This document shows, in pieces, positions 1 to 64,000 of a stretch of DNA of 64,000 nucleotides. Position numbers and translations under genes: made by a program. Every line of letters begins with the position of its first letter. Position 1 is the first letter of the stretch. Origin of the DNA: Devosia lacusdianchii (GTDB lineage: Bacteria; Pseudomonadota; Alphaproteobacteria; Rhizobiales; Devosiaceae). A model generated the notes under the pieces. The model ran no database searches, had not been told where the DNA came from, and saw only the letters and a program-made list of their open reading frames with translations. The stretch is from positions 1,054,001-1,118,000 of the forward strand of contig NZ_CP092483.1 of NCBI RefSeq assembly GCF_022429625.1. Direction: 5' to 3'.

Positions 1-1
1 C

Positions 2-754
2 GAGAGCCTGCCGGCCTATGCCTGCAACCACGTCAACAAGGCGACGCGGGAGCTCAACGTGGCCGAGGTGGTCGGCTTCAAGGAGCAGGGGTTTACCGGC
101 GGCAAGCTTGGCTTTGCCAAGCGCGGGCTTTCCGATATCGGCAAGGCCGGGCCGGACAATGATGTGGCTTTCGTCGCCGCTTTGCGGGCGGCAGTGGGTG
201 ACGATTATGACATCGTCGTCGATATCGGCAACGGCATGCGCTGGGACCGGCAGATGGGCATCGATACGACACGGCGCATGGCCGAGTTCAATATCGGCTG
301 GATCGAGGAGCCGTTCTACCCGACCCAGATCGACGATTATCGGGCGCTGAAGGCGGCGGTCGATCTGCCCATCGGCTCGGGCGAGCGCGAGTTCACCGTC
401 AGCGGCTATCAGCGGCTGATCGACACCGGGACGGTGGATATTCTGGGCGTCGACCCATCGCGGGCCGAGGGGATTACCGGTTTTCACAAGGTCGACGCGG
501 CGTGCGGCAAGGCGGGCATTACCATCAATGCCCATGCCTGGAGCTCTGCGATCCTGACGGCGGCAAGCCTGCATTTGTCCTTGGCCTCTCCCAATGCCCG
601 ACTGTTCGAACTCAAGCCCTTCAAGGTTTCGGTGCAGACCGACCTGGTGGACAAGCCGATCTGGCACAAGAATGGCGTCGTTACCGCGCCGACGGGTCCC
701 GGCCTCGGGATCGAGGTCAACGAGGCGCTGGTTGCGGAGCTTAGCCTTGATTAG
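2..754 (+). CDS. Mandelate racemase/muconate lactonizing enzyme family protein, 5' truncated
   Basis: C-terminal part (about 250 residues) of an enolase-superfamily enzyme; its start lies before the window. Such enzymes abstract the proton alpha to a carboxylate with Mg2+, usually as sugar-acid dehydratases. Visible barrel landmarks in order are a lysine motif (GGKLGF), metal ligands in VVDIGNGMRWD and GWIEEPF, a third acidic motif (GSGERE), and a late histidine (INAHAWSSA). The frame is open from base 2. Its stop overlaps by 14 bases the end of the opposing esterase gene. A substrate cannot be assigned; the neighbouring rhamnose genes suggest a sugar acid, but this copy is clearly different from the rhamnonate dehydratase at 7355. 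Confidence 0.85.
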   Translation, partial: ESLPAYACNHVNKATRELNVAEVVGFKEQGFTGGKLGFAKRGLSDIGKAGPDNDVAFVAALRAAVGDDYDIVVDIGNGMRWDRQMGIDTTRRMAEFNIGWIEEPFYPTQIDDYRALKAAVDLPIGSGEREFTVSGYQRLIDTGTVDILGVDPSRAEGITGFHKVDAACGKAGITINAHAWSSAILTAASLHLSLASPNARLFELKPFKVSVQTDLVDKPIWHKNGVVTAPTGPGLGIEVNEALVAELSLD

Positions 755-1418
755 CGGCAAGCCCCAACATCGTTTGGACGCGCTCGGCCAGCGCCAGACC
801 AAGGGCGCGATGCGCCCCGGCGTCGAGGTGGATTCCGTCGTCGTCGCTGGATTGGATGAACGTACCGGCATCGAAAAAGGGAACGCCAAGGGCCTTGGCG
901 ACGCGGGCGTATTCGGCGGCAAATTTCTGCGATTTGGCGCTGCCGCCTTCGAACATGTCCGCCAGCCATGTGAGTTTGGCGAGCGGCGCCGGGGCGACCA
1001 GCAGGACGCTTGGGCTGCCGTCACGACCGGTGCCGGAGCGCTTGACGATATCGACCAGCTTGCCGGCGCCGTCGGCGATATCGCCGGCCTGCATGCTCAG
1101 ACGGGTCTTGAGGTCGTTGGTGCCCAGCATGATGATGACAAGATCGAGCGGCATATGCGTGGTCAGGGCGATCGGCAGGTAGCGCTCGCCATTGCGGATG
1201 GGGCCCTCGATCGGGTCGTCGACGCACGTGGTGCGGCCGTTGAGGCCTTCCTCGAAGATTTCGACCTGCGGACCGAGCGCGGCGCCCATGATCCGGGTCC
1301 AGCGTTCCGTCGTGCCAAAGCGTCCGCCTGCGCCGCGATAAGGCTGCGGAATGGCGCCCCAGGTGTTGGAATCGCCGTAGGCCAAGATGTTCAGCGGCGG
1401 GTTGGTCCCGTCCTGCAT
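741..1418 (-). CDS. SGNH-family arylesterase/acyltransferase (MsAcT-like)
   Basis: 225-residue SGNH hydrolase with no signal peptide. Block I is AYGDSNTWG, with Ser17 as nucleophile and Asn where GDSL has Leu. EEGLNGRTT carries the block II Gly, MLGTND the block III Asn, and DDGIH the catalytic Asp-His pair. The segments EEGLNGRTTCVDDP, LDLVIIMLGTND and VPFFDAG resemble the Mycobacterium smegmatis acyltransferase MsAcT and rhizobial arylesterases. The ATG at 1418 is chosen because GAGGAGGA sits just before it; a longer frame exists but lacks a ribosome site. It is divergent from the sugar-binding protein at 1577, with GntR-type palindromes between them, so it may belong to the same regulon and remove acyl groups from the imported sugar (inference). 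Confidence 0.85.
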   Translation of the reverse strand: MQDGTNPPLNILAYGDSNTWGAIPQPYRGAGGRFGTTERWTRIMGAALGPQVEIFEEGLNGRTTCVDDPIEGPIRNGERYLPIALTTHMPLDLVIIMLGTNDLKTRLSMQAGDIADGAGKLVDIVKRSGTGRDGSPSVLLVAPAPLAKLTWLADMFEGGSAKSQKFAAEYARVAKALGVPFFDAGTFIQSSDDDGIHLDAGAHRALGLALAERVQTMLGLAANQG

Positions 1419-1475
1419 ACAGTCCTCCTCGTTTTGTACAAAGCTAGGATGGGCGGCGAAGCCGGTCAACGAAAA

Positions 1476-1488
1476 TTGGCCTGACCAA
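1476..1488. promoter_or_regulatory. Candidate FadR/GntR operator, copy 1
   Basis: TTGG-N5-CCAA palindrome (TTGGCCTGACCAA), 58 bases upstream of the esterase ATG. It has the same arms and spacing as the site at 1539. The form fits FadR-subfamily GntR operators, and a FadR-type regulator is encoded at 5516. Confidence 0.5.
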
Positions 1489-1538
1489 AATACCAATTTG
1501 ATATTGCTCACGCTAAAAGAGCATGCAATTGTCCGGAT

Positions 1539-1555
1539 AATTGGACAGACCAATT
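1539..1555. promoter_or_regulatory. Candidate FadR/GntR operator, copy 2
   Basis: Perfect palindrome with 6-base arms AATTGG and CCAATT around a 5-base centre, ending 21 bases before the ATG at 1577. A further overlapping inverted repeat (TTGGACA / TGTCCAA) lies in 1541-1561. The position just before the ribosome site suggests repression of the sugar operon by the regulator at 5516. Confidence 0.6.
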
Positions 1556-1576
1556 GTCCAAAAATGGGAGAGAGAG

Positions 1577-2764
1577 ATGAAATTGAATAGCTTGCGCCTG
1601 GCAGCCCTCGCCGGGCTCACGACAGTGCTCATGTCGGGCGCTGCCTTCGCCGAAGACTTCCACGGGTTTGATCCGGCCAATTTCGATGGCAATATGGTCA
1701 GCGCCGAGCAGTTGGCCGCCATGGTGACCGATGCCATCGCCGCCAATGCGCCGCGCAATGGCGAAAAGCTGACCATCGGCTTCGCCAACCTGGCCCGCGA
1801 CGTATCGTTCTGCCTCAAAGTGGAAGAGGGCATCATTGCCAATGCCGAGGCCGCGGGTATCGACCTGCAGGTGGTGGACAACCGCCTCGACGGCGCCACA
1901 GCTTTGGCCAATGCGCAGAGTTTCCTGCAGCGCAATGTGGACTTCGTCATCGAATTCCAGACCGACGCCAATTTCGGCGCCACCATCATGCAGCAAATGG
2001 GCGATGCCAATACCAAGGTGATCGCCATCGACATCCCGATGCCGGGCGCGACCTTCTTTGGCGCCAACAATCCGAAGTCCGGCTTCATGGGCGGCGCCTA
2101 TCTCGGTCAGGCTGCCGTACAGAAATTCGGCGCTGAGAAGGTTCTCGAAGGCTATTTCGTCGTCGGCGAACTGCCGCAGTCCGGCGCCGTGCCGGCCATG
2201 CGCACCAATGGCCAGGTGGCCGGTTTCAAGGCCGAGGTCGAAGGTTTTGCCGACGATCACGTCATCAAGATCGACACCAAGAATACGCTCGAGGAAAGCT
2301 TCACCCAGATGAACAACGTCATCGGGCGCATTCCGGCCGGCGTGCCGATCATGGTGACAGCCATCAACGACCAGGCGGCCACGGGCATGCTGCGCGCCGT
2401 CAAGCAGGCCGGCCGCGAGGCCGATTTGATCGTGGTTGGCATGGGCGCCGACGAGTTGCAGACCATGGTCGACGAACCCGAATTCGTCGCCTCGGTCGGC
2501 TACTTCCCCGAGCGCTACGGCAACTTCCTCATCCCGCTGACGCTGATGGAGCTGGCTGGCAAGGAAGTGCCCGATACGGTGCTGATGACGCATTACATGG
2601 TCACCGATGGCAATGTTTGCGACTTCTACAGCGATTTCGCCTGTGCGGCCGAAGCTGATGCCATCACCTTCGAATTCCCCGAGGAAGCCTATCAGGCTCA
2701 CCTCGCCGAAATCCGCCAGCTCCCCGAGCTGCAGGATTCGCTCAACCTGATCCCGACCAACTGA
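1577..2764 (+). CDS. Sugar ABC transporter substrate-binding protein (CUT2, Peripla_BP_4 type)
   Basis: 395 residues with a clear Sec signal peptide (MKLNSLRLAALAGL to AFA-ED), hence a periplasmic sugar-binding protein. The fold signals of the ribose/galactose-binding family are visible: a first strand LTIGFANLARDVSF, repeated NxxDGATALANAQ and VDFVIEFQTD segments, and IVVGMGADEL near the hinge. The ATG at 1577 follows GGGAGAGAG; an upstream start in the operator region is rejected. It is followed by a terminator-like hairpin, then by the cognate ATPase and permease. L-rhamnose or a related deoxy-sugar is the likely ligand given the downstream enzymes, but that is context only; it does not look like canonical RhaS of the two-permease RhaSTPQ system. 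Confidence 0.88.
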   Translation: MKLNSLRLAALAGLTTVLMSGAAFAEDFHGFDPANFDGNMVSAEQLAAMVTDAIAANAPRNGEKLTIGFANLARDVSFCLKVEEGIIANAEAAGIDLQVVDNRLDGATALANAQSFLQRNVDFVIEFQTDANFGATIMQQMGDANTKVIAIDIPMPGATFFGANNPKSGFMGGAYLGQAAVQKFGAEKVLEGYFVVGELPQSGAVPAMRTNGQVAGFKAEVEGFADDHVIKIDTKNTLEESFTQMNNVIGRIPAGVPIMVTAINDQAATGMLRAVKQAGREADLIVVGMGADELQTMVDEPEFVASVGYFPERYGNFLIPLTLMELAGKEVPDTVLMTHYMVTDGNVCDFYSDFACAAEADAITFEFPEEAYQAHLAEIRQLPELQDSLNLIPTN

Positions 2765-2771
2765 CGTGTTG

Positions 2772-2799
2772 CCGAGGCGGTTCGCCGCCTCGGTTTTTT
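2772..2799 (+). terminator. Rho-independent terminator/attenuator after binding-protein gene
   Basis: Perfect 9-bp stem CCGAGGCGG / CCGCCTCGG with a TTCG loop followed by six T, 8 bases after the stop. Partial read-through would leave more message for the binding protein than for the ATPase and permease. Confidence 0.85.
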
Positions 2800-2830
2800 G
2801 CCAGTGGTTGATTGAGCTGACCAGGCAGTC

Positions 2831-2933
2831 GACACCCTCCCCCTTGTGGGGAGGGATCAAGGGTGGGGATGGGAGCTCGAATATCGTGGCTCTCACACCC
2901 CCTCCCAGCCTCCCCATCAAGGGGGAGGTGTCG
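2831..2933. repeat. Hairpin-rich intergenic repeat, family A copy 1
   Basis: Two GC-rich hairpin arms: one around ACCCTCCCCCTTGTGGGGA and one around CCTCCCAGCCTCCCCATCAA. The same two arms occur at 47923-48075 in the opposite orientation, so this is a dispersed bacterial interspersed element rather than a gene. It fills the 228-base gap between the binding-protein and ATPase genes. Confidence 0.75.
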
Positions 2934-2992
2934 TCCGGTGACAGCGGAGAGGTAGTGCAATCGATGAACAGGAAAGTGTCTCAGGACTGACC

Positions 2993-4513
2993 ATGACCAG
3001 CACTTCTCGTCTCGCCATGCGGGGCATCGGCAAGTCCTTTGGCGGCGTTGCCGTTTTGACCGATGTGAACCTGACGCTCGAAGCGGGCGAAGTGGTTGCC
3101 TTGCTCGGCTCCAACGGCGCCGGCAAATCGACCTTGGTCAAGATTTTGACCGGTCTCTATAGCCGCGATGGCGGCACAGTCGAGGTCGATGGCCAGCCGG
3201 TCATGTTCGGCAAGCCGGCCGATGCCATCGCCGCCGGCGTGAAGCTCTTGCCCCAGGAAATCTCGATCATGCCCGATATGAGCGTGGGCGAGAATATTTT
3301 GCTGGGCGAACTGCCGATGAAGCGGAGCTTCGGCTTTGCGCAGGTCGATTACAAGACCATCCATATCCGCGCCACCGAATTGCTGGCGCAGCTCGGCTTT
3401 GAAGCGCTCGATACGCGGCAGGACGTCAAGCGCCTGTCGGTGGCCGAGCAGCGCATTGTCGAGATTGCCCGCGCCATTGCCAGCCAGGCGCGCATTCTGA
3501 TCATGGATGAGCCAACGGCGGCGCTGACCGAGCAGGAAGCGGGCATGCTGTTTGCCATCATCCGCCGGCTCAAGGAGCAGCGGGTCTCGGTGGTCTATAT
3601 CTCGCATTACATGAGCGAGGTTTTCGAAATTTCTGATCGCATCGTCGTGCTGCGCGATGGGCGCAATGCCGGCGACTTTGTCACCGCACAAACCAACAAG
3701 GCCGAAGTGCTGACCGCCATGCTGGGCGAGACGGCTGGCGATCTCTATCCGGTCGAAGCGCCGCCACCGCCGGGCACCGAGGTCTTGCGCGTCGAGCGCT
3801 TCAGCGTGCGCGGCAAGATCGACAATGTGCAGTTCTCTGTGCGCTCGGGCGAGATTGTCGGGATTTTCGGGCTGGTCGGTTCGGGCGTCGAGGTGCTTGG
3901 CCGCGCGCTTTACGGCGCGGTGCATAGCGATCGCAATTCGACCGTACTTCTCGATGGCAAGCCGTATCGGCCGACGACGCCGGGACGCGCCAAGCAGGAT
4001 GGCATCGGCTTTGTGGCCGCCGAGCGCAAGCATGAAGGCATCATCGCCGACCTGACCGTGCGCGAGAATATCGCGCTGCCGTTCCAGGGGCGGTTCACGC
4101 AGGGCCTGTTCGTTTCGGAAGAGGCCGAGCGCAACCATGCCCAGGGCTGGATCCGCGATCTCAGCATCCGCACGCGCGGACCGGAGCAGAAACTGCGCAC
4201 CCTGTCGGGCGGCAATCAGCAGAAGGTGTGCCTGGCGCGCTGGATGGCCGATGGCGTCAAGCTGCTCATCCTCGAAGAGCCGACGCGCGGCGTCGATATC
4301 GGTGCCCGGCGCGAGATCTACGCCAAGCTGCGTGAACTCACCGGTCGCGGCTATGCCATCCTCATCCTCTCGTCGGATGTCGAGGAAGTAGCCGGCATCA
4401 GCGATCGTGCTTTGGTGCTCGATCGCGGACGGTTCGTTGAAGAATTCCCACGCGGCAGCACACCTGCCGCCTTGATGGCCGCCACGGCCGAACCCAGCCC
4501 CAGCGCCGCCTGA
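2993..4513 (+). CDS. Sugar ABC transporter ATP-binding protein (RbsA/MglA type, two NBDs)
   Basis: 506 residues, the usual length for CUT2 ATPases with two fused nucleotide-binding domains. The N-terminal domain has Walker A GSNGAGKST, a divergent signature LSVAEQRIVEIARA and Walker B LIMDEPTAAL. The C-terminal domain has the degenerate P-loop GIFGLVGSG, signature LSGGNQQKVCLARW and LILEEPTRGVD, all typical. It energises uptake by the permease at 4524 and the binding protein at 1577. Ten bases separate it from the permease. Confidence 0.93.
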   Translation: MTSTSRLAMRGIGKSFGGVAVLTDVNLTLEAGEVVALLGSNGAGKSTLVKILTGLYSRDGGTVEVDGQPVMFGKPADAIAAGVKLLPQEISIMPDMSVGENILLGELPMKRSFGFAQVDYKTIHIRATELLAQLGFEALDTRQDVKRLSVAEQRIVEIARAIASQARILIMDEPTAALTEQEAGMLFAIIRRLKEQRVSVVYISHYMSEVFEISDRIVVLRDGRNAGDFVTAQTNKAEVLTAMLGETAGDLYPVEAPPPPGTEVLRVERFSVRGKIDNVQFSVRSGEIVGIFGLVGSGVEVLGRALYGAVHSDRNSTVLLDGKPYRPTTPGRAKQDGIGFVAAERKHEGIIADLTVRENIALPFQGRFTQGLFVSEEAERNHAQGWIRDLSIRTRGPEQKLRTLSGGNQQKVCLARWMADGVKLLILEEPTRGVDIGARREIYAKLRELTGRGYAILILSSDVEEVAGISDRALVLDRGRFVEEFPRGSTPAALMAATAEPSPSAA

Positions 4514-4523
4514 AGGACCTGTT

Positions 4524-5516
4524 ATGGCCACGAGCATCGAGACTGCGACACCCTCATTCAAACGTCGCTTCATGGACCTCTTGGGCAAGCCCTGGTCGGG
4601 CGTTGTCATGCTGCTGGTTTTCTACCTGGTGTTGCTGGCGGTGTTCGCGCAGCTGTCGCCGTTCTTTCTCAATGCCAATAACCTGCTGCAGATCGGGCTC
4701 AACGTCGCCTATATCGGGCTGATGGCGGCGGCAGGGACGCCGTTGATCATTGCCGGCGGGCTCGATCTGTCGGTGGCGGCGATTGCCGGGCTGACGGGCG
4801 TGGTCATTGCGCTGCTGGTCGGGCTGGGCGTGCCGGTATGGATCGCCGTATTCATCGCGCTGGTCCTTGCCGGGTCGATCGGCGTGGTCAACGGGCTGTT
4901 CACGACGCGGCTGAAGCTCAATCCGCTGATCACGACGCTCGGCATGATGAGCATTGTTTCGGGCATTGCGCTGGTGCTAACCGGCGGTGGCACGCGACCG
5001 CTGATGATCCCGGGCTTCAACTGGATCGGCAATCAGCGCGTCATCGGCATTCCCATTCCGCTGATCATCATGGTCGCGACGTTCTTCGGTCTCTGGGTGC
5101 TGATGACCAAGACCAAGTTCGGCCGCTTCATCTATGCGGCGGGCGGCAATGCCGAAGCGGCGCGGCTGATCGGCATTCCGGTCGAGCGCACCGTCATCAT
5201 TCTCTATGTCATTTCGGCGCTGGCCGGGGCGGTGGGTGGCACTATTCTGGGCGCCATGCTCGGCGCCGCCGGTCCCAACGCGGCCGGGGCGCAATTGCTG
5301 ACGGTGATCGCAGCGATCATCCTGGGTGGCACCAGCCTCAATGGCGGACGCGGCAGCGTGTGGGGGACGCTGCTGGCCGTGCTGATCCTGGGGACGCTCA
5401 ACAACGGGTTGACACTGCTCAACGTGTCGAGCTTCTGGCAAGATGTGACGCGTGGCGTTGTGCTGATGCTCGCTGTCAGTCTCGACCAGCTGCGCAACCG
5501 TGCTTTGGGTGATTAA
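4524..5516 (+). CDS. Sugar ABC transporter permease (RbsC type)
   Basis: 330-residue inner-membrane protein with about eight to ten hydrophobic segments and the CUT2 permease signature regions GGLDLSVAAIAGLTG and AGGNAEAARLIGI; the EAA-like loop of this class lies in the latter. A single permease serves the transporter, presumably as a homodimer. Its TAA stop overlaps the ATG of the regulator gene (TAATG), so the two are translationally coupled. Confidence 0.92.
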   Translation: MATSIETATPSFKRRFMDLLGKPWSGVVMLLVFYLVLLAVFAQLSPFFLNANNLLQIGLNVAYIGLMAAAGTPLIIAGGLDLSVAAIAGLTGVVIALLVGLGVPVWIAVFIALVLAGSIGVVNGLFTTRLKLNPLITTLGMMSIVSGIALVLTGGGTRPLMIPGFNWIGNQRVIGIPIPLIIMVATFFGLWVLMTKTKFGRFIYAAGGNAEAARLIGIPVERTVIILYVISALAGAVGGTILGAMLGAAGPNAAGAQLLTVIAAIILGGTSLNGGRGSVWGTLLAVLILGTLNNGLTLLNVSSFWQDVTRGVVLMLAVSLDQLRNRALGD

Positions 5517-6256
5517 TGATCGCGATCAACGCCTACGCACCCATCGAGCGCGCTTCGGTTGCCGAGCAGGTAGCCAAGCGACTGCTCGAAATGGTGCGGA
5601 CCAAGAGCCTCAAACCCGGCGATCAATTGCCGCCGGAGCGGGAACTGGCGACCTATATGCAGGTCAGCCGCCCCAGCCTGCGCGAAGCGCTGCGGGGCTT
5701 GCAGATTCTGGGCGTGCTCAGCATGCGGCAGGGCGGGGGCATCTATGTCACGGCGCTGGAGGCATCGGACCTGTTGGGACCGCTGCAGTTCCTGATTACG
5801 CTCGATAGCGAGAACCTGAGCTCGCTCTACGAGAGCCGCCGCATGATCGACGGCTCGATCGCCCGCATGGCGGCGGAGCGGATCGAACCGGCGCAGATTG
5901 CGAGCCTGCATGCACTGGTCAAGGTGCAGGAGGGGCTGACCGAGGACGCGCTGGGGTTCCGGCTGTCCGACACGGAGTTTCACGAGACCATTGCCGCGGC
6001 GACCGGTAATCCGTTCCTCGTCACCATCTCGCACTCGCTCTATGTGCTGGGCATGGAATATCGCCGGGTGGCGGCAGCGACGCCGGGTGTGCTGGCGCGG
6101 TCGCTGGCCGAGCATCGGGTGATCCTGGCGGCGCTGGAGGCGGGCGACGCGGCGGCCACCGAAGCGGCCATGCAGGCGCATCTGCTCAGCGTGCACCATT
6201 CAACGCTCGACGCCATGCAGGCAGGGGGACAGGCGCAAGATGCTGCTCGAGGGTAA
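5516..6256 (+). CDS. FadR/GntR-family transcriptional regulator (FCD domain)
   Basis: 246 residues. The N-terminal winged helix-turn-helix has the GntR signature (SLKPGDQLPPERELATYMQ, then SRPSLREALRGLQILGVL), followed by an all-helical FCD ligand domain carrying the metal-binding pattern seen in TEFHETIAAATGNPFL and a late LAEHRVILAALEAGD helix. It sits inside the operon it probably controls, overlapping the permease stop and the next gene start. The TTGG-N5-CCAA palindromes at 1476 and 1539 are the best candidate operators. The inducer is likely a rhamnose-pathway acid (inference). Confidence 0.9.
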   Translation: MIAINAYAPIERASVAEQVAKRLLEMVRTKSLKPGDQLPPERELATYMQVSRPSLREALRGLQILGVLSMRQGGGIYVTALEASDLLGPLQFLITLDSENLSSLYESRRMIDGSIARMAAERIEPAQIASLHALVKVQEGLTEDALGFRLSDTEFHETIAAATGNPFLVTISHSLYVLGMEYRRVAAATPGVLARSLAEHRVILAALEAGDAAATEAAMQAHLLSVHHSTLDAMQAGGQAQDAARG

Positions 6257-7016
6257 GCGGGCCATCGTCACCGGCGGATCGCGCGGCATTGGCCGCGGCA
6301 TTGCCACCGAGCTGGCGCGGCAGGGCGCCGATGTGGTCATCAACTATTTTGCCGGGGCGGATCGGGGTGGCGATAGCGCTGCCGATGAGGTTGTCGCCGA
6401 GGTCGAGGCGCTGGGGCGCCGGGCGATTGCCGTCAATGGCGATATTGCCGATCCTGGCGTCAGCCGCGATCTGGTGCAGCATGCGGTCGAGGCGTTCGGG
6501 GGCGTCGATATTCTCGCCTCCAATGCCGGTATCTGTCCGTTTCACAGCTTTCTCGATATGCCGACCGAGCTGTTGCAGCAGGTGGTCGGCACCAATCTCA
6601 ATGGCGCGTTCTTTGCTGTGCAGGCAGCGGCCAATTGCATGAAGGATCAGGGGAAAGGCGGCGCCATTGTCGCCACGTCGTCCATTTCGGCGCTGGTCGG
6701 CGGGGCGATGCAGACGCATTACACCCCCACCAAGGCGGGCGTGCATTCGCTGATGCAGTCGGTGGCCATTGCGCTCGGGCCCTATGGCATTCGCTGCAAT
6801 TCGGTGATGCCGGGGGCAATCGCCACCGACATCAACAAGGACGACTGGTCCGATCCGGACAAGCGGGCCTATCTCAATAACCGCATTCCGCTGGGCCGTT
6901 TTGGCCAGCCCGAGGACGTGGCCAAGGTGGTGGCGTTCCTCGCCTCCGACATGGCGGGTTACGTCACGGGCGCTTCGCTGCTCGTCGACGGCGGGCTGTT
7001 CGTCAATCTGCAATAG
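6240..7016 (+). CDS. L-rhamnose 1-dehydrogenase (NAD(P)+), SDR family
   Basis: 258-residue classical short-chain dehydrogenase: cofactor motif TGGSRGIG, NAG in ASNAGICPFHSF, catalytic Ser in SSISALVGG and YTPTK as the YxxxK pair. The stretches GICPFHSFLDMP, ALVGGAMQTHYTPTK and the C-terminus LLVDGGLFVNLQ match what I recall of the L-rhamnose 1-dehydrogenases of Azotobacter and Sphingomonas. These oxidise L-rhamnose to L-rhamnono-1,4-lactone, step 1 of the non-phosphorylative pathway. The neighbouring mutarotase and rhamnonate dehydratase fit. It overlaps the end of the regulator gene by 17 bases. Confidence 0.82.
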   Translation: MLLEGKRAIVTGGSRGIGRGIATELARQGADVVINYFAGADRGGDSAADEVVAEVEALGRRAIAVNGDIADPGVSRDLVQHAVEAFGGVDILASNAGICPFHSFLDMPTELLQQVVGTNLNGAFFAVQAAANCMKDQGKGGAIVATSSISALVGGAMQTHYTPTKAGVHSLMQSVAIALGPYGIRCNSVMPGAIATDINKDDWSDPDKRAYLNNRIPLGRFGQPEDVAKVVAFLASDMAGYVTGASLLVDGGLFVNLQ

Positions 7017-7025
7017 GAGGCCCTG

Positions 7026-7343
7026 ATGGCCGAGCGCGTCGCCTTCCGCATGCGGGTGCACCCCGACAAGGTCGCCGAATACAAGAAGCGCCATGACGAA
7101 ATCTGGCCCGAGCTGTCCAAGGCGCTGAAGGATGCCGGGGTCTCGGATTATTCGATCTGGCACGATCCGGAGACAAACTACCTGTTCGCAACACTGATCC
7201 GTACCGACGACCACACCATGGCCGACCTGCCCAAGACTGACGCGAACCGGCGCTGGTGGGACTTCATGGCCGATGTGATGGACTATAATGACGACGGCAC
7301 GCCCACCGCAGTCGATCTGGTCCAGGTTTTCCACCTTCCCTGA
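7026..7343 (+). CDS. rhaM: L-rhamnose mutarotase
   Basis: 105 residues, the typical size of RhaM/RhaU. The conserved family pattern is present: RVAFRMRVHPDKVAEYKKRH, IWPEL, DYSIWHDPETNYLFA, and RRWWDFMADVM with the paired tryptophans. The enzyme interconverts alpha- and beta-L-rhamnose in the cytoplasm and supplies the anomer used by the dehydrogenase encoded just before it. The start follows AGGAGG directly. Confidence 0.93.
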   Translation: MAERVAFRMRVHPDKVAEYKKRHDEIWPELSKALKDAGVSDYSIWHDPETNYLFATLIRTDDHTMADLPKTDANRRWWDFMADVMDYNDDGTPTAVDLVQVFHLP

Positions 7344-7354
7344 TCCGAGCCCCT

Positions 7355-8533
7355 ATGTCCGATTTCACCATCACGGCCGTGCGCGTTTCCCTCGTTCAGA
7401 GCGAGGGTGATGGTGGCGACTATTTCCAGCAGGGCAAAGGGCACTGGCTGATCGATACGCTGATCGCCAATCCGATGTCGGGCTACGAGAATTACAAGGC
7501 CTCGCGCTCGTCCTGGGGTATTGGGGTAATGGGCTCCATCGTGGTCGAGATCGAGACTGCGTCGGGTGTCACTGGCGTTGCGACCGGCTTTGGTGGGCAT
7601 CCGGCGGCTTGGTTGATCCAGAACCATTTTGCGCGCTTCCTCGTCGGCGAAGATGCGCGCAACATCACCAAGATGTGGGACCAGATGTTCCGCGCCTCCA
7701 TGCCCTATGGGCGCAAGGGGCTGCCGATTGCCACCATTTCGGTGGTCGATCTGGCACTGTGGGATCTGCTCGGCAAGTTGCGCGAGGAGCCGGTTTACAA
7801 TCTTATCGGTGGGCAGTGCCACAACGAGATCAGCTTCTACTGCACCGGGCCAGCGCCGGATGCGGTCAAAGACCTCGGCTTCTGGGGTGCCAAGGTGCCG
7901 TTGCCGCATAGCCATTTCGATGGCGAGGACGGCTTGCGCAAGAATGTCGCCTTCCTCGAAGCGCAGCGCGCCAAGGTGGGGCCGGGCTTTCCGCTGATGG
8001 TGGATTGCTATATGTCGCTGACGGTGCCCTATGCGATCCGGCTCGCCGAAGCATGCGCCCATCTCGATATCTATTGGTGGGAAGAGGTGCTGCACCCCGA
8101 TGATATCGAGGGTTTCCGGCTGCTCAAGCAGGCCCATCCAAAGCTCAAATGGACCACGGGTGAGCACGAATATACCCGCTACGGTTTTCGCCGGCTGATC
8201 GAGGACCGGACGATAGACATCCTGCAGCCCGACGTGATGTGGGTCGGCGGGCTGACGGCCCTGCTGCAGATCGCAGCGCAGGCGGCGGCCTATGATATCC
8301 CGGTTATTCCGCATGGTTCGGGGCCCTATTCCTATCAGTTCATCGCCAGCCAGCCGGGCAGCCCGGTCTGCGAATATGTGGCGGCGAGCCCGGATGGGCG
8401 CGCCATCCGCCCGATTTTCGGCAAGCTGTTTACCGGCGAGGATTTGCCAGCCAATGGCCGCCTCAGGGTCAGTGCCGCGCCCGGCTTCGGCATGGAGATT
8501 GCCGACCGCTCCCTTCTCACCCCATTCGCCTGA
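7355..8533 (+). CDS. L-rhamnonate dehydratase
   Basis: 392-residue enolase-superfamily enzyme that dehydrates L-rhamnonate to 2-keto-3-deoxy-L-rhamnonate. The N-terminal capping domain carries YENYKASRSSWGI. The barrel carries metal ligands in LMVDCYMSLT, YWWEEVLHPDD and TTGEHEYTRYGF, a conserved LQPDVMWVGGLT strand, and the histidine in IPHGSGPYSYQF. These are hallmarks of the RhmD group. Length and context agree with the family. Only 11 bases follow the mutarotase gene. Confidence 0.9.
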   Translation: MSDFTITAVRVSLVQSEGDGGDYFQQGKGHWLIDTLIANPMSGYENYKASRSSWGIGVMGSIVVEIETASGVTGVATGFGGHPAAWLIQNHFARFLVGEDARNITKMWDQMFRASMPYGRKGLPIATISVVDLALWDLLGKLREEPVYNLIGGQCHNEISFYCTGPAPDAVKDLGFWGAKVPLPHSHFDGEDGLRKNVAFLEAQRAKVGPGFPLMVDCYMSLTVPYAIRLAEACAHLDIYWWEEVLHPDDIEGFRLLKQAHPKLKWTTGEHEYTRYGFRRLIEDRTIDILQPDVMWVGGLTALLQIAAQAAAYDIPVIPHGSGPYSYQFIASQPGSPVCEYVAASPDGRAIRPIFGKLFTGEDLPANGRLRVSAAPGFGMEIADRSLLTPFA

Positions 8534-8550
8534 TTGGCCGGAGATTTTTG

Positions 8551-9297
8551 ATGAACCAGATCGACCTCAACGGCAAAGTGGCCGTTATCACCGGCGGCGC
8601 CCAGGGCATCGGCTTTGCTATCGCGCGGCGACTGGTGGCCTCGGGCGCGCGCGTCAGCCTGTGGGACATGAATGCAGAACTGCTGACCAGCGCCACGGCT
8701 GAACTCGGCGCGAACGCGTCATCGGTCACGGTCAACGTTGCCGACTATGACTCAGTAGCGGCGGCCACTGCCCGGGTCGAGCAGACGCTCGGCAGTCTCG
8801 ATATCCTGGTCCACTCGGCCGGTATCGCCGGCAAGAATGCGCCGCTCGATGAGTATGACCTCGACGAGTGGCGGCGGGTGATCGACATCGATCTCAATGG
8901 CGCTTTCTACGTCAATCGTGCCGTGCTGCCGGGGATGAAGGCGCGCAATTATGGCCGCATCGTCAACATTGCCTCGGTCGCGGCCAAGGAAGGCAATCCC
9001 AATGCGGCCGCCTACGCAGCGGCCAAAGCCGGGGTGGTCGGCATGACCAAGGCGGTTGGCAAGGAATGCGCGAAATACGATATCGCCATCAATGCCATTA
9101 CCCCCGCCACGGCCAAGACGCGCATTCTCGACGAGCTCAAGCCTGAATTCATCGACTACATGCTGAGCCGTATTCCGAGAGGTCGGTTCCTCGAGGTGGA
9201 AGAGGCCGCCAACATGGTGGCCTGGCTGGTTTCGGCCGAAAACAGCTTTACCACCGCCTCTGTTTTTGACCTCTCAGGCGGTCGCGCGACCTACTAA
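8551..9297 (+). CDS. SDR oxidoreductase, probable 2-keto-3-deoxy-L-rhamnonate dehydrogenase
   Basis: 248-residue classical SDR: TGGAQGIG cofactor loop, SAG in VHSAGIAGKN, NIASVAAKEG with the catalytic Ser, and YAAAK. The C-terminus FDLSGGRATY is typical of the dehydrogenases acting on 2-keto-3-deoxy-L-rhamnonate (LRA5 type), which give the 2,4-diketo acid. The ATG at 8551 is preferred over a TTG three bases earlier because GGAG lies about seven bases upstream. It is the last gene of the operon. The lactonase (LRA2) and the 2,4-diketo-acid hydrolase (LRA6) are not in this window. Confidence 0.78.
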   Translation: MNQIDLNGKVAVITGGAQGIGFAIARRLVASGARVSLWDMNAELLTSATAELGANASSVTVNVADYDSVAAATARVEQTLGSLDILVHSAGIAGKNAPLDEYDLDEWRRVIDIDLNGAFYVNRAVLPGMKARNYGRIVNIASVAAKEGNPNAAAYAAAKAGVVGMTKAVGKECAKYDIAINAITPATAKTRILDELKPEFIDYMLSRIPRGRFLEVEEAANMVAWLVSAENSFTTASVFDLSGGRATY

Positions 9298-9311
9298 GCA
9301 AGAGGAGAAGG

Positions 9312-9326
9312 GCCCGATGCTCGGGC
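9312..9326 (+). terminator. Weak hairpin after the rhamnose operon
   Basis: Stem GCCCGA / TCGGGC with a TGC loop, followed by a poor T tract. It lies between convergent genes (stops at 9297 and 9401). Confidence 0.35.
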
Positions 9327-9400
9327 TCTTGCAGGACAAGCGCCGGGAATTGCTTCTCTAGAAGAATTGGGGCCGACGCGGCTGGCGCGCAGGGGCTCGA

Positions 9401-10186
9401 TTATGAGCCATGCGTCCAGCCGAGGCGCATTTCAACTCGCTTGGCGCTGTCTTTTACCAAGGCGATGAGGTCGGCGTGGACCTTGGATTCAGGGACTACG
9501 ATGGACATCGTTGCGTGACAGGCACCCCTGTTGTCGCGGATGGGCGCGGCGATGCAGGCTACGGCGAAATCGGATTCGCCGGCCTGGATGGAAAATCCCT
9601 GTGCTAGTGCCTCGCGAGCGTTGTCGGCCAGCACCAGCGGGTCCGTTTCGGCTCGGCCCGTGGGAGACACACGCGCCGAGCGTTTGAAAATGCCCAGCAA
9701 TTCCTCGTCTGGCAGATGGCCCACTAACAGACGACCGGAAGCCGTCCAGTTTAGGGGGCTGCGGCTGCCGACGCGGGAGCTGACGTTGAAGTGGCCACTC
9801 CCATCTTCCATGGCGAGCACCACCATCATGTCCTGGTCGCGACCGCAGATCTGCACGGTTTCGCCGGAGAGCCGGGCAAGCTCGTGCATCTCCTGGGTGG
9901 CGGCGCCAAGCAGGTCGACGTGGCGAGCGTAGGTCAGGCCATAGTGGTAGAGGCGCGGTCCCAGCCAGATAAGGCCATTGGCGTCGCGGTTGAGCAGGTC
10001 CTTATCCACCAGGTCATCGATTATGGCATAGATGGTGGAGAGTGGCGCGCCGATGCCGCGCGCGATTTCGTAGGCCGTGGAGGCCTGCTCGACGCGTTGC
10101 AGGTGGTCGAATATCTGCAGGGCCCGGTCGATGCCGCTGGTGCGCGAGCGGCGGGTCGGTTCCACTGTGGTTTCGATGTCGCTCAC
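9401..10186 (-). CDS. IclR-family transcriptional regulator
   Basis: 261 residues. The N-terminal winged HTH (SGIDRALQIFDHLQR, TAYEIARGIGAPLSTIYAIID) is followed by the IclR effector domain (SGETVQICGRDQDMMVVLAMED, RSPLNWTASGRLLVGHLPD, QAGESDFAVACIAAPIRD). The start is a GTG with GGAG seven bases upstream; an ATG two bases earlier is out of frame and hits TGA at once. It is the last gene of the minus-strand operon and probably controls it. The palindrome at 18597-18620, before the first gene, is a candidate target. Confidence 0.9.
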   Translation of the reverse strand: MSDIETTVEPTRRSRTSGIDRALQIFDHLQRVEQASTAYEIARGIGAPLSTIYAIIDDLVDKDLLNRDANGLIWLGPRLYHYGLTYARHVDLLGAATQEMHELARLSGETVQICGRDQDMMVVLAMEDGSGHFNVSSRVGSRSPLNWTASGRLLVGHLPDEELLGIFKRSARVSPTGRAETDPLVLADNAREALAQGFSIQAGESDFAVACIAAPIRDNRGACHATMSIVVPESKVHADLIALVKDSAKRVEMRLGWTHGS

Positions 10187-10229
10187 ATGCTGCTCCAGGC
10201 CACCGAGATGGTTACGACCATCTAAGCCT

Positions 10230-11438
10230 TCAGTCGGGCCAGTTCAATATTGCAGCTTCCTGCGCCAGCCAGCGTTCGGCCAGCGGGGTGAAGATCATCT
10301 CGTTGGAACGCTGAGCGCGCTCCAGTTCCTCAACCAGCCGCTGGGCGACAACGGTTTCCTCGCCGGGGTGGAGGTTGCAGGGATCGAGGAAGAAGTGGCC
10401 GTGTTCGGCCTCGTGATCGCGGACGATCACCGGGCGATCGCCGCGGGCCATGGCGCTGGCGAGGTCCCAGGCGGTGATGCGGGCGGCCTCCGGATCGATG
10501 GCCACCTTGAGACGGTCGAGCGGGTTGTCGGTTGGGTCCGGGACGATCCTGGCGATGACGCCCGGGCGGGCGTCGAGCGTTTCGACCCAGAGATCGAGCG
10601 CGGCGCGCTCGCGGGCGCGGATGCCGTCATGATCGCGGGTCTTCCAGGCTTCGAGGGCGGTGATGACGCCGGCAATGCCTTCCTTGCCGACCTTCATGCC
10701 GCGACCGATGCCGCGGTTCTGCAGGTAGATGTTGCGCACGAAATCCTTGTCGCCGGCGCAGATACCCGAGGTCGGGCCGCCCAGGAACTTGTGGCCGGAG
10801 TAGAGCACCACGTCGGCGCCATCGGCGAGGAACTTGCGCAGGTCATACTCGGATGCTGCGTCGACGATGACCTTGACGCCCCTGGCGTGGCAGACTTCGG
10901 CGAAGGTCTTGAGCGGGATTTGGGCGTAGTCGACCACATGGTGGGAGACGACGAAGACGGCGGCTACCGTCCGCTCGGTGATGGCGCCGGCCAGTTGATA
11001 GGCATGGGCGCTGGTGGCCTGGCCGATCGGGACGACCTTGCCGCCGGCGATGCGAATGGCCTGTTCCACCGGCGCGCCGTAGCTGACCATGTGGCCGGTC
11101 TGGATGAGGACCTCGTTGCGGAGCGTCCCGGTGTCGGGGAGTTGCTCGATGGCCCAGAGGTTGTCGCCGGTGATGGCGGCGGCGACCGCCAGGCTGATCG
11201 CGGCGGAACAGGAGGCGGTGACGAAGCCGGCCTCGGCGCCGGTGAGTTCGGCGATCGCGGTGCTGGCGCGGCGGTGCAGGTCGCCCATTTCGACGAACTC
11301 GGACAACACCCGCGTGATGGCAGACACGGCTTCGGGCACGACAATGGAGGCACCGAGCGATGTCATGGTGCCCGACACGTTGATCACGGGGCGCAGCCCC
11401 AACTGGGCGCGAATGTCGCCTGCCACTTTATCGTTCAT
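10230..11438 (-). CDS. SelA-fold PLP-dependent lyase (D-glucosaminate-6-phosphate ammonia-lyase-like)
   Basis: 402 residues. The N-terminus GLRPVINVSGTMTSLGAS is the start motif of the SelA/DgaE-like group. VVLYSGHKFLGGPTSG contains the PLP lysine, and an Asp in VIVDAASEYDLRKF would pair with the pyridine nitrogen. These enzymes are not selenocysteine synthases; known relatives eliminate ammonia from amino-sugar acids. The ATG at 11438 follows GGGGAGA; an upstream extension overlaps the RidA gene and is rejected. The amidohydrolase and RidA partners suggest a pathway of deacylation, ammonia elimination and imine hydrolysis. The true substrate is unknown. Confidence 0.8.
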   Translation of the reverse strand: MNDKVAGDIRAQLGLRPVINVSGTMTSLGASIVVPEAVSAITRVLSEFVEMGDLHRRASTAIAELTGAEAGFVTASCSAAISLAVAAAITGDNLWAIEQLPDTGTLRNEVLIQTGHMVSYGAPVEQAIRIAGGKVVPIGQATSAHAYQLAGAITERTVAAVFVVSHHVVDYAQIPLKTFAEVCHARGVKVIVDAASEYDLRKFLADGADVVLYSGHKFLGGPTSGICAGDKDFVRNIYLQNRGIGRGMKVGKEGIAGVITALEAWKTRDHDGIRARERAALDLWVETLDARPGVIARIVPDPTDNPLDRLKVAIDPEAARITAWDLASAMARGDRPVIVRDHEAEHGHFFLDPCNLHPGEETVVAQRLVEELERAQRSNEMIFTPLAERWLAQEAAILNWPD

Positions 11439-11460
11439 TGCTTGTCTCCCCTGGGCGTGG

Positions 11461-11952
11461 TCAGTCAAAGGCGATGACGGCTTCGATCTCGACCGTAATC
11501 TGATTGGGCAGCGAGCCGAAGCCCACGGCCGAACGCGCATGCATGCCGATGCTGCCGAAGACGTCACGCATCAGGTCCGAGCAGCCATCGATGACGGCAG
11601 GGTGGTCGGTAAAGTCGGGCGTGGCATTGACCATGCCGAGCAGCTTGACGATGCGGCGGACCCGGCCGAGATCGCCCAAAGCGGCCTGCATGACCGCGAT
11701 GAGATTGATGCCGGTGAGGCGCGCATGCGCATAGGCGGACTCGACCGAAACCCCGCCACCGACCTTGCCGGTATGAAGGCGCCCATCGGCCTCGGTCGGC
11801 CCCTGGCCGGAGAGGAACAGCAACTTGCCCTCGGCAACATGGGTGACGAAATTGGCGATCGGCGAGGGTGCTGCGGGCAGTACGATGCCCAGGGCCGCAA
11901 GGCGATCGTAAGGCGTGGCATCCGGGCGCTTGGCAAGCTCGGAAATGCTCAT
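11461..11952 (-). CDS. RidA family protein (YjgF/Rid, long type)
   Basis: 163 residues with the Rid core: VTHVAEGKLLFLSGQGPTE, a middle GVSVESAYAHARLTGINLIAV helix, and a C-terminal HARSAVGFGSLPNQITVEIE carrying the arginine that holds the substrate carboxylate. Rid enzymes hydrolyse 2-aminoacrylate-like enamines/imines released by PLP lyases, which suits its position directly upstream of the lyase gene (22-base gap). The ATG at 11952 has GGAG seven bases before it; a TTG twelve bases upstream is less likely. Confidence 0.88.
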   Translation of the reverse strand: MSISELAKRPDATPYDRLAALGIVLPAAPSPIANFVTHVAEGKLLFLSGQGPTEADGRLHTGKVGGGVSVESAYAHARLTGINLIAVMQAALGDLGRVRRIVKLLGMVNATPDFTDHPAVIDGCSDLMRDVFGSIGMHARSAVGFGSLPNQITVEIEAVIAFD

Positions 11953-11965
11953 GGAGAACTCCAAC

Positions 11966-12928
11966 TCAGACTAGTTCGCCATGGCGGATGCAGGCGACGT
12001 GGTGGTTAGCGCCAAGATGCTCGGCGGGTGGAACGGTTTGCGCGCAGGCCTCGATGGCCACCGGGCAACGGGTACGGAAGACGCAGCCCGACGGAGGGTC
12101 GATCGGGGATGGAATGTCGCCCTGCAGCGGCACATGGGTGCGCCTGCGGGTGGGGTCGGGAACCGGGGCCGTGGCGAGGAGCGCCTTGGTGTAGGGGTGC
12201 CGCGGCTTGGCGTAAACCTGACGCGACGGACCCCGTTCCATGATGCGGCCCAAATACATCACCACCACTTCGTCGCAGAGATATTCGACCACGCTGAGAT
12301 CGTGGGCGATGAAAAGCATGGTGAGGCCCAAGCGCTGCTGGAGCTCGCCCAGCAGGTTGAGCACCTGCGCCTGCACCGAAACATCGAGGGCCGATACGGG
12401 CTCGTCGGCAACGATGAAATCCGGCTCCACCGCCAGCGCCCTGGCGATGCCGATGCGCTGCCGCTGTCCGCCGGAGAATTCGTGGGGGTAGCGGCGCGCA
12501 TATTCCGGCGCCAGCCCGACAAGGGTCAGCAACTCGGCAATGCGATCCCGGCGCGCGGCGCCGCGTGGATAGCCGCGCGCGTCGAGGGCTTCGCCCAAAA
12601 TGGCATCGATGCGCATGCGTGGATTGAGGCTGGAATAGGGATCCTGAAAAACGATCTGGAGCCGCTTGCGCCATGCCCGCATGTCGCGCTGGTTGAGCGC
12701 GAAAATATCGGTGCCATCGAAAATGGCCTGGCCGCTGGTCGGCTCGACCAGCCGCAGGATGGAGCGGCCCACGGTGGTCTTGCCCGAGCCGCTCTCGCCG
12801 ACCAGGCCAACGGTCGTGCCGCGGCGGATGTCGAAGCTCACATTTTCAACGGCGTGGACGATGCGGCCATTGCGGCCGGGGAAGCGCTTGGTGAGGCTCT
12901 TGACGCTGAGCAAGGTGTCATCGGTCAT
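11966..12928 (-). CDS. Oligopeptide/dipeptide ABC transporter ATP-binding protein (DppF type)
   Basis: 320 residues. Walker A is GESGSGKTT, the signature is FSGGQRQRIGIARAL, Walker B is FIVADEPVSAL, and the C-terminal oligo_HPY zinc-ribbon-like region has cysteines in GCVFRTRCPVA and ACIRHG. The ATG overlaps the stop of the preceding ATPase gene (ATGA). It forms a heterodimeric motor with the product of 12925-13941. Confidence 0.92.
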   Translation of the reverse strand: MTDDTLLSVKSLTKRFPGRNGRIVHAVENVSFDIRRGTTVGLVGESGSGKTTVGRSILRLVEPTSGQAIFDGTDIFALNQRDMRAWRKRLQIVFQDPYSSLNPRMRIDAILGEALDARGYPRGAARRDRIAELLTLVGLAPEYARRYPHEFSGGQRQRIGIARALAVEPDFIVADEPVSALDVSVQAQVLNLLGELQQRLGLTMLFIAHDLSVVEYLCDEVVVMYLGRIMERGPSRQVYAKPRHPYTKALLATAPVPDPTRRRTHVPLQGDIPSPIDPPSGCVFRTRCPVAIEACAQTVPPAEHLGANHHVACIRHGELV

Positions 12929-13941
12929 AGCTCGTGGCTCCGTAGACAGCGCGAAAAGGTGTCTGGTCCCGCCGGGACCAGCGCGGGCAGGGCGGTGCGG
13001 CAAGCCTCGATTGCCATGGCGCAACGCGGCTCGAACGCGCAGCCGGGCGGCAGGTTGGTGATGGGGGGCACCGAGCCCGGAATAGAGTAGAGCGCCCGGC
13101 GCTCGCCATCGGTGCCCAGATCGCGCGTGGCATCGGGGGTGCAGGCAAGCAGACCCTTGGTGTAAGGGTGGGTCTGGTGGGCGAAGAGACTATTGACCGG
13201 CGCCTGCTCGACCACGCGGCCGCCATACATGACCACCACGTCATGGGCGATCTCGGCCACCACCCCCAGATTGTGGGTGATGAACAGGATCGACATGCCG
13301 AACTGGGCCTGCAGGCGCTGCAGCAGGTCGAGGATCTGCGCCTGGATGGTAACGTCGAGCGCGGTGGTCGGCTCGTCGGCAATCAGCAGCGATGGGTTGC
13401 AGCTCAGCGCCATGGCGATCATGACGCGCTGGCGCATGCCACCCGACATCTGATGCGGATAGTCATCGAGACGGCGCGCGGCGTCGGGGATTTCAACATG
13501 CCGGAGCATTTCGAGTGCGCGGGCGCGTGCGTCGGTGCGGTTGAGCGGCGTGTGCAGCGCGATCATCTCGCCGATCTGGTCGCCCACGGTGTAGAGCGGA
13601 TTGAGCGAGGTCATCGGCTCCTGGAAGATCATGGCGATCTCGTTGCCGCGGATGGCACGAAACTGCCTCGGGGAGAACTGCGCCAGGTCGTGAACTTTGC
13701 CGGCGCGATCCCGAAACAGGGCCTCGCCGCTGACGATCCGCCCAGGCTTGGCCAGGAGCCCCATGACGGAGAGGCTGGTGACGGATTTGCCCGACCCGGA
13801 CTCGCCGACAACCGCCAGCGTCTTGCCGCGCTTGAGATCGAAGGTGACGCCATCGACCGCTTTGGCGGTGAGGCGCTTGCCCACGAACCAGGTCTTGAGG
13901 TCGCGGACCGATAGGATGGTGTCGGATGCCATGTCGGTCAT
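12925..13941 (-). CDS. Oligopeptide/dipeptide ABC transporter ATP-binding protein (DppD type)
   Basis: 338 residues. Walker [14 protein letters not shown], a Q-loop within [12 protein letters not shown], signature [15 protein letters not shown], Walker [14 protein letters not shown], and the C-terminal oligo_HPY segment ([12 protein letters not shown]). The chosen ATG at 13941 overlaps the amidohydrolase stop (ATGA); the longer open frame upstream lies in the amidohydrolase and is rejected. Confidence 0.92.
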
Positions 13942-15146
13942 GCCGGTCCCCCGCAGTGTGGGCAGCTGTGCCCCGGTTCGGGCTGATGGCGGCGGGCCGC
14001 GACGGCCTCGGCACCCAGAATGGCGTAGCGCGGTTCGAACGTCTGGTGCAGCGTGCTGCGCGTTCCCTGGCTGTCGGCGACCACTAGGTCGGTGTTTTCC
14101 AGCTCGAACAGCGTGAACTCCGCCGGCTTGCCGATGGCCAGCAGATCGTCCGCCGGCTTGCCGATGGCGCGCTTGGGTGCGGTGGAGGAGGCCACGACCA
14201 CGTCTTCCATACTCATGCCGAGCGAGAGCAGCTTGCTCATCGTCGTCGCCATGTCCCACACCGAGGTGTCCATGGAGCGATTGTGCAGGTCGGTCGAGAT
14301 GGTGGTGGGCTTGAGCCCCCGTGCCAGTGCCGCCTTGCCGACGTCGAAGGAGAACGAGGCGCCGCCATGGCCCACGTCCAGAACGATGCCGCGACGGCTG
14401 GCCTCTTCGGCGAGTTGGTAGAGGTCTTCGTCCTCGATGATGGAACCGCCCTGCTTGCCATTGAAGCAATGGGTGACAATGTCGCCCTCGGTCAGCAGGC
14501 CCAGCACGTCATCATAGAGCGGCGGCGGCTCGCCGACATGGACCATGACGGGCAGGTCGAGGATGCGGCTGAGCTTCTTGGCGAGCTTGAGCGGCACCAG
14601 ATCCCAACCGCCGGAGATCACTGCGCTGGCACGGACCTTGAGGCCGACGATGATATCGCGGTTTTCCTTGATGACGCCGATGGTGCGATCGATGTCGATC
14701 GAGCGCATGTCCTGCAACTCGGTGACGCGGTTGCAGGCGACGAGGCCGATCGAGCCGAGGTTGAGGAAGGCGTAGACGTTCTCGCGGGCGGGTTCGATGA
14801 TGAACTCGCGCAGGCCGTGGAAGTTGGCTTCGCCGGCCGATCCGGCATCGACAATGGTGGTGACGCCGCGCTCGGCGCCGGCCTGCTCGGGGCGGATCGA
14901 GATATCGGTACCGCCATACCAGACATGGGCGTGGAGATCGGTCCAGCCAGGGCTGATCCAGGCGCCGTTGGCGGTGACGGGACGGAAGCTCTCGGCCGAA
15001 ATGGACGGGCCGAGGTCGCGGATGGTGCCGTTGGCGTCGACCAGAACGTCCACGAGGTCAGGCAGGTTCGGTTGGCCGAAGCCGACCGGCCTAGCGCCCT
15101 TGATCAGCAGGCCCTGGGCCTGGAGTTTGAAGCGGTTATCGAACAT
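13938..15146 (-). CDS. Amidohydrolase/deacetylase family metallohydrolase (cog3964, EF_0837/AHA_3915 type)
   Basis: 402-residue TIM-barrel hydrolase. Metal ligands are visible in PGWTDLHAHVWYG (HxH), in LKVRASAV (likely carbamylated lysine), VMVHVGEPP and VTHCFNGKQGG, and Asp in TISTDLHNRSM. This is the cog3964 group, often misnamed dihydroorotase; the characterised Agrobacterium member Atu3266 hydrolyses acetyl esters of alpha-hydroxy acids such as acetyl-(R)-mandelate. Oddly, the protein ends in a CPHCGGPA tail with a CxxC pair. The gene sits between permease and ATPase genes of the importer, with 1- and 4-base overlaps, so it should act on the imported compound. Confidence 0.85.
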   Translation of the reverse strand: MFDNRFKLQAQGLLIKGARPVGFGQPNLPDLVDVLVDANGTIRDLGPSISAESFRPVTANGAWISPGWTDLHAHVWYGGTDISIRPEQAGAERGVTTIVDAGSAGEANFHGLREFIIEPARENVYAFLNLGSIGLVACNRVTELQDMRSIDIDRTIGVIKENRDIIVGLKVRASAVISGGWDLVPLKLAKKLSRILDLPVMVHVGEPPPLYDDVLGLLTEGDIVTHCFNGKQGGSIIEDEDLYQLAEEASRRGIVLDVGHGGASFSFDVGKAALARGLKPTTISTDLHNRSMDTSVWDMATTMSKLLSLGMSMEDVVVASSTAPKRAIGKPADDLLAIGKPAEFTLFELENTDLVVADSQGTRSTLHQTFEPRYAILGAEAVAARRHQPEPGHSCPHCGGPA

Positions 15147-16009
15147 CACACATCCTTGGCGAGACGCGGGTCGAGGAAGTCGCGGAGGCCGTCGCCGACC
15201 AGTTGCAGCGAGAGAACCGCGACGATGATGGCGCCGCCGGGGAACCACATGATCCAGGGTGCCTGCTCGAGATACTGGCGGCCCACGGAAATCATCGTGC
15301 CCCAGGTCGGGATATCAGGCGAGATGCCGACGCCCAGGAAGGAGAGGCCGGCCTCGGCCAGAATCGCGTTGGCGAAGATGAAGGTGGCCTGCACCAGCAG
15401 CGGCGAAGTGACGTTGCGAAGGACGTGGCGCACCAGAGTGACATGGGTGGGAACGCCGAGCGCACGAGCCGCTTCGACGTAAGGCAGTTCGCGGATCACC
15501 AGCGTCGAGGCGCGAACGACGCGGGCCAGGCGCGGGGCATAGACGACGCCGAGCGCGATAACGACGTTGGTGGCGGAGGCACCGAGCGCGGCCACCAGGG
15601 CGATGGCCAACAGGATATCGGGGAAGGCCATCATGGCGTCGATCAGGCGGGACACCGGGGCATCGAGCCGGCGGAAGAAGCCGGCCATCAGGCCCAGGAA
15701 GACGCCGATGATCGACGAGAAGATGACCACGGCAAAGCCGACGGCAATCGAGGTGCGTCCCGAATAGAGGACGCGGGTAAACACGTCGCGGCCAAGATCG
15801 TCGGTGCCGAACAGATTGACCCAGCTCGGCGGCAGCATGCGGTTGCGGACCGCCAGTTGCGCCGGGTCATAGGGCGTAATCACCGGTGCCAGGAGCGACA
15901 GCACCACCATGGCTATCAGGATCAGCAACCCGGCCATAGCGGTCGGGCGGCTTGCCATCTTCATGAGCAGATTGGGTTCGCGGAACCCGCTTTGTGCAAC
16001 AGCAGCCAT
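15146..16009 (-). CDS. Oligopeptide/dipeptide ABC transporter permease (DppC type)
   Basis: 287 residues, about six membrane spans, with the DppC-type N-terminal OppC_N helix (AMAGLLILIAMVVLSLLAPV), LFGTDDLGRDVFTRVLYSGR and the EAA loop YVEAARALGVPTHVTLVRHV. The ATG at 16009 overlaps the DppB stop (TGATG). The stop overlaps the amidohydrolase ATG by one base. Confidence 0.93.
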   Translation of the reverse strand: MAAVAQSGFREPNLLMKMASRPTAMAGLLILIAMVVLSLLAPVITPYDPAQLAVRNRMLPPSWVNLFGTDDLGRDVFTRVLYSGRTSIAVGFAVVIFSSIIGVFLGLMAGFFRRLDAPVSRLIDAMMAFPDILLAIALVAALGASATNVVIALGVVYAPRLARVVRASTLVIRELPYVEAARALGVPTHVTLVRHVLRNVTSPLLVQATFIFANAILAEAGLSFLGVGISPDIPTWGTMISVGRQYLEQAPWIMWFPGGAIIVAVLSLQLVGDGLRDFLDPRLAKDV

Positions 16010-16950
16010 CAGTAGCGCACCCGCGGATCGACGATGAGGTAGAGCATGTCGATGACAAAATTGACCAGCACGTAGAGGCCGGCGACGACCAGCAAAGCGC
16101 CCTGGATCAGCGGATAATCGCGACGCAGGACGGCCGAGACGATGAGGCTCCCGACCCCGGGCAGGCCGAACACCGTCTCGGTGACGATGGCGCCGGAGAT
16201 GAGCAGCGCGGCGGTCAGGCCGACGACGGTGAGAATGGGGATGAGCGCATTCTTGAGGGCATGCTTCACCACCACGCGCCATTCGCTCATGCCCTTGGAG
16301 CGGGCGGTGCGGACATAGTCATCGTTGAGCACGTCGAGCATCGAGGCGCGGGTGAAGCGGGTGATCAGGGCGGAACTGATCAGTCCCAGCGTCACGGCGG
16401 GCAGCACGAGGTGGTGCATGCGCTCGGCGAAGCTGGCGCCGGGGCCGCCATAACCCGACGTGTCGAACCAGCCCAGCTTGACCGCGAAGAACTGCATGAG
16501 GATCAGGCCCAGCCAGAAACTCGGAATGGAGGCCGCAAACATTGCCAGCGTGGTGGCTGCCTGATCGAAGATCGAACCGCGCCAGTAGGCCGACAGCACA
16601 CCGACGGGCAGGGCGATCACGGTGGCGATCAGCAGCGAGAAGATGGTGAGGAAGAACGTCGGTTCCGCGCGCTGCATCAGCGCCTCGGTCACCGGCATGT
16701 TGAGGAAGATCGACTGCCCGAAATCACCCCGCAGGATGCCGCCCACATAGGTGACGAACTGCTGCGGAATGGAGGCATTGAGGCCCAGCCGCTCGCGGAG
16801 GCTTTCGATGTCGGCCGCGGTCGCGTCCGGACCCAGCATGACGGCGGCGGGGTCGCCTGGCGTAACACGCACGATGACGAAGACGATGGTGACCACCAGC
16901 GCCATCACGATCAGCATGCCCAGGATACGATTGAGTGCAGAACGAACCAT
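16009..16950 (-). CDS. Oligopeptide/dipeptide ABC transporter permease (DppB type)
   Basis: 313 residues with the DppB layout: an N-terminal membrane anchor (ILGMLIVMALVVTIVFVIVR), VTPGDPAAVMLG, a long periplasmic loop, and the EAA-loop region YVRTARSKGMSEWRVVVKHALKNAL. It partners DppC in the translocation pore. It is separated from the binding-protein gene by a 96-base gap holding a strong hairpin. Confidence 0.93.
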   Translation of the reverse strand: MVRSALNRILGMLIVMALVVTIVFVIVRVTPGDPAAVMLGPDATAADIESLRERLGLNASIPQQFVTYVGGILRGDFGQSIFLNMPVTEALMQRAEPTFFLTIFSLLIATVIALPVGVLSAYWRGSIFDQAATTLAMFAASIPSFWLGLILMQFFAVKLGWFDTSGYGGPGASFAERMHHLVLPAVTLGLISSALITRFTRASMLDVLNDDYVRTARSKGMSEWRVVVKHALKNALIPILTVVGLTAALLISGAIVTETVFGLPGVGSLIVSAVLRRDYPLIQGALLVVAGLYVLVNFVIDMLYLIVDPRVRY

Positions 16951-17009
16951 GGGAAGTTCCTTGCCAAGGCGCTCACTGCTTGGCGAACGCGCGGGTTGGC
17001 CGGCTAGGG

Positions 17010-17034
17010 GCCGCCGCGGGGGAGCCGCGGCGGC
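17010..17034 (-). terminator. Intercistronic hairpin after binding-protein gene
   Basis: Perfect 10-bp stem GCCGCCGCGG / CCGCGGCGGC with a 5-base loop, 12 bases past the binding-protein stop, without a T tract. It more likely protects or attenuates the message than ends it. Confidence 0.5.
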
Positions 17035-17046
17035 GTGCTGGTCAGC

Positions 17047-18585
17047 CTACTGGGAGGACAGATAGGCGTTCCAGAAATAGGGCCACGGCGCGGGCGTCAC
17101 GCCCTGCAGTTCGGGCGACTGGGCGGCCAGGGCATTGAAATTGCCCACCTTGTAGCCGGGCACCTCGTCGTAGATGACCTTCTGGACGTCGACGAACAGT
17201 TCGGCGCGCTTGGCCGGGTCGCTCTCGGCGTTGAAGGCTTCGACGGCAGCGTGCTTGGCGTCGGTTGCCCACCAGCCCGGCGAAGTATCCGACATGATGC
17301 CCATCAGGGACGGCTCGGGCAGGAACGGGCTGTGGGTGATGTAGATGTCCCAGAGCGCCGGATCGGCGCGGTTGGTGGTGAGCGTGGCCCACTCGACCAC
17401 GTCCATCTGCACCTTGAAGCCGACGGCTTCGAGATAGGCCTGGGCCACCAGCGCCATCTTGTAGTGGAACTCATACTGACGGCTGGTCAGGATGCGCAAC
17501 GGCTTGCCATCGTAACCGGCTTCGGCCAGCAGGGCCTTGGCGGTTTCCATGTCTCCCGTTGGTTTGTAGGCCTCGGTGCCGACTTCGCTGTGCCAGCTGA
17601 AGCCTTCCGGATACCAGGCGGCGTCGATCGAGAAGAAGTCTTCCGAGCCGAAAGCGGCCAGCATCATGTCTTCAGGGGCGAGCGCTGCCTGGATGGCCTT
17701 GCGAACGCGGATATCGGAGTTGAGGCCCTCCTGGGTGTTCATCATGAACACCGGCCAGCCGAACGGAGCCAGCACAACCGGGTCGGTCGCGCCGTCGCTG
17801 ATCTGCTGGAAGGATTCCACCGGCAGCTGATCGACATAGTCGTACTGGCCGGCCATGGCCGCGCCGATACGCGTGTTCGGATCGGGAACAGGGACGAAGC
17901 GGATTTCGTCGAGATACTGGTTGCGGGCGCCGCCATAGCCGTTGGCCTCGCCGCCGAGCGACTGGTAGTCGTCGAAACGGACAAGCTGAATGTACTGGTC
18001 TGGGACGCGTTCCTGCAGCTTGTAGGGGCCGGTGCCGATGAAGGCTTCCAGCGGATCCTGTGCGGCATTGGCCGCCGGGATGATGATCGCGGCGGCATTG
18101 TTGAGCGACAGCAGCGCGACCAGCGGTGCGTAGGGCTTGGAGAGGGTGATGGTGACGGTAGCGTCATCGGTGGCGGTGATGCCGGTGATCACCTCGGCGG
18201 CCTGCTTGCCGCGGGTGGCGATCTTGGTCCAGCGCTCGAGCGAGGCCACGACGTCGGCCGCGGTCATGACGTTGCCATCGTGGAACTTGACGCCGGTACG
18301 CAGCGGAATGGTGACGGTCATGCCGTCTGCCGAAATGGTCGGGAGTTCGGCGGCGAGCAGCGGCGTTGCACCCCACTTGGCATCGAAAGTGTAGAGCGTC
18401 TCGAAGATGTGCTGGGTGACGATGCCAACCAAGTCGGCAGTCGAGGCCATCGGGTCGAGCGTCGGCGGTTCGCCAATCGTGGCAACGTCGATGATGCCGC
18501 CCTTGGTCTGGGCGTAGGCCATTCCGTTCAGAGACAGCAAGGCAACCGCAGTCGTTGCCACTGCCAAGGCAGTACGCTTCATCAT
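17047..18585 (-). CDS. Peptide/nickel-type ABC transporter substrate-binding protein (DppA/SBP_bac_5)
   Basis: 512 residues with a Sec signal peptide (MMKRTALAVATTAVALL to AYAQ). SBP_bac_5 landmarks are GEPPTLDPMASTADL near the N-terminus, PLRTGVKFHDGNVMTAADVVASLERW, and FIGTGPYKLQE in the middle. The ATG at 18585 follows GGAGGAGGAT. It is the first gene of a nine-gene minus-strand operon running down to the IclR gene at 9401. The ligand is unknown; the intracellular amidohydrolase and PLP lyase point to an acylated amino compound rather than a plain peptide. Confidence 0.92.
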   Translation of the reverse strand: MMKRTALAVATTAVALLSLNGMAYAQTKGGIIDVATIGEPPTLDPMASTADLVGIVTQHIFETLYTFDAKWGATPLLAAELPTISADGMTVTIPLRTGVKFHDGNVMTAADVVASLERWTKIATRGKQAAEVITGITATDDATVTITLSKPYAPLVALLSLNNAAAIIIPAANAAQDPLEAFIGTGPYKLQERVPDQYIQLVRFDDYQSLGGEANGYGGARNQYLDEIRFVPVPDPNTRIGAAMAGQYDYVDQLPVESFQQISDGATDPVVLAPFGWPVFMMNTQEGLNSDIRVRKAIQAALAPEDMMLAAFGSEDFFSIDAAWYPEGFSWHSEVGTEAYKPTGDMETAKALLAEAGYDGKPLRILTSRQYEFHYKMALVAQAYLEAVGFKVQMDVVEWATLTTNRADPALWDIYITHSPFLPEPSLMGIMSDTSPGWWATDAKHAAVEAFNAESDPAKRAELFVDVQKVIYDEVPGYKVGNFNALAAQSPELQGVTPAPWPYFWNAYLSSQ

Positions 18586-18596
18586 ATCCTCCTCCG

Positions 18597-18620
18597 TATA
18601 TTCCTTAATATTGGAATATA
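18597..18620. promoter_or_regulatory. Palindromic operator before the peptide-type importer operon
   Basis: Eight-base arms TATATTCC and GGAATATA flank an AT-rich 8-base centre, just upstream of the ribosome site of the gene starting at 18585. It is strikingly AT-rich for this DNA. The IclR regulator of the same operon is the likely binder, since IclR sites are often TTCC/GGAA-armed; this is inferred. Confidence 0.6.
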
Positions 18621-18791
18621 TACCTTTGTTACAGATGTAAGCATGCATTCTCTTGGGCGTGCGTCAAGAGCGGAGTGCGTGAGCACACCTCCACAAGGGC
18701 AGGGGTCCCAGCGATCATCGGGGAAATGCGAGCAGTGCCGAGGGCTTACAGAAGCATTTGGGGTCGCCCCACAAATGGGGCTGGCAGGCGG

Positions 18792-19835
18792 CTAGCCGTC
18801 GCGGAGGGTACTGCCTCGGGCGCTGACGACCGGCAATTTTACATAATGCTCGGCAGTGGTGCGCCCGCCGATGCGACTGAGCAGCATGCGGGTCGCCTCG
18901 CGAGCCACTTCGCGCCCGGCCTGATCGATGCTGGTCAGATTATTCTGGGTGAAAGCGCAGGGCGGGGAATTGTCGTAGCCGATGACGCCGACATCCTCTG
19001 GCACGCGTCGGCCAAGCGAACGCACGGCGCTTAGCACTTCGAGAGCATAATAATCCGCCCAGCCGAAGATCGCGTCCGGTGGCTCCGGACTCTCGAGCAA
19101 AGCCCGCACCGTCGCGGTCACGTCATCGAGCCCATCGTCTGCCGGTGCGATACGGCTGTAATGGGCAAGGCCTGCGGCGCGCATAGCGGCCTTGTAGCCG
19201 AGTTCGCGCTCCTGAGAGACGTCGACGCGGCCCAGATTGGCCCGACCCAGCGTGATCATTGCGGGGCGCTGATAACCCTGCGCCAGCAAGTGCTCCACCA
19301 CCAGGGCGCCCCCGCGCCGATCGTCGTTATTGGCGGAATCGTAGGCGGTTGCGGTCGGCTCGTGGTGGCCGATGACAACCACAGGCGTGGCCCGCGCGAC
19401 GGCTTCAAGCTCGGCCGCGTCAAGACGCTGGCCGATCATGATCAGGCCGTCCATCTGGCGGTCGATCAAGGCGTTGACGATGGTGGACTCAACCGACGCC
19501 GAGCCGCGGCCAATGCCGATCAACGGCACATATTGCGTGCCGGCCAGGACGTCGTCGATGCCGTCGATGAGCTGCGGAAAGAACGGGTTCCGGATATCGG
19601 CCATCAACACGCCGATCGTGTAGGTCTGGCCACGCATGCCGCGCGCCGCAGCGCTCGGACGATAGTTCAGCTCGGCGATGGAGGCTTCCACCTTGGCGCG
19701 CAGGGCGGCGCTGACGCCATAGGCGTTGCGCAGCACCTTGGAAACCGCCGCCACCGAGACGCCGGAGTGCTCCGCGACGGTGCGAATGGTCACGCGGCCG
19801 GTCCTGCCCGATTGGATGTCGCTGTCCTGATTCAC
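18792..19835 (-). CDS. LacI-family transcriptional regulator
   Basis: 347 residues. The N-terminal LacI HTH is VTIRTVAEHSGVSVAAVSKV plus the hinge NYRPSAAARGMR, followed by a periplasmic-binding-like sugar domain (YTIGVLMADIRNPFFPQLID, DGLIMIGQRLD, GVIGYDNSPPCAFTQNNLTS). The only sensible start is a GTG at 19835; the open frame upstream runs through the intergenic promoter region and has no good site. It is divergent from the rhamnosidase operon at 20004, which it probably represses until a rhamnoside or rhamnose is present. Confidence 0.88.
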   Translation of the reverse strand: MNQDSDIQSGRTGRVTIRTVAEHSGVSVAAVSKVLRNAYGVSAALRAKVEASIAELNYRPSAAARGMRGQTYTIGVLMADIRNPFFPQLIDGIDDVLAGTQYVPLIGIGRGSASVESTIVNALIDRQMDGLIMIGQRLDAAELEAVARATPVVVIGHHEPTATAYDSANNDDRRGGALVVEHLLAQGYQRPAMITLGRANLGRVDVSQERELGYKAAMRAAGLAHYSRIAPADDGLDDVTATVRALLESPEPPDAIFGWADYYALEVLSAVRSLGRRVPEDVGVIGYDNSPPCAFTQNNLTSIDQAGREVAREATRMLLSRIGGRTTAEHYVKLPVVSARGSTLRDG

Positions 19836-20003
19836 GGAATGCCCTGTCTGCCTTACGGCCCGGTCTAGGCCAGCAGCCTCCTCTTCGCAAGCTCCCCCGT
19901 AGATCGTTTTCCGAGCGACTTTACAAAGTTTGTGCAACGGTCTACAGAGAACGTTATACGAAATGGCGCGAGCAGACGCCAGAGACTTTTTGGAGGACCT
20001 TTC

Positions 20004-22385
20004 GTGGATCACGTATTGTCGCGCGCCAACACCTTGGCAGCCTCGAACCTAGCCTGGTCGGCGCAGATGATCGCGCCACTGGCAGACCGGGGTGTGGGCA
20101 CGCCGGCAAGTTTCGTGCGCAAGACATTCGTGCTGCCCGAAGTGTCGGGGAACGAGGTGCTGCATATCAGCGCGCTCGGGCTCTACCGCTGCTTCATCAA
20201 TGGCCAGCGGGTCGGCAACGACCTGCTGACGCCAGGTTGGACGTCCTACCACGAGCGGCTGTCCTACCAGACCTATCCGGTCGGCAACCTGGTGGTGCCG
20301 GGTGAGAACATCATCACCATCTGGCTGGCCGATGGCTGGCTGCGCTCGCCGCTGATGTGGGGCAAGCACCCCATCGTCAACACCTGGGGCGACAAGATCG
20401 CGGCTATCGCCGAGTTGCATGCCGATGCCGGCGGGGATGACGTTCTGCTCGTCACCGACGCCAGTTGGGAGAGCGGCGAACTGCCGATCCGCAAGTCGGG
20501 CATCTACTTCGGCGAAATCTTCGATGCGCGCATCCCGCTGGTCGTGAGCGCCGGTACGGCTGCGCTGGACTACGACACATCGCCGCTCATCGCGCACGAA
20601 ACGACGCCGGTGCGGGAAATGGCGCCGCTACCCCCGGTCAAGAGCTGGCAGGATGCCGAAGGCCGCATCGTTCACGATTTCGGCCAGAACCTGGGCGGCT
20701 ATGTCGCCTACACTGTCACCGGCGAGCCCGGCGCGACCGTCACGGTCGAGCATGCCGAAGTCCTCGATCAGGACGGCAACTTCTACAACGGCAATTTCCG
20801 CACCGCCGCGGCGCGTACGGAATACACGCTGAACGGTCAGGGCGAGGAGCACTATCGGCCGTACTTCACCTTCCAGGGCTATCGCTATGCGCGGGTGACC
20901 GTGACTGGCAAGGCGACGGTGGCGGCCATCGAGTCGGTGCCGATCAGCTCGATCACCGAGCAGACCGCCAGCTTCACCTCGGGCAGCAAACTCGTCGACC
21001 GGCTGGTGCTCAATACGCTGTGGTCCCAGCGCTCGAACTTCATCGAGGTGCCCACCGATTGCCCTCAGCGTGACGAGCGCCTGGGCTGGACCGGCGACGC
21101 GCAGGTCTTCGCCGGAACGGCCGCATACCTGGGCGACGTGCATGGGTTCCTCACCAAATGGGTCCGCGACCTGATCGTCGATCAGCGCGAGGATGGCGCG
21201 ATACCGCATGTGTCGCCCGATCCGACCCGGCAAGATCCGAGCCACTATCCAGGCTTCTTCGGCAGCACCGGCTGGGGCGACGCCATCGCCATCGTGCCGT
21301 GGCAGCTCTACCTGCATTATGGCGATACCAGCATCCTGCGCGAAGCCCTGCCGGCGATGACCAAGTGGGTGGATTTCGTCTGGTCCATCAGCAATGGCCC
21401 GATCGTCAATCCACCGCGCGAATGGGGTGGACGTGGCTTTTCCTTCGGCGACTGGCTGCAGCCATCCGGTCCCTCGGCCAAGCCATTGCCCACGATCGGC
21501 GACGATGCGGCGGCGACCATCTACCTGTTCATCACCTCAAGCCTCGTTGCGCGCATCGCCCGCATCACCGGCGACACGGCCCTGGCGGAACGGATGGAGA
21601 CGATGGCGGCAGCGGTGAAGGCGGCGTTTGCCCGCGAATTCATCACCGCGTCCGGGCGCCTGGCCTATGACGACCAGACCTCCTATGCGCTGGCTCTGCT
21701 GCACGACCTGGTCCCACCAGAGCATGTCGAGGCCGCCAAGCGCTACTTCAAGGCGACCATTGCCCGCTCGGACGGCCGTATCGGAACCGGCTTTATCGGC
21801 ACCCCGGCGCTGTTGCCGGCGCTGGTCAAGATCGGCGAAATCGGCCTCGCCGCCGACGTGTTCCTCCAGGAGGAGGTGCCGGGCTGGCTCTACCAGGTCA
21901 AGATGGGCGCCACCACGATCTGGGAGCGCTGGGATGCCATCCAGCCGGATGGAAGCATCTACAATCCGCAGATGAATTCCTACAATCACTACGCCTATGG
22001 CGCGGTGTGCCAGTGGTTGCTTGAAGGCGTCGCCGGCTTCCGGCCGGACGAGAGCGATCCGGGCTTCGCCACCATCATCTTCGAGCCCACCATTATCGCC
22101 GAACTATCCCCGGTTAAGGCCAGTCACGAGAGCCCGAAGGGCCCGATCGCTGCAAGCTGGACGGCAGAGGGCGAAATCGTCCGCTATGAAGTCGACGTTC
22201 CCGCCGGCACGCGCGGCCTCCTCCGGCTGCGACCGGACTACCGGGACGTCCTTGTCGATGGTGCAGCGTGGGACGGGCAGGGGGAACATGCCCTCGCCGC
22301 AGGCCATCATGTCATCACCTTCACCTATACGCCGGTGCCCCGCAGGGTGCGGGCCGACAATGGCATCAACGCCCGCACGCCCTGA
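20004..22385 (+). CDS. GH78 alpha-L-rhamnosidase, cytoplasmic
   Basis: 793 residues. The order is an N-terminal beta domain (ALGLYRCFINGQRVGNDLLT, typical Bac_rhamnosid_N), a second beta domain with VHDFGQNLGGYVAYTV, the (alpha/alpha)6 catalytic domain, and a C-terminal beta domain. The signature PTDCPQRDERLGWTGD puts the general acid at Glu358, and TTIWERWD puts the base at Glu641. There is no signal peptide, so it cuts imported rhamnosides inside the cell. The GTG at 20004 is chosen because GGAGG lies seven bases upstream. It is followed 59 bases later by the importer genes. Released L-rhamnose could feed the pathway at 6.2-9.3 kb. Confidence 0.92.
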   Translation: MDHVLSRANTLAASNLAWSAQMIAPLADRGVGTPASFVRKTFVLPEVSGNEVLHISALGLYRCFINGQRVGNDLLTPGWTSYHERLSYQTYPVGNLVVPGENIITIWLADGWLRSPLMWGKHPIVNTWGDKIAAIAELHADAGGDDVLLVTDASWESGELPIRKSGIYFGEIFDARIPLVVSAGTAALDYDTSPLIAHETTPVREMAPLPPVKSWQDAEGRIVHDFGQNLGGYVAYTVTGEPGATVTVEHAEVLDQDGNFYNGNFRTAAARTEYTLNGQGEEHYRPYFTFQGYRYARVTVTGKATVAAIESVPISSITEQTASFTSGSKLVDRLVLNTLWSQRSNFIEVPTDCPQRDERLGWTGDAQVFAGTAAYLGDVHGFLTKWVRDLIVDQREDGAIPHVSPDPTRQDPSHYPGFFGSTGWGDAIAIVPWQLYLHYGDTSILREALPAMTKWVDFVWSISNGPIVNPPREWGGRGFSFGDWLQPSGPSAKPLPTIGDDAAATIYLFITSSLVARIARITGDTALAERMETMAAAVKAAFAREFITASGRLAYDDQTSYALALLHDLVPPEHVEAAKRYFKATIARSDGRIGTGFIGTPALLPALVKIGEIGLAADVFLQEEVPGWLYQVKMGATTIWERWDAIQPDGSIYNPQMNSYNHYAYGAVCQWLLEGVAGFRPDESDPGFATIIFEPTIIAELSPVKASHESPKGPIAASWTAEGEIVRYEVDVPAGTRGLLRLRPDYRDVLVDGAAWDGQGEHALAAGHHVITFTYTPVPRRVRADNGINARTP

Positions 22386-22444
22386 TCGAACAGGCGGCGG
22401 CATGAACAGTCCGCACGGTGCGGGCACAAATGGGAGAGAGACCA

Positions 22445-23743
22445 ATGACCAAGACTTCACGCAGGACCGCGCTTGCCGGTCTGTCCGCCGGGCTGCTGGC
22501 AATGACGGCGCTGACCGGCGCAGCCTTTGCCCAGAGCATCAACCTGACCTACCTGATACCCAGCGGCGCCGATGGCGTTGCCGTTGCCGAGGAACTGGTG
22601 AAGTCGTTCGAAGCGGCCAATCCCGATATCAACATCGATATCGAAACCCGCCCGGGCGGCTCCGAGGGCGACAACCTCGTCAAGACCCGCTTGGCCACTG
22701 GCACCATGGCTGACGTGTTCCGCTACAATTCGGGCTCGCTGTTCCAGGCGATCAACCCCCAACAATTCCTGGTCGACCTCACCAACGAGCCGTGGCAGGC
22801 CGACGTGCAGGCCTCGTTCAAGCAGGTCGTGACAGCGCCGGATGGCACCGTGCGCGGCGCTCCGATGGGTGCGGCCATGGGCGGCGGCATCTATTACAAC
22901 CGCGATATCTACGAGGAACTGGGCCTCAGCGTGCCCACGACCTGGGCCGAGTTCATGGCCAACAACGAGAAGATCAAGGCCGCCGGCAAGGTCGCCGTGA
23001 TCCAGACCTATGGCGACACCTGGACCAGCCAGCTCTTCGTGCTTGCCGACTACTTCAACGTTTCGGCCAAGGACCCCAACTTCGCCAGCCGCTACACCGC
23101 CAACGAGGCCAAGTTCGCCACCGACGCGGCGGCTCTGCGCGGCTTCGAAAAGCTGCAGGAATCGTTCGAGGCCGGCTTCTTCAACGAGGATTTCGGCGCC
23201 GCCAAGTATGACGACGGCATCCGGATGATCTCCGCCGGCGAGGGCGCGCACTATCCTATGCTGACCTTCGCGACGACGGCCATCGCGGCCACCTATCCCG
23301 AAAACATCGCCAATGTCGGCTTCTTCGCCCAGCCGGGTGATGACGCGGCGCTGAATGGACTGACCGTGTGGATGCCCGATGGGCTCTACATTCCCCAGAC
23401 CACAGCCAACATGGATGCGGCCAAGAAGTTCGTGGCCTTTGTCGCCAGCGTCGAAGGTTGCGATGCCCAGACGCGCGCCGGTGGCGCCTCGGGCCCATAC
23501 CTGGTCAACGGTTGCACCCTGCCGGCTGACGTACCGCCTGCCGTGACCGACATGCTGCCCTACTTCGCCGAAGGCGGGCAGAACGGCCCGGCTCTCGAAT
23601 TCCTGTCGCCGATCAAGGGGCCGGCGCTGGAACAGATCACCGTCGAAGTCGGCTCGGGCATCCGCCCGGCGGCAGATGGCGCTGCTCTCTACGACGAGGA
23701 CGTGCGCAAGCAGGCTCAGCAGCTGGGCCTCCCGGGCTGGTAA
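22445..23743 (+). CDS. Extracellular sugar-binding protein (CUT1, SBP_bac_1)
   Basis: 432 residues. The signal peptide MTKTSRRTALAGLSAGLL to AFAQ contains a twin arginine, so Tat export is possible. The mature protein has the SBP_bac_1 features: INLTYLIPSGADGVAVAEEL, FEAANPDINIDIETRPGG, ATGTMADVFRYNSGS, AMGGGIYYNRDIYEELGL. The ATG follows GGGAGAGAG. It captures a (probably rhamnose-containing) oligosaccharide or glycoside for the permeases encoded next, with the GH78 enzyme upstream in the same operon. Confidence 0.9.
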   Translation: MTKTSRRTALAGLSAGLLAMTALTGAAFAQSINLTYLIPSGADGVAVAEELVKSFEAANPDINIDIETRPGGSEGDNLVKTRLATGTMADVFRYNSGSLFQAINPQQFLVDLTNEPWQADVQASFKQVVTAPDGTVRGAPMGAAMGGGIYYNRDIYEELGLSVPTTWAEFMANNEKIKAAGKVAVIQTYGDTWTSQLFVLADYFNVSAKDPNFASRYTANEAKFATDAAALRGFEKLQESFEAGFFNEDFGAAKYDDGIRMISAGEGAHYPMLTFATTAIAATYPENIANVGFFAQPGDDAALNGLTVWMPDGLYIPQTTANMDAAKKFVAFVASVEGCDAQTRAGGASGPYLVNGCTLPADVPPAVTDMLPYFAEGGQNGPALEFLSPIKGPALEQITVEVGSGIRPAADGAALYDEDVRKQAQQLGLPGW

Positions 23744-23757
23744 GCGCTTGCACATGA

Positions 23758-23793
23758 GGCGGCCCTGGGTGTCTGGTCTCTCCCGGGACCGCC
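23758..23793 (+). terminator. Intercistronic hairpin after the CUT1 binding-protein gene
   Basis: Arms GGCGGCCCTGGG and CCCGGGACCGCC pair over 12 positions with one mismatch and one G-U. There is no T tract. It lies 15 bases after the binding-protein stop, a position shared with other importer operons here. Confidence 0.5.
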
Positions 23794-23812
23794 GTCTCTG
23801 GAGGAGAAGCCG

Positions 23813-24727
23813 ATGGCAGTCATGACACAAGCCGGCACGGCCGAGCTGGCCACGCCTGTGCCCACGCTCAAGCGCCGCTCGCCCTATCCGGGATGGTTCT
23901 TCCTGCCCGCGGCGATCATCTACGGCGTGCTGTTCCTGGTGCCGACGGTCGCTTCGCTTTATTTCAGCCTGACGCGCTGGACGCTGTTCAACTCGACCTT
24001 CATCGGCTTCGACAATTTCGCGCAGTTCCTGCGCGAGCCGTTCCTCATCAAGGGGCTGATCAACACCGTGCTCTATGCGGTGATCACCTCGTCCCTCAAG
24101 GTCATACTGGGCCTGCTGCTGGCCGTGTTGCTGACCAGCCAGGTCGCCGCTCGCGGTTATCTGCGCTCGGTGGTGTTCTTCCCGGTGCTGGTGTCGACGG
24201 TCGGTGTGGGCATCACCTTCACCGTGCTCATGCATCCCACCAATGGCATGATCAACGAAGGGCTGGCGCTGCTCGGCATCAAGGGCCCAGGCTGGCTCAC
24301 CAATCCCAATCTGGCGCTATTCTCGGTCGCGCTGGTGGATGTGTGGAAGGGCGTGGGCCTGGCCACCGTCATCTACATTGCCGGCATCGTCGCCATCCCC
24401 AAGGACTATTACGAAGCCGCCCGCATCGATGGCGCGACCAAGCTGCAGAATTTCTTCTACGTCACGCTGCCACTTTGCCGGCCGGCAACGGTGACCGTGA
24501 TCACGCTGAGCTTCATCGGCGGCCTCAGGACCTTTGACCTGATCTGGGCCATGACCAAGGGCGGTCCCGGCTTTGCCTCCGACACCGTCGCTTCGGTGAT
24601 CTACAAGCAGTATCAATCAGGCTTCTACGGCCTGTCGACTGCCGGCAATGTGGTGCTGTTCGTGCTCATCGCGGTGCTGGTGGTTCCGCTTACCATGCTG
24701 CTCAACCGCAAGGAGGGGCACCAATGA
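23813..24727 (+). CDS. Sugar ABC transporter permease (MalF/UgpA type)
   Basis: 304 residues with six predicted membrane spans (first WFFLPAAIIYGVLFLVPTVAS) and the EAA loop YYEAARIDGATKLQNFFYVTLP. GGAGGAG precedes the ATG. The stop overlaps the next permease start by 4 bases. Confidence 0.93.
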   Translation: MAVMTQAGTAELATPVPTLKRRSPYPGWFFLPAAIIYGVLFLVPTVASLYFSLTRWTLFNSTFIGFDNFAQFLREPFLIKGLINTVLYAVITSSLKVILGLLLAVLLTSQVAARGYLRSVVFFPVLVSTVGVGITFTVLMHPTNGMINEGLALLGIKGPGWLTNPNLALFSVALVDVWKGVGLATVIYIAGIVAIPKDYYEAARIDGATKLQNFFYVTLPLCRPATVTVITLSFIGGLRTFDLIWAMTKGGPGFASDTVASVIYKQYQSGFYGLSTAGNVVLFVLIAVLVVPLTMLLNRKEGHQ

Positions 24728-25551
24728 GCTTCGTTCGCCGCCATTGGCTCAGCGCCCTCGCCATCCTGCTGTCGATCGTCGTGTTCCTGGTCCCGTTCGC
24801 CTTCATCATCCTGACGGCATTCAAGGACCAGAAGCAGTCGGCACTACTCGACTTCTCCTGGCCGGCCGGCAATCATTTATGGAGCAACATCGTCGAGGTG
24901 GTGACCACCCGCAACTGGATGCTGCTGACGGCCTTCATCAACTCCACCATCCTCACCGTCGCCAGCGTCACCCTCTTGGTCATCTTCTCCGCCATGGTCG
25001 GCTTCGTGCTGCAACGCCGCAAGACGCGGTGGAATGGCCTGATCGAATTTCTCATCCTGGCCGGGCTGATGATCCCGCCGGCGGTGGTGCCCACCATCTG
25101 GCTGCTGCAGGGCACAGGCCTCTTCGCCAAGCTGCATGGCATGGTGCTGATCGAGGTGGCCTATTCGCTGCCCTTCTCGATCCTGCTCTATCGCGCCTTC
25201 ATCTCGACCATTCCGCGCGAACTTGACGAGGCGGCCATCATCGACGGCGCGCGGCCGGCGGACGTGTTCTTCCGGGTCATCCTGCCGCTGCTCTGGCCGG
25301 TGACCGTCACCAATATCGTGGTGCAGTCGGTTGCCATCTTCAACGACTTCACCAACCCGCTTTACTACCTGCCGGGCAATGCCAACGCGACGGTGCAGCT
25401 GACGCTCTACAATTTCCAGAGCCAGTACAACACGTCCTACAACCTGCTCTTCACCAACATCCTGCTGATCACCATTCCGCCGCTGATCGTTTTCCTGTTC
25501 TTCAACCGGCAGATCGTGGCGGGGATGACCGCTGGCGCCGTCAAGGGATAA
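24724..25551 (+). CDS. Sugar ABC transporter permease (MalG/UgpE type)
   Basis: 275 residues, six membrane spans, EAA loop [20 protein letters not shown] followed by ILPLLWPV. It overlaps the previous permease by 4 bases, so the two are translationally coupled. It forms the translocation pore with the MalF-type partner. Confidence 0.93.
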
Positions 25552-25556
25552 TCCAC

Positions 25557-26645
<1,089 letters not shown>

Positions 26646-26675
26646 GCGCGCCATCAAAGTTATCCGCGTCTTCCG

Positions 26676-26707
26676 GGCGGCGTGCCAACATAGGCGCGCC
26701 GCCTTTT
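26676..26707 (+). terminator. Rho-independent terminator ending the rhamnoside operon
   Basis: Eleven-base arms GGCGGCGTGCC and GGCGCGCCGCC (one G-U pair) around a 6-base loop, then TTTT. It starts 31 bases past the ATPase stop. The rest of the 295-base gap to the next gene carries the 26873 palindrome and presumably a promoter. Confidence 0.8.
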
Positions 26708-26872
26708 CTTGTGCGTCGCTGGCCCAGTGCAACAGACCGGCCTCACGCCCCTGATGGTTCACCAAGCTGCTGAGCCCCACAGATTATTTCGCCGCCGCGC
26801 TGATAGTCGGCGCAAATGCCCTCCAACACGCTACGCAGGCTTGACGCGATCGCCAGGGAAATTCCTGTTGCA

Positions 26873-26888
26873 TAGTCAAGTTTGATTA
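26873..26888. promoter_or_regulatory. Candidate PadR operator, copy 1
   Basis: TAGTCAA-GT-TTGATTA, an inverted repeat with one mismatch, 52 bases before the GTG of the binding-protein gene. It matches the perfect palindrome at 31834-31849 in 13 of 16 positions, and both are AT-rich islands in GC-rich DNA. Confidence 0.6.
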
Positions 26889-26940
26889 TATTACATGGTT
26901 CTATTCTCGCAGCCATAAGCGAGGAAGGTTGGAGGAAATC

Positions 26941-28056
26941 GTGATTCAGGGACCCACTAGCCGTGGCCGGTCCGCGATCGGTTTTGGTCGCGTCGCCGCG
27001 GGTATCGCCGCACTTGCCGTAACCGTCGCTGCCTGTTCGCCGGAGGCGCCCAAGACGGATGAGCTCGCGTCCAACGTGCTGATCAGCGCGGCCGACTGCG
27101 AGCGCAACAAGGCCGCTGGAACCATCACCTATGTGTCGGGCTACGGCTATTCGGCGAGTGCCGGCCAGTTGGACGTGTTCCTGGCCAAGGAGCTCGGCTA
27201 TTTCGATGCTCTGTGCCTGACAGTGGACATCAACGCCGCCGGCGGCAGCGGCCAGCAACTGGTCTCGTCGGGGCAGGCGCAATTCACTGCGCTCGGATCG
27301 GCATCCGACGTTATCCTCGCCGCCGCCAACAGCCGCAACCTGACGGCCGTAGCGACCTATGGCAGCACCTCGCCCTTCTCGATCTTCGCCAATGAGAGCG
27401 TCAAGTCGCTGAAGGATCTCGAAGGTCGCAAGCTCGGCTACTTCATCAATATCACCCCGATCGCCATGGCCATGCTCGACGCCGCCGGCGTCGACCTCGC
27501 CAAGGTCGAGCTGATCAAGATGACCAATTACGACCCCACCGTGGTCACGCGCGGGCAGGTCGACGCCATTGTCGGCTATGCCTCGAACCAACCGCAGACG
27601 CTCAAGGCCATGGGCCTGCCATTCAGCGAATTCCGCCCGTCCGATTTCGACCTGCAGGGCACCTACAATGTCATGGAGGTCAACTCCGAGTTCCTGAGCG
27701 AGCATCGCGAGACGGTCGCCGACTTCATGCGCGCCACACTCAAAGCGCTCGAACTCTGCCTCGCCGAAGAGGCCACTTGCGTCGAAAAGATCAGCAAGCT
27801 GGCCGCGGACAACAATCAGGGCGGCGCCTTCCCGGCGGAGCAACAGGCCCGCACCTGGGGCGTGGAATCGTCCTGGGTTCGCGCCAGTGCCTTCGGCGCT
27901 CCGGGCGTGCAAACCGAAGAAGAGTGGCAGAACGAGTACGAGATGGTGCAGGCCTATGGCGGCCTAGAGAACCCTCCGCCGCTTGCCGACATGATGGATA
28001 CGGACCTGGTTGCCTCCCTTTATGCGGATGGCAAGCTGCTCTGGCCCGGGAACTGA
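26941..28056 (+). CDS. ABC transporter substrate-binding lipoprotein (NMT1/THI5 type), candidate riboflavin binder
   Basis: 371 residues. The N-terminus has a hydrophobic stretch ending in the lipobox VAAC (Cys32), so it is anchored as a lipoprotein. NMT1/THI5-like features are VFLAKELGYFDALCL, SSGQAQFTALGSASDVIL, LKDLEGRKLGYF and a C-terminal helical part. The GTG at 26941 has GGAGG five bases upstream; a TTG 12 bases earlier is less likely. Relatives bind flat heterocycles or their precursors (ThiY, RibY) or sulfonates. With the flavin enzymes that follow, riboflavin is the most economical ligand (inference). Confidence 0.85.
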   Translation: MIQGPTSRGRSAIGFGRVAAGIAALAVTVAACSPEAPKTDELASNVLISAADCERNKAAGTITYVSGYGYSASAGQLDVFLAKELGYFDALCLTVDINAAGGSGQQLVSSGQAQFTALGSASDVILAAANSRNLTAVATYGSTSPFSIFANESVKSLKDLEGRKLGYFINITPIAMAMLDAAGVDLAKVELIKMTNYDPTVVTRGQVDAIVGYASNQPQTLKAMGLPFSEFRPSDFDLQGTYNVMEVNSEFLSEHRETVADFMRATLKALELCLAEEATCVEKISKLAADNNQGGAFPAEQQARTWGVESSWVRASAFGAPGVQTEEEWQNEYEMVQAYGGLENPPPLADMMDTDLVASLYADGKLLWPGN

Positions 28057-28063
28057 GGGCGAT

Positions 28064-28894
28064 ATGCTCAGCGCTAGCAACGATCACTTGGCCACGCACG
28101 ACGATACGGACGCCCTTGGTGTCCATGTCGAGGCCGTTTCCAAGAGCTACGGGGTCGATGAGCGGCGCTCCACCGTTCTCGACCGCGTCAGCCTGACCAT
28201 CCGCAAGGGCGAGTTCGTCTCGGTCATCGGCCCAAGCGGCTGCGGCAAGTCCACATTGCTCAAGGTCATTGCCGGGCTTTCCGGCGCTGACAGCGGGCGG
28301 GTGAGCATCAACGGCAAATCGGTGCGCGACGCCACGCGGGACAAGGCCGTAGGCCTCGTGCCACAGGCGCCGGCGCTGCTGCCCTGGCGGACCATCAAGG
28401 AAAACGTGACCCTGCCGATCACGATCAATCCGTCCGCCAATTCAGGCCGCAACCTGCGCGACCCCGAGGAGCTGTTGCGCAGCTTCGGGCTGGGACACGC
28501 CATCGATCGCTATCCATCCCAGTTGTCCGGCGGCATGCAGCAACGCGCCGCGATCGCCCGCGCCTTCGTGTTCGATCCCGAAATCCTGCTGATGGACGAA
28601 CCGTTCTCCGCGCTCGATGAGATGAACCGGGATCAGCAGCGCATGGGCCTGCTCGATTTCTGGCAGTCCAACCGCAAGTCGGTGCTGTTCGTCACCCACT
28701 CGGTTCCCGAGGCGATCATCCTGTCCGACCGCATCGTGCTGATGGCCGCCCATCCCGGGCGTATTGCCGAAATCATCGATGTCGACCTGCCCCGTCCGCG
28801 CGACGAGGCCATGTATGCCAGCGACGCCTTCCGAGACCTGGAAACCCGGGTCCGCGCCTCTCTGCACAAGGTGATGGGAGCAAACCATGCCTAG
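28064..28894 (+). CDS. ABC transporter ATP-binding protein (TauB/SsuB/ThiZ type)
   Basis: 276 residues. Walker [10 protein letters not shown], signature LSGGMQQRAAIARAF, Walker B ILLMDEPFSALDEM, H-loop FVTHSVPEAI. It starts 8 bases after the binding-protein stop and overlaps the permease start by 8 bases. It energises the importer encoded at 26941-29711, the candidate riboflavin uptake system. Confidence 0.92.
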   Translation: MLSASNDHLATHDDTDALGVHVEAVSKSYGVDERRSTVLDRVSLTIRKGEFVSVIGPSGCGKSTLLKVIAGLSGADSGRVSINGKSVRDATRDKAVGLVPQAPALLPWRTIKENVTLPITINPSANSGRNLRDPEELLRSFGLGHAIDRYPSQLSGGMQQRAAIARAFVFDPEILLMDEPFSALDEMNRDQQRMGLLDFWQSNRKSVLFVTHSVPEAIILSDRIVLMAAHPGRIAEIIDVDLPRPRDEAMYASDAFRDLETRVRASLHKVMGANHA

Positions 28895-29711
28895 CGATAC
28901 CGTGGCGCCCACCGCCACCACTTCGGGTTCGTCTCTGCGTCGCGACGCCATCGACCTGGCCTGGGGCTGGGGCTTGCCGGCGATGACCTTCATCATCGTT
29001 GCTGTACTCTGGCAGCTCGTCGCCATCAGCAATCCCTACGTGTTGCCGACGCTCGATGCTATCGGCAACAGCCTGGTGGAATCGCCCGGCATGTATTGGG
29101 CCAACCTGCTCGTCACCTGCCAGGAAATCGTCATCGGCGCCGGGGCCGGAATCCTCTTCGGCTTCCTGCTCGCTGTCGCCATGGCCGAACTGCCAGCCAT
29201 CGAGAAGGCCGTCATGCCGCTGATCGTGGTAGTCATGGTCACCCCGGTGGTCGCTATCGCCCCGGCGCTCGTCGTGGCGTTCGGCTTCGGCATGATGCCC
29301 AAGTATATCGTGACCGGGCTGGTCGTGTTCTTCCCCATGCTGGTCAACTCACTCGCGGGGCTCCGCGATGTCGACCAGAAGGCGCTCGACGTCTTCAAGA
29401 CGCTGCATGCCAGCCGCTGGGAAACCTTCCGCGACCTGCGCTTCCCCGGCTGCATGCCCTTCGTCTTCGCCGGCCTGCGCATTGCCATGCCGCTGGCCGT
29501 GGTGGGGGCGGCGGTGGCCGAGTTCGTGGCCGCCGGTCAGCAGGCGGGTCTGGGCTCCCTCGTGACCATCGCGGCCGCACAGGCCAACCTGCCAGTAACC
29601 TGGGCCAGCATCACGCTGCTCTGCCTGCTCGGCGTGACGCTGGTCTCGGTGCTGGCGCTGCTGCGCAAGCGCGTCCTCTGGTGGAGCGACCAGGACGTGA
29701 TCGGGCGCTAG
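28887..29711 (+). CDS. ABC transporter permease (TauC/SsuC/ThiX type)
   Basis: 274 residues with six membrane spans (TFIIVAVLWQLVAISNPYVL first) and the EAA-like loop VFKTLHASRWETFRDLRFPG typical of taurine/nitrate/thiamine-precursor permeases. The stop codon lies in the middle of a perfect 16-bp palindrome (29702-29717, CGGGCGCT/AGCGCCCG), which may stabilise or attenuate the message before the monooxygenase gene 42 bases downstream. Confidence 0.92.
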   Translation: MPSDTVAPTATTSGSSLRRDAIDLAWGWGLPAMTFIIVAVLWQLVAISNPYVLPTLDAIGNSLVESPGMYWANLLVTCQEIVIGAGAGILFGFLLAVAMAELPAIEKAVMPLIVVVMVTPVVAIAPALVVAFGFGMMPKYIVTGLVVFFPMLVNSLAGLRDVDQKALDVFKTLHASRWETFRDLRFPGCMPFVFAGLRIAMPLAVVGAAVAEFVAAGQQAGLGSLVTIAAAQANLPVTWASITLLCLLGVTLVSVLALLRKRVLWWSDQDVIGR

Positions 29712-29753
29712 CGCCCGGTCCACCTCAACATTTCCAAATTCCTGACGAAAGCG

Positions 29754-31112
29754 ATGATCATGAAGAAGCTCCGCTTTGGGCTGTTCGAAAACGCGCAGAC
29801 CAACGACTCCGGCACGTCCACCTGGCGCCATCCAGATAGCCAGCGTCACCTGTTCGATACGCTGGGCTACTGGCGCGAGATCGCCCGGATTTGCGAAGAC
29901 GCCAAACTGGACTTCCTGTTCCTGGCCGATGCCTGGGGCTGGGCGGACGTGAAGGGCCAGCGCCCCGAAATCTGCTCGCTTGAAGGGCTCGACCTGCCGC
30001 GCCTCGACCCGGCCATCGTTGCCGCAGCGATTGTTGGCGCCACCTCGAAGCTGGGCCTGGTCATCACCGGCTCGACCCTGCTCGAGCAGCCCTACGCCTT
30101 TGCCCGCCGCATGCAGAGCCTCGACCATCTCTCAGGCGGCCGCGTGGGCTGGAACGTCGTCACCACGGGCACCGCGGAAACTGCCGTTGCCGCCTTTGGC
30201 GTGCCCATGGTGGCCCATGATGCACGCTACGACATGGCCGACGACTTCATGGAACTCGTCTACAAGCTATTCGAGGGCGCCTGGGAAGCCGGCTCGCTCG
30301 AGCGAGACAAGGCCGGGCGCTTTGCCGATCCGTCCAAGGTCCACGCCATCGCCCATGACGGTCCGTTCTTCCGCTCGCACGGCTATGGCAACACCAACTA
30401 CTCACCGCAGGGCACGCCGGTTCTGTTCCAGGCCGGCTCCTCCGATCGCGGTCGCCAGTTTGGCGGCCGGCACGGGGAATGCGTGTTCCTCGGCGGCGGC
30501 TCGATCGAGAAACTTGCCAGCCAGGTCAAGTCGATCCGCGAAGAGGCTGAGGCCAACGGGCGCGATGGCAATTCGATCAAGATCATGAGCGCCTTCTCCT
30601 GCGTGGTTGCGAGCACCGAGGCCGAGGCGCAGCGCAAGCATCGCGAAATCCTCGATGCGCAAACGCCGGAAGTCGCCGTGGCATCCTATGCCTGGTTTAC
30701 CGGGCTCGATCTGTCGTCCTACGATCCGGCGACCAAGATGAGCGCGCTCCACACCGAGCTGTCGCAGACCCAGGTCGCGCGCTTTGGCGACAAGACCGTG
30801 GGCGACGTGCTCAAGGATTGGCACGCGCATGGCGTGCGGACCAACCCGTTCGTCGGAACGCCCGAACAGATCGCCGACATCATGTGCGAAATGGCCGAAG
30901 GCGCGGATCTCGACGGCTTCCTGTTCACCCCGCTGATCCAGCCGGCCTCGACGATCGATTTCGTCGCGCAGGTCCTGCCGGTGCTGCGGGCACGCGGTGT
31001 GGCGGCGACGGACTACGAAGGCGAGACGCTGCGCGAACGCCTGCTGGGCACGCCGACGCCGGTCCTGCGCGATGATCATCCTGGCTCCGGCTATCGCAGC
31101 CTCTCGGCCTGA
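29754..31112 (+). CDS. LLM-class flavin-dependent monooxygenase (NtaA/SnaA/DszA family), candidate riboflavin lyase
   Basis: 452 residues, the usual size of the two-component NtaA/SnaA/DszA group, which uses FMNH2 supplied by a separate reductase. Landmarks are KLRFGLFENAQTNDSG at the N-terminus, LAGADAWG-like FLADAWGWAD, the family signature FARRMQSLDHLSGGRVGWNV, PVLFQAGSSDRGRQFGGRH and a C-terminal DGFLFTPLIQP. An ATG at 29760 is an alternative start. RcaE of Microbacterium maritypicum, which splits riboflavin into lumichrome and ribose, belongs to this broad superfamily and likewise works with a flavin reductase and riboflavin kinase, both present here. Sulfur- or nitrogen-compound oxidation is the alternative. 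Confidence 0.85.
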   Translation: MIMKKLRFGLFENAQTNDSGTSTWRHPDSQRHLFDTLGYWREIARICEDAKLDFLFLADAWGWADVKGQRPEICSLEGLDLPRLDPAIVAAAIVGATSKLGLVITGSTLLEQPYAFARRMQSLDHLSGGRVGWNVVTTGTAETAVAAFGVPMVAHDARYDMADDFMELVYKLFEGAWEAGSLERDKAGRFADPSKVHAIAHDGPFFRSHGYGNTNYSPQGTPVLFQAGSSDRGRQFGGRHGECVFLGGGSIEKLASQVKSIREEAEANGRDGNSIKIMSAFSCVVASTEAEAQRKHREILDAQTPEVAVASYAWFTGLDLSSYDPATKMSALHTELSQTQVARFGDKTVGDVLKDWHAHGVRTNPFVGTPEQIADIMCEMAEGADLDGFLFTPLIQPASTIDFVAQVLPVLRARGVAATDYEGETLRERLLGTPTPVLRDDHPGSGYRSLSA

Positions 31113-31152
31113 CATGGGCCCGGCGCCAGCCACCAGAGTTGGTTGGCGCCGA

Positions 31153-31752
31153 TCACGCCTGTGCCGGGGCAGGCGGGGCTCTGTTGCCCTCGCCGGCAAA
31201 GACGTATTCCCCGGCATTGATCCGCTCGAACAGCCCCTTCGACCATTCCTGCTCGGCACGCAGGCGCAGCGAGGAGAGTTCGAAGATCTCCCGCACATAG
31301 GAGGGCGTGGTGCTCGATCGCTTCACGTCGCCAATGTCAAAGCCGTTACTGGCAATGCGGGCGTCGATCTCGGTCATGCGGAACTTGAGCGCCGCGATCA
31401 CTTCGGACCGGCTGAGCAGGAACATGAACGAGGTGAGGGCCATGACCGGCTTGGTGTCGAAGGTTTCGACGGTCCAGACCGCCTGGCGCAGCAGCCGCAT
31501 CAGCTCGACATCACCCTGTGGCGTGATCTGGTAGATCGTGCGTTCCGGGCGCTTGCCGGAAGCTTCGGTGCCGCTCTCGGCAATGTAGCCGTCCTGCTTG
31601 AGCGAGCGCAGCGCGTTGTAGATCGAGCCCGGCTGGATATTGGCCCACTCGTCGACATGCCACGTCATCAGTTCACGGCGCAGGAAATATCCGTGCACCG
31701 GCTGAAACTGGCGAACAGCTCCGAGAACGACAAGGCGGGTGATCGTCGACAT
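31153..31752 (-). CDS. PadR-family transcriptional regulator
   Basis: 199 residues. The N-terminal winged HTH shows the PadR pattern: VLGAVRQFQPVHGYFLRREL, IQPGSIYNALRSLKQDGYIAE, and RTIYQITPQGDVEL. A longer C-terminal helical domain follows, as in PadR subfamily 2. It is convergent with the monooxygenase gene and divergent from the flavin reductase gene, with a perfect palindrome at 31834 between them. A second copy before 26941 suggests it controls both units. The PadR protein LmrR is reported to bind flat aromatics including riboflavin, so a flavin ligand is plausible. Confidence 0.9.
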   Translation of the reverse strand: MSTITRLVVLGAVRQFQPVHGYFLRRELMTWHVDEWANIQPGSIYNALRSLKQDGYIAESGTEASGKRPERTIYQITPQGDVELMRLLRQAVWTVETFDTKPVMALTSFMFLLSRSEVIAALKFRMTEIDARIASNGFDIGDVKRSSTTPSYVREIFELSSLRLRAEQEWSKGLFERINAGEYVFAGEGNRAPPAPAQA

Positions 31753-31833
31753 GGCGCGAAGCTATGTCAGTTGCGGTGAGCGCACAAGAGAAGCGCTTGT
31801 CGGAAAGCAAGAAATTGAATAGGTTTATTGAAC

Positions 31834-31849
31834 TAGTCAAAATTGACTA
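31834..31849. promoter_or_regulatory. Candidate PadR operator, copy 2 (perfect palindrome)
   Basis: TAGTCAA-AA-TTGACTA, a perfect 16-base palindrome ending 13 bases before the flavin reductase ATG and immediately before its ribosome site (GGAGGGG). It lies in the 110-base divergent promoter region of padR. Confidence 0.7.
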
Positions 31850-31862
31850 TACGGAGGGGTAA

Positions 31863-32369
31863 ATGACGAGTGTGGCGAACGCCGTTCCCAATCAGGCACA
31901 ACTGGCCCTGCGCAAGGCCTTCTCGATGTTTCCCACCGGGGTGGTGGCTGTTTGCGGTCTGGAGGCGAGTGAACCCGTCGGCATGGCGGTCAATTCCTTC
32001 AGCTCGGTTTCTCTTGATCCGCCGCTGGTGTCGATCTGCGTTGCCCGCAATTCCGGCACCTGGCCGCGCCTTTCTGGTCTGCCGCATGTCGGTCTCAGCG
32101 TGCTCGGAGCCGGCCAGGCGCTGCTGTCGCGGCAACTCGCCTCGAAATCGGCCAACCGCTTTGAGGGCGCATCCTGGCAGGCGAGCGACGGCGGGGCAGT
32201 GTTTATCGAAGGCGCCACCCTGTGGCTCGATTGCGCCGTCAGGGACCATTTGGCCGGTGGCGATCACGAGATCGTCCTCCTCGAGGTGCTGACCTCGCGC
32301 CTGTTCCCCGACACCGCGCCCCTGGTATTCCACCAGAGCCAGTATCTCGGCCTGTCCGGCACGGCATGA
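31863..32369 (+). CDS. Flavin reductase (DIM6/NTAB family)
   Basis: 168 residues with the flavin reductase-like split-barrel fold: LRKAFSMFPTGVVAVCG, VGMAVNSFSSVSLDPPLVSICV (the conserved FMN-binding S-S-V-S-L-x-P-P pattern), RFEGASWQ, and HEIVLLEVLTSR. It passes electrons from NAD(P)H to free flavin, giving FMNH2 for the monooxygenase at 29754. It corresponds in role to RcaB of the Microbacterium riboflavin cluster. Its TGA overlaps the ATG of the riboflavin kinase gene (ATGA). Confidence 0.9.
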   Translation: MTSVANAVPNQAQLALRKAFSMFPTGVVAVCGLEASEPVGMAVNSFSSVSLDPPLVSICVARNSGTWPRLSGLPHVGLSVLGAGQALLSRQLASKSANRFEGASWQASDGGAVFIEGATLWLDCAVRDHLAGGDHEIVLLEVLTSRLFPDTAPLVFHQSQYLGLSGTA

Positions 32370-32788
32370 CCAGGGCCGCGCCCGTGGAGCTTTCATCATT
32401 CTCTGGCGTCGTGGTGCACGGCCACAAACGCGGCAGGGTGCTGGGCTTCCCCACTGCGAACATAAGGATGAACGCGGGCGCCTGTTGTCCCCCGGATGGC
32501 GTCTATAGCTGCTGGATCGCACTTGCCGGTTACAGCCAGCTGTGCGGCGCCACGGTCAGCATCGGATATAACCCAACCTTCGACGACGTGCCGGACCGCC
32601 AGGTGGAGGCGTACATCCACGATTTCGATGCCGACCTCTATGGCCAACTCGTCCAGGTGCAGGTGCTGTGTCGGCTGCGCGATATGCTGCACTTCGCCAC
32701 CATCGACGAGCTTGTGGAGCAAACCATGCGCGACGTGGACCAGTCGCGCGCCGTGCAAGCACTCTTGCAAGCCGCAGTTGGCCGATAG
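32366..32788 (+). CDS. Stand-alone riboflavin kinase (RFK domain)
   Basis: 140 residues covering only the riboflavin kinase half of bifunctional RibF. It makes FMN from riboflavin and ATP. Landmarks are VVHGHKRGRVLGFPTANI (GFPTAN at 27-32), PPDGVY (42-47), SIGYNPTF (65-72), and VEAYIHDFDADLYGQ, with the conserved Glu81. No adenylyltransferase domain precedes it: the open frame upstream is the reductase gene in another phase. Bacteria normally use RibF, so a dedicated single-domain kinase coupled to a flavin reductase suggests local FMN supply for the monooxygenase, like RcaA of the riboflavin catabolic cluster. Confidence 0.9.
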   Translation: MTRAAPVELSSFSGVVVHGHKRGRVLGFPTANIRMNAGACCPPDGVYSCWIALAGYSQLCGATVSIGYNPTFDDVPDRQVEAYIHDFDADLYGQLVQVQVLCRLRDMLHFATIDELVEQTMRDVDQSRAVQALLQAAVGR

Positions 32789-32909
32789 CCGGCCGCGATA
32801 GCGCCACGCAGCGAGCCGGACGCACAGGCGCGGTTCGGCCTCGCGCATTGCCTGCCGGTGTCGACGACGCTATAGCAGCGCTCCCGCAGGCCCACAGCGA
32901 GGGAGACGC

Positions 32910-33791
32910 ATGACGACTGACGACATGGAGCGGTTTCGTCCGGCCATCCTGGCTGTGCGTCCAGATCTGGCCGGCTCCACCTTCACACTGGCTACCGCCG
33001 GGTGGGATTCGATCGCGGTGGATGTCGACGACCACCTGATTTTCAAGTTTCCGCGGCACGACGTGGCCGAACGGGCGCTGATCAAGGAGGCCGCCCTCCT
33101 GGCGGAGATACGGCCGAACGTCTCGATGCCGGTACCCAACCTCCGCCTGGTCCAGGGCCCTCCGCTGTTCTCGGTGCACGAAAAGCTGCCTGGAGACCAC
33201 CTTCTCGCAGCGCACTACGACGTGCTGCCCGAGGACGCGCGCCGGCAGCTAGCGGACCTGCTGGGCCAGTTCTACGCCCAGCTTCATCGGCTCGACGACA
33301 AGAGGATGATAGCGGCCGGGGCGGGAGAGGTGGGGGCATGGCAGCCACTGGACGCCATACGTGAACTGGCCTTGCCGCCGCTCGCGTCTGATCTGCGTCG
33401 CCTGGCGGCTGCCACCATCAGCGCATACGAACAACTGCCGCCCGACCCCTACGGCGTGACCTATGGCTATTTCGATGGCCATGGCTGGAACATGGCCTTC
33501 GATCACGCCAACGGTCGCCTGAACGGCCTCTACGACTTTGCCGATTCCGGGGTAGGGCCGCTGCACCGGGAATTCATCTATTCCAGTTTCGTCGCGGCGG
33601 ACCTGACCGAGCGGATCATCACCGCCTATGAGCGCGAGACAGACCGGCCTTTGGATCGTCGCCGCATCTCGATTCTGACCGGCGTCCATCGCCTGTCCGA
33701 ACTCGCCGAACTCATCGACGATCCCGAAAACTCGGCGCTCCTGCTCGCCAATCTGGAAGCCTGGGCCGAAACGGCGGATGGCCTTGCCTGA
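32910..33791 (+). CDS. Aminoglycoside phosphotransferase-fold kinase (APH family)
   Basis: 293 residues. The N-lobe has IFKFPRHDVAERALIKEAAL (ATP-binding lysine, then Glu). The catalytic loop reads YFDGHGWNMAFD where the family has HGDLHPGNIL: the Asp and Asn keep their spacing but the HG is replaced by YF. YDFADSGVGP supplies the metal-binding Asp. It starts 121 bases after the riboflavin kinase gene on the same strand. Its substrate is unknown. Antibiotic resistance is not implied by the fold; in the riboflavin cluster context a role in phosphorylating a breakdown product is conceivable but unsupported. Confidence 0.82.
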   Translation: MTTDDMERFRPAILAVRPDLAGSTFTLATAGWDSIAVDVDDHLIFKFPRHDVAERALIKEAALLAEIRPNVSMPVPNLRLVQGPPLFSVHEKLPGDHLLAAHYDVLPEDARRQLADLLGQFYAQLHRLDDKRMIAAGAGEVGAWQPLDAIRELALPPLASDLRRLAAATISAYEQLPPDPYGVTYGYFDGHGWNMAFDHANGRLNGLYDFADSGVGPLHREFIYSSFVAADLTERIITAYERETDRPLDRRRISILTGVHRLSELAELIDDPENSALLLANLEAWAETADGLA

Positions 33792-33795
33792 TTTA

Positions 33796-33816
33796 ATATG
33801 ACTTAGAAAGTCATAT
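33796..33816. promoter_or_regulatory. Perfect inverted repeat between APH-like and small-protein genes
   Basis: Nine-base arms ATATGACTT and AAGTCATAT around AGA, starting 5 bases after the kinase stop. There is no T run, so an operator for the downstream genes (33887, 34226) is at least as likely as a terminator. Confidence 0.5.
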
Positions 33817-33886
33817 ATGTTGCCAAGACCGCAGCATTGCGGCATATCGAGGCGCGTAACGGTTCCCCCGCTTCAGGACAACAAGC

Positions 33887-34198
33887 ATGCCGTCGATCGA
33901 TCGTGACGCCGCCTTTGCCGCTATCCGGGCTGCCCTGATGTCATCTTATTCCGGATCCTTGGCGTCGACCCGCATGTCGCCGTTGGAAGCGCTGGAATGC
34001 ATGGCGGCCGCCTTGGGCTCGATCTATCGTGAGGTTGCCGACGCTCACATCCACCCCGATGGGTGTCGATGTGGCTGGGTGCCCCATGACGTGCTCGACC
34101 TTGTTGCGTTGGAGCAGGCAATTGCGGCAAATGCAGTCCGCGAGGATTCCGAAGAGGTCTTTGATCTTCGCTCCGTCACACCGGTTGGCCACGGCTGA
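33887..34198 (+). CDS. Small hypothetical protein, 103 aa
   Basis: Not recognised. The sequence is mixed alpha-helical with a conserved-looking DGCRCGWVPHDVLDLVALEQ segment holding a CxC pair, and acidic residues near the end. There is no signal peptide or membrane span. The start is weakly supported (AGGAC upstream). It lies 27 bases before the ABC exporter gene. The long frame on the opposite strand is the shadow of the exporter. Coding status is likely but not certain. Confidence 0.5.
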   Translation: MPSIDRDAAFAAIRAALMSSYSGSLASTRMSPLEALECMAAALGSIYREVADAHIHPDGCRCGWVPHDVLDLVALEQAIAANAVREDSEEVFDLRSVTPVGHG

Positions 34199-34225
34199 GC
34201 GGTACAAAACACAGTTAGTGCCTTC

Positions 34226-35953
34226 ATGATAAAGCGTTTTTTCTCGTATTATGCCCCTTACAAGGGCCTGTTCGTTCTCGACTTCGGCTGCGCGGTGATC
34301 GCCGGCCTGCTCGAACTCGTCTTCCCGCTCGCGGTCGCCTATTTCATCGACCAGCTGCTGCCACGCTCCGAATTCGGCTTCATCCTGATTGCCGGCGCCA
34401 TGCTGCTCGCGATCTATGCGGTCAACGCCGTTCTGCACGCAGTCGTCAACTATTTCGGCCACGTGCTGGGCGTCTCCATCGAGACCGACATGCGCCGCCA
34501 GGTGTTCGATCACCTGCAGAAGCTCAGCTTTCGCTTCTTCGACAACAACAAGACCGGCCATCTGATCACCCACGTCACCAAGGACCTGGAGGATGTTGGC
34601 GAGGTCGCCCACCACGGCCCCGAAGACATCTTCATTGCCGTGATGACCTTTATCGGCGCGTTCGTGCTGATGTTCGTGACCAACTGGAAGCTGGCGCTGA
34701 TCACCACCATCGTGGTGCCCATCGTCACCTGGCTGGTCAGCAAATACGGCTCGCGCATGACGCTGAACTGGCAGGAGCTGTTCGGCCGCGTCGGTGAATT
34801 CAACACCCGTGTCGAGGATTCGATTGGTGGTATTCGCGTGGTGAAGGCCTTCGCCAACGAGGGCCACGAATCCAAGCTGTTCGCCGGCAACAACGAGGCC
34901 TATCGCTCCACCAAACTGCGCGCCTATGCCATCATGACGGCGAGCATCACCATCACCTATCTCAGCACGCGCCTTGTGCAATTGCTGGTTATGCTGGCCG
35001 GCTCCTGGCTCGTCGTCCAGGGTGAGATGAGCTATGGCGGCTTCGTCAGCTTCCTGCTGCTGGTCGAAGTTTTCCTGCGTCCGATCGACAAGATCACCGG
35101 CGTGCTCGAGAGCTATCCCAAGGGTATTGCCGGCTTCCGGCGCTTCACCAAGCTGATCGATACCGAGCCCGACATCGCCGATCGCAAGGGCGCCAAGGTG
35201 GTGACGGCGCTCAAGGGCGATATCGTGTTCAAGGATGCCGCCTTCTCCTACGAGCATGGCCGCAAGGTGCTCGATGGCCTTAACCTTTCGGTCAAAGCCG
35301 GCGAAACCGTCGCCATCGTCGGCCCCTCCGGCGCTGGCAAAACGACGCTCTGCTCGCTCTTGCCGCGCTTCTACGAACTCGATAGCGGCTCGATTTCCAT
35401 CGACGGCATCGACATCCGCGACATGACGCAGTCCTCGCTGCGCAGCCAGATTGGCATCGTGCAGCAGGATGTCTTCCTGTTTGGCGGCACTATCCGCGAG
35501 AACATCGCCTATGGCCAGCTCGGCGCCAGCGACGAGGCCATCTGGGACGCGGCCAAGCGTGCCCGGTTCGACACCGTGATCAAGCGTCTGCCCGATGGCC
35601 TCGACACCATGGTCGGCGAGCGCGGCGTCAAACTCTCGGGCGGGCAGAAGCAGCGCGTGGCGATTGCCCGGATATTCCTCAAGAACCCACCGATCCTGAT
35701 CCTCGACGAGGCAACATCGGCTCTGGACACGGCAACCGAAGTCGCCATCCAGCGCTCGCTGGCCGAGCTGTCACAGGGCCGCACGACGCTTGTTATCGCG
35801 CACCGCTTGGCGACGATCCAGCATGCGGACCGGATCGTCGTGATCGACGAAACTGGGATTGTCGAGGAAGGCGCGCACGAAGCGCTGCTGGCCAAGGACG
35901 GCGCCTATGCTGTGCTGCACAAGGCTCAGTTCGGTTATCTCGCGGGTAGATGA
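34226..35953 (+). CDS. ABC exporter, fused permease and ATPase (MsbA-like)
   Basis: 575 residues. The N-terminal six-span exporter domain (LDFGCAVIAGLLELVFPLAV first; DMRRQVFDHLQKLSFRFFDN coupling region) is followed by an NBD with Walker A GPSGAGKTT, signature LSGGQKQRVAIARIF, Walker B ILILDEATSALD and H-loop IAHRLAT. It works as a homodimer, exporting lipids, drugs or metabolites. No regulator sits next to it. Position downstream of the flavin genes is suggestive only; the substrate is unknown. Confidence 0.92.
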   Translation: MIKRFFSYYAPYKGLFVLDFGCAVIAGLLELVFPLAVAYFIDQLLPRSEFGFILIAGAMLLAIYAVNAVLHAVVNYFGHVLGVSIETDMRRQVFDHLQKLSFRFFDNNKTGHLITHVTKDLEDVGEVAHHGPEDIFIAVMTFIGAFVLMFVTNWKLALITTIVVPIVTWLVSKYGSRMTLNWQELFGRVGEFNTRVEDSIGGIRVVKAFANEGHESKLFAGNNEAYRSTKLRAYAIMTASITITYLSTRLVQLLVMLAGSWLVVQGEMSYGGFVSFLLLVEVFLRPIDKITGVLESYPKGIAGFRRFTKLIDTEPDIADRKGAKVVTALKGDIVFKDAAFSYEHGRKVLDGLNLSVKAGETVAIVGPSGAGKTTLCSLLPRFYELDSGSISIDGIDIRDMTQSSLRSQIGIVQQDVFLFGGTIRENIAYGQLGASDEAIWDAAKRARFDTVIKRLPDGLDTMVGERGVKLSGGQKQRVAIARIFLKNPPILILDEATSALDTATEVAIQRSLAELSQGRTTLVIAHRLATIQHADRIVVIDETGIVEEGAHEALLAKDGAYAVLHKAQFGYLAGR

Positions 35954-35957
35954 AAGA

Positions 35958-35980
35958 GGGCGGCTTCTGGCCGCCCTTCT
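35958..35980. terminator. Hairpin between convergent genes
   Basis: Stem GGGCGG / CCGCCC with a 7-base loop, followed by a poor T stretch (TTCT). It lies between the exporter stop and the stop of the opposing isomerase gene and may serve both. Confidence 0.45.
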
Positions 35981-35989
35981 ATTGGATGG

Positions 35990-36901
35990 TTACTGCGCCG
36001 CAACCGCTTCCGGCTGATCCAGCCCAGCCAACCGCCGCGCCCGCGCCAGGCTCTCCGGCTGCTCGCTGCGGTGGCGGCGGCCGATTTCCATCATCATGAT
36101 GGTGTCAGGCAAAAACTCGAGTTCGGCAAAGATCGAGTCCCAGTCGATATCGCCCCAGCCGAGCGGCATGTGCAGGTCGCCGATGCCCATGGCGGTGTTT
36201 TCCTGCGGGTGGAACGCCTTGTAGAAGGCCTGCGGGCGGCCGAAGCTGTCATGGACATGCAGGTGCCCGGTAACCGGCGCCATGGCCGCGATCTGCTCGC
36301 GGAAGTTGAGGCCCTTATAGGTGCTCTCGATATAGGCGTGGCTGAAGTCGATCAGCGCGACCACATTGGGATGGTTCACTGCCTTCACCGTCTCGGCCAC
36401 TTCCGCCGGGGTCTGGCGATACTGGCCGGGCTCGGTGGTGAAGATGTTCTCGAAGGCGATGCGCACGCCATAGGGGCGGGCGAAATCGCCAAGCTCGGTC
36501 AGCGCTTCGCGCTCGCGGATATCGGCCTCTGCGCGCTGGTGAATCTGATCGGCCCGCAATGCGCCACCATGCTGCACGAGGATGCGCGCGTCGATGCGGT
36601 CGCAGACCTCGACCAGCGCCTTGGCGGCTTCCATCTGGAACTGGGCGGTGTCGGGATCCATGAAGTTGGACGAGACCAGACCATGCACCGTGTAGCGGAA
36701 ATCGAACTGGCTGGTGATGGCGATCAGGCGCTCGAGACGCTGCGGCAGGATGCGGCCGCCCGAGATCAGGTCGATACCGGTGAGCCCGAGCTCGACCGTG
36801 TCGACGCCGATATCGGCAAGACGGCGCAGATCGGCTTCGAGGCTGAACAATTCGCCGTCGTCGGAACCGGAATTGAAGCCGGTGGCAATGATATTACCCA
36901 T
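35990..36901 (-). CDS. Sugar phosphate isomerase/epimerase family protein (AP endonuclease 2-type TIM barrel)
   Basis: 303 residues. The xylose-isomerase-like barrel is visible: FSLEADLRRLADIGVDTVEL, ILVQHGGAL, VRIAFENIF, VALIDFSHAYIES, GHLHVHDSFG, and DTIMMMEIGRR. His, Glu and Asp of these strands form the metal site. The ATG at 36901 has GGGGAGAG upstream; the longer open frame reaches back into the ugpC gene and is rejected. It is the last gene of the ugp operon, 17 bases after ugpC. It may act on the phosphodiester or polyol phosphate taken up; a glycerophosphodiesterase-like role is possible but unproven. Confidence 0.85.
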   Translation of the reverse strand: MGNIIATGFNSGSDDGELFSLEADLRRLADIGVDTVELGLTGIDLISGGRILPQRLERLIAITSQFDFRYTVHGLVSSNFMDPDTAQFQMEAAKALVEVCDRIDARILVQHGGALRADQIHQRAEADIREREALTELGDFARPYGVRIAFENIFTTEPGQYRQTPAEVAETVKAVNHPNVVALIDFSHAYIESTYKGLNFREQIAAMAPVTGHLHVHDSFGRPQAFYKAFHPQENTAMGIGDLHMPLGWGDIDWDSIFAELEFLPDTIMMMEIGRRHRSEQPESLARARRLAGLDQPEAVAAQ

Positions 36902-36918
36902 AATGTCTCTCCCTGGGG

Positions 36919-38034
<1,116 letters not shown>

Positions 38035-38042
38035 GTTGTGTC

Positions 38043-38960
38043 TCACTTATCGCGGGAGATGAGGCCACGCACGAACCAGCGCTGCATGAAGGCAACGATG
38101 AGGAGCGGCGGGAGCATGATGATGAGGGCGCCGGCCATGGTGACATTCCAGTCGGGCAGGCCGTTCTGATCGGGGATGAGCGCTTTGAGCTGCATAACCA
38201 CGGTGCCGTAATTGGCCCGGTCGGTGGTAATGAGCAGTGGCCACAGATACTGGTTCCAGCTCGAGACGAATAGGATCGTGGCCAGCGCCAGCATATTGGT
38301 TCGGCTCAGCGGCAGCAGCACATCCCAGAAGAAGCGCAGCGGGCCCGAGCCGTCCATCTTCGAGGCCTCCACCAGCTCATCGGGGATGGTCATGAAGAAC
38401 TGGCGGTAGAGGAAGGTGCCCGTGGCTGTCGCGACGAGCGGCAGGATGAGGCCGGTATGGGAGTTGAGCAGGTTCCACTCCAGCGAGACCTGCACGCCGG
38501 CCAGCGTGTTCATCAGCCAGGAAATACCCGTGACGTCGAGTATCATCTGGAACGGCAGCAGTGCGTTGGCGGCGATGGAGTAGGTCGGCACGATGCGCAC
38601 TTCGAGCGGCAGCATCAGCGTCACGAAGATCATCCAGAAGCAGAACATGCGGGCGCGGTAGTTGAAAAACACGATCGAGAAGGCCGAAAGCGAGGCCAGC
38701 ACGATCTTGCCGACGGTGACGCCCACCGCGACGATCAGGCTATTGATCATCTTCGGGCCGAGATCGGCGCGGGTCCAGGCCTCGTTGAGGTTGTCGAGAA
38801 GGTGCGAGGACGGCCACAGTACGATCGGCACCTGGCTGACTTCCGTCAGCGACTGCGAGGCAGCGACGAAAGTGATCCAGAAGGGGAGCACCACCAGCAC
38901 GAGGCCCAGCGTCATGGCCGCATAGGTGATGAAATCGAATAGGGGGGAGCGTTCGATCAT
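38043..38960 (-). CDS. ugpE: Glycerol-3-phosphate-type ABC transporter permease UgpE
   Basis: 305 residues with six membrane spans ([20 protein letters not shown] first) and an EAA loop [20 protein letters not shown]. The order binding protein, A, E, C matches ugpBAEC. It partners UgpA. Confidence 0.9.
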
Positions 38961-38970
38961 GGGACGGTCC

Positions 38971-39855
38971 TCAATGATAGTGGACGCGCTTTTCGACCCA
39001 TTTGAACTGGACGAAAGTGAGCGCGATGACGAGGAACATGAGGACGATCGACTGGGCAGCGGCGCCCGAATAGTCGAGCCCTTTGAAACCGTCGAAATAG
39101 ATCTTGTAGACCATCACCTCGGTCGAGCCGTAAGGCCCGCCTTCGGTCATGGTGTCGATGATGCCGAAGCTGTCGGTGAAGCTCGAGATCAGGTTGATGA
39201 TCAAGAGGAAGAACACCGTCGGCGCGATCAGCGGCAGCTGCAGGTCGAGCATGCGCTGCCACGGGCGGGCACCATCCATGGCGCCGGCTTCCGAGATGGA
39301 GCGCGGGATCATCTGCAGGGCAGCAAGGAAGAAGATGAAGTTGTAGCCGATACCGAGCCACGCATGGCACATGATGACCATGAACAGGGCCTGGAAACCG
39401 TTGATGGCCGGGTTCCAGATGCCCGGAAACATCTGGTTGATGGCGCCGACCAGCCCCGATTCCGGAGCAAAGATGAAGCGGAAGGCAACTCCGGCTGCGG
39501 GGGCCGCAATGGCGTAGGGCCAAACGAAAACCGACTGGAACAGACGGGTGCCCTTAAGCGCGCGATCGACGAACGTGGCCAGGACCAGCGCCACCGTCAT
39601 GGAAAGGCCGGTGGTGAGCATGGCGTAGAAGGCGCTGCGGCCGACCGTCGTCCAATACTCGTTGTCGCGGAAGATAGAGAGGAAGTTGTTGAGCCCGGCC
39701 CAGGTGTTGCCACCACCCCAGGGCTGCTCGAGCGTGAACGCCCAGAACATCGCCTGGCTCGTCGGCCAGTAGAAGAAAACCAGCACAAGCAGCAGCTGGG
39801 GGGCGATCAACAGCCAGGGCAGGACCGGATTATTGTAATAGGCGCGTCGTTCCAT
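38971..39855 (-). CDS. ugpA: Glycerol-3-phosphate-type ABC transporter permease UgpA
   Basis: 294 residues, six spans, starting YNNPVLPWLLIAPQLLLVLV, with the EAA-loop region SISEAGAMDGARPWQRMLDL. It is separated from ugpB by a strong terminator, and its stop lies 10 bases from ugpE. Confidence 0.9.
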   Translation of the reverse strand: MERRAYYNNPVLPWLLIAPQLLLVLVFFYWPTSQAMFWAFTLEQPWGGGNTWAGLNNFLSIFRDNEYWTTVGRSAFYAMLTTGLSMTVALVLATFVDRALKGTRLFQSVFVWPYAIAAPAAGVAFRFIFAPESGLVGAINQMFPGIWNPAINGFQALFMVIMCHAWLGIGYNFIFFLAALQMIPRSISEAGAMDGARPWQRMLDLQLPLIAPTVFFLLIINLISSFTDSFGIIDTMTEGGPYGSTEVMVYKIYFDGFKGLDYSGAAAQSIVLMFLVIALTFVQFKWVEKRVHYH

Positions 39856-39879
39856 GGCCGCCTCCGCGAGTGAGAACAG

Positions 39880-39911
39880 AAAAAGGCACGGACGGCTTAG
39901 CCGCCCGCGCC
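39880..39911 (-). terminator. Rho-independent terminator/attenuator after ugpB
   Basis: On the minus strand, 12-base arms GGCGCGGGCGGC and GCCGTCCGTGCC pair completely (two G-U) around TAA, followed by five T. It starts 9 bases past the ugpB stop. Read-through is needed to express ugpAEC. Confidence 0.8.
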
Positions 39912-39920
39912 CGGGTCAGA

Positions 39921-41261
39921 TCAGGGGAGCTGAACGCCAGCGTAGGTGGCTTCGAACTTGCGCAGGATTTCGTTGCCCTTGGCATCGAAATCGGTCAGCG
40001 ACTGCTTCACGTCGGCATTGTTGAACAGCACGTTCTGGATGGTCTTGACCATCTCGGCGCGGATCGAGGCGTAGTTGCCGAGGCGGATACCGCGGGTGTT
40101 CTCGGTGGGCGGGGTAGCGGTCAGGCTGCCAATCGCCAGTTCACGGCCAGCGTAGGGAGCGGCGCTGTAGAAGCCGTTGGCGGTCATGGCGTCAAAGCCC
40201 GAATTGGTCACCGGGATGTAGCCGGTAACGGTCGACCACCACTCGGCCTGCTTTGGCGTCGAGATGAAGGCAAAGAAGGCGGCAGCGCCGGCATATTCTT
40301 CGGCCGTCTTGCCCTGGAGGGTCCAGAGCGAAGCGCCACCGACGAGGCTGTTGGTGCGTTCGACGCCTTCACGCATCGGCAGCATGGCAACCTGCCAGTT
40401 GAGGCCTTCGATGGCCTTGGCGGTGACAGTGCCGTGACCGGCAACCGAACCCGAGAAAATCTGGCAGTCGCCGGCGGCGAAAGCGTCCAGGTCGTTCTGG
40501 CCGACATCCTTGCTCTTGTGGACGAACAGACCTTCGTCATACATCGCCTTGATCCAGGTCAGCTGATCGACGAACAGGCCCTGGCTGACGACGAGCTCGG
40601 CATCGAGTCCGCCAAAGCCGTTGCCCTTGGTGGCGATGGGCTGGTTATGGATCGCCGAGAACTGCTCGAACCACTGCCAGGCGCCGGCCGGATCGAAGCC
40701 GACCGGGCATTCGTAGCCGGCGGCCTTCATCTTGCGCGCGGCGTCTTCGACTTCAGTCCAGGTGGTCGGGGTAGCGTCGTAGCCAACCTTGGCCAGCGCA
40801 TCCATGTTGTAATAGATCATCGCGGTCGAGGAGTTGAACGGCATCGACAGCAGTTCGCCGGTCGAGGTCGAGTAGTACGAGGCGATACCGGAGAAATAGT
40901 CGTCCCAGTTCACGTCGAGGCCAGCCTCGCCCATCACGGTCTTGACCGGGACATAGGCGTTCGACAGCATCAGGTCGAGCGTGCCGGCGTCGAAGATCTG
41001 GGTGATGGTGGGGTGCTTGTTGGCGCGATAGGCAGCGATGGTGTTCTGCAGGTTCGCGTCGTAATTGTCCTGGCTCACGCAGGTGATTTCGTAGTCGGCC
41101 TGCGAGGCGTTGAAGTCCTTGCACATGTCCTGGATGCGGTCGGACAGGTCGCCGGAAAGGCCATACCAGAATTCGAACTTGGTCTGGGCCATGGCGGGGG
41201 CAGTTGCCAGCGCGAGCGCTGCGATCGTTGTTGCTGCGCTGAGCAGCCGGGTGCGTGTCAT
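39921..41261 (-). CDS. ugpB: Glycerol-3-phosphate-type ABC transporter substrate-binding protein UgpB
   Basis: 446 residues with a Sec signal peptide (MTRTRLLSAATTIAALAL to AMAQ). UgpB features: TKFEFWYGLSGDLSDRIQDM, SMPFNSSTAMIYYNMDALAK, TTWTEVEDAARKMKAAGYEC, and IATKGNGFGGLDAEL, close to the E. coli UgpB pattern. It binds glycerol-3-phosphate or glycerophosphodiesters in the periplasm. The ATG at 41261 follows GGAGA. The Pho-box-like repeat at 41341-41369 lies about 80 bases upstream in the right orientation, as expected for a Pho-regulon gene. Confidence 0.88.
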   Translation of the reverse strand: MTRTRLLSAATTIAALALATAPAMAQTKFEFWYGLSGDLSDRIQDMCKDFNASQADYEITCVSQDNYDANLQNTIAAYRANKHPTITQIFDAGTLDLMLSNAYVPVKTVMGEAGLDVNWDDYFSGIASYYSTSTGELLSMPFNSSTAMIYYNMDALAKVGYDATPTTWTEVEDAARKMKAAGYECPVGFDPAGAWQWFEQFSAIHNQPIATKGNGFGGLDAELVVSQGLFVDQLTWIKAMYDEGLFVHKSKDVGQNDLDAFAAGDCQIFSGSVAGHGTVTAKAIEGLNWQVAMLPMREGVERTNSLVGGASLWTLQGKTAEEYAGAAAFFAFISTPKQAEWWSTVTGYIPVTNSGFDAMTANGFYSAAPYAGRELAIGSLTATPPTENTRGIRLGNYASIRAEMVKTIQNVLFNNADVKQSLTDFDAKGNEILRKFEATYAGVQLP

Positions 41262-41340
41262 TTGGGCCTGTCTCCGAAAGGGAATGCCTAGAGGCGGCCG
41301 GACTCCTAGTGACGCTGTTTGACGGTTGCCTTGCAGAGCG

Positions 41341-41369
41341 GTGACTATTAACCGACAGTTCCATGACGC
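41341..41369 (-). promoter_or_regulatory. Candidate Pho box for ugpB
   Basis: Read on the minus strand, three 7-base units at an 11-base period: GCGTCAT, CTGTCGG and TAGTCAC, separated by GGAA and TTAA. The consensus PhoB half-site is CTGTCAT with 4-base spacers; the units match 5, 5 and 4 of 7. Confidence 0.55.
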
Positions 41370-41395
41370 TTGGATGAACTTCGCTGGTCGCCAAA

Positions 41396-41402
41396 CTGTC
41401 AT
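41396..41402 (+). promoter_or_regulatory. Single PhoB half-site upstream of phnM
   Basis: One perfect CTGTCAT, 58 bases before the phnM ATG. An 11-base-upstream partner (TGGTCGC) is poor, so this is weak evidence by itself, strengthened only by the gene context. Confidence 0.3.
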
Positions 41403-41460
41403 GAAATTCGGCTAGCGCAGGGCGCATACACACGCACATAAAACGCAAGATCGGCACGCC

Positions 41461-42609
41461 ATGAACACAGTCGCCCTCGGAGAACTCGTCCTCACCAATG
41501 CCCGGATCGTCCTGGCCAATGAAGTGCTGGAAGGTTCGATCCGCGTCGATGGCGGGGTGATCACCGATATCGGCGCGCCGGGGCGGAGTGGGGTCGATCT
41601 CGAAGGCGACTATTTGATTCCTGGCCTCGTCGAACTCCACACCGATCATCTTGAAACCCACTACGCCCCGCGTCCGAAAGTACGCTGGAATCCGGTAGCC
41701 GCGGTGCAGGCGCATGACGCGCAGATTGCCGCCTCGGGCATAACCACGGTTCTGGATGCCATCCGCGTCGGTCTCGACGAGAATTCGGACATGGGCGCAA
41801 CGGAAATGCAGACGCTGATGCACGCCATCGCTGCCGGCACCAAGGCCGGCCGCCTGCGCGCCGAGCATCACGTGCATCTGCGCTGCGAAGTCTCAGCTCC
41901 GGACTGCCTCGAGTCATTCAACCTGCTCAAGGACGATCCACAGGTGCGCCTGGCCTCGCTGATGGACCATGCGCCGGGCCAGCGTCAGTTCGCCAGCATG
42001 GACGCCTACAAGGTCTACTATCAGGGCAAGCTCAAGATGAGCGACGCTGCCCTTGAGGATTTCACCCAGCGTCGCAATGCCGAGTCGCGGACCTATGCCG
42101 GCCCACACCGTCGGGCCATCGCCCAGGCCTGCCATGACCTTGGTATCGTCCTCGCCAGCCACGACGACGCCACGCGCGATCACGTCGAGGAAGCCGTCGC
42201 GCTCGGTATCGACGTAGCCGAGTTCCCCACCACGATCGAAGCCGCCAAGGCCTCGCGTCAGGCGGGCATGGCCATCCTCATGGGCGGCCCCAACGTGGTT
42301 CGTGGCGGCTCGCACTCCGGCAATGTCTCGGCGCGCGCCCTGGCCGAAGCGGGCCTGCTCGATATCCTGTCATCCGACTACATTCCCTTCTCCATGTTGC
42401 AGTCGGCATTCTCGCTCGCCGAAACCGTGGAGGGGATAAGTTTGGCCCAGGCGGTGCAATTCGTCACCAAGCGCCCCGCCGAAGCAGGCGGATTCCATGA
42501 TCGCGGCGAGATCGCCATCGGCAAGCGCGCCGACTTCGTTCACGTCCGCGTCGAGGACGGCATTCCGATCGTGTTGACGGTCTGGCGCCAGGGCAGGCGG
42601 GTGATATGA
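41461..42609 (+). CDS. phnM: Alpha-D-ribose 1-methylphosphonate 5-triphosphate diphosphatase PhnM
   Basis: 382 residues (E. coli 378). Amidohydrolase fold with the PhnM hallmark ELHTDHLETHYAPRPKVRW, a second metal region in LASHDDATRDHV and a C-terminal LLDILSSDYIPFSMLQ. It removes diphosphate from the PhnGHI product, giving the 5-phosphate that is the C-P lyase substrate. Its stop overlaps the phnN start (ATGA). The phnMN pair is transcribed separately from phnG-L. Confidence 0.95.
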   Translation: MNTVALGELVLTNARIVLANEVLEGSIRVDGGVITDIGAPGRSGVDLEGDYLIPGLVELHTDHLETHYAPRPKVRWNPVAAVQAHDAQIAASGITTVLDAIRVGLDENSDMGATEMQTLMHAIAAGTKAGRLRAEHHVHLRCEVSAPDCLESFNLLKDDPQVRLASLMDHAPGQRQFASMDAYKVYYQGKLKMSDAALEDFTQRRNAESRTYAGPHRRAIAQACHDLGIVLASHDDATRDHVEEAVALGIDVAEFPTTIEAAKASRQAGMAILMGGPNVVRGGSHSGNVSARALAEAGLLDILSSDYIPFSMLQSAFSLAETVEGISLAQAVQFVTKRPAEAGGFHDRGEIAIGKRADFVHVRVEDGIPIVLTVWRQGRRVI

Positions 42610-43169
42610 ACGGCACCTTCGTCGCCGTTGTCGGCCCGAGTGGCGTCGGCAAGGACAGCCTGATCGGCTTTGCCCGCGAACGCCTGGAAGCCAGCGGCCG
42701 CGTAGTCTTCGTGCGCCGCGTGGTGACCCGGCAGGCCGATGGCGGCAGCGAAGACCATGACAGCATGGACGTCGCCGCCTTCGCCGAAGCCGAACAGTCC
42801 GGCGCCTTTGCGCTGAACTGGGATGCGCATGGCCTGCGCTACGGCCTACCGATCGGGTTAGAGCGCGACCTGGCGGCTGGCCGCGTGGTGGTCGCCAACC
42901 TGTCGCGTGCGGTCATACCGGCGCTTGTGGCGCGTTACCCCGAAGCCATTGTGGTATCGGTCACCGCCGACCGCGAAGTCATCACCAAGCGCCTGGCAAG
43001 CAGAGGGCGCGAAACTGCGGAGTCGATCCAGCGCCGGCTTGATCGCAGCGTGGCGGATCGGTTGCCGCCGAGCACGGTGGTTATCGACAATTCAGGCGAG
43101 CTGGAGACGGCGGGCAAGCAATTCGTCAGCTTGCTGGAAGACGCTGCTGGTCTGGCCGTGCGGGCCTAA
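42606..43169 (+). CDS. phnN: Ribose 1,5-bisphosphate phosphokinase PhnN
   Basis: 187 residues (E. coli 185). P-loop GPSGVGKDSL, RRVVTRQADGGSEDHDSM as in guanylate-kinase-like PhnN, and SRGRETAESIQRRLDRS near the end. It phosphorylates ribose 1,5-bisphosphate to PRPP, returning the C-P lyase product to metabolism. Its stop overlaps the stop of phnF on the other strand by 4 bases. Confidence 0.94.
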   Translation: MNGTFVAVVGPSGVGKDSLIGFARERLEASGRVVFVRRVVTRQADGGSEDHDSMDVAAFAEAEQSGAFALNWDAHGLRYGLPIGLERDLAAGRVVVANLSRAVIPALVARYPEAIVVSVTADREVITKRLASRGRETAESIQRRLDRSVADRLPPSTVVIDNSGELETAGKQFVSLLEDAAGLAVRA

Positions 43170-43891
43170 ACCACCAATTCCATGCGCTCCGCCGGAAAGC
43201 GGCTGAGCGCGTAAGATATTGGTTCGCCTTCGCTATCCACGTCGACCGCCTCCGACACCAGCAGAATGGCACCCGGCGCCAGCCCCAGCAGTTTGGTCTC
43301 CTCGATGTCAGCATGCCGGGCCGAAATTCTGGTCGAGGCGCGCGAATAATCGGCAATGCCGTAGCTGGCAAAGGTGTCGGTCGTAGACTGCATCTGGGCG
43401 ATGCGCTCGGCAAAATCGGGAAAGCGCCGATAGGGCAGCCAGGTCGTCGACCGCGAGATCGGCCGGCCGTCCGCGATCGACATGCCCTCGATGCGAACTA
43501 CCTTCGCGCCGGGTTTGAGCGAGAGCGCGGTGGCGACCGTAGCCGTGGCATTCTCGATCTTGTGGCTGATGCTGCGTGAGGTAAGGCTGGACGCCTGGCC
43601 TTTGAGGCCTTCCCGGAATCGAGTGCGCTTGCCGATGGGATAGCTGAGCCGCTTGGCATTGCGCACGAAGGTGCCGCGCCCCTGTTCGGCGCCCACCACA
43701 CCCTCTTCGGCGAGCACCGCGATGGCGCGGCGCACGGTGTGGCGATTGGCGGAAAAGCGTTCAGCCAGAACAGCTTCGGTCGGCAGGCGGTCGCCGCTGG
43801 CCAGTTTGCCGCCGACGATATCGAGGCGGATCGCATCGGCAATGCGCCGCCACAATGCCACGCCACCCAGCTCGTCTTTCAAAACTGTCAT
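43166..43891 (-). CDS. phnF: Phosphonate metabolism regulator PhnF (GntR/HutC family)
   Basis: 241 residues. The N-terminal GntR winged HTH (GGKLASGDRLPTEAVLAERFS, NRHTVRRAIAVLAEEGVV) is followed by a UTRA ligand domain (PISRSTTWLPYRRFP, ETKLLGLAPGAILLVSEAVD). It is divergent from phnG and convergent with phnN. The ATG at 43891 is preferred to an upstream GTG although neither has a strong ribosome site. The palindrome at 43936-43955 is the probable operator, controlling both phnF and phnG. Confidence 0.92.
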   Translation of the reverse strand: MTVLKDELGGVALWRRIADAIRLDIVGGKLASGDRLPTEAVLAERFSANRHTVRRAIAVLAEEGVVGAEQGRGTFVRNAKRLSYPIGKRTRFREGLKGQASSLTSRSISHKIENATATVATALSLKPGAKVVRIEGMSIADGRPISRSTTWLPYRRFPDFAERIAQMQSTTDTFASYGIADYSRASTRISARHADIEETKLLGLAPGAILLVSEAVDVDSEGEPISYALSRFPAERMELVV

Positions 43892-43935
43892 TGCATTTTC
43901 ACACAGGAAGAGTAGCACCGGACTCAGGACATTAG

Positions 43936-43955
43936 TTGTCTAGTTCATTAGACAA
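43936..43955. promoter_or_regulatory. Candidate PhnF operator
   Basis: Perfect 7-base inverted repeat TTGTCTA / TAGACAA with a 6-base spacer, 12 bases before the phnG ATG, in the phnF-phnG divergent region. The arms contain the GT/AC signature of HutC-type GntR sites. Confidence 0.65.
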
Positions 43956-43967
43956 ATAGAGGCAAGT

Positions 43968-44423
43968 ATGCAGACAGCATCCTCCATCGATAACGGAGCC
44001 AGAAAGGCCGCACTCGATGTGCTCGCCGCGGCGCCGTCACGCGCTTTGGCGGACCTGTGGGACCGCTGGGCCGACAAGCCGGAGCACACAAAGGTGCGTG
44101 GGCCGGAAGTCGGGCTGGTCATGGTGCGGGGCCGCGCCGGTGGCGGTGGAGCGCCGTTCAACCTGGGCGAGGCCAGCGTCGCCAGGGCCAGCGTGCGCAT
44201 TATGACCGGGCAGGTGGGGCACGGGTATTGTTTGGGCCGCGATATGGCCAAGGCGGAGGCGATCGCCGTGATCGACGCGCTGTGGCAGCGTGAGCCTGAT
44301 CGGGTCGAGGCGGAAATTATCGAGCCGCTGCGGGCACTTGCCATCGAGGCGGATCAGAAGCGCCGTGACGAGTCGGCGGCGACGAAGGTCGATTTCTTCA
44401 CCATGGTACGGGGAGATAACTGA
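43968..44423 (+). CDS. phnG: C-P lyase core subunit PhnG
   Basis: 151 residues (E. coli 150). Family motifs: KVRGPEVGLVMVRGRAGGGG, PFNLGEASVARASV, GQVGHGYCLGRDMAKAEAIA. It forms the PhnGHIJ core complex and helps couple phosphonate to the ribose of ATP. The stop is one base from the phnH ATG. Confidence 0.95.
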   Translation: MQTASSIDNGARKAALDVLAAAPSRALADLWDRWADKPEHTKVRGPEVGLVMVRGRAGGGGAPFNLGEASVARASVRIMTGQVGHGYCLGRDMAKAEAIAVIDALWQREPDRVEAEIIEPLRALAIEADQKRRDESAATKVDFFTMVRGDN

Positions 44424-44424
44424 G

Positions 44425-45024
44425 ATGGACCTCGGTCTAGAAGGCGGATTTGCCGAACCTGTGCTGCAATCCCAGACCTGTTTCCGGGCGATCATGGACG
44501 CGCTGGCTAACCCCGGAACGATCCAAAAACTCGCTACACCCGTGACCGCTAGTGGTGGCCTGACGACCGAGTTGGTTAGCACACTGTTAACGCTGACCGA
44601 CCACGACACCAGTATTTGGCTCGATAATGCGACACGCAGCGACCGCGCCGTGTTGGACTATGTTAACTTTCACACCGGTGCGCCGGTGGTGGCCGAGCCG
44701 GGCAAAGCGAACTTCGCTTTCGCAAGCGGCGCCGCGCATTTGCCGCCCCTCGATCAGTTCAACCTCGGCACCCAGGAATACCCCGATCGCTCGACCACAA
44801 TCGTGCTGGCCGTCGAGGCTTTGAGCGGCGGCGCCGAGCTGATCATCCGTGGTCCGGGGATCAAGGAGCACGGCCATATTAGCCCGGTCGGGCTGCCCGG
44901 GGATTTCGTGGCGCAGTGGGCGGCCAATCGCGAACTGTTCCCGCGCGGCATCGATCTGCTGCTGGTGGCCGATGGCGCGGTGATGGGCCTGCCGCGCTCG
45001 ACCCGCATTTCGGAAGGACATTGA
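44425..45024 (+). CDS. phnH: C-P lyase core subunit PhnH
   Basis: 199 residues (E. coli 194). It starts GFAEPVLQSQTCFRAIMDAL with ANPGTIQKL, and contains DHDTSIWLDN and the C-terminal FPRGIDLLLVADGAVMGLPR typical of PhnH. The true ATG at 44425 follows GGGGAGA; the longer open frame overlaps phnG. Part of the PhnGHI nucleosidase step. Confidence 0.95.
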   Translation: MDLGLEGGFAEPVLQSQTCFRAIMDALANPGTIQKLATPVTASGGLTTELVSTLLTLTDHDTSIWLDNATRSDRAVLDYVNFHTGAPVVAEPGKANFAFASGAAHLPPLDQFNLGTQEYPDRSTTIVLAVEALSGGAELIIRGPGIKEHGHISPVGLPGDFVAQWAANRELFPRGIDLLLVADGAVMGLPRSTRISEGH

Positions 45025-45025
45025 C

Positions 45026-46114
45026 ATGTACGTAGCCGTCAAGGGCGGGGAAGCCGCCATTGCCAATGCTCACGCACTGCTGGCCGACCGCCGCCGTGGC
45101 GATCGGTCGGTGCCCGCGCTGCGCATCGACCAGATCGTCGAGCAACTTGGGCTCGCGGTGGATCGCGCCATGGGCGAGGGCTCGCTCTATGACAAGGAAC
45201 TGGCGGCGCTGGCTTTGGTGCAGGCGCGTGGCGACCTGATAGAAGCGATCTTTCTGGTCCGCGCCTATCGCACCACGCTGCCACGCTTCGGTTATTCCCA
45301 GCCGATCGAGACGGGCGAAATGCTGATCGAACGCCGCATTTCGGCGACCTTCAAGGACCTGCCCGGTGGGCAGATGCTGGGGCCGACCTTCGACTATACT
45401 CACCGCCTGCTCGATCCCTCGATCGTCGATGGCGATGTGCCTGCGCCGATCGTTCGCGAGGCCGAGACGGAACAGGCGCCGCGCGTCACTGACCTTCTCG
45501 GACGGCAGGGGCTGATGGAGCCCGATGGCGAGACCGATCCCGATCGCGATGTCGGCGACCTGACGCGTGAGCCGCTGGACTTTCCACTGGATCGCGACCT
45601 GCGCCTGCAGGCGCTGGCGCGTGGCGACGAGGGGTTCCTGTTGGCGCTCGGCTACTCGACCCAACGCGGCTATGGCCGCAGCCATCCATTCGTCGGCGAG
45701 ATCCGCATTGGCGAAGTCGATGTCGAGTTCGACGTGCCCGAGCTGGGCCTTGCCGTGAACCTCGGGCGCATCCGGGTGACCGAGTGCCAGATGGTCAACC
45801 AGTTCAAGGGCTCGGCGAAAGTGCCGCCACAATTCACCCGTGGCTACGGACTGGTCTTCGGCCAGGCTGAGCGGAAGGCCATGGCCATGTCGCTGTGCGA
45901 CAGGGCGCTGCGGGCCCGCGAGTTTGGCGAGGACATTGTCGCACCGGCGCAGGATGAGGAGTTCGTCATTTCGCACTCCGACAATGTGCAGGCGACCGGC
46001 TTTGTCGAGCATTTGAAGCTGCCGCACTATGTGGATTTTCAGGCGGAGCTGGACCTGATCCGGCGCATGCGGGCGGAGCATGATGCGGCCGAAATGAAGG
46101 AGGCCGCGGAATGA
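45026..46114 (+). CDS. phnI: C-P lyase core subunit PhnI (nucleosidase)
   Basis: 362 residues (E. coli 354). Typical segments: MYVAVKGGEAAIANAHALL, RGYGRSHPFVGEIRIGEV and HSDNVQATGFVEHLKLPHYV near the C-terminus. PhnI replaces adenine of ATP by the phosphonate together with PhnG, H and L. It overlaps phnJ by 4 bases. Confidence 0.95.
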   Translation: MYVAVKGGEAAIANAHALLADRRRGDRSVPALRIDQIVEQLGLAVDRAMGEGSLYDKELAALALVQARGDLIEAIFLVRAYRTTLPRFGYSQPIETGEMLIERRISATFKDLPGGQMLGPTFDYTHRLLDPSIVDGDVPAPIVREAETEQAPRVTDLLGRQGLMEPDGETDPDRDVGDLTREPLDFPLDRDLRLQALARGDEGFLLALGYSTQRGYGRSHPFVGEIRIGEVDVEFDVPELGLAVNLGRIRVTECQMVNQFKGSAKVPPQFTRGYGLVFGQAERKAMAMSLCDRALRAREFGEDIVAPAQDEEFVISHSDNVQATGFVEHLKLPHYVDFQAELDLIRRMRAEHDAAEMKEAAE

Positions 46115-46986
46115 ACGCCGTCGCCCAATACAACTTTGCTTATCTCGACGAGCAGACCAAGCGGATGATCCGGCGGGCCATTTTGAAGGCCATCGCCATC
46201 CCTGGTTATCAGGTGCCATTCTCGTCGCGCGAAATGCCCATGCCCTATGGCTGGGGCACGGGTGGCGTGCAGGTGACGGCGTCGATCATCGGGCCAGAGG
46301 ATGTGCTCAAGGTCATCGACCAGGGCGCTGACGACACCACCAACGCTGTTTCGATCCGGGCTTTTTTCGCCAAGGTCGCGCAGGTGGCAACGACCACCCA
46401 TACCGCCGAAGCCACCATCATCCAGACCCGCCACCGCATTCCGGAAAAGGCGCTGGGGCAGGGGCAAATCCTGGTCTACCAGGTACCGATCCCCGAGCCG
46501 CTGCGCTTCCTCGAACCGCGCGAAACCGAAACGCGCAAGATGCATGCGCTTGAGGAATACGGGCTGATGCACGTCAAGCTCTACGAGGACATCGCTCGCC
46601 ACGGCCGCATCGCCACGACCTATGCCTATCCGGTCAAGGTCGAGGGCCGCTACGTAATGGATCCGAGCCCGACCCCCAAGTTCGACAACCCCAAGATGCA
46701 TATGAGCGAGGCGCTGCAGTTGTTCGGCGCCGGGCGCGAGCATCGCATCTACGCCGTGCCGCCGCATACTGAAGTGGTGAGCCTCGATTTCGAGGATCAT
46801 CCATTCGAGATCCAGCATTTTGCCGAGCCCTGTGCTCTGTGCGGGGCGGAGCAGGTGTATCTGGACGAGGTCATTCTGGATGACCGGGGCGGGCATATGT
46901 ACGTCTGCTCGGACACCGACAATTGCGAAGAACGCCGGGAAGCGGGGCACGTTGGTGCGCTGGGGATGAAGGAGGCGGCGGAATGA
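46111..46986 (+). CDS. phnJ: C-P lyase PhnJ (radical SAM)
   Basis: 291 residues (E. coli 281). The enzyme cleaves the C-P bond. Its iron-sulfur cysteines are intact at 241, 244, 266 and 272, giving the C-x2-C-x21-C-x5-C pattern of E. coli PhnJ with the same numbering. MPMPYGWGTGGVQVTASII carries the glycine-rich segment proposed to hold the glycyl radical. The downstream 136-base gap to phnK is filled with a hairpin repeat. Confidence 0.96.
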   Translation: MNAVAQYNFAYLDEQTKRMIRRAILKAIAIPGYQVPFSSREMPMPYGWGTGGVQVTASIIGPEDVLKVIDQGADDTTNAVSIRAFFAKVAQVATTTHTAEATIIQTRHRIPEKALGQGQILVYQVPIPEPLRFLEPRETETRKMHALEEYGLMHVKLYEDIARHGRIATTYAYPVKVEGRYVMDPSPTPKFDNPKMHMSEALQLFGAGREHRIYAVPPHTEVVSLDFEDHPFEIQHFAEPCALCGAEQVYLDEVILDDRGGHMYVCSDTDNCEERREAGHVGALGMKEAAE

Positions 46987-47002
46987 GTGATTGGCAACTC
47001 TT

Positions 47003-47104
47003 CACCTCTCCCTTTGGGGGTGAGGGGGCCTTCCTCCTCACCGCATCAAGAAAAGGCCCCCTCACCCGACCCAAGAGGGTCGACCTTTCCCCCGAAGGGA
47101 GAGG
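47003..47104. repeat. Hairpin-rich intergenic repeat, family B
   Basis: Outer arms CACCTCTCCC / GGGAGAGGT and inner arms TGAGGGGGCC / GGCCCCCTCA fold the whole 100-base gap between phnJ and phnK into one long stem. It is distinct from family A. No protein is encoded. Confidence 0.7.
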
Positions 47105-47122
47105 TAAGGAAGGATATATCCA

Positions 47123-47899
47123 ATGACTACCGAACCCCTTCTCCGCGTCGAGAACCTGACCAAATATTACGGCAGCCGTCTCGGCTGCGCCGATGTGAGT
47201 TTCGAGCTCTGGCCGGGTGAAGTCCTGGCCATTGTGGGGGAATCCGGCTCGGGCAAGACCACGTTGCTGAACTCCCTGTCGGCGACGCTGGAGCCGAGCT
47301 CGGGCCGGACCCTCTACCGCATGCGCGATGAGCAATGGCGCAATATCTATGAGCTGAGCGAAGCCGAGCGGCGTTTCCTCGTCCGCACCGACTGGGGCTT
47401 CGTGCACCAGAACCCGGCCGATGGCCTGCGCATGACGGTATCGGCCGGCGCCAATGTCGGCGAGCGGCTAATGGCCGTGGGTGACCGGCATTATGGGCAT
47501 ATCCGCGACACGGCGCTCGACTGGCTCGGGCGCGTTGAGATCGCGGCGGACCGTATCGACGATCAGCCGCGCTCCTTCTCCGGCGGCATGCGACAGCGCC
47601 TGCAGATCGCCCGCAACCTGGTGACCGGGCCGCGCCTGGTGTTCATGGATGAGCCGACTGGCGGCCTCGACGTGTCGGTGCAAGCGCGCCTGCTCGATCT
47701 GCTGCGTGGGCTGGTGGGCGAACTGGGGCTGGCAGCAATTGTCGTGACCCACGACCTCGCCGTCGCCCGACTGCTCAGCCATCGCATGATGGTGATGAAG
47801 GATGGGCGGGTGATCGAGGCCGGTCTCACTGACCGCGTGCTGGATGATCCGCGTGAGCCTTACACGCAGCTGCTGGTTTCCTCGATTTTGCAGGTGTGA
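47123..47899 (+). CDS. phnK: C-P lyase ABC-type subunit PhnK
   Basis: 258 residues (E. coli 252). ABC ATPase related to the DppD/F class: Walker A GESGSGKTT, FVHQNPADGLRM, signature FSGGMRQRLQIARNL, Walker B LVFMDEPTGGLD, VTHDLAVAR. It docks on the PhnGHIJ core at PhnJ rather than driving transport. It is separated from phnJ and phnL by repeats, not by overlapping as elsewhere in the operon. Confidence 0.95.
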   Translation: MTTEPLLRVENLTKYYGSRLGCADVSFELWPGEVLAIVGESGSGKTTLLNSLSATLEPSSGRTLYRMRDEQWRNIYELSEAERRFLVRTDWGFVHQNPADGLRMTVSAGANVGERLMAVGDRHYGHIRDTALDWLGRVEIAADRIDDQPRSFSGGMRQRLQIARNLVTGPRLVFMDEPTGGLDVSVQARLLDLLRGLVGELGLAAIVVTHDLAVARLLSHRMMVMKDGRVIEAGLTDRVLDDPREPYTQLLVSSILQV

Positions 47900-47922
47900 G
47901 GCATGGAACTTGTCACCACCAC

Positions 47923-48075
47923 AGGACGGCACCTCCCCCTGGATGGGGGAGGCTGGGAGGGGGGGGGCGCGCATGCTCAGTTTGCGGCGAGATACCCCCT
48001 TCCTGCTCGATTCAACGGACTTAGCTGAAGCTAAGTCCTGTCTCGCTTCCCTCCCCACAAGGGGGAGGGTGGGTG
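47923..48075. repeat. Hairpin-rich intergenic repeat, family A copy 2
   Basis: Contains the two arms seen at 2831-2933 in inverted orientation, around CTCCCCCTGGATGGGGGAGG and CCCTCCCCACAAGGGGGAGG. Between them is a perfect 10-bp hairpin (GGACTTAGCT / AGCTAAGTCC, 48017-48038). A run of nine G follows the first arm. It fills the gap between phnK and phnL. Confidence 0.75.
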
Positions 48076-48103
48076 CAAGAGCCGGAACTTCGGAGTACAT
48101 GCT

Positions 48104-48805
48104 ATGACCGCGCTTTCCGTTCAAAATCTCGCCAAGACCTTCACCATGCATCTGCGCGACGGCGTCGTGCTGCCGGTGGTGGAGAATGTGAACTTCGATG
48201 TCCAGGCCGGCGAGTGCGTCGTGCTGGGCGGACCTTCGGGGGCGGGCAAGAGTTCGATCCTCAAGATGGTCTATGGCAATTACGGCATCGATGCCGGGGC
48301 CATCGTGATCCGGCACCATGGAGAGGCGGTCGATCTGGCAGCGTCCGACCCGCGCACGGTGCTGACGCTCCGACGGGACAGCATTGGCTATGTCAGCCAG
48401 TTCCTGCGCACCGTGCCGCGTGTCTCGGCGCTCGACGTGGTGGCCGAGCCGCTGGTGATCCGTGGCGTCGACAAGACCGAGGCTCAGCAGCGCGCCCGCG
48501 AACTGCTGGCCCGGCTCAACCTGCCGGAAAGGCTGTGGTCGCTGCCTCCTGCCACCTTCTCGGGTGGCGAGCAGCAGCGCGTCAACATTGCACGCGGCTT
48601 CATCACCGATCACCCGGTCTTGCTGCTGGACGAGCCTACAGCATCGCTCGATGCGACCAACCGCGCCGTAGTGGTCGCCATGATCACTGAGAAGAAGGCC
48701 GCCGGCGTGGCCTTGCTGGGGATTTTTCATGACGACGATGTGCGGGAACGGGTGGCGGATCGCATCGTCGACGTGACTGCATTCGCGCCGAGGATTGCCG
48801 CATGA
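48104..48805 (+). CDS. phnL: C-P lyase ABC-type subunit PhnL
   Basis: 233 residues (E. coli 226). LolD-like ABC ATPase: Walker A GGPSGAGKSS, YVSQFLRTVPRVSALDVVAE, signature FSGGEQQRVNIARGF, Walker B VLLLDEPTASLD, IFHDDDVRERVAD. It joins the PhnGHI reaction. Its stop overlaps the acetyltransferase start by 4 bases. Confidence 0.95.
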   Translation: MTALSVQNLAKTFTMHLRDGVVLPVVENVNFDVQAGECVVLGGPSGAGKSSILKMVYGNYGIDAGAIVIRHHGEAVDLAASDPRTVLTLRRDSIGYVSQFLRTVPRVSALDVVAEPLVIRGVDKTEAQQRARELLARLNLPERLWSLPPATFSGGEQQRVNIARGFITDHPVLLLDEPTASLDATNRAVVVAMITEKKAAGVALLGIFHDDDVRERVADRIVDVTAFAPRIAA

Positions 48806-49413
48806 CCCGGCTTTCCGAAAAACCCTTCGTCCATCCAACCGCTCAGGTGACGGGCTCGACGCTAGGCCGGTACACCGAGGTCGGCGCCGGCAGCCATGTG
48901 TCGCGTTCGACGCTGGGGGATTACGCCTACTGCGTTGAGAATACGCAGATTGCCTATGCCCAGATTGGCAAGTTCGCCAACATCGCCAGCCATGTGCGCA
49001 TCTATGCCAGCATGCATCCGATGGAACGGGCCTCACTGCACCACTTCACCTACCGCTCGGCCTGGTATTTCGAGGGTGAGGAAGATGACCAGGGCTTCTT
49101 CGACTGGCGCGCCGGGCAGGGGATCACCATTGGTCATGATACCTGGATAGGTCATGGCGCGGTGGTGATGCCGGGGGTGAGGATCGGCAATGGGGCGATC
49201 ATCGGCTCCAATGCCGTGGTGACAAAGGACGTGGCGGATTTCGCCATTGCCGTGGGCGTGCCGGCGCGAACCATCAAGCAGCGGTTTAGTGATGATGTGG
49301 CTGGACGGCTCGATGCGATGGCGTGGTGGGACTGGAGCCACGAGAAGTTGCACGAGGCGCTGCCGGATTTCCGCAAGCTGGGGATCGAGGCGTTTCTGGA
49401 GAAGTATGAGTAG
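48802..49413 (+). CDS. Phosphonate-operon hexapeptide-repeat acetyltransferase
   Basis: 203 residues of left-handed beta-helix repeats (VTGSTLGRYTEVGAGSHV, GVRIGNGAIIGSNAVVTKDV) with the acetyl-CoA-site histidine region SMHPMERASLHHFTYRS and IGHDTWIGHGAVV. It belongs to the DapD/GlmU-like transferases found at the end of many alphaproteobacterial phn operons (phn_thr-fam), perhaps doing the job of the unrelated PhnO, N-acetylation of aminoalkylphosphonates. It is translationally coupled to phnL. Confidence 0.9.
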   Translation: MTRLSEKPFVHPTAQVTGSTLGRYTEVGAGSHVSRSTLGDYAYCVENTQIAYAQIGKFANIASHVRIYASMHPMERASLHHFTYRSAWYFEGEEDDQGFFDWRAGQGITIGHDTWIGHGAVVMPGVRIGNGAIIGSNAVVTKDVADFAIAVGVPARTIKQRFSDDVAGRLDAMAWWDWSHEKLHEALPDFRKLGIEAFLEKYE

Positions 49414-49441
49414 GCGCTGCACCATTCTCATACGCGAACGT

Positions 49442-49523
49442 CCCCCTCGGGCTTGACCCGAGGGCTTTGTACTTACCGAAGGTTTCCGCAAGTGAAGAGC
49501 CCTCGGGTCAAGCCCGAGGGTGA
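49442..49523. repeat. Hairpin-rich intergenic repeat, family C
   Basis: CCCTCGGGCTTGACCCGAGG at one end and its inverted copy at the other; each arm is also a hairpin by itself. This pattern is common between genes in alphaproteobacteria. It lies in the 270-base gap before phnC, which also carries the Pho box at 49600. Confidence 0.75.
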
Positions 49524-49599
49524 CGCGCGGTGGGTTTGGCGGCGCCTGTGCCAAAGTGCTTCTGCCGCCCGCGACAACCCACCACAGCTGCCCGGTGCA

Positions 49600-49639
49600 C
49601 AGTCACCAAACCGTCACGCAAGTGTAATCCCAGCTTCAT
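49600..49639 (+). promoter_or_regulatory. Pho box upstream of phnC
   Basis: Four 7-base units at exact 11-base period: CAGTCAC, CCGTCAC, GTGTAAT and GCTTCAT, with spacers CAAA, GCAA and CCCA. Against CTGTCAT they match 5, 5, 5 and 4 of 7. The array ends 44 bases before the phnC ATG, where PhoB would replace a -35 element. Confidence 0.75.
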
Positions 49640-49683
49640 GACACCGCCCTAGGTCTGCCGCAGTTCAACGGCGAGGGCGCCTG

Positions 49684-50505
49684 ATGCTCAAGATTTCCAA
49701 CGTTTCACGACGTTTCGGTGACAAGCTTGCCGTCAGCGACGTGAATCTCGAAATCCCGCAAGGGCAGATGGTCGGCATTATCGGCCGCTCGGGCGCTGGC
49801 AAGTCGACCCTGCTGCGCATGATCAATCGCCTGGCCGACGTCTCCACTGGTTACATCGAATACGAGGGCGTTCGCACGTCGGAATTGCGCGGGCAGAACC
49901 TGCGGAACTGGCAGCGCGATTGCGCCATGATCTTCCAGCAGTTCAACCTAGTGCCGCGCCTCGACGTCATCACCAATGTGATGCTGGGCCGGCTCAACGG
50001 ACGCAACCCACTCCTCAATCTGCTGCAGGTGTTCTCGGCCGACGAGCAGCTTGAAGCGCTCAAGGCGCTCGAGCGGCTCGATATCGCCGCGACGGCGACG
50101 CAGTGGGCGCAGACCCTGTCGGGTGGCCAGCAGCAGCGCGTAGCGATTGCCCGGGCGCTGATGCAGGGCCCCAAGCTGATCCTGGCCGACGAGCCGATCG
50201 CCAGCCTTGACCCGCGCAATGCCCAGATCGTCATGGACAGCCTGCGCGACATCAATGCCGAAGGCATCACCGTCATCACCAACCTGCATACGCTGGATAC
50301 GGCGCGCGCCTATTGCGAGCGTATCATCGGCATGGCGCAGGGCAAGGTGGTGTTCGATGGCACGCCCAACGAGCTCACCACCGACGTGGCGCGCACCATC
50401 TACGGCGCCGACGGGCTCAAGGAAGCCTTCTCCGAGGCGATGACCTCGACCTCCATCGCACCAATCACCCTCAAGACCGCCGCCGTCGTCAATCCGGCGC
50501 CGTAA
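49684..50505 (+). CDS. phnC: Phosphonate ABC transporter ATP-binding protein PhnC
   Basis: 273 residues (E. coli 262). Walker [30 protein letters not shown], signature [16 protein letters not shown], Walker [14 protein letters not shown]. It is equivalent to PhoC of the Sinorhizobium PhoCDET phosphate/phosphonate importer. First gene of the Pho-box-controlled phnCDE1E2 unit. Confidence 0.95.
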
Positions 50506-50567
50506 CAGAAGTTCCGCTGCCGGATATCCGGCTGCCGACAACCACGCGTCACCAAAGGAAACACTCC

Positions 50568-51476
50568 ATGTCCGCGATCCGTAAAGTCCTCCTGGCCTCC
50601 GTGGCCCTGACCATGTCGACCGCTGCCTTCGCCCAGGACGTCACCGTTCTGCGCATCGGCCTCGATGGCGGCGAAAACGAAGCTGACCAGCTTCGCCGTT
50701 CGGAATGCGTTGCCGAGCCGCTGAAGGCCGCCACCGGCGTTTCCGAAGTCCAGTTCTTCCCCTCGCCTGACTATAACGGCATTATCCAGGGCCTGCTTGG
50801 CGGCACCATCGATATCGCCATCATGGGTGCGTCATCCTATGCCTCGATCTACCTGCAGGACCCGGAAGCCGTTGACCCGGTTCTGACCACCCAGCAGGAA
50901 GACGGCTCGACCGGTTACCACACCATCATGGTCGCACGCGCTGACTCCGGTATCACCGACCTGGCCTCGACCAAGGGCAAGAAGCTCGGCTTTGCTGATC
51001 CGGACTCCACCTCGGGCTACCTGATCCCCAACGTTGCGCTGCCGACCGATATCGGCGCGCCGATCGCTGAATTCTACAGCGAAACCGGCTTTGGCGGCGG
51101 TCACGAAAACCTCGTCCTCGGGGTCCTCGACGGCACCTGGGATGTCGGCACCACCTTTGGCTCGGGCCAGGGCGAATTCTCGGAAGGCTACACCTCCGGC
51201 AACCTGCGCATCATGGTCGACAAGGGCCTGCTCGACATGGACGACCTGGTTGAAGTCTGGCAGTCGCCGATCATCCCGAACGGTCCGCTGATGGTCTCCA
51301 ACAAGCTCCCAGCCGACATGAAGGACAAGGTCACGGCCTTCTTCAAGGGCCTGCCGGAAGCCGACTTCGAGTGCTTCGACGCCTTCACCGCTGGTGGCTA
51401 CACCAACTTCGTCGACGCCGACCAGCAGATGTACCAGACCATCATCGACGCCCGTAAGTCGGTTATCGGTGGCTAA
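50568..51476 (+). CDS. phnD: Phosphonate ABC transporter substrate-binding protein PhnD
   Basis: 302 residues with a Sec signal peptide (MSAIRKVLLASVALTMSTAA to FAQ). PhnD landmarks: SPDYNGIIQGLLGGTIDIAI (the ligand-binding Tyr), MGASSYASIY, GKKLGFADPDSTSGYLIP, and GGGHENLVLGVLDGTWDVG. These serine- and threonine-rich loops bind the phosphonate group. AAAGGAA precedes the ATG. Confidence 0.95.
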   Translation: MSAIRKVLLASVALTMSTAAFAQDVTVLRIGLDGGENEADQLRRSECVAEPLKAATGVSEVQFFPSPDYNGIIQGLLGGTIDIAIMGASSYASIYLQDPEAVDPVLTTQQEDGSTGYHTIMVARADSGITDLASTKGKKLGFADPDSTSGYLIPNVALPTDIGAPIAEFYSETGFGGGHENLVLGVLDGTWDVGTTFGSGQGEFSEGYTSGNLRIMVDKGLLDMDDLVEVWQSPIIPNGPLMVSNKLPADMKDKVTAFFKGLPEADFECFDAFTAGGYTNFVDADQQMYQTIIDARKSVIGG

Positions 51477-51503
51477 CTGCTACCTGGCCTGAACCACACA
51501 CGA

Positions 51504-51591
51504 TGTCATTCCGGCGCAGGCCGGAATCTATCCTGAGATTTTGCCACGATCACCATCTCAGGATGGACCCCGGCCGCCGCCGGGGTGACAC
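51504..51591. repeat. Hairpin-rich intergenic repeat, family D
   Basis: Three nested inverted repeats: ATTCCGGC/GCCGGAAT, ATCCTGAGAT/ATCTCAGGAT (perfect 10 bp) and ACCCCGGC/GCCGGGGT. It lies between phnD and phnE1, the position where other importer operons here have a hairpin. Confidence 0.75.
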
Positions 51592-51615
51592 CGTGGGTTT
51601 GGAAAGAGCTTGCCA

Positions 51616-52584
51616 ATGGCCGATATCGCCCATTCCGAACTATCCCCCGCCGGCCAGACCCTGCTGCAGCATTACCGCGGGCAGGTGCTGACGCGCCGGA
51701 TCTATTCGGTGCTGATCGTGGTGGGAGTCATCGTCGCTCTCGGCCTGGCGATGAGCTACGCCAATGCCGCCAATTCGGGGAAGTTCTTCGAGCGCCTCCC
51801 CTTCATGTTCGACTTCATCAAGAACTTCGTGCCCAACGATCCCTTCGAGATCTTCCGGGCCATGCTCGATATCGAGTCGCCCTATTATGACGGCAGCCAG
51901 AAGTTCGACTACACGTCCGAGCGGTTCTATCTGACCGATCGCCTCTACATCCCCAATTACATCTACCAGCTCGTCATCACCGTAAACATCGCCATCGTCT
52001 CGACTATTATCGGCGGGTCGCTGGCCTTCTGCCTGTGCTTCTTCGCTGCCACGAACCTGGTTGGCGCGGGTGCTGTGCGCTGGATCATGCGCCGCATCAT
52101 GGAAGTCATGCGCGCCTTCCCTGAGATTGTGATCGCCGGTCTTTTGACGGCTATCCTCTCCATCGGCCCGATCGCCGCCATCGCGGCCGTGTCGCTGCAT
52201 ACGATCGGCGCGCTGGGCAAGCTGTTCTTCGAAGTGGTCGAAAATGCCGACATGAAGCCCGATGAGGGGCTGCGTTCGGTGGGCGCTACCTGGCTCGAGC
52301 GCGTGCGCTTCGCCATCGTGCCGCAGGTCATGCCCAACTTCGTCAGCTATGCGCTGCTGCGCATGGAGATCAATGTCCGCGCTTCCACCATTATCGGTGC
52401 GGTGGGCGGCGGCGGCATCGGCGAGGCCTTTCGCATGTCCATCGGGCGCGACCATGCGGCCAAGACCTATGCGATCATCATCCTGCTGCTGGTGACCATT
52501 ATCGTCATCGACCAGTTCTCGGGCTGGCTGCGCACGCGGCTGGTGGGCAGGCAGAGCTTCGAACTGGCCCGGGGAGCCGCGTGA
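51616..52584 (+). CDS. phnE: Phosphonate ABC transporter permease PhnE (first copy)
   Basis: 322 residues. Membrane spans include RIYSVLIVVGVIVALGLAMS and IYQLVITVNIAIVSTIIGGS; the EAA-like loop is PDEGLRSVGATWLERVRFAI. The ATG at 51616 has GGAAAGAG upstream. The stop overlaps the second phnE (TGATG). Two different PhnE proteins, probably a heterodimer, are usual in rhizobia (PhoE and PhoT). Confidence 0.94.
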   Translation: MADIAHSELSPAGQTLLQHYRGQVLTRRIYSVLIVVGVIVALGLAMSYANAANSGKFFERLPFMFDFIKNFVPNDPFEIFRAMLDIESPYYDGSQKFDYTSERFYLTDRLYIPNYIYQLVITVNIAIVSTIIGGSLAFCLCFFAATNLVGAGAVRWIMRRIMEVMRAFPEIVIAGLLTAILSIGPIAAIAAVSLHTIGALGKLFFEVVENADMKPDEGLRSVGATWLERVRFAIVPQVMPNFVSYALLRMEINVRASTIIGAVGGGGIGEAFRMSIGRDHAAKTYAIIILLLVTIIVIDQFSGWLRTRLVGRQSFELARGAA

Positions 52585-53921
52585 TGAGCATTTCCGTTGC
52601 CGAGCGCAATCGCCTGCACGCCAAGTATCCCGAGGTCTTCCGGCAGAACGTCTTCCAGCGCTGGGGCCTGCCCCTCGGCCTGGGCGCAGCGGCGCTCTAC
52701 CTGGTCTTCTGCTGGTTCTTCTTCAATGTCGGCCCGGCCATCCAGAACGGCAAATGGGACCGCGCCGCGATCTATCTGCAGGACTGGTTCTCCTGGCGCG
52801 CCACGCCGCGTCTGCGCTTTGGCGAGGATGGCACCATTACCCCGCAATGGTCGAGCCGCGGGCAATACCCCAAGGACGCGACCATCGATTGGCTGGTGCC
52901 CAATGCCGATGGCAGCATGACCGTCACCTTTGGTGGCGACGACCGGCTGGACATCACGACATCCGAGGTCAACGTCACCGTCGATGGCCAGACCTATCCG
53001 GTCGCCATTACCCCCGATGCGGCTCTGGCTTCTGCCGATGCGGCGGGCGCGATCGTGCAGGACGGACAGAAGGTGCTGGTTGACTATGGCTTTGCCGGCC
53101 AGGCCGAAATCCGCGACAACCAGGTCTATGTGCAGCGCCGTTTCCTCGGCTGGGCCAACTTCCTCTACGACCCGACTTCGCCGCTCTGGGGCAACGACCT
53201 GTTTAGCAGCATCGGCTTGATGTTCAGCGGCGACCGCGTCAACCCGGACATGTCCAACGCGCAGTTCGTGCTGCATCAGTGGCTGAACAACCAGGCCTGG
53301 CAGCATGGCGATATCCTGACCAAGCTGTTGCAGACACTGGTCATGGCCTTTGTCGGTACGCTGTTCGCGACACTGCTCGCCTTCCCACTGGCCTTTATCG
53401 CCGCGCGTAACATCACGCCCAACCGGCCGGCCAATTGGCTGATGAAGCGCTTCTTCGATTTCATCCGCTCAGTCGATATGCTGATCTGGGCGCTGTTCTT
53501 CACCCGTGGCTTCGGCCCCGGACCGATACCCGGCATCGCGGCCATTTTCTTCACCGACACTGGCGCCCTGGGCAAGGTCTATGCGGAGGCGCTAGAAAAC
53601 GTCGACGACAAGCAGCGTGAAGGCATGAAGTCAGTGGGCGCCAGCCCGGCTGCCGTCAATCGTTATGGCGTTGTGCCGCAGGTGCTGCCGGTCTTCGTGT
53701 CGCAGTCGCTCTATTTCTGGGAAAGCAATACGCGTTCGGCGACGGTGATCGGTGCGGTGGGGGCGGGCGGTATCGGTCTCAAGCTGCTGGAGGCGATGGG
53801 CACCAACTCCGACTGGGACAAGGTTGCCTATATGGTGCTGCTGATCCTGGGCGTAGTGTTCGTGTTCGACAACATCTCCAATGCCATCCGGTCGCGGTTG
53901 ATCGGGCCTGCCGCGCATTGA
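52584..53921 (+). CDS. phnE: Phosphonate ABC transporter permease PhnE (second copy, with long periplasmic domain)
   Basis: 445 residues, against 276 for E. coli PhnE. After a first span (LPLGLGAAALYLVFCWFFFN) there is a region of about 175 residues, mostly beta-like and polar (GQYPKDATIDWLVPNADGSM; LDITTSEVNVTVDGQTYPVA), before the usual permease core (TLVMAFVGTLFATLLAFPLA; EAA-like loop QREGMKSVGASPAAVNRYGV). It resembles rhizobial PhoT in layout. The extra domain probably lies in the periplasm near PhnD. Confidence 0.92.
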   Translation: MSISVAERNRLHAKYPEVFRQNVFQRWGLPLGLGAAALYLVFCWFFFNVGPAIQNGKWDRAAIYLQDWFSWRATPRLRFGEDGTITPQWSSRGQYPKDATIDWLVPNADGSMTVTFGGDDRLDITTSEVNVTVDGQTYPVAITPDAALASADAAGAIVQDGQKVLVDYGFAGQAEIRDNQVYVQRRFLGWANFLYDPTSPLWGNDLFSSIGLMFSGDRVNPDMSNAQFVLHQWLNNQAWQHGDILTKLLQTLVMAFVGTLFATLLAFPLAFIAARNITPNRPANWLMKRFFDFIRSVDMLIWALFFTRGFGPGPIPGIAAIFFTDTGALGKVYAEALENVDDKQREGMKSVGASPAAVNRYGVVPQVLPVFVSQSLYFWESNTRSATVIGAVGAGGIGLKLLEAMGTNSDWDKVAYMVLLILGVVFVFDNISNAIRSRLIGPAAH

Positions 53922-53928
53922 TGCGAAC

Positions 53929-53961
53929 CTCTTACCTCGCCCCTCTGGGGAGGGGTAAGAG
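53929..53961. terminator. Inverted repeat between convergent phnE and dinB
   Basis: Arms CTCTTAC and GTAAGAG enclose a CCCCTC/GAGGGG stem, filling the 42-base gap between the two stops. It could terminate in both directions. Confidence 0.5.
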
Positions 53962-53963
53962 AG

Positions 53964-55208
53964 CTACAGCTGCTTCTCCGCCAGCTCCCTGAACGCGTCT
54001 GGTACCGAGCGTGGCGCTTCCAGTATCACCGATCCATAGCCGATGGCATCCCAGCCGAAGCGGTTGCGGACCTTGTCCATGGCCCCATCGGCCTGGCGCC
54101 GCGCCGCACCTGTGCGGGTGCCGGGGCGGCGCGCATCCTCGGCGCCGCCTAGCGTAAACTCGAACTGCATGGCCCGGTCGGGCACGAGATGCGATACCGA
54201 AATGGCGAGCAGGGAGATGTCGCGTTCGTGCGGAAACTCCTGGCGCACGCCTCGCACCAGCTCCTCAGCGACTTCCGCGATGGTGGTGGTTGCCGAGATC
54301 GGCGCTCCGAGCGTCATGGCCCGGGTCACCGCACGCATATCGGCGAAACGCACGCGAGTGGTGATCGTCCGGCCAGACCATTCTTTGCCGCGCAGTCGCG
54401 AGCCGATGCGGTCGGCCAGGAGCCGCAGGGTAGGGCGGAACACCTGTTCGCGGAACGGCCTGCGTCCCAGCGCCGACTGCGCTCCCGCCGAGCGGGCCCG
54501 ATGGTCGGTGACGATGGCGCGCGGATCGCGGTTCCAGGCGAGCGCAAACAGCTTCTCGCCGGCGGCATGGCCAAGCAGGCGTTCCAGCGAACCGCCGGTC
54601 GTCTGCGCCAACTGGCCGATGGTCACCACGCCCTCCTCGGCCAGCTTGGCCTTGGTGACCGGCCCGACACCCCACATCAACTCCACCGGCAATTCGTGCA
54701 AAAATTCCAGCTCGCGGGCCGGGTCGATCACGACCATGCCGTCGGGTTTGGCGACTTGCGAGCCAATCTTGGCCAAATGCTTGGTACGCGCCACCCCCAC
54801 CGATATCGGCAGGCCGAGTTCATCGCGCACGCGGCGGCGGATGGCGATGGCTATGGTCTCCGGCGAGCCGAACAGATGTTCCGTCCCAGCCACATCGGCA
54901 AAGGCTTCGTCGATAGAGATGCGCTCGACGAGCGGCGTGTAATCGTCGAGGATTTTCATCGCAGCGTCGCCGAGCCGCTGATACTCCCCGAAGTGGCCGC
55001 CGACGAATATCAACTGCGGGCAGAGTTCCTTCGCCTTGCGCCCCGGCATGCCGCCATAAACACCGAACCGCTTGGCTTCGTAAGACGCCGCCAGCACGAC
55101 GCCGCCACCGACCGCGATCGGCTTGCCGCGCAGGCCAGGGTCCAGCAATTGCTCGACCGAGGCATAGAATGCGTCGAGGTCAGCATGAAGGATTGTCGCC
55201 GCATCCAC
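53964..55208 (-). CDS. dinB: DNA polymerase IV (DinB)
   Basis: 414 residues. Y-family polymerase for translesion synthesis: ILHADLDAFYASVEQ (first metal site, steric gate Phe), SYEAKRFGVYGGMPGRKAKE, ERISIDEAFADVAG (SIDE motif), LPISVGVARTKHLAKIGSQV, helix-hairpin-helix ELMWGVGPVTKAKL, and a C-terminal little-finger domain. I place the start at GTG 55208, after AAGGTG, because the next upstream start would put the LexA box inside the coding region. Confidence 0.93.
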   Translation of the reverse strand: MDAATILHADLDAFYASVEQLLDPGLRGKPIAVGGGVVLAASYEAKRFGVYGGMPGRKAKELCPQLIFVGGHFGEYQRLGDAAMKILDDYTPLVERISIDEAFADVAGTEHLFGSPETIAIAIRRRVRDELGLPISVGVARTKHLAKIGSQVAKPDGMVVIDPARELEFLHELPVELMWGVGPVTKAKLAEEGVVTIGQLAQTTGGSLERLLGHAAGEKLFALAWNRDPRAIVTDHRARSAGAQSALGRRPFREQVFRPTLRLLADRIGSRLRGKEWSGRTITTRVRFADMRAVTRAMTLGAPISATTTIAEVAEELVRGVRQEFPHERDISLLAISVSHLVPDRAMQFEFTLGGAEDARRPGTRTGAARRQADGAMDKVRNRFGWDAIGYGSVILEAPRSVPDAFRELAEKQL

Positions 55209-55230
55209 GATTTCACCTTGTTGACGAATA

Positions 55231-55245
55231 GAACATAAAGGGAAC
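55231..55245 (-). promoter_or_regulatory. LexA (SOS) box of dinB
   Basis: On the minus strand GTTC-CCTTTAT-GTTC, an exact match to the alphaproteobacterial GTTC-N7-GTTC consensus, 23 bases upstream of the GTG at 55208. Confidence 0.85.
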
Positions 55246-55382
55246 AAATACGCCGGGGAGTCAAGGTCGGTCACAACCGGATTCACCGTCATGTGGTCCG
55301 TTACGGTCGGCTTGTTTTTGGCATGGTGCCGTCGTGTCCAAAAAGTGAAAACGGAGAAAACCCTTCCGTAACACCACGTTAA

Positions 55383-57878
55383 GTGAAGTTACTTAGGGTA
55401 TGCCGGCTCATCTTTACTGGCGGCGTTCCCTTGTTCTCAGTAGTCGATTTCTTTTTTGTCGGGCACGACTTCCGCTTCGTTGCCATGGCCGCTGTCGTGT
55501 GCCTCATCTCCTCCTATGCCTGCATGAGCCTTGTGCGGCATGGACGCCGCACCGAAGGGGGCATGCGCACCTTGTGGAACGCGGTGGCGGCGGTAGCTGT
55601 GGGCTTCGGCATCTGGGCCACGCATTTCCTTGCGGTGCTGGCCTTTCGGCCCGGCTTCGATTTCGCCTACGACATCGCGCTAACCGCCGTCTCGCTGGGC
55701 TTAGCCATCGCTGTCTGTGCCCTCGGCATTGCCATGGCCATGCACGGTACCGGCAAGAAGGACCACTTTCTTGGCGGCGCGGTGGTGGGTATCGCGATTT
55801 CGACCATGCACTATACCGGCATTGCCGCGCTGGTGATGGGCGGCAGCATTGGTTGGGATAGCGGCATGGTCGCCATCTCGATCATCGCCGGCATGATCCT
55901 TGGTGGCATCTCTTTCGTGACCGCCATGTCGGGAGGCTGGAAGAACCTGGCGCTGGGCACAGCGCTGCTGACGGCGGCGATCTGTGCGATGCACTTCACG
56001 GCCATGGGTGCGGCCGACTTCTCGATGTGCTTCCCGCTGACCGCCAACGGCAACCTGGCCGGCGGCTGGATTGCTGCAGCCGTTGCGTTCGTTTCGCTAC
56101 TGATCCTCGCCGCAGCGTTCGGCAGCGTGCTGCTCGACGAGGCCGACCGTCGTCGCACGGCGCGCGAACGCGAGCGCGAGAAGGCTGATGCCGAGAGGCT
56201 CAGCGAGGTCACCGGCCGACTGGAACTGGCAATGCGTCACATGGCGCAAGGCCTCAGCCTCTATGACAGCCATGGCGTGCTGCGCCTGCACAACAAGCGA
56301 CTGCCCCTTCTGCTCGGGCTCGACCCGGAAACCGACCTGACGGGCAAGACCTTCCGCGAGGTCTGCCGGCTGGCCATCATCGGCCCGGGCCCTGCGCCCG
56401 CCAATGTCGAAGACCTTGCCGATCGCGTCGTCGCCCAGCACCAGCCGCTTATCCACGGCGCGGGCGGCGATGTCGTGCACACCTTCGCCAATGACCGCTC
56501 GGTGCGCGTCACCCACAATCCGATCGGCGATGGCTCTTGGGTGGCCACCATCGACGACATTACCGAGCGGCGGCGATCGGAGGAAGCGATTGCCCACCTG
56601 GCGCGCCATGACAGCCTGACCGGATTGCCGAACCGCGCGCTGTTCAACGAACGCTTTGAGGCGGCTCTCAACGAAGCCGATGCCGGCGACAACAATCTGG
56701 CCGTCATCGCCATCGATCTCGACCGGTTCAAGGAAATCAACGATACCTATGGCCACGCCGCAGGCGACGGCGTGCTGCAGGCTCTCGCCAACCGCCTTAC
56801 CGAGGGACTAAAGGATGGCGAAGTCGTCGCCCGGCTCGGCGGCGATGAGTTCGGCGCGCTTAAATCCTTCACCTCGATGGATAACCTGCGCGACTTTCTC
56901 GCGCGCATCGAAGCGGCCCTATTTGGTCGCGTTGCCATCGACGGCACCGAACTCAGCACTGCGGGCAGCATTGGCGTCGCCATCTATCCCGACGACGGCG
57001 CGGACCGCTCCAAACTCATGAGCAATGCCGACCTGGCCATGTATCGGGCCAAGGCCGAGTTCGACCGGCGCATCTGCTACTATGAAAGAGAGATGGACGA
57101 ACACGCCCGGCAACGCCGAGACATGGCCAAGGACATCTGGGCCGCGTTGGAAATGGACGCCTTCTACCTTGTCTACCAGGTGCAGAAATCCGTCGCGACC
57201 GGCGAAATCACCGGCTACGAGGTGTTGCTGCGCTGGGACAGGCCCGGCTATGGCAATGTCTCGCCCGCCGACTTCATCCCGGTGGCCGAGGAATGCGGGG
57301 CCATTGGCGCCATCGGCAACTGGGTTCTCCGCATGGCCTGCCTCGATGCCGCGTCCTGGCCCGAACCCTACAAGATCGCCGTCAACGTATCGGGTTTGCA
57401 ACTGGCACAGGTCGAGCTGATCGACACCGTGCGCAATGCGCTGATCCGCTCCGGACTGGCCCCGGCGCGGCTTGAGCTGGAAGTCACCGAGACGGCCATC
57501 ATCGCCGACAAGAAGCGGGCGCTGCACATCCTGCGGCAAATCAAGGCTATCGGCGTGTCGATTGCCATCGACGATTTTGGCACCGGCTATTCCTCGCTCG
57601 AAACGCTGCGCAGCTTCCCCTTCGACAAGATCAAGCTCGATCGCTCGTTCATGACCGAAGTGGAGGTGAACGACCAGTCCAAGGCCATCGTGCGCGCCAT
57701 TCTGGCCCTGGGGCGCAGCCTCAGCGTGCCGGTATTGGCGGAGGGTGTGGAGACCAGCGCTCAGCTCGACGTGCTGCGCATCGAGGGGTGTAACGAAGCG
57801 CAGGGCTTCCTGCTCGGGCGGCCGGGCCACATCGACTGGGCCGACACGCTCGAACCGTTGCTGGTCAACGCCCGCTAG
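55383..57878 (+). CDS. MHYT-PAS-GGDEF-EAL membrane protein (cyclic di-GMP turnover)
   Basis: 831 residues from a GTG whose ribosome site is poor; the true start may lie slightly downstream, before FFFVGHDFRF. The first 260 residues form a seven-span MHYT sensor with the repeated His motifs ATHFLAVL, TMHYTGIA and AMHFTAMG, proposed to bind copper for gas sensing. A PAS-like segment (RHMAQGLSLYDSHGVLRLHN) follows, then GGDEF (residues 486-490, intact) and an EAL domain whose signature reads EVLLRW (Glu613), with IDDFGTGYSSL and LAEGVET present. Both activities are possible. The stop overlaps the SDR stop on the other strand by 4 bases. Confidence 0.9.
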   Translation: MKLLRVCRLIFTGGVPLFSVVDFFFVGHDFRFVAMAAVVCLISSYACMSLVRHGRRTEGGMRTLWNAVAAVAVGFGIWATHFLAVLAFRPGFDFAYDIALTAVSLGLAIAVCALGIAMAMHGTGKKDHFLGGAVVGIAISTMHYTGIAALVMGGSIGWDSGMVAISIIAGMILGGISFVTAMSGGWKNLALGTALLTAAICAMHFTAMGAADFSMCFPLTANGNLAGGWIAAAVAFVSLLILAAAFGSVLLDEADRRRTAREREREKADAERLSEVTGRLELAMRHMAQGLSLYDSHGVLRLHNKRLPLLLGLDPETDLTGKTFREVCRLAIIGPGPAPANVEDLADRVVAQHQPLIHGAGGDVVHTFANDRSVRVTHNPIGDGSWVATIDDITERRRSEEAIAHLARHDSLTGLPNRALFNERFEAALNEADAGDNNLAVIAIDLDRFKEINDTYGHAAGDGVLQALANRLTEGLKDGEVVARLGGDEFGALKSFTSMDNLRDFLARIEAALFGRVAIDGTELSTAGSIGVAIYPDDGADRSKLMSNADLAMYRAKAEFDRRICYYEREMDEHARQRRDMAKDIWAALEMDAFYLVYQVQKSVATGEITGYEVLLRWDRPGYGNVSPADFIPVAEECGAIGAIGNWVLRMACLDAASWPEPYKIAVNVSGLQLAQVELIDTVRNALIRSGLAPARLELEVTETAIIADKKRALHILRQIKAIGVSIAIDDFGTGYSSLETLRSFPFDKIKLDRSFMTEVEVNDQSKAIVRAILALGRSLSVPVLAEGVETSAQLDVLRIEGCNEAQGFLLGRPGHIDWADTLEPLLVNAR

Positions 57879-58648
57879 GGCATCAACTGACCGCCATTGA
57901 CCTCGATGACCTGGCCGATGAGATAGCCGGAGAGAGCTTCGGAGGCGAGGAAGAGGTAGGCGCCGACGCAATCCTCGGCCGTGCCGACGCGCCCCTGCGG
58001 AATGGTCGCCAGCATTGCCTTCATCTGCGCCTCGGTCGAATAGCGCTCGTGGAACGGCGTATCGATGACACCCGGTGCGACCGCGTTGACGCGGATGCCG
58101 AAGCCGATCAGCTCCTTGGCCATGCCACGCGTGATGTTCGACACCAGCGCCTTGGATGATCCATAGAGCCCGGCGCCATTGCCCGCCCCGTTGCGGGCGG
58201 CGATGGAGCTGGTGTTGATGATGAACCCGCCCTGGCGCTTGAGATGCGGGATTGCCGCGCGCGAGGCGGCGACGACCGAACGGCCGTTGAGATCCATCAC
58301 CTGGTCGTAATAGGCGTCGTCCATATCCGCATAGGCCATGCGTCCAACCATGCCGCCGGCATTGTTGATGAGGCCATCGAGCCGGCCGAACGAGGCTGCC
58401 GTTTCCTCGACCGCGCGGGCGATCTCGTATGACTTGGTGGCGTCGGCGCGGACCAGCACGGCCTTGCCGCCGGCCGCGGCGATTGCGCGCACCACTGCAT
58501 CGGCAGCGTCCTTGCTGGCGTTGTAATGCACGCCCACCGAAGCGCCTTGCGCGGCGAAGGCTTGGGCCAGAGCCGCACCTATGCCGGTAGAGGCCCCCGT
58601 GATCAACAGCGCTTTTCCGGACAGGTCAGGTATGCGGAGCGTTGTCAT
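57875..58648 (-). CDS. SDR family NAD(P)-dependent oxidoreductase
   Basis: 257 residues. TGASTGIG cofactor loop, NNAGG, NTSSIAARNG with the catalytic Ser, YGSSK pair, and GYLIGQVIEVNGGQLMP at the C-terminus. The ATG at 58648 opens MTTLRIPDLSG; longer frames lack support. It resembles the 3-oxoacyl-ACP reductase/glucose-dehydrogenase-like SDRs, but no substrate can be named. It is divergent from opgG across 180 bases in which I see no clear motif. Confidence 0.85.
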   Translation of the reverse strand: MTTLRIPDLSGKALLITGASTGIGAALAQAFAAQGASVGVHYNASKDAADAVVRAIAAAGGKAVLVRADATKSYEIARAVEETAASFGRLDGLINNAGGMVGRMAYADMDDAYYDQVMDLNGRSVVAASRAAIPHLKRQGGFIINTSSIAARNGAGNGAGLYGSSKALVSNITRGMAKELIGFGIRVNAVAPGVIDTPFHERYSTEAQMKAMLATIPQGRVGTAEDCVGAYLFLASEALSGYLIGQVIEVNGGQLMP

Positions 58649-58828
58649 GAAATTGTCGTGATGTTGTTTGAACTGGCCGAGCCTATCACCTGCCAGGCCT
58701 TCGAAACACCCGTTTTGACGGTCGAAACAAGGGGTTGGGGCATGTTTGAGCCATTCGCTCAGCGCATGGCAACTATGCAACAACTTTTCTGACTATGCGG
58801 CGTTCGGGATTTGCCGACAGAGCTATTT

Positions 58829-60457
58829 ATGAATCCGACCCTAGGTAAACTTGTGAAGCGTCACACCGAAAGCCTGCCGAACCGTCGCGCCGTACTCTTC
58901 GGAGCCGGCGCCGCGATTGCTCTGATCTCCACCACTTCGCTGACCTCCTTCGCGTTCGCCCAAGGCGAGCCGGTTGAAGCGCTGCCTTTCGACTTCGACA
59001 GTTTCACCGCCCGCATGAAGGATCTGGCTGGTACGGCCTATGAGCCGGTGACCTTCACCCTGCCGGAAAGCTTCAACGGCCTCGACTACGATGCCTATCG
59101 CCGCATCCAGTTCCGGCCCGACCATGGTGTGTGGGCCGCGCTGGGCATCGGCTATCAGGTGCATGCTTTCCATCCGGGCTGGCTGTTCAAGGAGCCGGTC
59201 AAGCTATTCGAGATCAAGGACGGGCTCGCCGAGCCGGTGATCTTCGGTTCCGCCGATTTCGACTATCACGACGCTGCGGTCGAAGAAGCCGTTGCCGGCG
59301 AGGTTTTCCCCGGCGTTGCGGGCCTGCGCATCAACTATCCGCTCAATAGCCCCGACAAGGTCGACGAGCTGGTGACGTTCCTCGGCGCGAGCTACTTCCG
59401 CGCTCTTGGCCGTGACAATGTCTACGGCCTCAGCGCCCGCGGACTGTTGATGAACTCGTGGCTCGATATTCCCGAGGAATTCCCGCGCTTCTCCGAATTC
59501 TACGTCGAGCGGCCATCGGTCGCCGGCGGACCGTTGGTGGTTTATGCGGCGCTTGAAAGCGCCAGCGTCACCGGCGCCTATCGTTTCGTCATCACTCCGG
59601 CCAGCAATGCTGCGCAGGAAACGGTGATGGATGTGACGGCGCGGCTCAATTTCCGCAGCGACGTCAAGGAGCTGGGTATCGCCCCGCTGACCTCAATGTT
59701 CCTGTTTGCCGATGCAAACCGGGCCGGTTTCGACGATTACCGGCCGCAGGTGCATGATAGCAACGGTCTGCTGATCGAGCGGGAAACCGGCGAGATCATG
59801 TGGCGGGCGCTCAACAATTCCCCGGCGCTGGGCAATTCTTACCTTTGGGAAAACAACCCCAAGGCGTTCGGGCTCTACCAGCGCGGCCGCGACTTCGAGA
59901 CCTACCAGGATGCCGGCGCGCATTACGAACGCCGTCCGTCGCTGCGGGTGGAACCGGCAGGCAATTGGGGCCAGGGTTCGGTCAGGTTGATCGAGATTCC
60001 CGCCAAGCTGGAAGCCGACGACAATATCGGGGCCTTCTGGATCCCCGCGGAACCGGCGCTTGCCGGGCAATCTCGCGAATTCGGTTACCGCCTGATCTGG
60101 GGTGACCTTAATCCGGAAATCAATTCGGACTTGGCTTACGTGGCCGAAACCCGGTCAGGGCAGGGGGGCGTCTCGGGTGTCGAGAACGCCGTCAGCCTGC
60201 GCAAGTTCGTGGTCGACTTCGCCGGCGCTGCGCTGGCGGATATTTCTGCGGAGACGCCGCCAGATGTGGTGGCAACTGTTTCCGGCGGGGTGGCGCAACA
60301 TACCGCGCTTTCGCGCATTGATGCCAACGGGGCGTGGCGTCTGGTCTTCGACGTGGAGACCGATGGCACGGCACCGCTCGAGCTCAGGGCTTACCTGGTC
60401 GGGTCGGGTCGTCAGCTAACCGAAACCTGGCTCTATCAGTGGAGACCCGCAGCATGA
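58829..60457 (+). CDS. opgG: Glucan biosynthesis protein OpgG/MdoG
   Basis: 542 residues. Export signal with twin arginine (NRRAVLFGAGAAIALI to AFAQ), so possibly Tat as in OpgD. The mature protein shows the MdoG pattern: FDFDSFTARMKDLA, YDAYRRIQFRPDHGVW, FGSADFDYHD, GLRINYPLNSPDKVDELVTF, ASYFRALG, YGLSARGL, and RRPSLRVEPAGNWGQGSVRL. It acts in the periplasm in making osmoregulated glucans. The ATG at 58829 is chosen over a TTG 18 bases earlier. Its TGA overlaps the ATG of the short frame leading into opgH. Confidence 0.93.
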   Translation: MNPTLGKLVKRHTESLPNRRAVLFGAGAAIALISTTSLTSFAFAQGEPVEALPFDFDSFTARMKDLAGTAYEPVTFTLPESFNGLDYDAYRRIQFRPDHGVWAALGIGYQVHAFHPGWLFKEPVKLFEIKDGLAEPVIFGSADFDYHDAAVEEAVAGEVFPGVAGLRINYPLNSPDKVDELVTFLGASYFRALGRDNVYGLSARGLLMNSWLDIPEEFPRFSEFYVERPSVAGGPLVVYAALESASVTGAYRFVITPASNAAQETVMDVTARLNFRSDVKELGIAPLTSMFLFADANRAGFDDYRPQVHDSNGLLIERETGEIMWRALNNSPALGNSYLWENNPKAFGLYQRGRDFETYQDAGAHYERRPSLRVEPAGNWGQGSVRLIEIPAKLEADDNIGAFWIPAEPALAGQSREFGYRLIWGDLNPEINSDLAYVAETRSGQGGVSGVENAVSLRKFVVDFAGAALADISAETPPDVVATVSGGVAQHTALSRIDANGAWRLVFDVETDGTAPLELRAYLVGSGRQLTETWLYQWRPAA

Positions 60458-60594
60458 AGTACGACAGTCGATTTCCTCTTGCCGGCGCTCTGCCCGATGC
60501 TCCGCTGGCCATGCCCAAGCAGCGGCTGGAATTGCAGCGGCGGTCTCTTTTTGACGCGCTCCGGGATGTATTCTCGGTCTTTGCTACGCGATAG
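60454..60594 (+). CDS. Short ORF, detached N-terminus of OpgH (46 aa before an in-frame TAG)
   Basis: 46 codons starting with an ATG that overlaps the opgG stop (ATGA) and has GGAG eight bases upstream. The peptide (ALPDAPLAMPKQRLELQRRS, then FDALRDVFSVF) looks like the cytoplasmic N-terminus of OpgH proteins, which typically carries a PLAMP-like motif. It is in the same reading frame as the glucosyltransferase at 60613, separated only by TAG (60592-60594) and six codons. This is therefore most likely the original start of opgH, cut by an amber codon. Confidence 0.6.
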   Translation: MKYDSRFPLAGALPDAPLAMPKQRLELQRRSLFDALRDVFSVFATR

Positions 60595-60612
60595 CAAAGC
60601 GCACCACAGTAC

Positions 60613-62373
60613 ATGCAACGTCCGACTTTCATCCGCATCGTCGCCCTGCTGACCGCCGCTGCTCTTAGCGGGCTGGGCGGCTACTTCTTCCTTCGCTTCA
60701 CTGGCGAGGGCGGCCTGACCGCGCTCGATCTCATGCGTGGCGTGCTGGTGGTGTTGAGCGGCTTCTGGCTCGTATGGGGCGGATCGGCCGCGGTGATGGG
60801 CGTATTCGTGCCGACGGCCAAACGCAGCGGTGACGCGCGGCTGGCGCCGCAGGGCATGACGGCCATTCTGGTCCCGATCTACAACGAGGACCCGGTCGAG
60901 ACCTTCGCGCGCATTGCCGCGATGAATCGCAGCCTGATCACGCTCGGCATTGCCCACAAATTTCACATCGCTGTGTTGTCCGACACGCAGTCGATGGAAA
61001 CGGCGGCCCAGGAGACGATCTGGTTCGAGCAGCTGTTGCATGAGCCGATGAGCGAGGGACGCATCTTCTATCGCCGCCGCGAGCGCAATACCGGGCGCAA
61101 GGCGGGCAATATCGAAGATTTCATCGCCCGCTCTGGTGCAGCCTACGACTATGCGGTGATCCTTGATGCCGACAGCCTGATGGAAGGCGAGACCATCGGT
61201 GAGCTAGCCCGCCGCATGGACGCCGACGCCGATCTCGGCCTGCTGCAGACCGTTCCCAAGATCATCAGGGCCCGGACATTGTTTGGCCGCGCCATGCAGT
61301 TCTCCGCCGGCTACCTGTCGCCTAACTTCGCGCGTGGCGCTGCCCTGATGCAGGGCTGGGAGGGTCCGTATTGGGGCCACAACGCCATCGTCCGCGTGCG
61401 GGCTTTCGCCGCCAGCTGCGGGCTGCCCGAACTCTCCGGCAAGCCGCCGTTCGGCGGCCATATCTTGAGCCACGATTACGTGGAAGCTGCGCTGCTGTCG
61501 CGCGCCGGTTGGAAGGTCATCGTCGATCCGGACCTAGGTGGTTCTTATGAAGAAGGCCCGGAAAACCTAATTGAGTACGCCAAGCGTGACCGCCGCTGGT
61601 GCCAGGGCAACCTGCAGCACCGGCGCTTGATCAGCGCGCCCGGACTCAAGCTGTGGAGCCGATTCACCTTCATCCAGGGCATCATGGCGTACCTGGCCTC
61701 GCCGCTCTGGCTAATGCTGTTCATCGCCAGCATCCTGGCGGCAATCTTCCCCGACCGTCGCCCGGTATGGCTTCCATTCAACGAGCCGCCGCTGGAAATG
61801 TGGGTGCTGGGCGCCGCCGTTGCCACCGTTCTGGTGCTACCCAAGCTGATGATCCTGATCCGTGGTCTGGTCGATGGTCGCAACCAGCGCTTCGGCGGCA
61901 CGCCGCGTGTCTTCGCATCGATTGTCAGCGAGATCGTTCTGTCGACCATCATGGCGCCCGTGATGCTGCTGCTGCAAACTCGCGCCGTAACGCAGGTGTT
62001 GCTGGGACTTGATGGCGGCTGGCCGGCCACTAAGCGCGGCCAGAACTGGATCGGCATGCGCGCGGCAATTGAGGCGAGCTGGTGGATCGTTGCGCTTGGC
62101 GCGGTGACGCTGGGCGGAACGGCAATCTTCGCGCCGGCCATCACCGTCTGGGTGGCACCGGCCATGCTGCCGGCAATCCTCGCCCCCGTCCTGATTTCCT
62201 GGACCTCGCGCCCGCCGCGCCATGAACGGCTGTCGCAGATTTTCCGCACCGACACCGAACTTGTGCCGACCCCTGTTATCAAGGAGTTTCACGCGGTGGT
62301 TGCGGCGTGGACTACCAACGATGTCGTGCCGGAACTGATCGTGAGCAGGACAACCAGCTATGTCCCTGCCTGA
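60613..62373 (+). CDS. opgH: Glucan biosynthesis glucosyltransferase OpgH/MdoH (N-terminally shortened)
   Basis: 586 residues. Inner-membrane GT2 enzyme that polymerises UDP-glucose into the beta-glucan backbone. Two N-terminal spans, then VPIYNEDPVETFARI, RRRERNTGRKAGNIEDF, ILDADSLMEG (DxD-type), GHNAIVRVRAF, HDYVEAALLSRAGW and RDRRWCQGNLQH (Q/RxxRW region), then several C-terminal spans. The ATG at 60613 has no ribosome site. The natural start is probably at 60454, in frame, with a TAG in between; see the separate entry. It overlaps opgC by 14 bases. Confidence 0.9.
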   Translation: MQRPTFIRIVALLTAAALSGLGGYFFLRFTGEGGLTALDLMRGVLVVLSGFWLVWGGSAAVMGVFVPTAKRSGDARLAPQGMTAILVPIYNEDPVETFARIAAMNRSLITLGIAHKFHIAVLSDTQSMETAAQETIWFEQLLHEPMSEGRIFYRRRERNTGRKAGNIEDFIARSGAAYDYAVILDADSLMEGETIGELARRMDADADLGLLQTVPKIIRARTLFGRAMQFSAGYLSPNFARGAALMQGWEGPYWGHNAIVRVRAFAASCGLPELSGKPPFGGHILSHDYVEAALLSRAGWKVIVDPDLGGSYEEGPENLIEYAKRDRRWCQGNLQHRRLISAPGLKLWSRFTFIQGIMAYLASPLWLMLFIASILAAIFPDRRPVWLPFNEPPLEMWVLGAAVATVLVLPKLMILIRGLVDGRNQRFGGTPRVFASIVSEIVLSTIMAPVMLLLQTRAVTQVLLGLDGGWPATKRGQNWIGMRAAIEASWWIVALGAVTLGGTAIFAPAITVWVAPAMLPAILAPVLISWTSRPPRHERLSQIFRTDTELVPTPVIKEFHAVVAAWTTNDVVPELIVSRTTSYVPA

Positions 62374-63583
62374 GACCTCCGCCTATCGCTCGGCCGGCCT
62401 GCTTGGGCCGACCTGGATGCGATCCATCTGGTCGCCCACGGCGGCACCGGTTCAACCGGGCGTCCCGGTGGGGCGGGACGACCGTCTCGACATGTTCCGC
62501 GGACTGGCGCTGGTGATGATCTTCATCAACCACGTGCCCGGCACCGTCTATGAAACGCTGACCAACCGCAATTTCGGCTTCTCCGATGCGGCGGAAGCCT
62601 TTGTCTTCATGTCGGGACTGGCGGCGGGACTGGCCTATTCCAACCGCTTCCGCAGCGGCAATCTATGGGCCGCCACAACCAAGGTCTGGGCGCGGGCCCG
62701 GCAGCTCTATTTCGTGCACATCGTCATCACCATGCTGTGCCTTGCCATTTTCGCCGGTGCCGCCAACTGGTTCGGGTTGACCGAGGTGTTGACCAAGAAC
62801 AACATCGCGGCTCTGTTCCAGAAGCCGTTGAGCACGCTGGTGGGCATTCCGCTGCTGAGCCATCAGCTTGGCTACCTCAACATCCTGCCGCTCTATATGA
62901 CGCTGCTGCTGGTGACGCCGCTCGTCATCTATGCCGGGCTGCGCCAGCCCTGGCTGGTGCTGGCCGCCTCGATCGCCCTTTGGGCTGTGGCCGGGCAATT
63001 CCGCATCAACCTGCCGAACTTCCCCAATGCGGGCGGCTGGTTCTTCAACCCGTTCTCCTGGCAGATCCTGTTTGTCATGGGCTTGCTGAGCGGCATGGCG
63101 ATGAAGGTGGGCAAGCGCTTCATCCCCTATTCGCCCCTGCTGTTCGGGCTGGCTGCCGCCGTGCTGGTTTTCACTCTGCTGTGGATGAAGGTGCCGCCAA
63201 TCGGCAAGACCATGAACGGCACGCTGGGATGGCTGGGTAGCGTTGGCGTGCCCTTCTACTTCACCGCCTTCGACAAGACGTTTCTCTCTGCACCGCGCCT
63301 GTTACACGCCTTCGCGCTGTTCTATGTGCTGGGCAACCTGCCGATTATGCGCAAGGTGGCGAGCGCTGGAATTGTCGCGCCGCTGCGGCTTATGGGCCGG
63401 CAGGGGCTGGCCGTTTTCGCCACGGGCACCGTGCTCAGCATGTTCCTGCAGGCCGTGCGGACGCGGCGCGAGCCGGACATGTTGTTCGACGGACTGGTGC
63501 TCGGCGGCGGCTTGCTGGCGCTGGTGGCGCTGGCCTGGGTACTGACCAAGACGCAGGAACTAAGCCGCGCCAAGGCGGCCTAG
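62360..63583 (+). CDS. opgC: OpgC family protein (glucan succinyltransferase)
   Basis: 407-residue membrane protein with about ten spans. [20 protein letters not shown] and [20 protein letters not shown] are the OpgC/acyltransferase-like signatures, with [20 protein letters not shown] in the middle. OpgC adds succinyl groups to periplasmic glucans, completing the opgGHC operon. It starts 14 bases inside opgH. Its stop overlaps cobM's by 4 bases. Confidence 0.92.
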
Positions 63584-64000
63584 TCGCGACCGCGGAAGCG
63601 GCGTTGATATTCCGGATCGTAGAGCGAGGACTCGCGGAAGTCGGCGGCGCCCAGTGTGCGGCCGACGAAGATGATCGCCGTACGCTCGACCGGATCGGCC
63701 GCAAAGCGCGCCTCGATATCGGCCAGGGTGCCGCGAATGATCTTCTCGTCGGGCCATGAGGCGTGGAAGACGATGGCGACCGGGCAGTCGGCGCCGTACA
63801 GCGGCGTCAACTCGGCCACCACGCGGTCGAGCGCATGAATGGCAAGATGGATCGCCAGCGTCGCGCCTGTGGCGCCGAACGCCGCCAGTGTTTCGCCCTC
63901 AGGCATGGGTGAGGCGCGGCCCGAGACGCGAGTGAGCACCAGGCTTTGCGCTTCGGCGGGAATGGTGAGTTCGCGTCCGAGTGTGGCAGCGGCTGCGGCG
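63580..64000 (-). CDS. cobM: Precorrin-4 C11-methyltransferase CobM, 5' truncated
   Basis: C-terminal 140 residues; the start lies beyond the window. The strand [20 protein letters not shown] is a CobM/CbiF hallmark, followed by [37 protein letters not shown] and [13 protein letters not shown]. The enzyme methylates C11 of precorrin-4 with SAM in the aerobic cobalamin pathway. The frame stays open to the last base. Confidence 0.92.

What the first reader, a model, noticed from the sequence alone, without database searches (positions are those of the whole stretch)
26873..32788. Candidate riboflavin uptake and catabolism cluster
The cluster encodes a THI5/NMT1-type ABC importer, an LLM-class flavin monooxygenase, a PadR regulator, a flavin reductase and a single-domain riboflavin kinase. 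The monooxygenase, reductase and kinase combination mirrors the riboflavin catabolic genes of Microbacterium maritypicum (rcaE, rcaB, rcaA), where riboflavin is split to lumichrome and ribose. Devosia riboflavina is classically known for turning riboflavin into lumichrome. THI5-type binding proteins include the predicted riboflavin binder RibY. New here would be an alphaproteobacterial version with its own importer and regulator. No ribokinase is next to it; the APH-fold kinase at 32910 is the only kinase nearby.
Basis: partly seen in the sequence, partly recalled or inferred. Interest (0 to 1): 0.92.

Follow-up and report, generated by a model that had tools for sequence, protein, structure and literature searches.

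The report
Vitamin B2 uptake and breakdown cluster
This Devosia-type bacterium carries the known set of genes that splits vitamin B2 into lumichrome and ribose, together with its own uptake pump and a repressor whose likely DNA switch is also found in distant soil bacteria; the enzyme set is known, the uptake and control part is the useful addition.

Summary
The genes are real and at the stated places. The monooxygenase (29754-31112) is an RcaE-type riboflavin monooxygenase: 352 of 449 aligned residues match the solved riboflavin lyase 5w48, and it groups with it at 100/100 support, apart from LadA, DmoA, HcbA1 and DszA. Devosia riboflavina IFO13584 has the same gene order (monooxygenase 82%) plus a ribokinase, so an alphaproteobacterial version is already known; this is a new member. 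Importer and PadR gene are not special to this strain: both are in 34 of 34 clusters examined, Devosiaceae and Actinomycetota. Added here: (1) a palindrome, TAGTCAA-NN-TTGACTA, at 26873-26888 and 31834-31849. A matrix from 10 Devosiaceae clusters put its best sites in the same two regions in 24 of 24 other clusters, so one PadR-controlled two-operon regulon is likely. (2) Three of the five next-nearest binding-protein relatives sit beside ribF, supporting a flavin substrate. (3) The genome has no lumazine synthase match and an FMN riboswitch before an EamA (RibN-like) gene: a possible riboflavin auxotroph with a riboflavin-degrading module.

The parts
26675..26704 (+). terminator-like hairpin between the upstream sugar-type ABC genes and the cluster
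   Evidence: 12-pair stem plus T run, pattern scan only
26873..26888 (.). candidate PadR operator 1 (TAGTCAAGTTTGATTA), before the importer/monooxygenase operon
   Evidence: 1 mismatch to TAGTCAANNTTGACTA
26941..28056 (+). NMT1/THI5-type substrate-binding protein, predicted flavin binder (longer frame from 26929)
   Evidence: relatives beside ribF
28064..28894 (+). ABC ATPase of the importer
   Evidence: present in 34 of 34 clusters
28887..29711 (+). ABC permease of the importer
   Evidence: present in 34 of 34 clusters
29754..31112 (+). RcaE-type FMN-dependent riboflavin monooxygenase (riboflavin lyase)
   Evidence: 832.9 bits to PDB 5w48; tree
31153..31752 (-). PadR-family regulator, predicted repressor of both operons (position of rcaC by gene order, inferred)
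   Evidence: present in 34 of 34 clusters
31834..31849 (.). candidate PadR operator 2 (TAGTCAAAATTGACTA, arms perfect), in the padR/reductase intergenic region
31863..32369 (+). flavin reductase, predicted to supply reduced FMN (RcaB-like)
   Evidence: PF01613; present in 34 of 34 clusters
32366..32788 (+). single-domain riboflavin kinase (RcaA-like), overlaps the reductase stop by ATGA
   Evidence: PF01687; second copy besides RibF; detected in 28 of 34 clusters

Best explanation
It is an rca-type riboflavin catabolic module of a Devosia-type bacterium, built as two operons under one PadR repressor. Without riboflavin the repressor sits on two TAGTCAA-NN-TTGACTA operators and holds both operons off. 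When riboflavin (or a flavin made from it) binds the repressor, both are released. The ABC importer brings riboflavin in, the single-domain kinase turns some into FMN, the reductase makes reduced FMN, and the monooxygenase uses that and O2 to cut off the ribityl chain, giving lumichrome and ribose; an unlinked ribokinase feeds ribose to central metabolism. Shown here by sequence: membership of the enzymes, and conservation of importer, regulator and palindrome. Inferred: riboflavin as importer substrate, PadR as the protein that binds the palindrome, its ligand, repression as the sense of control, and lumichrome formation by this strain.
For: Monooxygenase: 832.9 bits to the solved riboflavin lyase against 312.9 or less for any other solved protein; 28 cluster proteins plus 5w48 on one branch, 100/100. 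In 136 Devosiaceae genomes 13 have an orthologue at 69% or more and no other listed match (E <= 1e-30) exceeds 40%. D. riboflavina has the same order. Importer, PadR and reductase linked in 34 of 34 distinct clusters, kinase detected in 28, ribokinase in 16. Operator: matrix from 10 Devosiaceae clusters; in 24 of 24 other clusters both predicted regions beat every other place in about 17 kb (six of the 24 fetched after the matrix was fixed). Column-shuffled palindromic matrices averaged 1.54 of 24. In the 4.36 Mb genome the only perfect TAGTCAANNTTGAYTA sites are these two. Next-nearest binding-protein relatives: 3 of 5 beside ribF, none of 17 weaker hits, within the roughly 1.5 kb flanks held. 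Precedent: PadR-family LmrR binds riboflavin (Kd 0.26 uM), which weakens its DNA binding (PMC4534193 passages).
Against: No FMN riboswitch or other Rfam match at 22000-38000, so the usual mark of a riboflavin importer is missing. The binding protein's nearest solved relatives by sequence and fold are FAMP/HMP and thiamin binders. The ribF neighbours resemble each other (68-76% to that of L084) and may count as one event. The kinase competes with the monooxygenase for riboflavin and is undetected in 6 of 34 clusters. I had seen the intergenic regions of the first 28 clusters before the matrix was made, so 18 of the 24 test clusters were not blind; many are near relatives; and one of 300 shuffled matrices also reached 24. 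No sigma-70-like promoter was found by the simple scan. The PadR model resembles B. subtilis PadR, VanR, Rv1176c and Rv0047c more than LmrR. Operator sites with 2 mismatches in the genome are no commoner than with the reversed control pattern.
Confidence: 0.85

Rival explanations
1. The monooxygenase acts on a sulfonate, dibenzothiophene sulfone, NTA-like chelator or another aromatic compound, and the kinase and reductase only supply FMNH2.
For: TIGR03860 subfamily is named for NtaA and DmoA; reductase plus kinase would suit any two-component monooxygenase; SsuA-type importers often go with such enzymes (established knowledge).
Against: 78% identity to the solved riboflavin lyase, 36-40% to LadA, DmoA, HcbA1 and DszA; separate 100/100 branch; 198.2 bits to NTA monooxygenase; gene order shared with D. 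riboflavina.
Confidence: 0.04
2. Riboflavin is degraded as described, but the ABC importer carries another compound (thiamin precursor, or a product such as lumichrome).
For: Nearest solved binding proteins are ThiY-like; no FMN riboswitch; weaker relatives of the protein lie near TPP riboswitches (2 of 20 loci scanned, L095 and L097).
Against: Importer linked to the monooxygenase in 34 of 34 clusters over two phyla, with the same palindrome; three of the five closest outside relatives beside ribF.
Confidence: 0.1
3. The palindromes are sites of another factor, or the PadR protein is an activator.
For: No binding data; the site is unlike the ATGT-N8-ACAT consensus known for PadR (recalled). 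Site 1 overlaps a TTGCAT hexamer by one base, so a promoter element could be part of the conservation.
Against: PadR is linked in all 34 clusters and one site lies beside its own gene; the dyad is kept in both regions; site 2 ends 13 bases before the reductase ATG, too near to be a -35 box for that gene.
Confidence: 0.12

Closest known systems
Riboflavin catabolic cluster of Devosia riboflavina (Kanazawa 2018, text not held; locus L007)
   Same: Gene order importer, monooxygenase, PadR, reductase, kinase; monooxygenase 82%, PadR 86%, importer parts 78-84%; palindromes at the same two places
   Different: D. riboflavina has a ribokinase directly after the kinase; the window has none linked, only an unlinked homologue
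rcaA-E of Microbacterium maritypicum G10 (Xu 2016, not held; described in passages of PMC12746152)
   Same: RcaE-type monooxygenase for riboflavin to ribose and lumichrome; kinase and reductase by recall
   Different: The order monooxygenase, ribokinase, PadR, reductase, kinase seen in e.g. L021 and L024 reads as rcaE-D-C-B-A (inferred; M. maritypicum itself was not fetched); the window lacks the ribokinase
PDB 5w48/5w4y/5w4z riboflavin lyase
   Same: 352 of 449 aligned residues identical
   Different: None noted; residues around the ligand could not be checked, no coordinates at hand
RibXY(Z) riboflavin importer of Chloroflexus (PMC4418817 passages)
   Same: Binding protein and permease of the sulfonate/nitrate/taurine-type ABC class
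   Different: No FMN riboswitch here; linked to degradation genes; identity to RibY not measured
LmrR, PadR-family repressor that binds riboflavin (PMC4534193 passages)
   Same: PadR winged helix; riboflavin weakens DNA binding in LmrR
   Different: LmrR is about 116 aa; this one is 199 aa with a long C-terminal part like PadR, VanR and Rv1176c

Membership tests
rca riboflavin catabolic cluster | monooxygenase groups with RcaE/riboflavin lyase, not with LadA, DmoA, HcbA1 or DszA | tested here: met
   100/100; NTA enzyme by score only
rca riboflavin catabolic cluster | flavin reductase gene linked | tested here: met
   31863-32369
rca riboflavin catabolic cluster | stand-alone riboflavin kinase linked (variable: detected in 28 of 34 clusters) | tested here: met
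   32366-32788
rca riboflavin catabolic cluster | a ribokinase for the released ribose in the genome | tested here: met
   64% homologue at G000:C1:88903-89787, PfkB
rca riboflavin catabolic cluster, subtype with linked ribokinase | ribokinase in the cluster (16 of 34 clusters, so not defining for the family) | tested here: not met
rca riboflavin catabolic cluster | conversion of riboflavin to lumichrome and ribose | not testable with these tools
   needs enzyme or strain assay
RibXY-type riboflavin importer | NMT1/THI5-fold binding protein with an ABC permease | tested here: met
RibXY-type riboflavin importer | FMN riboswitch before the genes (criterion used in PMC4418817) | tested here: not met
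   no Rfam match in 22000-38000; so it is said to work like RibXY, not to be one
RibXY-type riboflavin importer | sequence orthology to Chloroflexus RibY | not tested
   RibY sequence not at hand
RibXY-type riboflavin importer | flavin binding | not testable with these tools
   only indirect: ribF-linked relatives
PadR regulators, larger PadR/VanR-like kind | PadR domain and matching fold with C-terminal helical part | tested here: met
PadR regulators, larger PadR/VanR-like kind | palindromic operator beside its own gene | tested here: inconclusive
   conserved palindrome present; that PadR binds it was not tested
LLM sulfonate, dibenzothiophene sulfone or NTA monooxygenases | closest to SsuD, DszA, NtaA or DmoA members | tested here: not met

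The most novel reading that the evidence does not exclude
The module is not mainly for feeding. In a strain that cannot make riboflavin it is a high-set overflow or denial device: RibN-like uptake behind an FMN riboswitch covers the strain's own need, while the PadR-controlled import-and-cut module switches on only at high riboflavin, removing the vitamin from neighbours and releasing lumichrome as a rhizosphere signal. Seven of 13 cluster-bearing Devosiaceae genomes show no lumazine synthase match; carriers do not differ from other Devosiaceae in this (Fisher p 0.56).
Probability: 0.2. Interest if true: 0.72.

Novelty: new member of a known kind. Interest (0 to 1): 0.47.

Why it matters
Passages of PMC12746152 say that no strain is known with RcaE beside lumichrome degradation and raise the idea that lumichrome itself is the purpose. 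An importer linked in every cluster examined and a testable repressor-operator pair, shared from Devosia to Leifsonia and Nocardioides, give handles to ask when cells cut riboflavin and at what concentration. A possible riboflavin auxotroph that also carries a riboflavin-destroying module makes that question sharper.

Tried and rejected
Rejected: sulfonate/DBT/NTA enzyme; APH-fold kinase 32910-33791 as the ribokinase (APH family; matched only the window's own DNA among loci searched); FMN riboswitch control of the cluster; importer and regulator as specific to this strain.

Led nowhere or gave little: simple promoter scans; Rfam scan of 20 of the 22 non-orthologous binding-protein loci (L100 and L101 not scanned) found no FMN riboswitch and 2 TPP riboswitches near weak relatives; whether rca carriers differ in lumazine synthase from other Devosiaceae: 6 of 13 against 70 of 123 over the cut-off, Fisher p 0.56, so no link; class-wide search, own genome only among 385 at E <= 1e-120; home-made gene calling of flanks was poor and not used for counts. 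Several fold rows have rmsd 16-18 and are not leaned on; absence of LmrR from the top there shows nothing.

In one search protein files also got into the DNA search set by mistake; only locus rows were used. For the six loci kinase absence means no hit above 60 bits. L009's contig ends just behind the kinase, so a ribokinase there could be missed.

Literature: searches (titles and abstract starts seen); passages of PMC12746152, PMC12934955, PMC4418817, PMC4534193 and PMC8877437, the whole text of PMC5399262. I saw no mention of an rca importer or operator in these, but Xu 2016 and Kanazawa 2018 are not held, so I cannot say that neither is in print.
Full report
Observation. The seven genes are present as described. 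The importer genes and monooxygenase run 26941-31112 (binding protein, ATPase, permease, monooxygenase); padR is on the opposite strand (31153-31752); reductase and kinase follow (31863-32788, overlapping by ATGA). A terminator-like hairpin at 26675-26704 lies between the upstream sugar-type ABC genes and the cluster.

Host. The genome G000 is placed by the tool in the same genus as G039, whose contig of 290,740 bases has the length of that of Devosia riboflavina IFO13584; so the strain is Devosia or very near it.

The monooxygenase. Against solved structures it scores 832.9 bits to 5w48/5w4y/5w4z, 'Riboflavin Lyase', and 312.9 (LadA), 289.9 (DmoA), 265 (HcbA1), 225.7 (DszA), 198.2 (NTA monooxygenase) to others. 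Identity to 5w48 is 352 of 449 aligned residues; to LadA, DmoA, HcbA1 and DszA 36-40%. In a 52-row tree the 28 cluster proteins and 5w48 are one side of a branch (100/100, and in 100% of 200 bootstrap trees), away from 18 Devosiaceae paralogues, L026 and the four other reference enzymes. The tree warns of long branches, most among the outside rows, and the stem of the rca group is itself long (1.9). NtaA and SnaA rows were not in the tree; SnaA was not compared.

Distribution. 13 of 136 Devosiaceae genomes have an orthologue (69% or more); no other match listed at E <= 1e-30 exceeds 40%. In a class-wide sample of 385 genomes only the own genome has one at E <= 1e-120. In Microbacteriaceae 11 of 299 have one at E <= 1e-150, the centre genome included. 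In the tree, ten Devosiaceae clusters including the window's form one clade (100/100) and three more (L022, L067, L068) another (100/90), both among actinobacterial rows; some forks between them are weakly supported, so more than one transfer between phyla is only suggested. Passages of PMC12934955 already give the distribution as Actinomycetota and Devosia.

Known status. D. riboflavina IFO13584 (L007) has the same genes in the same order, plus ribokinase. That organism's two-component riboflavin monooxygenase is the subject of Kanazawa 2018 (10.1128/JB.00022-18), which I could not read and know from citations and recall. Xu 2016 on Microbacterium maritypicum was not held either. PMC12746152 passages describe a five-gene set with RcaE giving ribose and lumichrome, and a mechanism in which superoxide abstracts hydrogen from C1'. 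By recall, RcaA is kinase, B reductase, D ribokinase, E monooxygenase; the order in L021, L024 and others then makes PadR the fifth, RcaC (inference).

Neighbourhoods. I compared 34 distinct clusters: 13 Devosiaceae with the window and 15 Actinomycetota, and six further Microbacteriaceae. Binding protein, ATPase, permease, monooxygenase, PadR and reductase are in 34 of 34. The kinase is detected in 28 (not in L020, L023, L119, L120, L122, L123; one search found only chance matches in L020 and L023). A ribokinase is linked in 16: after the kinase in L007 and L008, between monooxygenase and padR in 14 others, at 37-41% identity to the first, which suggests two separate recruitments. The window's own genome has an unlinked homologue of the first kind (64%).

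Importer substrate. Fold and sequence place the binding protein with ThiY, a thiamin binder and Thi5, which does not fix the ligand. Among 198 Actinomycetota genomes the five next-best relatives (about 28-35% identity) include three, L084, L085 and L102, that lie beside a bifunctional ribF (PF06574 plus PF01687; NCBIfam RibF above cut-off), while none of the 17 weaker loci has a ribF match within the flanks held, about 1.5 kb. The RibF proteins of L085 and L102 are 76% and 68% identical to that of L084, so this may be one lineage. RibXY of Chloroflexus, of the same class, rescued an E. coli riboflavin auxotroph (PMC4418817 passages). I conclude that a flavin is the likeliest ligand.

Physiology. 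The own genome has two riboflavin kinase domains, the one here and RibF. It has no lumazine synthase match (PF00885), while all 14 control genomes do; 79 of 136 Devosiaceae genomes have one at E <= 0.001 (76 over the cut-off), and of the 13 cluster carriers six do (G019, G039, G055, G056, G111, G122). Its one FMN riboswitch precedes an EamA-family gene; RibN, a riboflavin importer of alpha- and gammaproteobacteria, is riboswitch-controlled in the former (PMC4418817 passages; that RibN is EamA-type is recalled). So the strain may need riboflavin, import it by one route, and degrade it by another. Other biosynthesis genes were not searched.

Verdict. A sound reading of the enzymes, an overstated novelty. 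The useful additions are the cross-phylum palindrome, the constant link to a flavin-type importer, and the possible auxotrophy.

Noticed in passing
G000 whole genome; L127:8094-8236 (-) and L127:7013-7990 (-): No lumazine synthase (PF00885) match in a 99.4% complete genome; one FMN riboswitch before an EamA-family (RibN-like) gene: possible riboflavin auxotroph.
   Followed up: partly
L068:11502-13364: In one Devosia-family cluster the riboflavin kinase is fused to a DHA2-type MFS exporter (620 aa; PF01687 plus PF07690): candidate flavin or lumichrome exporter. Among 28 loci searched only L025 has another, distant, unfused match (31%), upstream of its importer.
   Followed up: partly
L084, L085, L102: Binding-protein genes of the same family lie beside ribF (and truB, checked in L084) in Actinomycetota, without an FMN riboswitch at Rfam's threshold: candidate riboflavin importers.
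   Followed up: partly
L007:10989-11885 and L021:9383-10228: Two unlike ribokinases at two different positions in rca clusters (37-41% identical): probably separate recruitments.
   Followed up: partly
Devosiaceae: 57 of 136 Devosiaceae genomes show no lumazine synthase match at E <= 0.001, some of them incomplete genomes, so riboflavin auxotrophy may be common in the family.
   Followed up: no
window 22418-26645: Upstream sugar-type ABC importer genes (binding protein, two permeases, ATPase) behind an 817-aa frame at 19932-22385 that looks like an alpha-L-rhamnosidase (names by eye and recall, not scanned; frames).
   Followed up: no
L007:11931-13794: D. riboflavina carries an ANTAR-like regulator and a nitrate-type binding protein frame directly after the ribokinase (names by eye, not scanned), shared with L008.
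   Followed up: no
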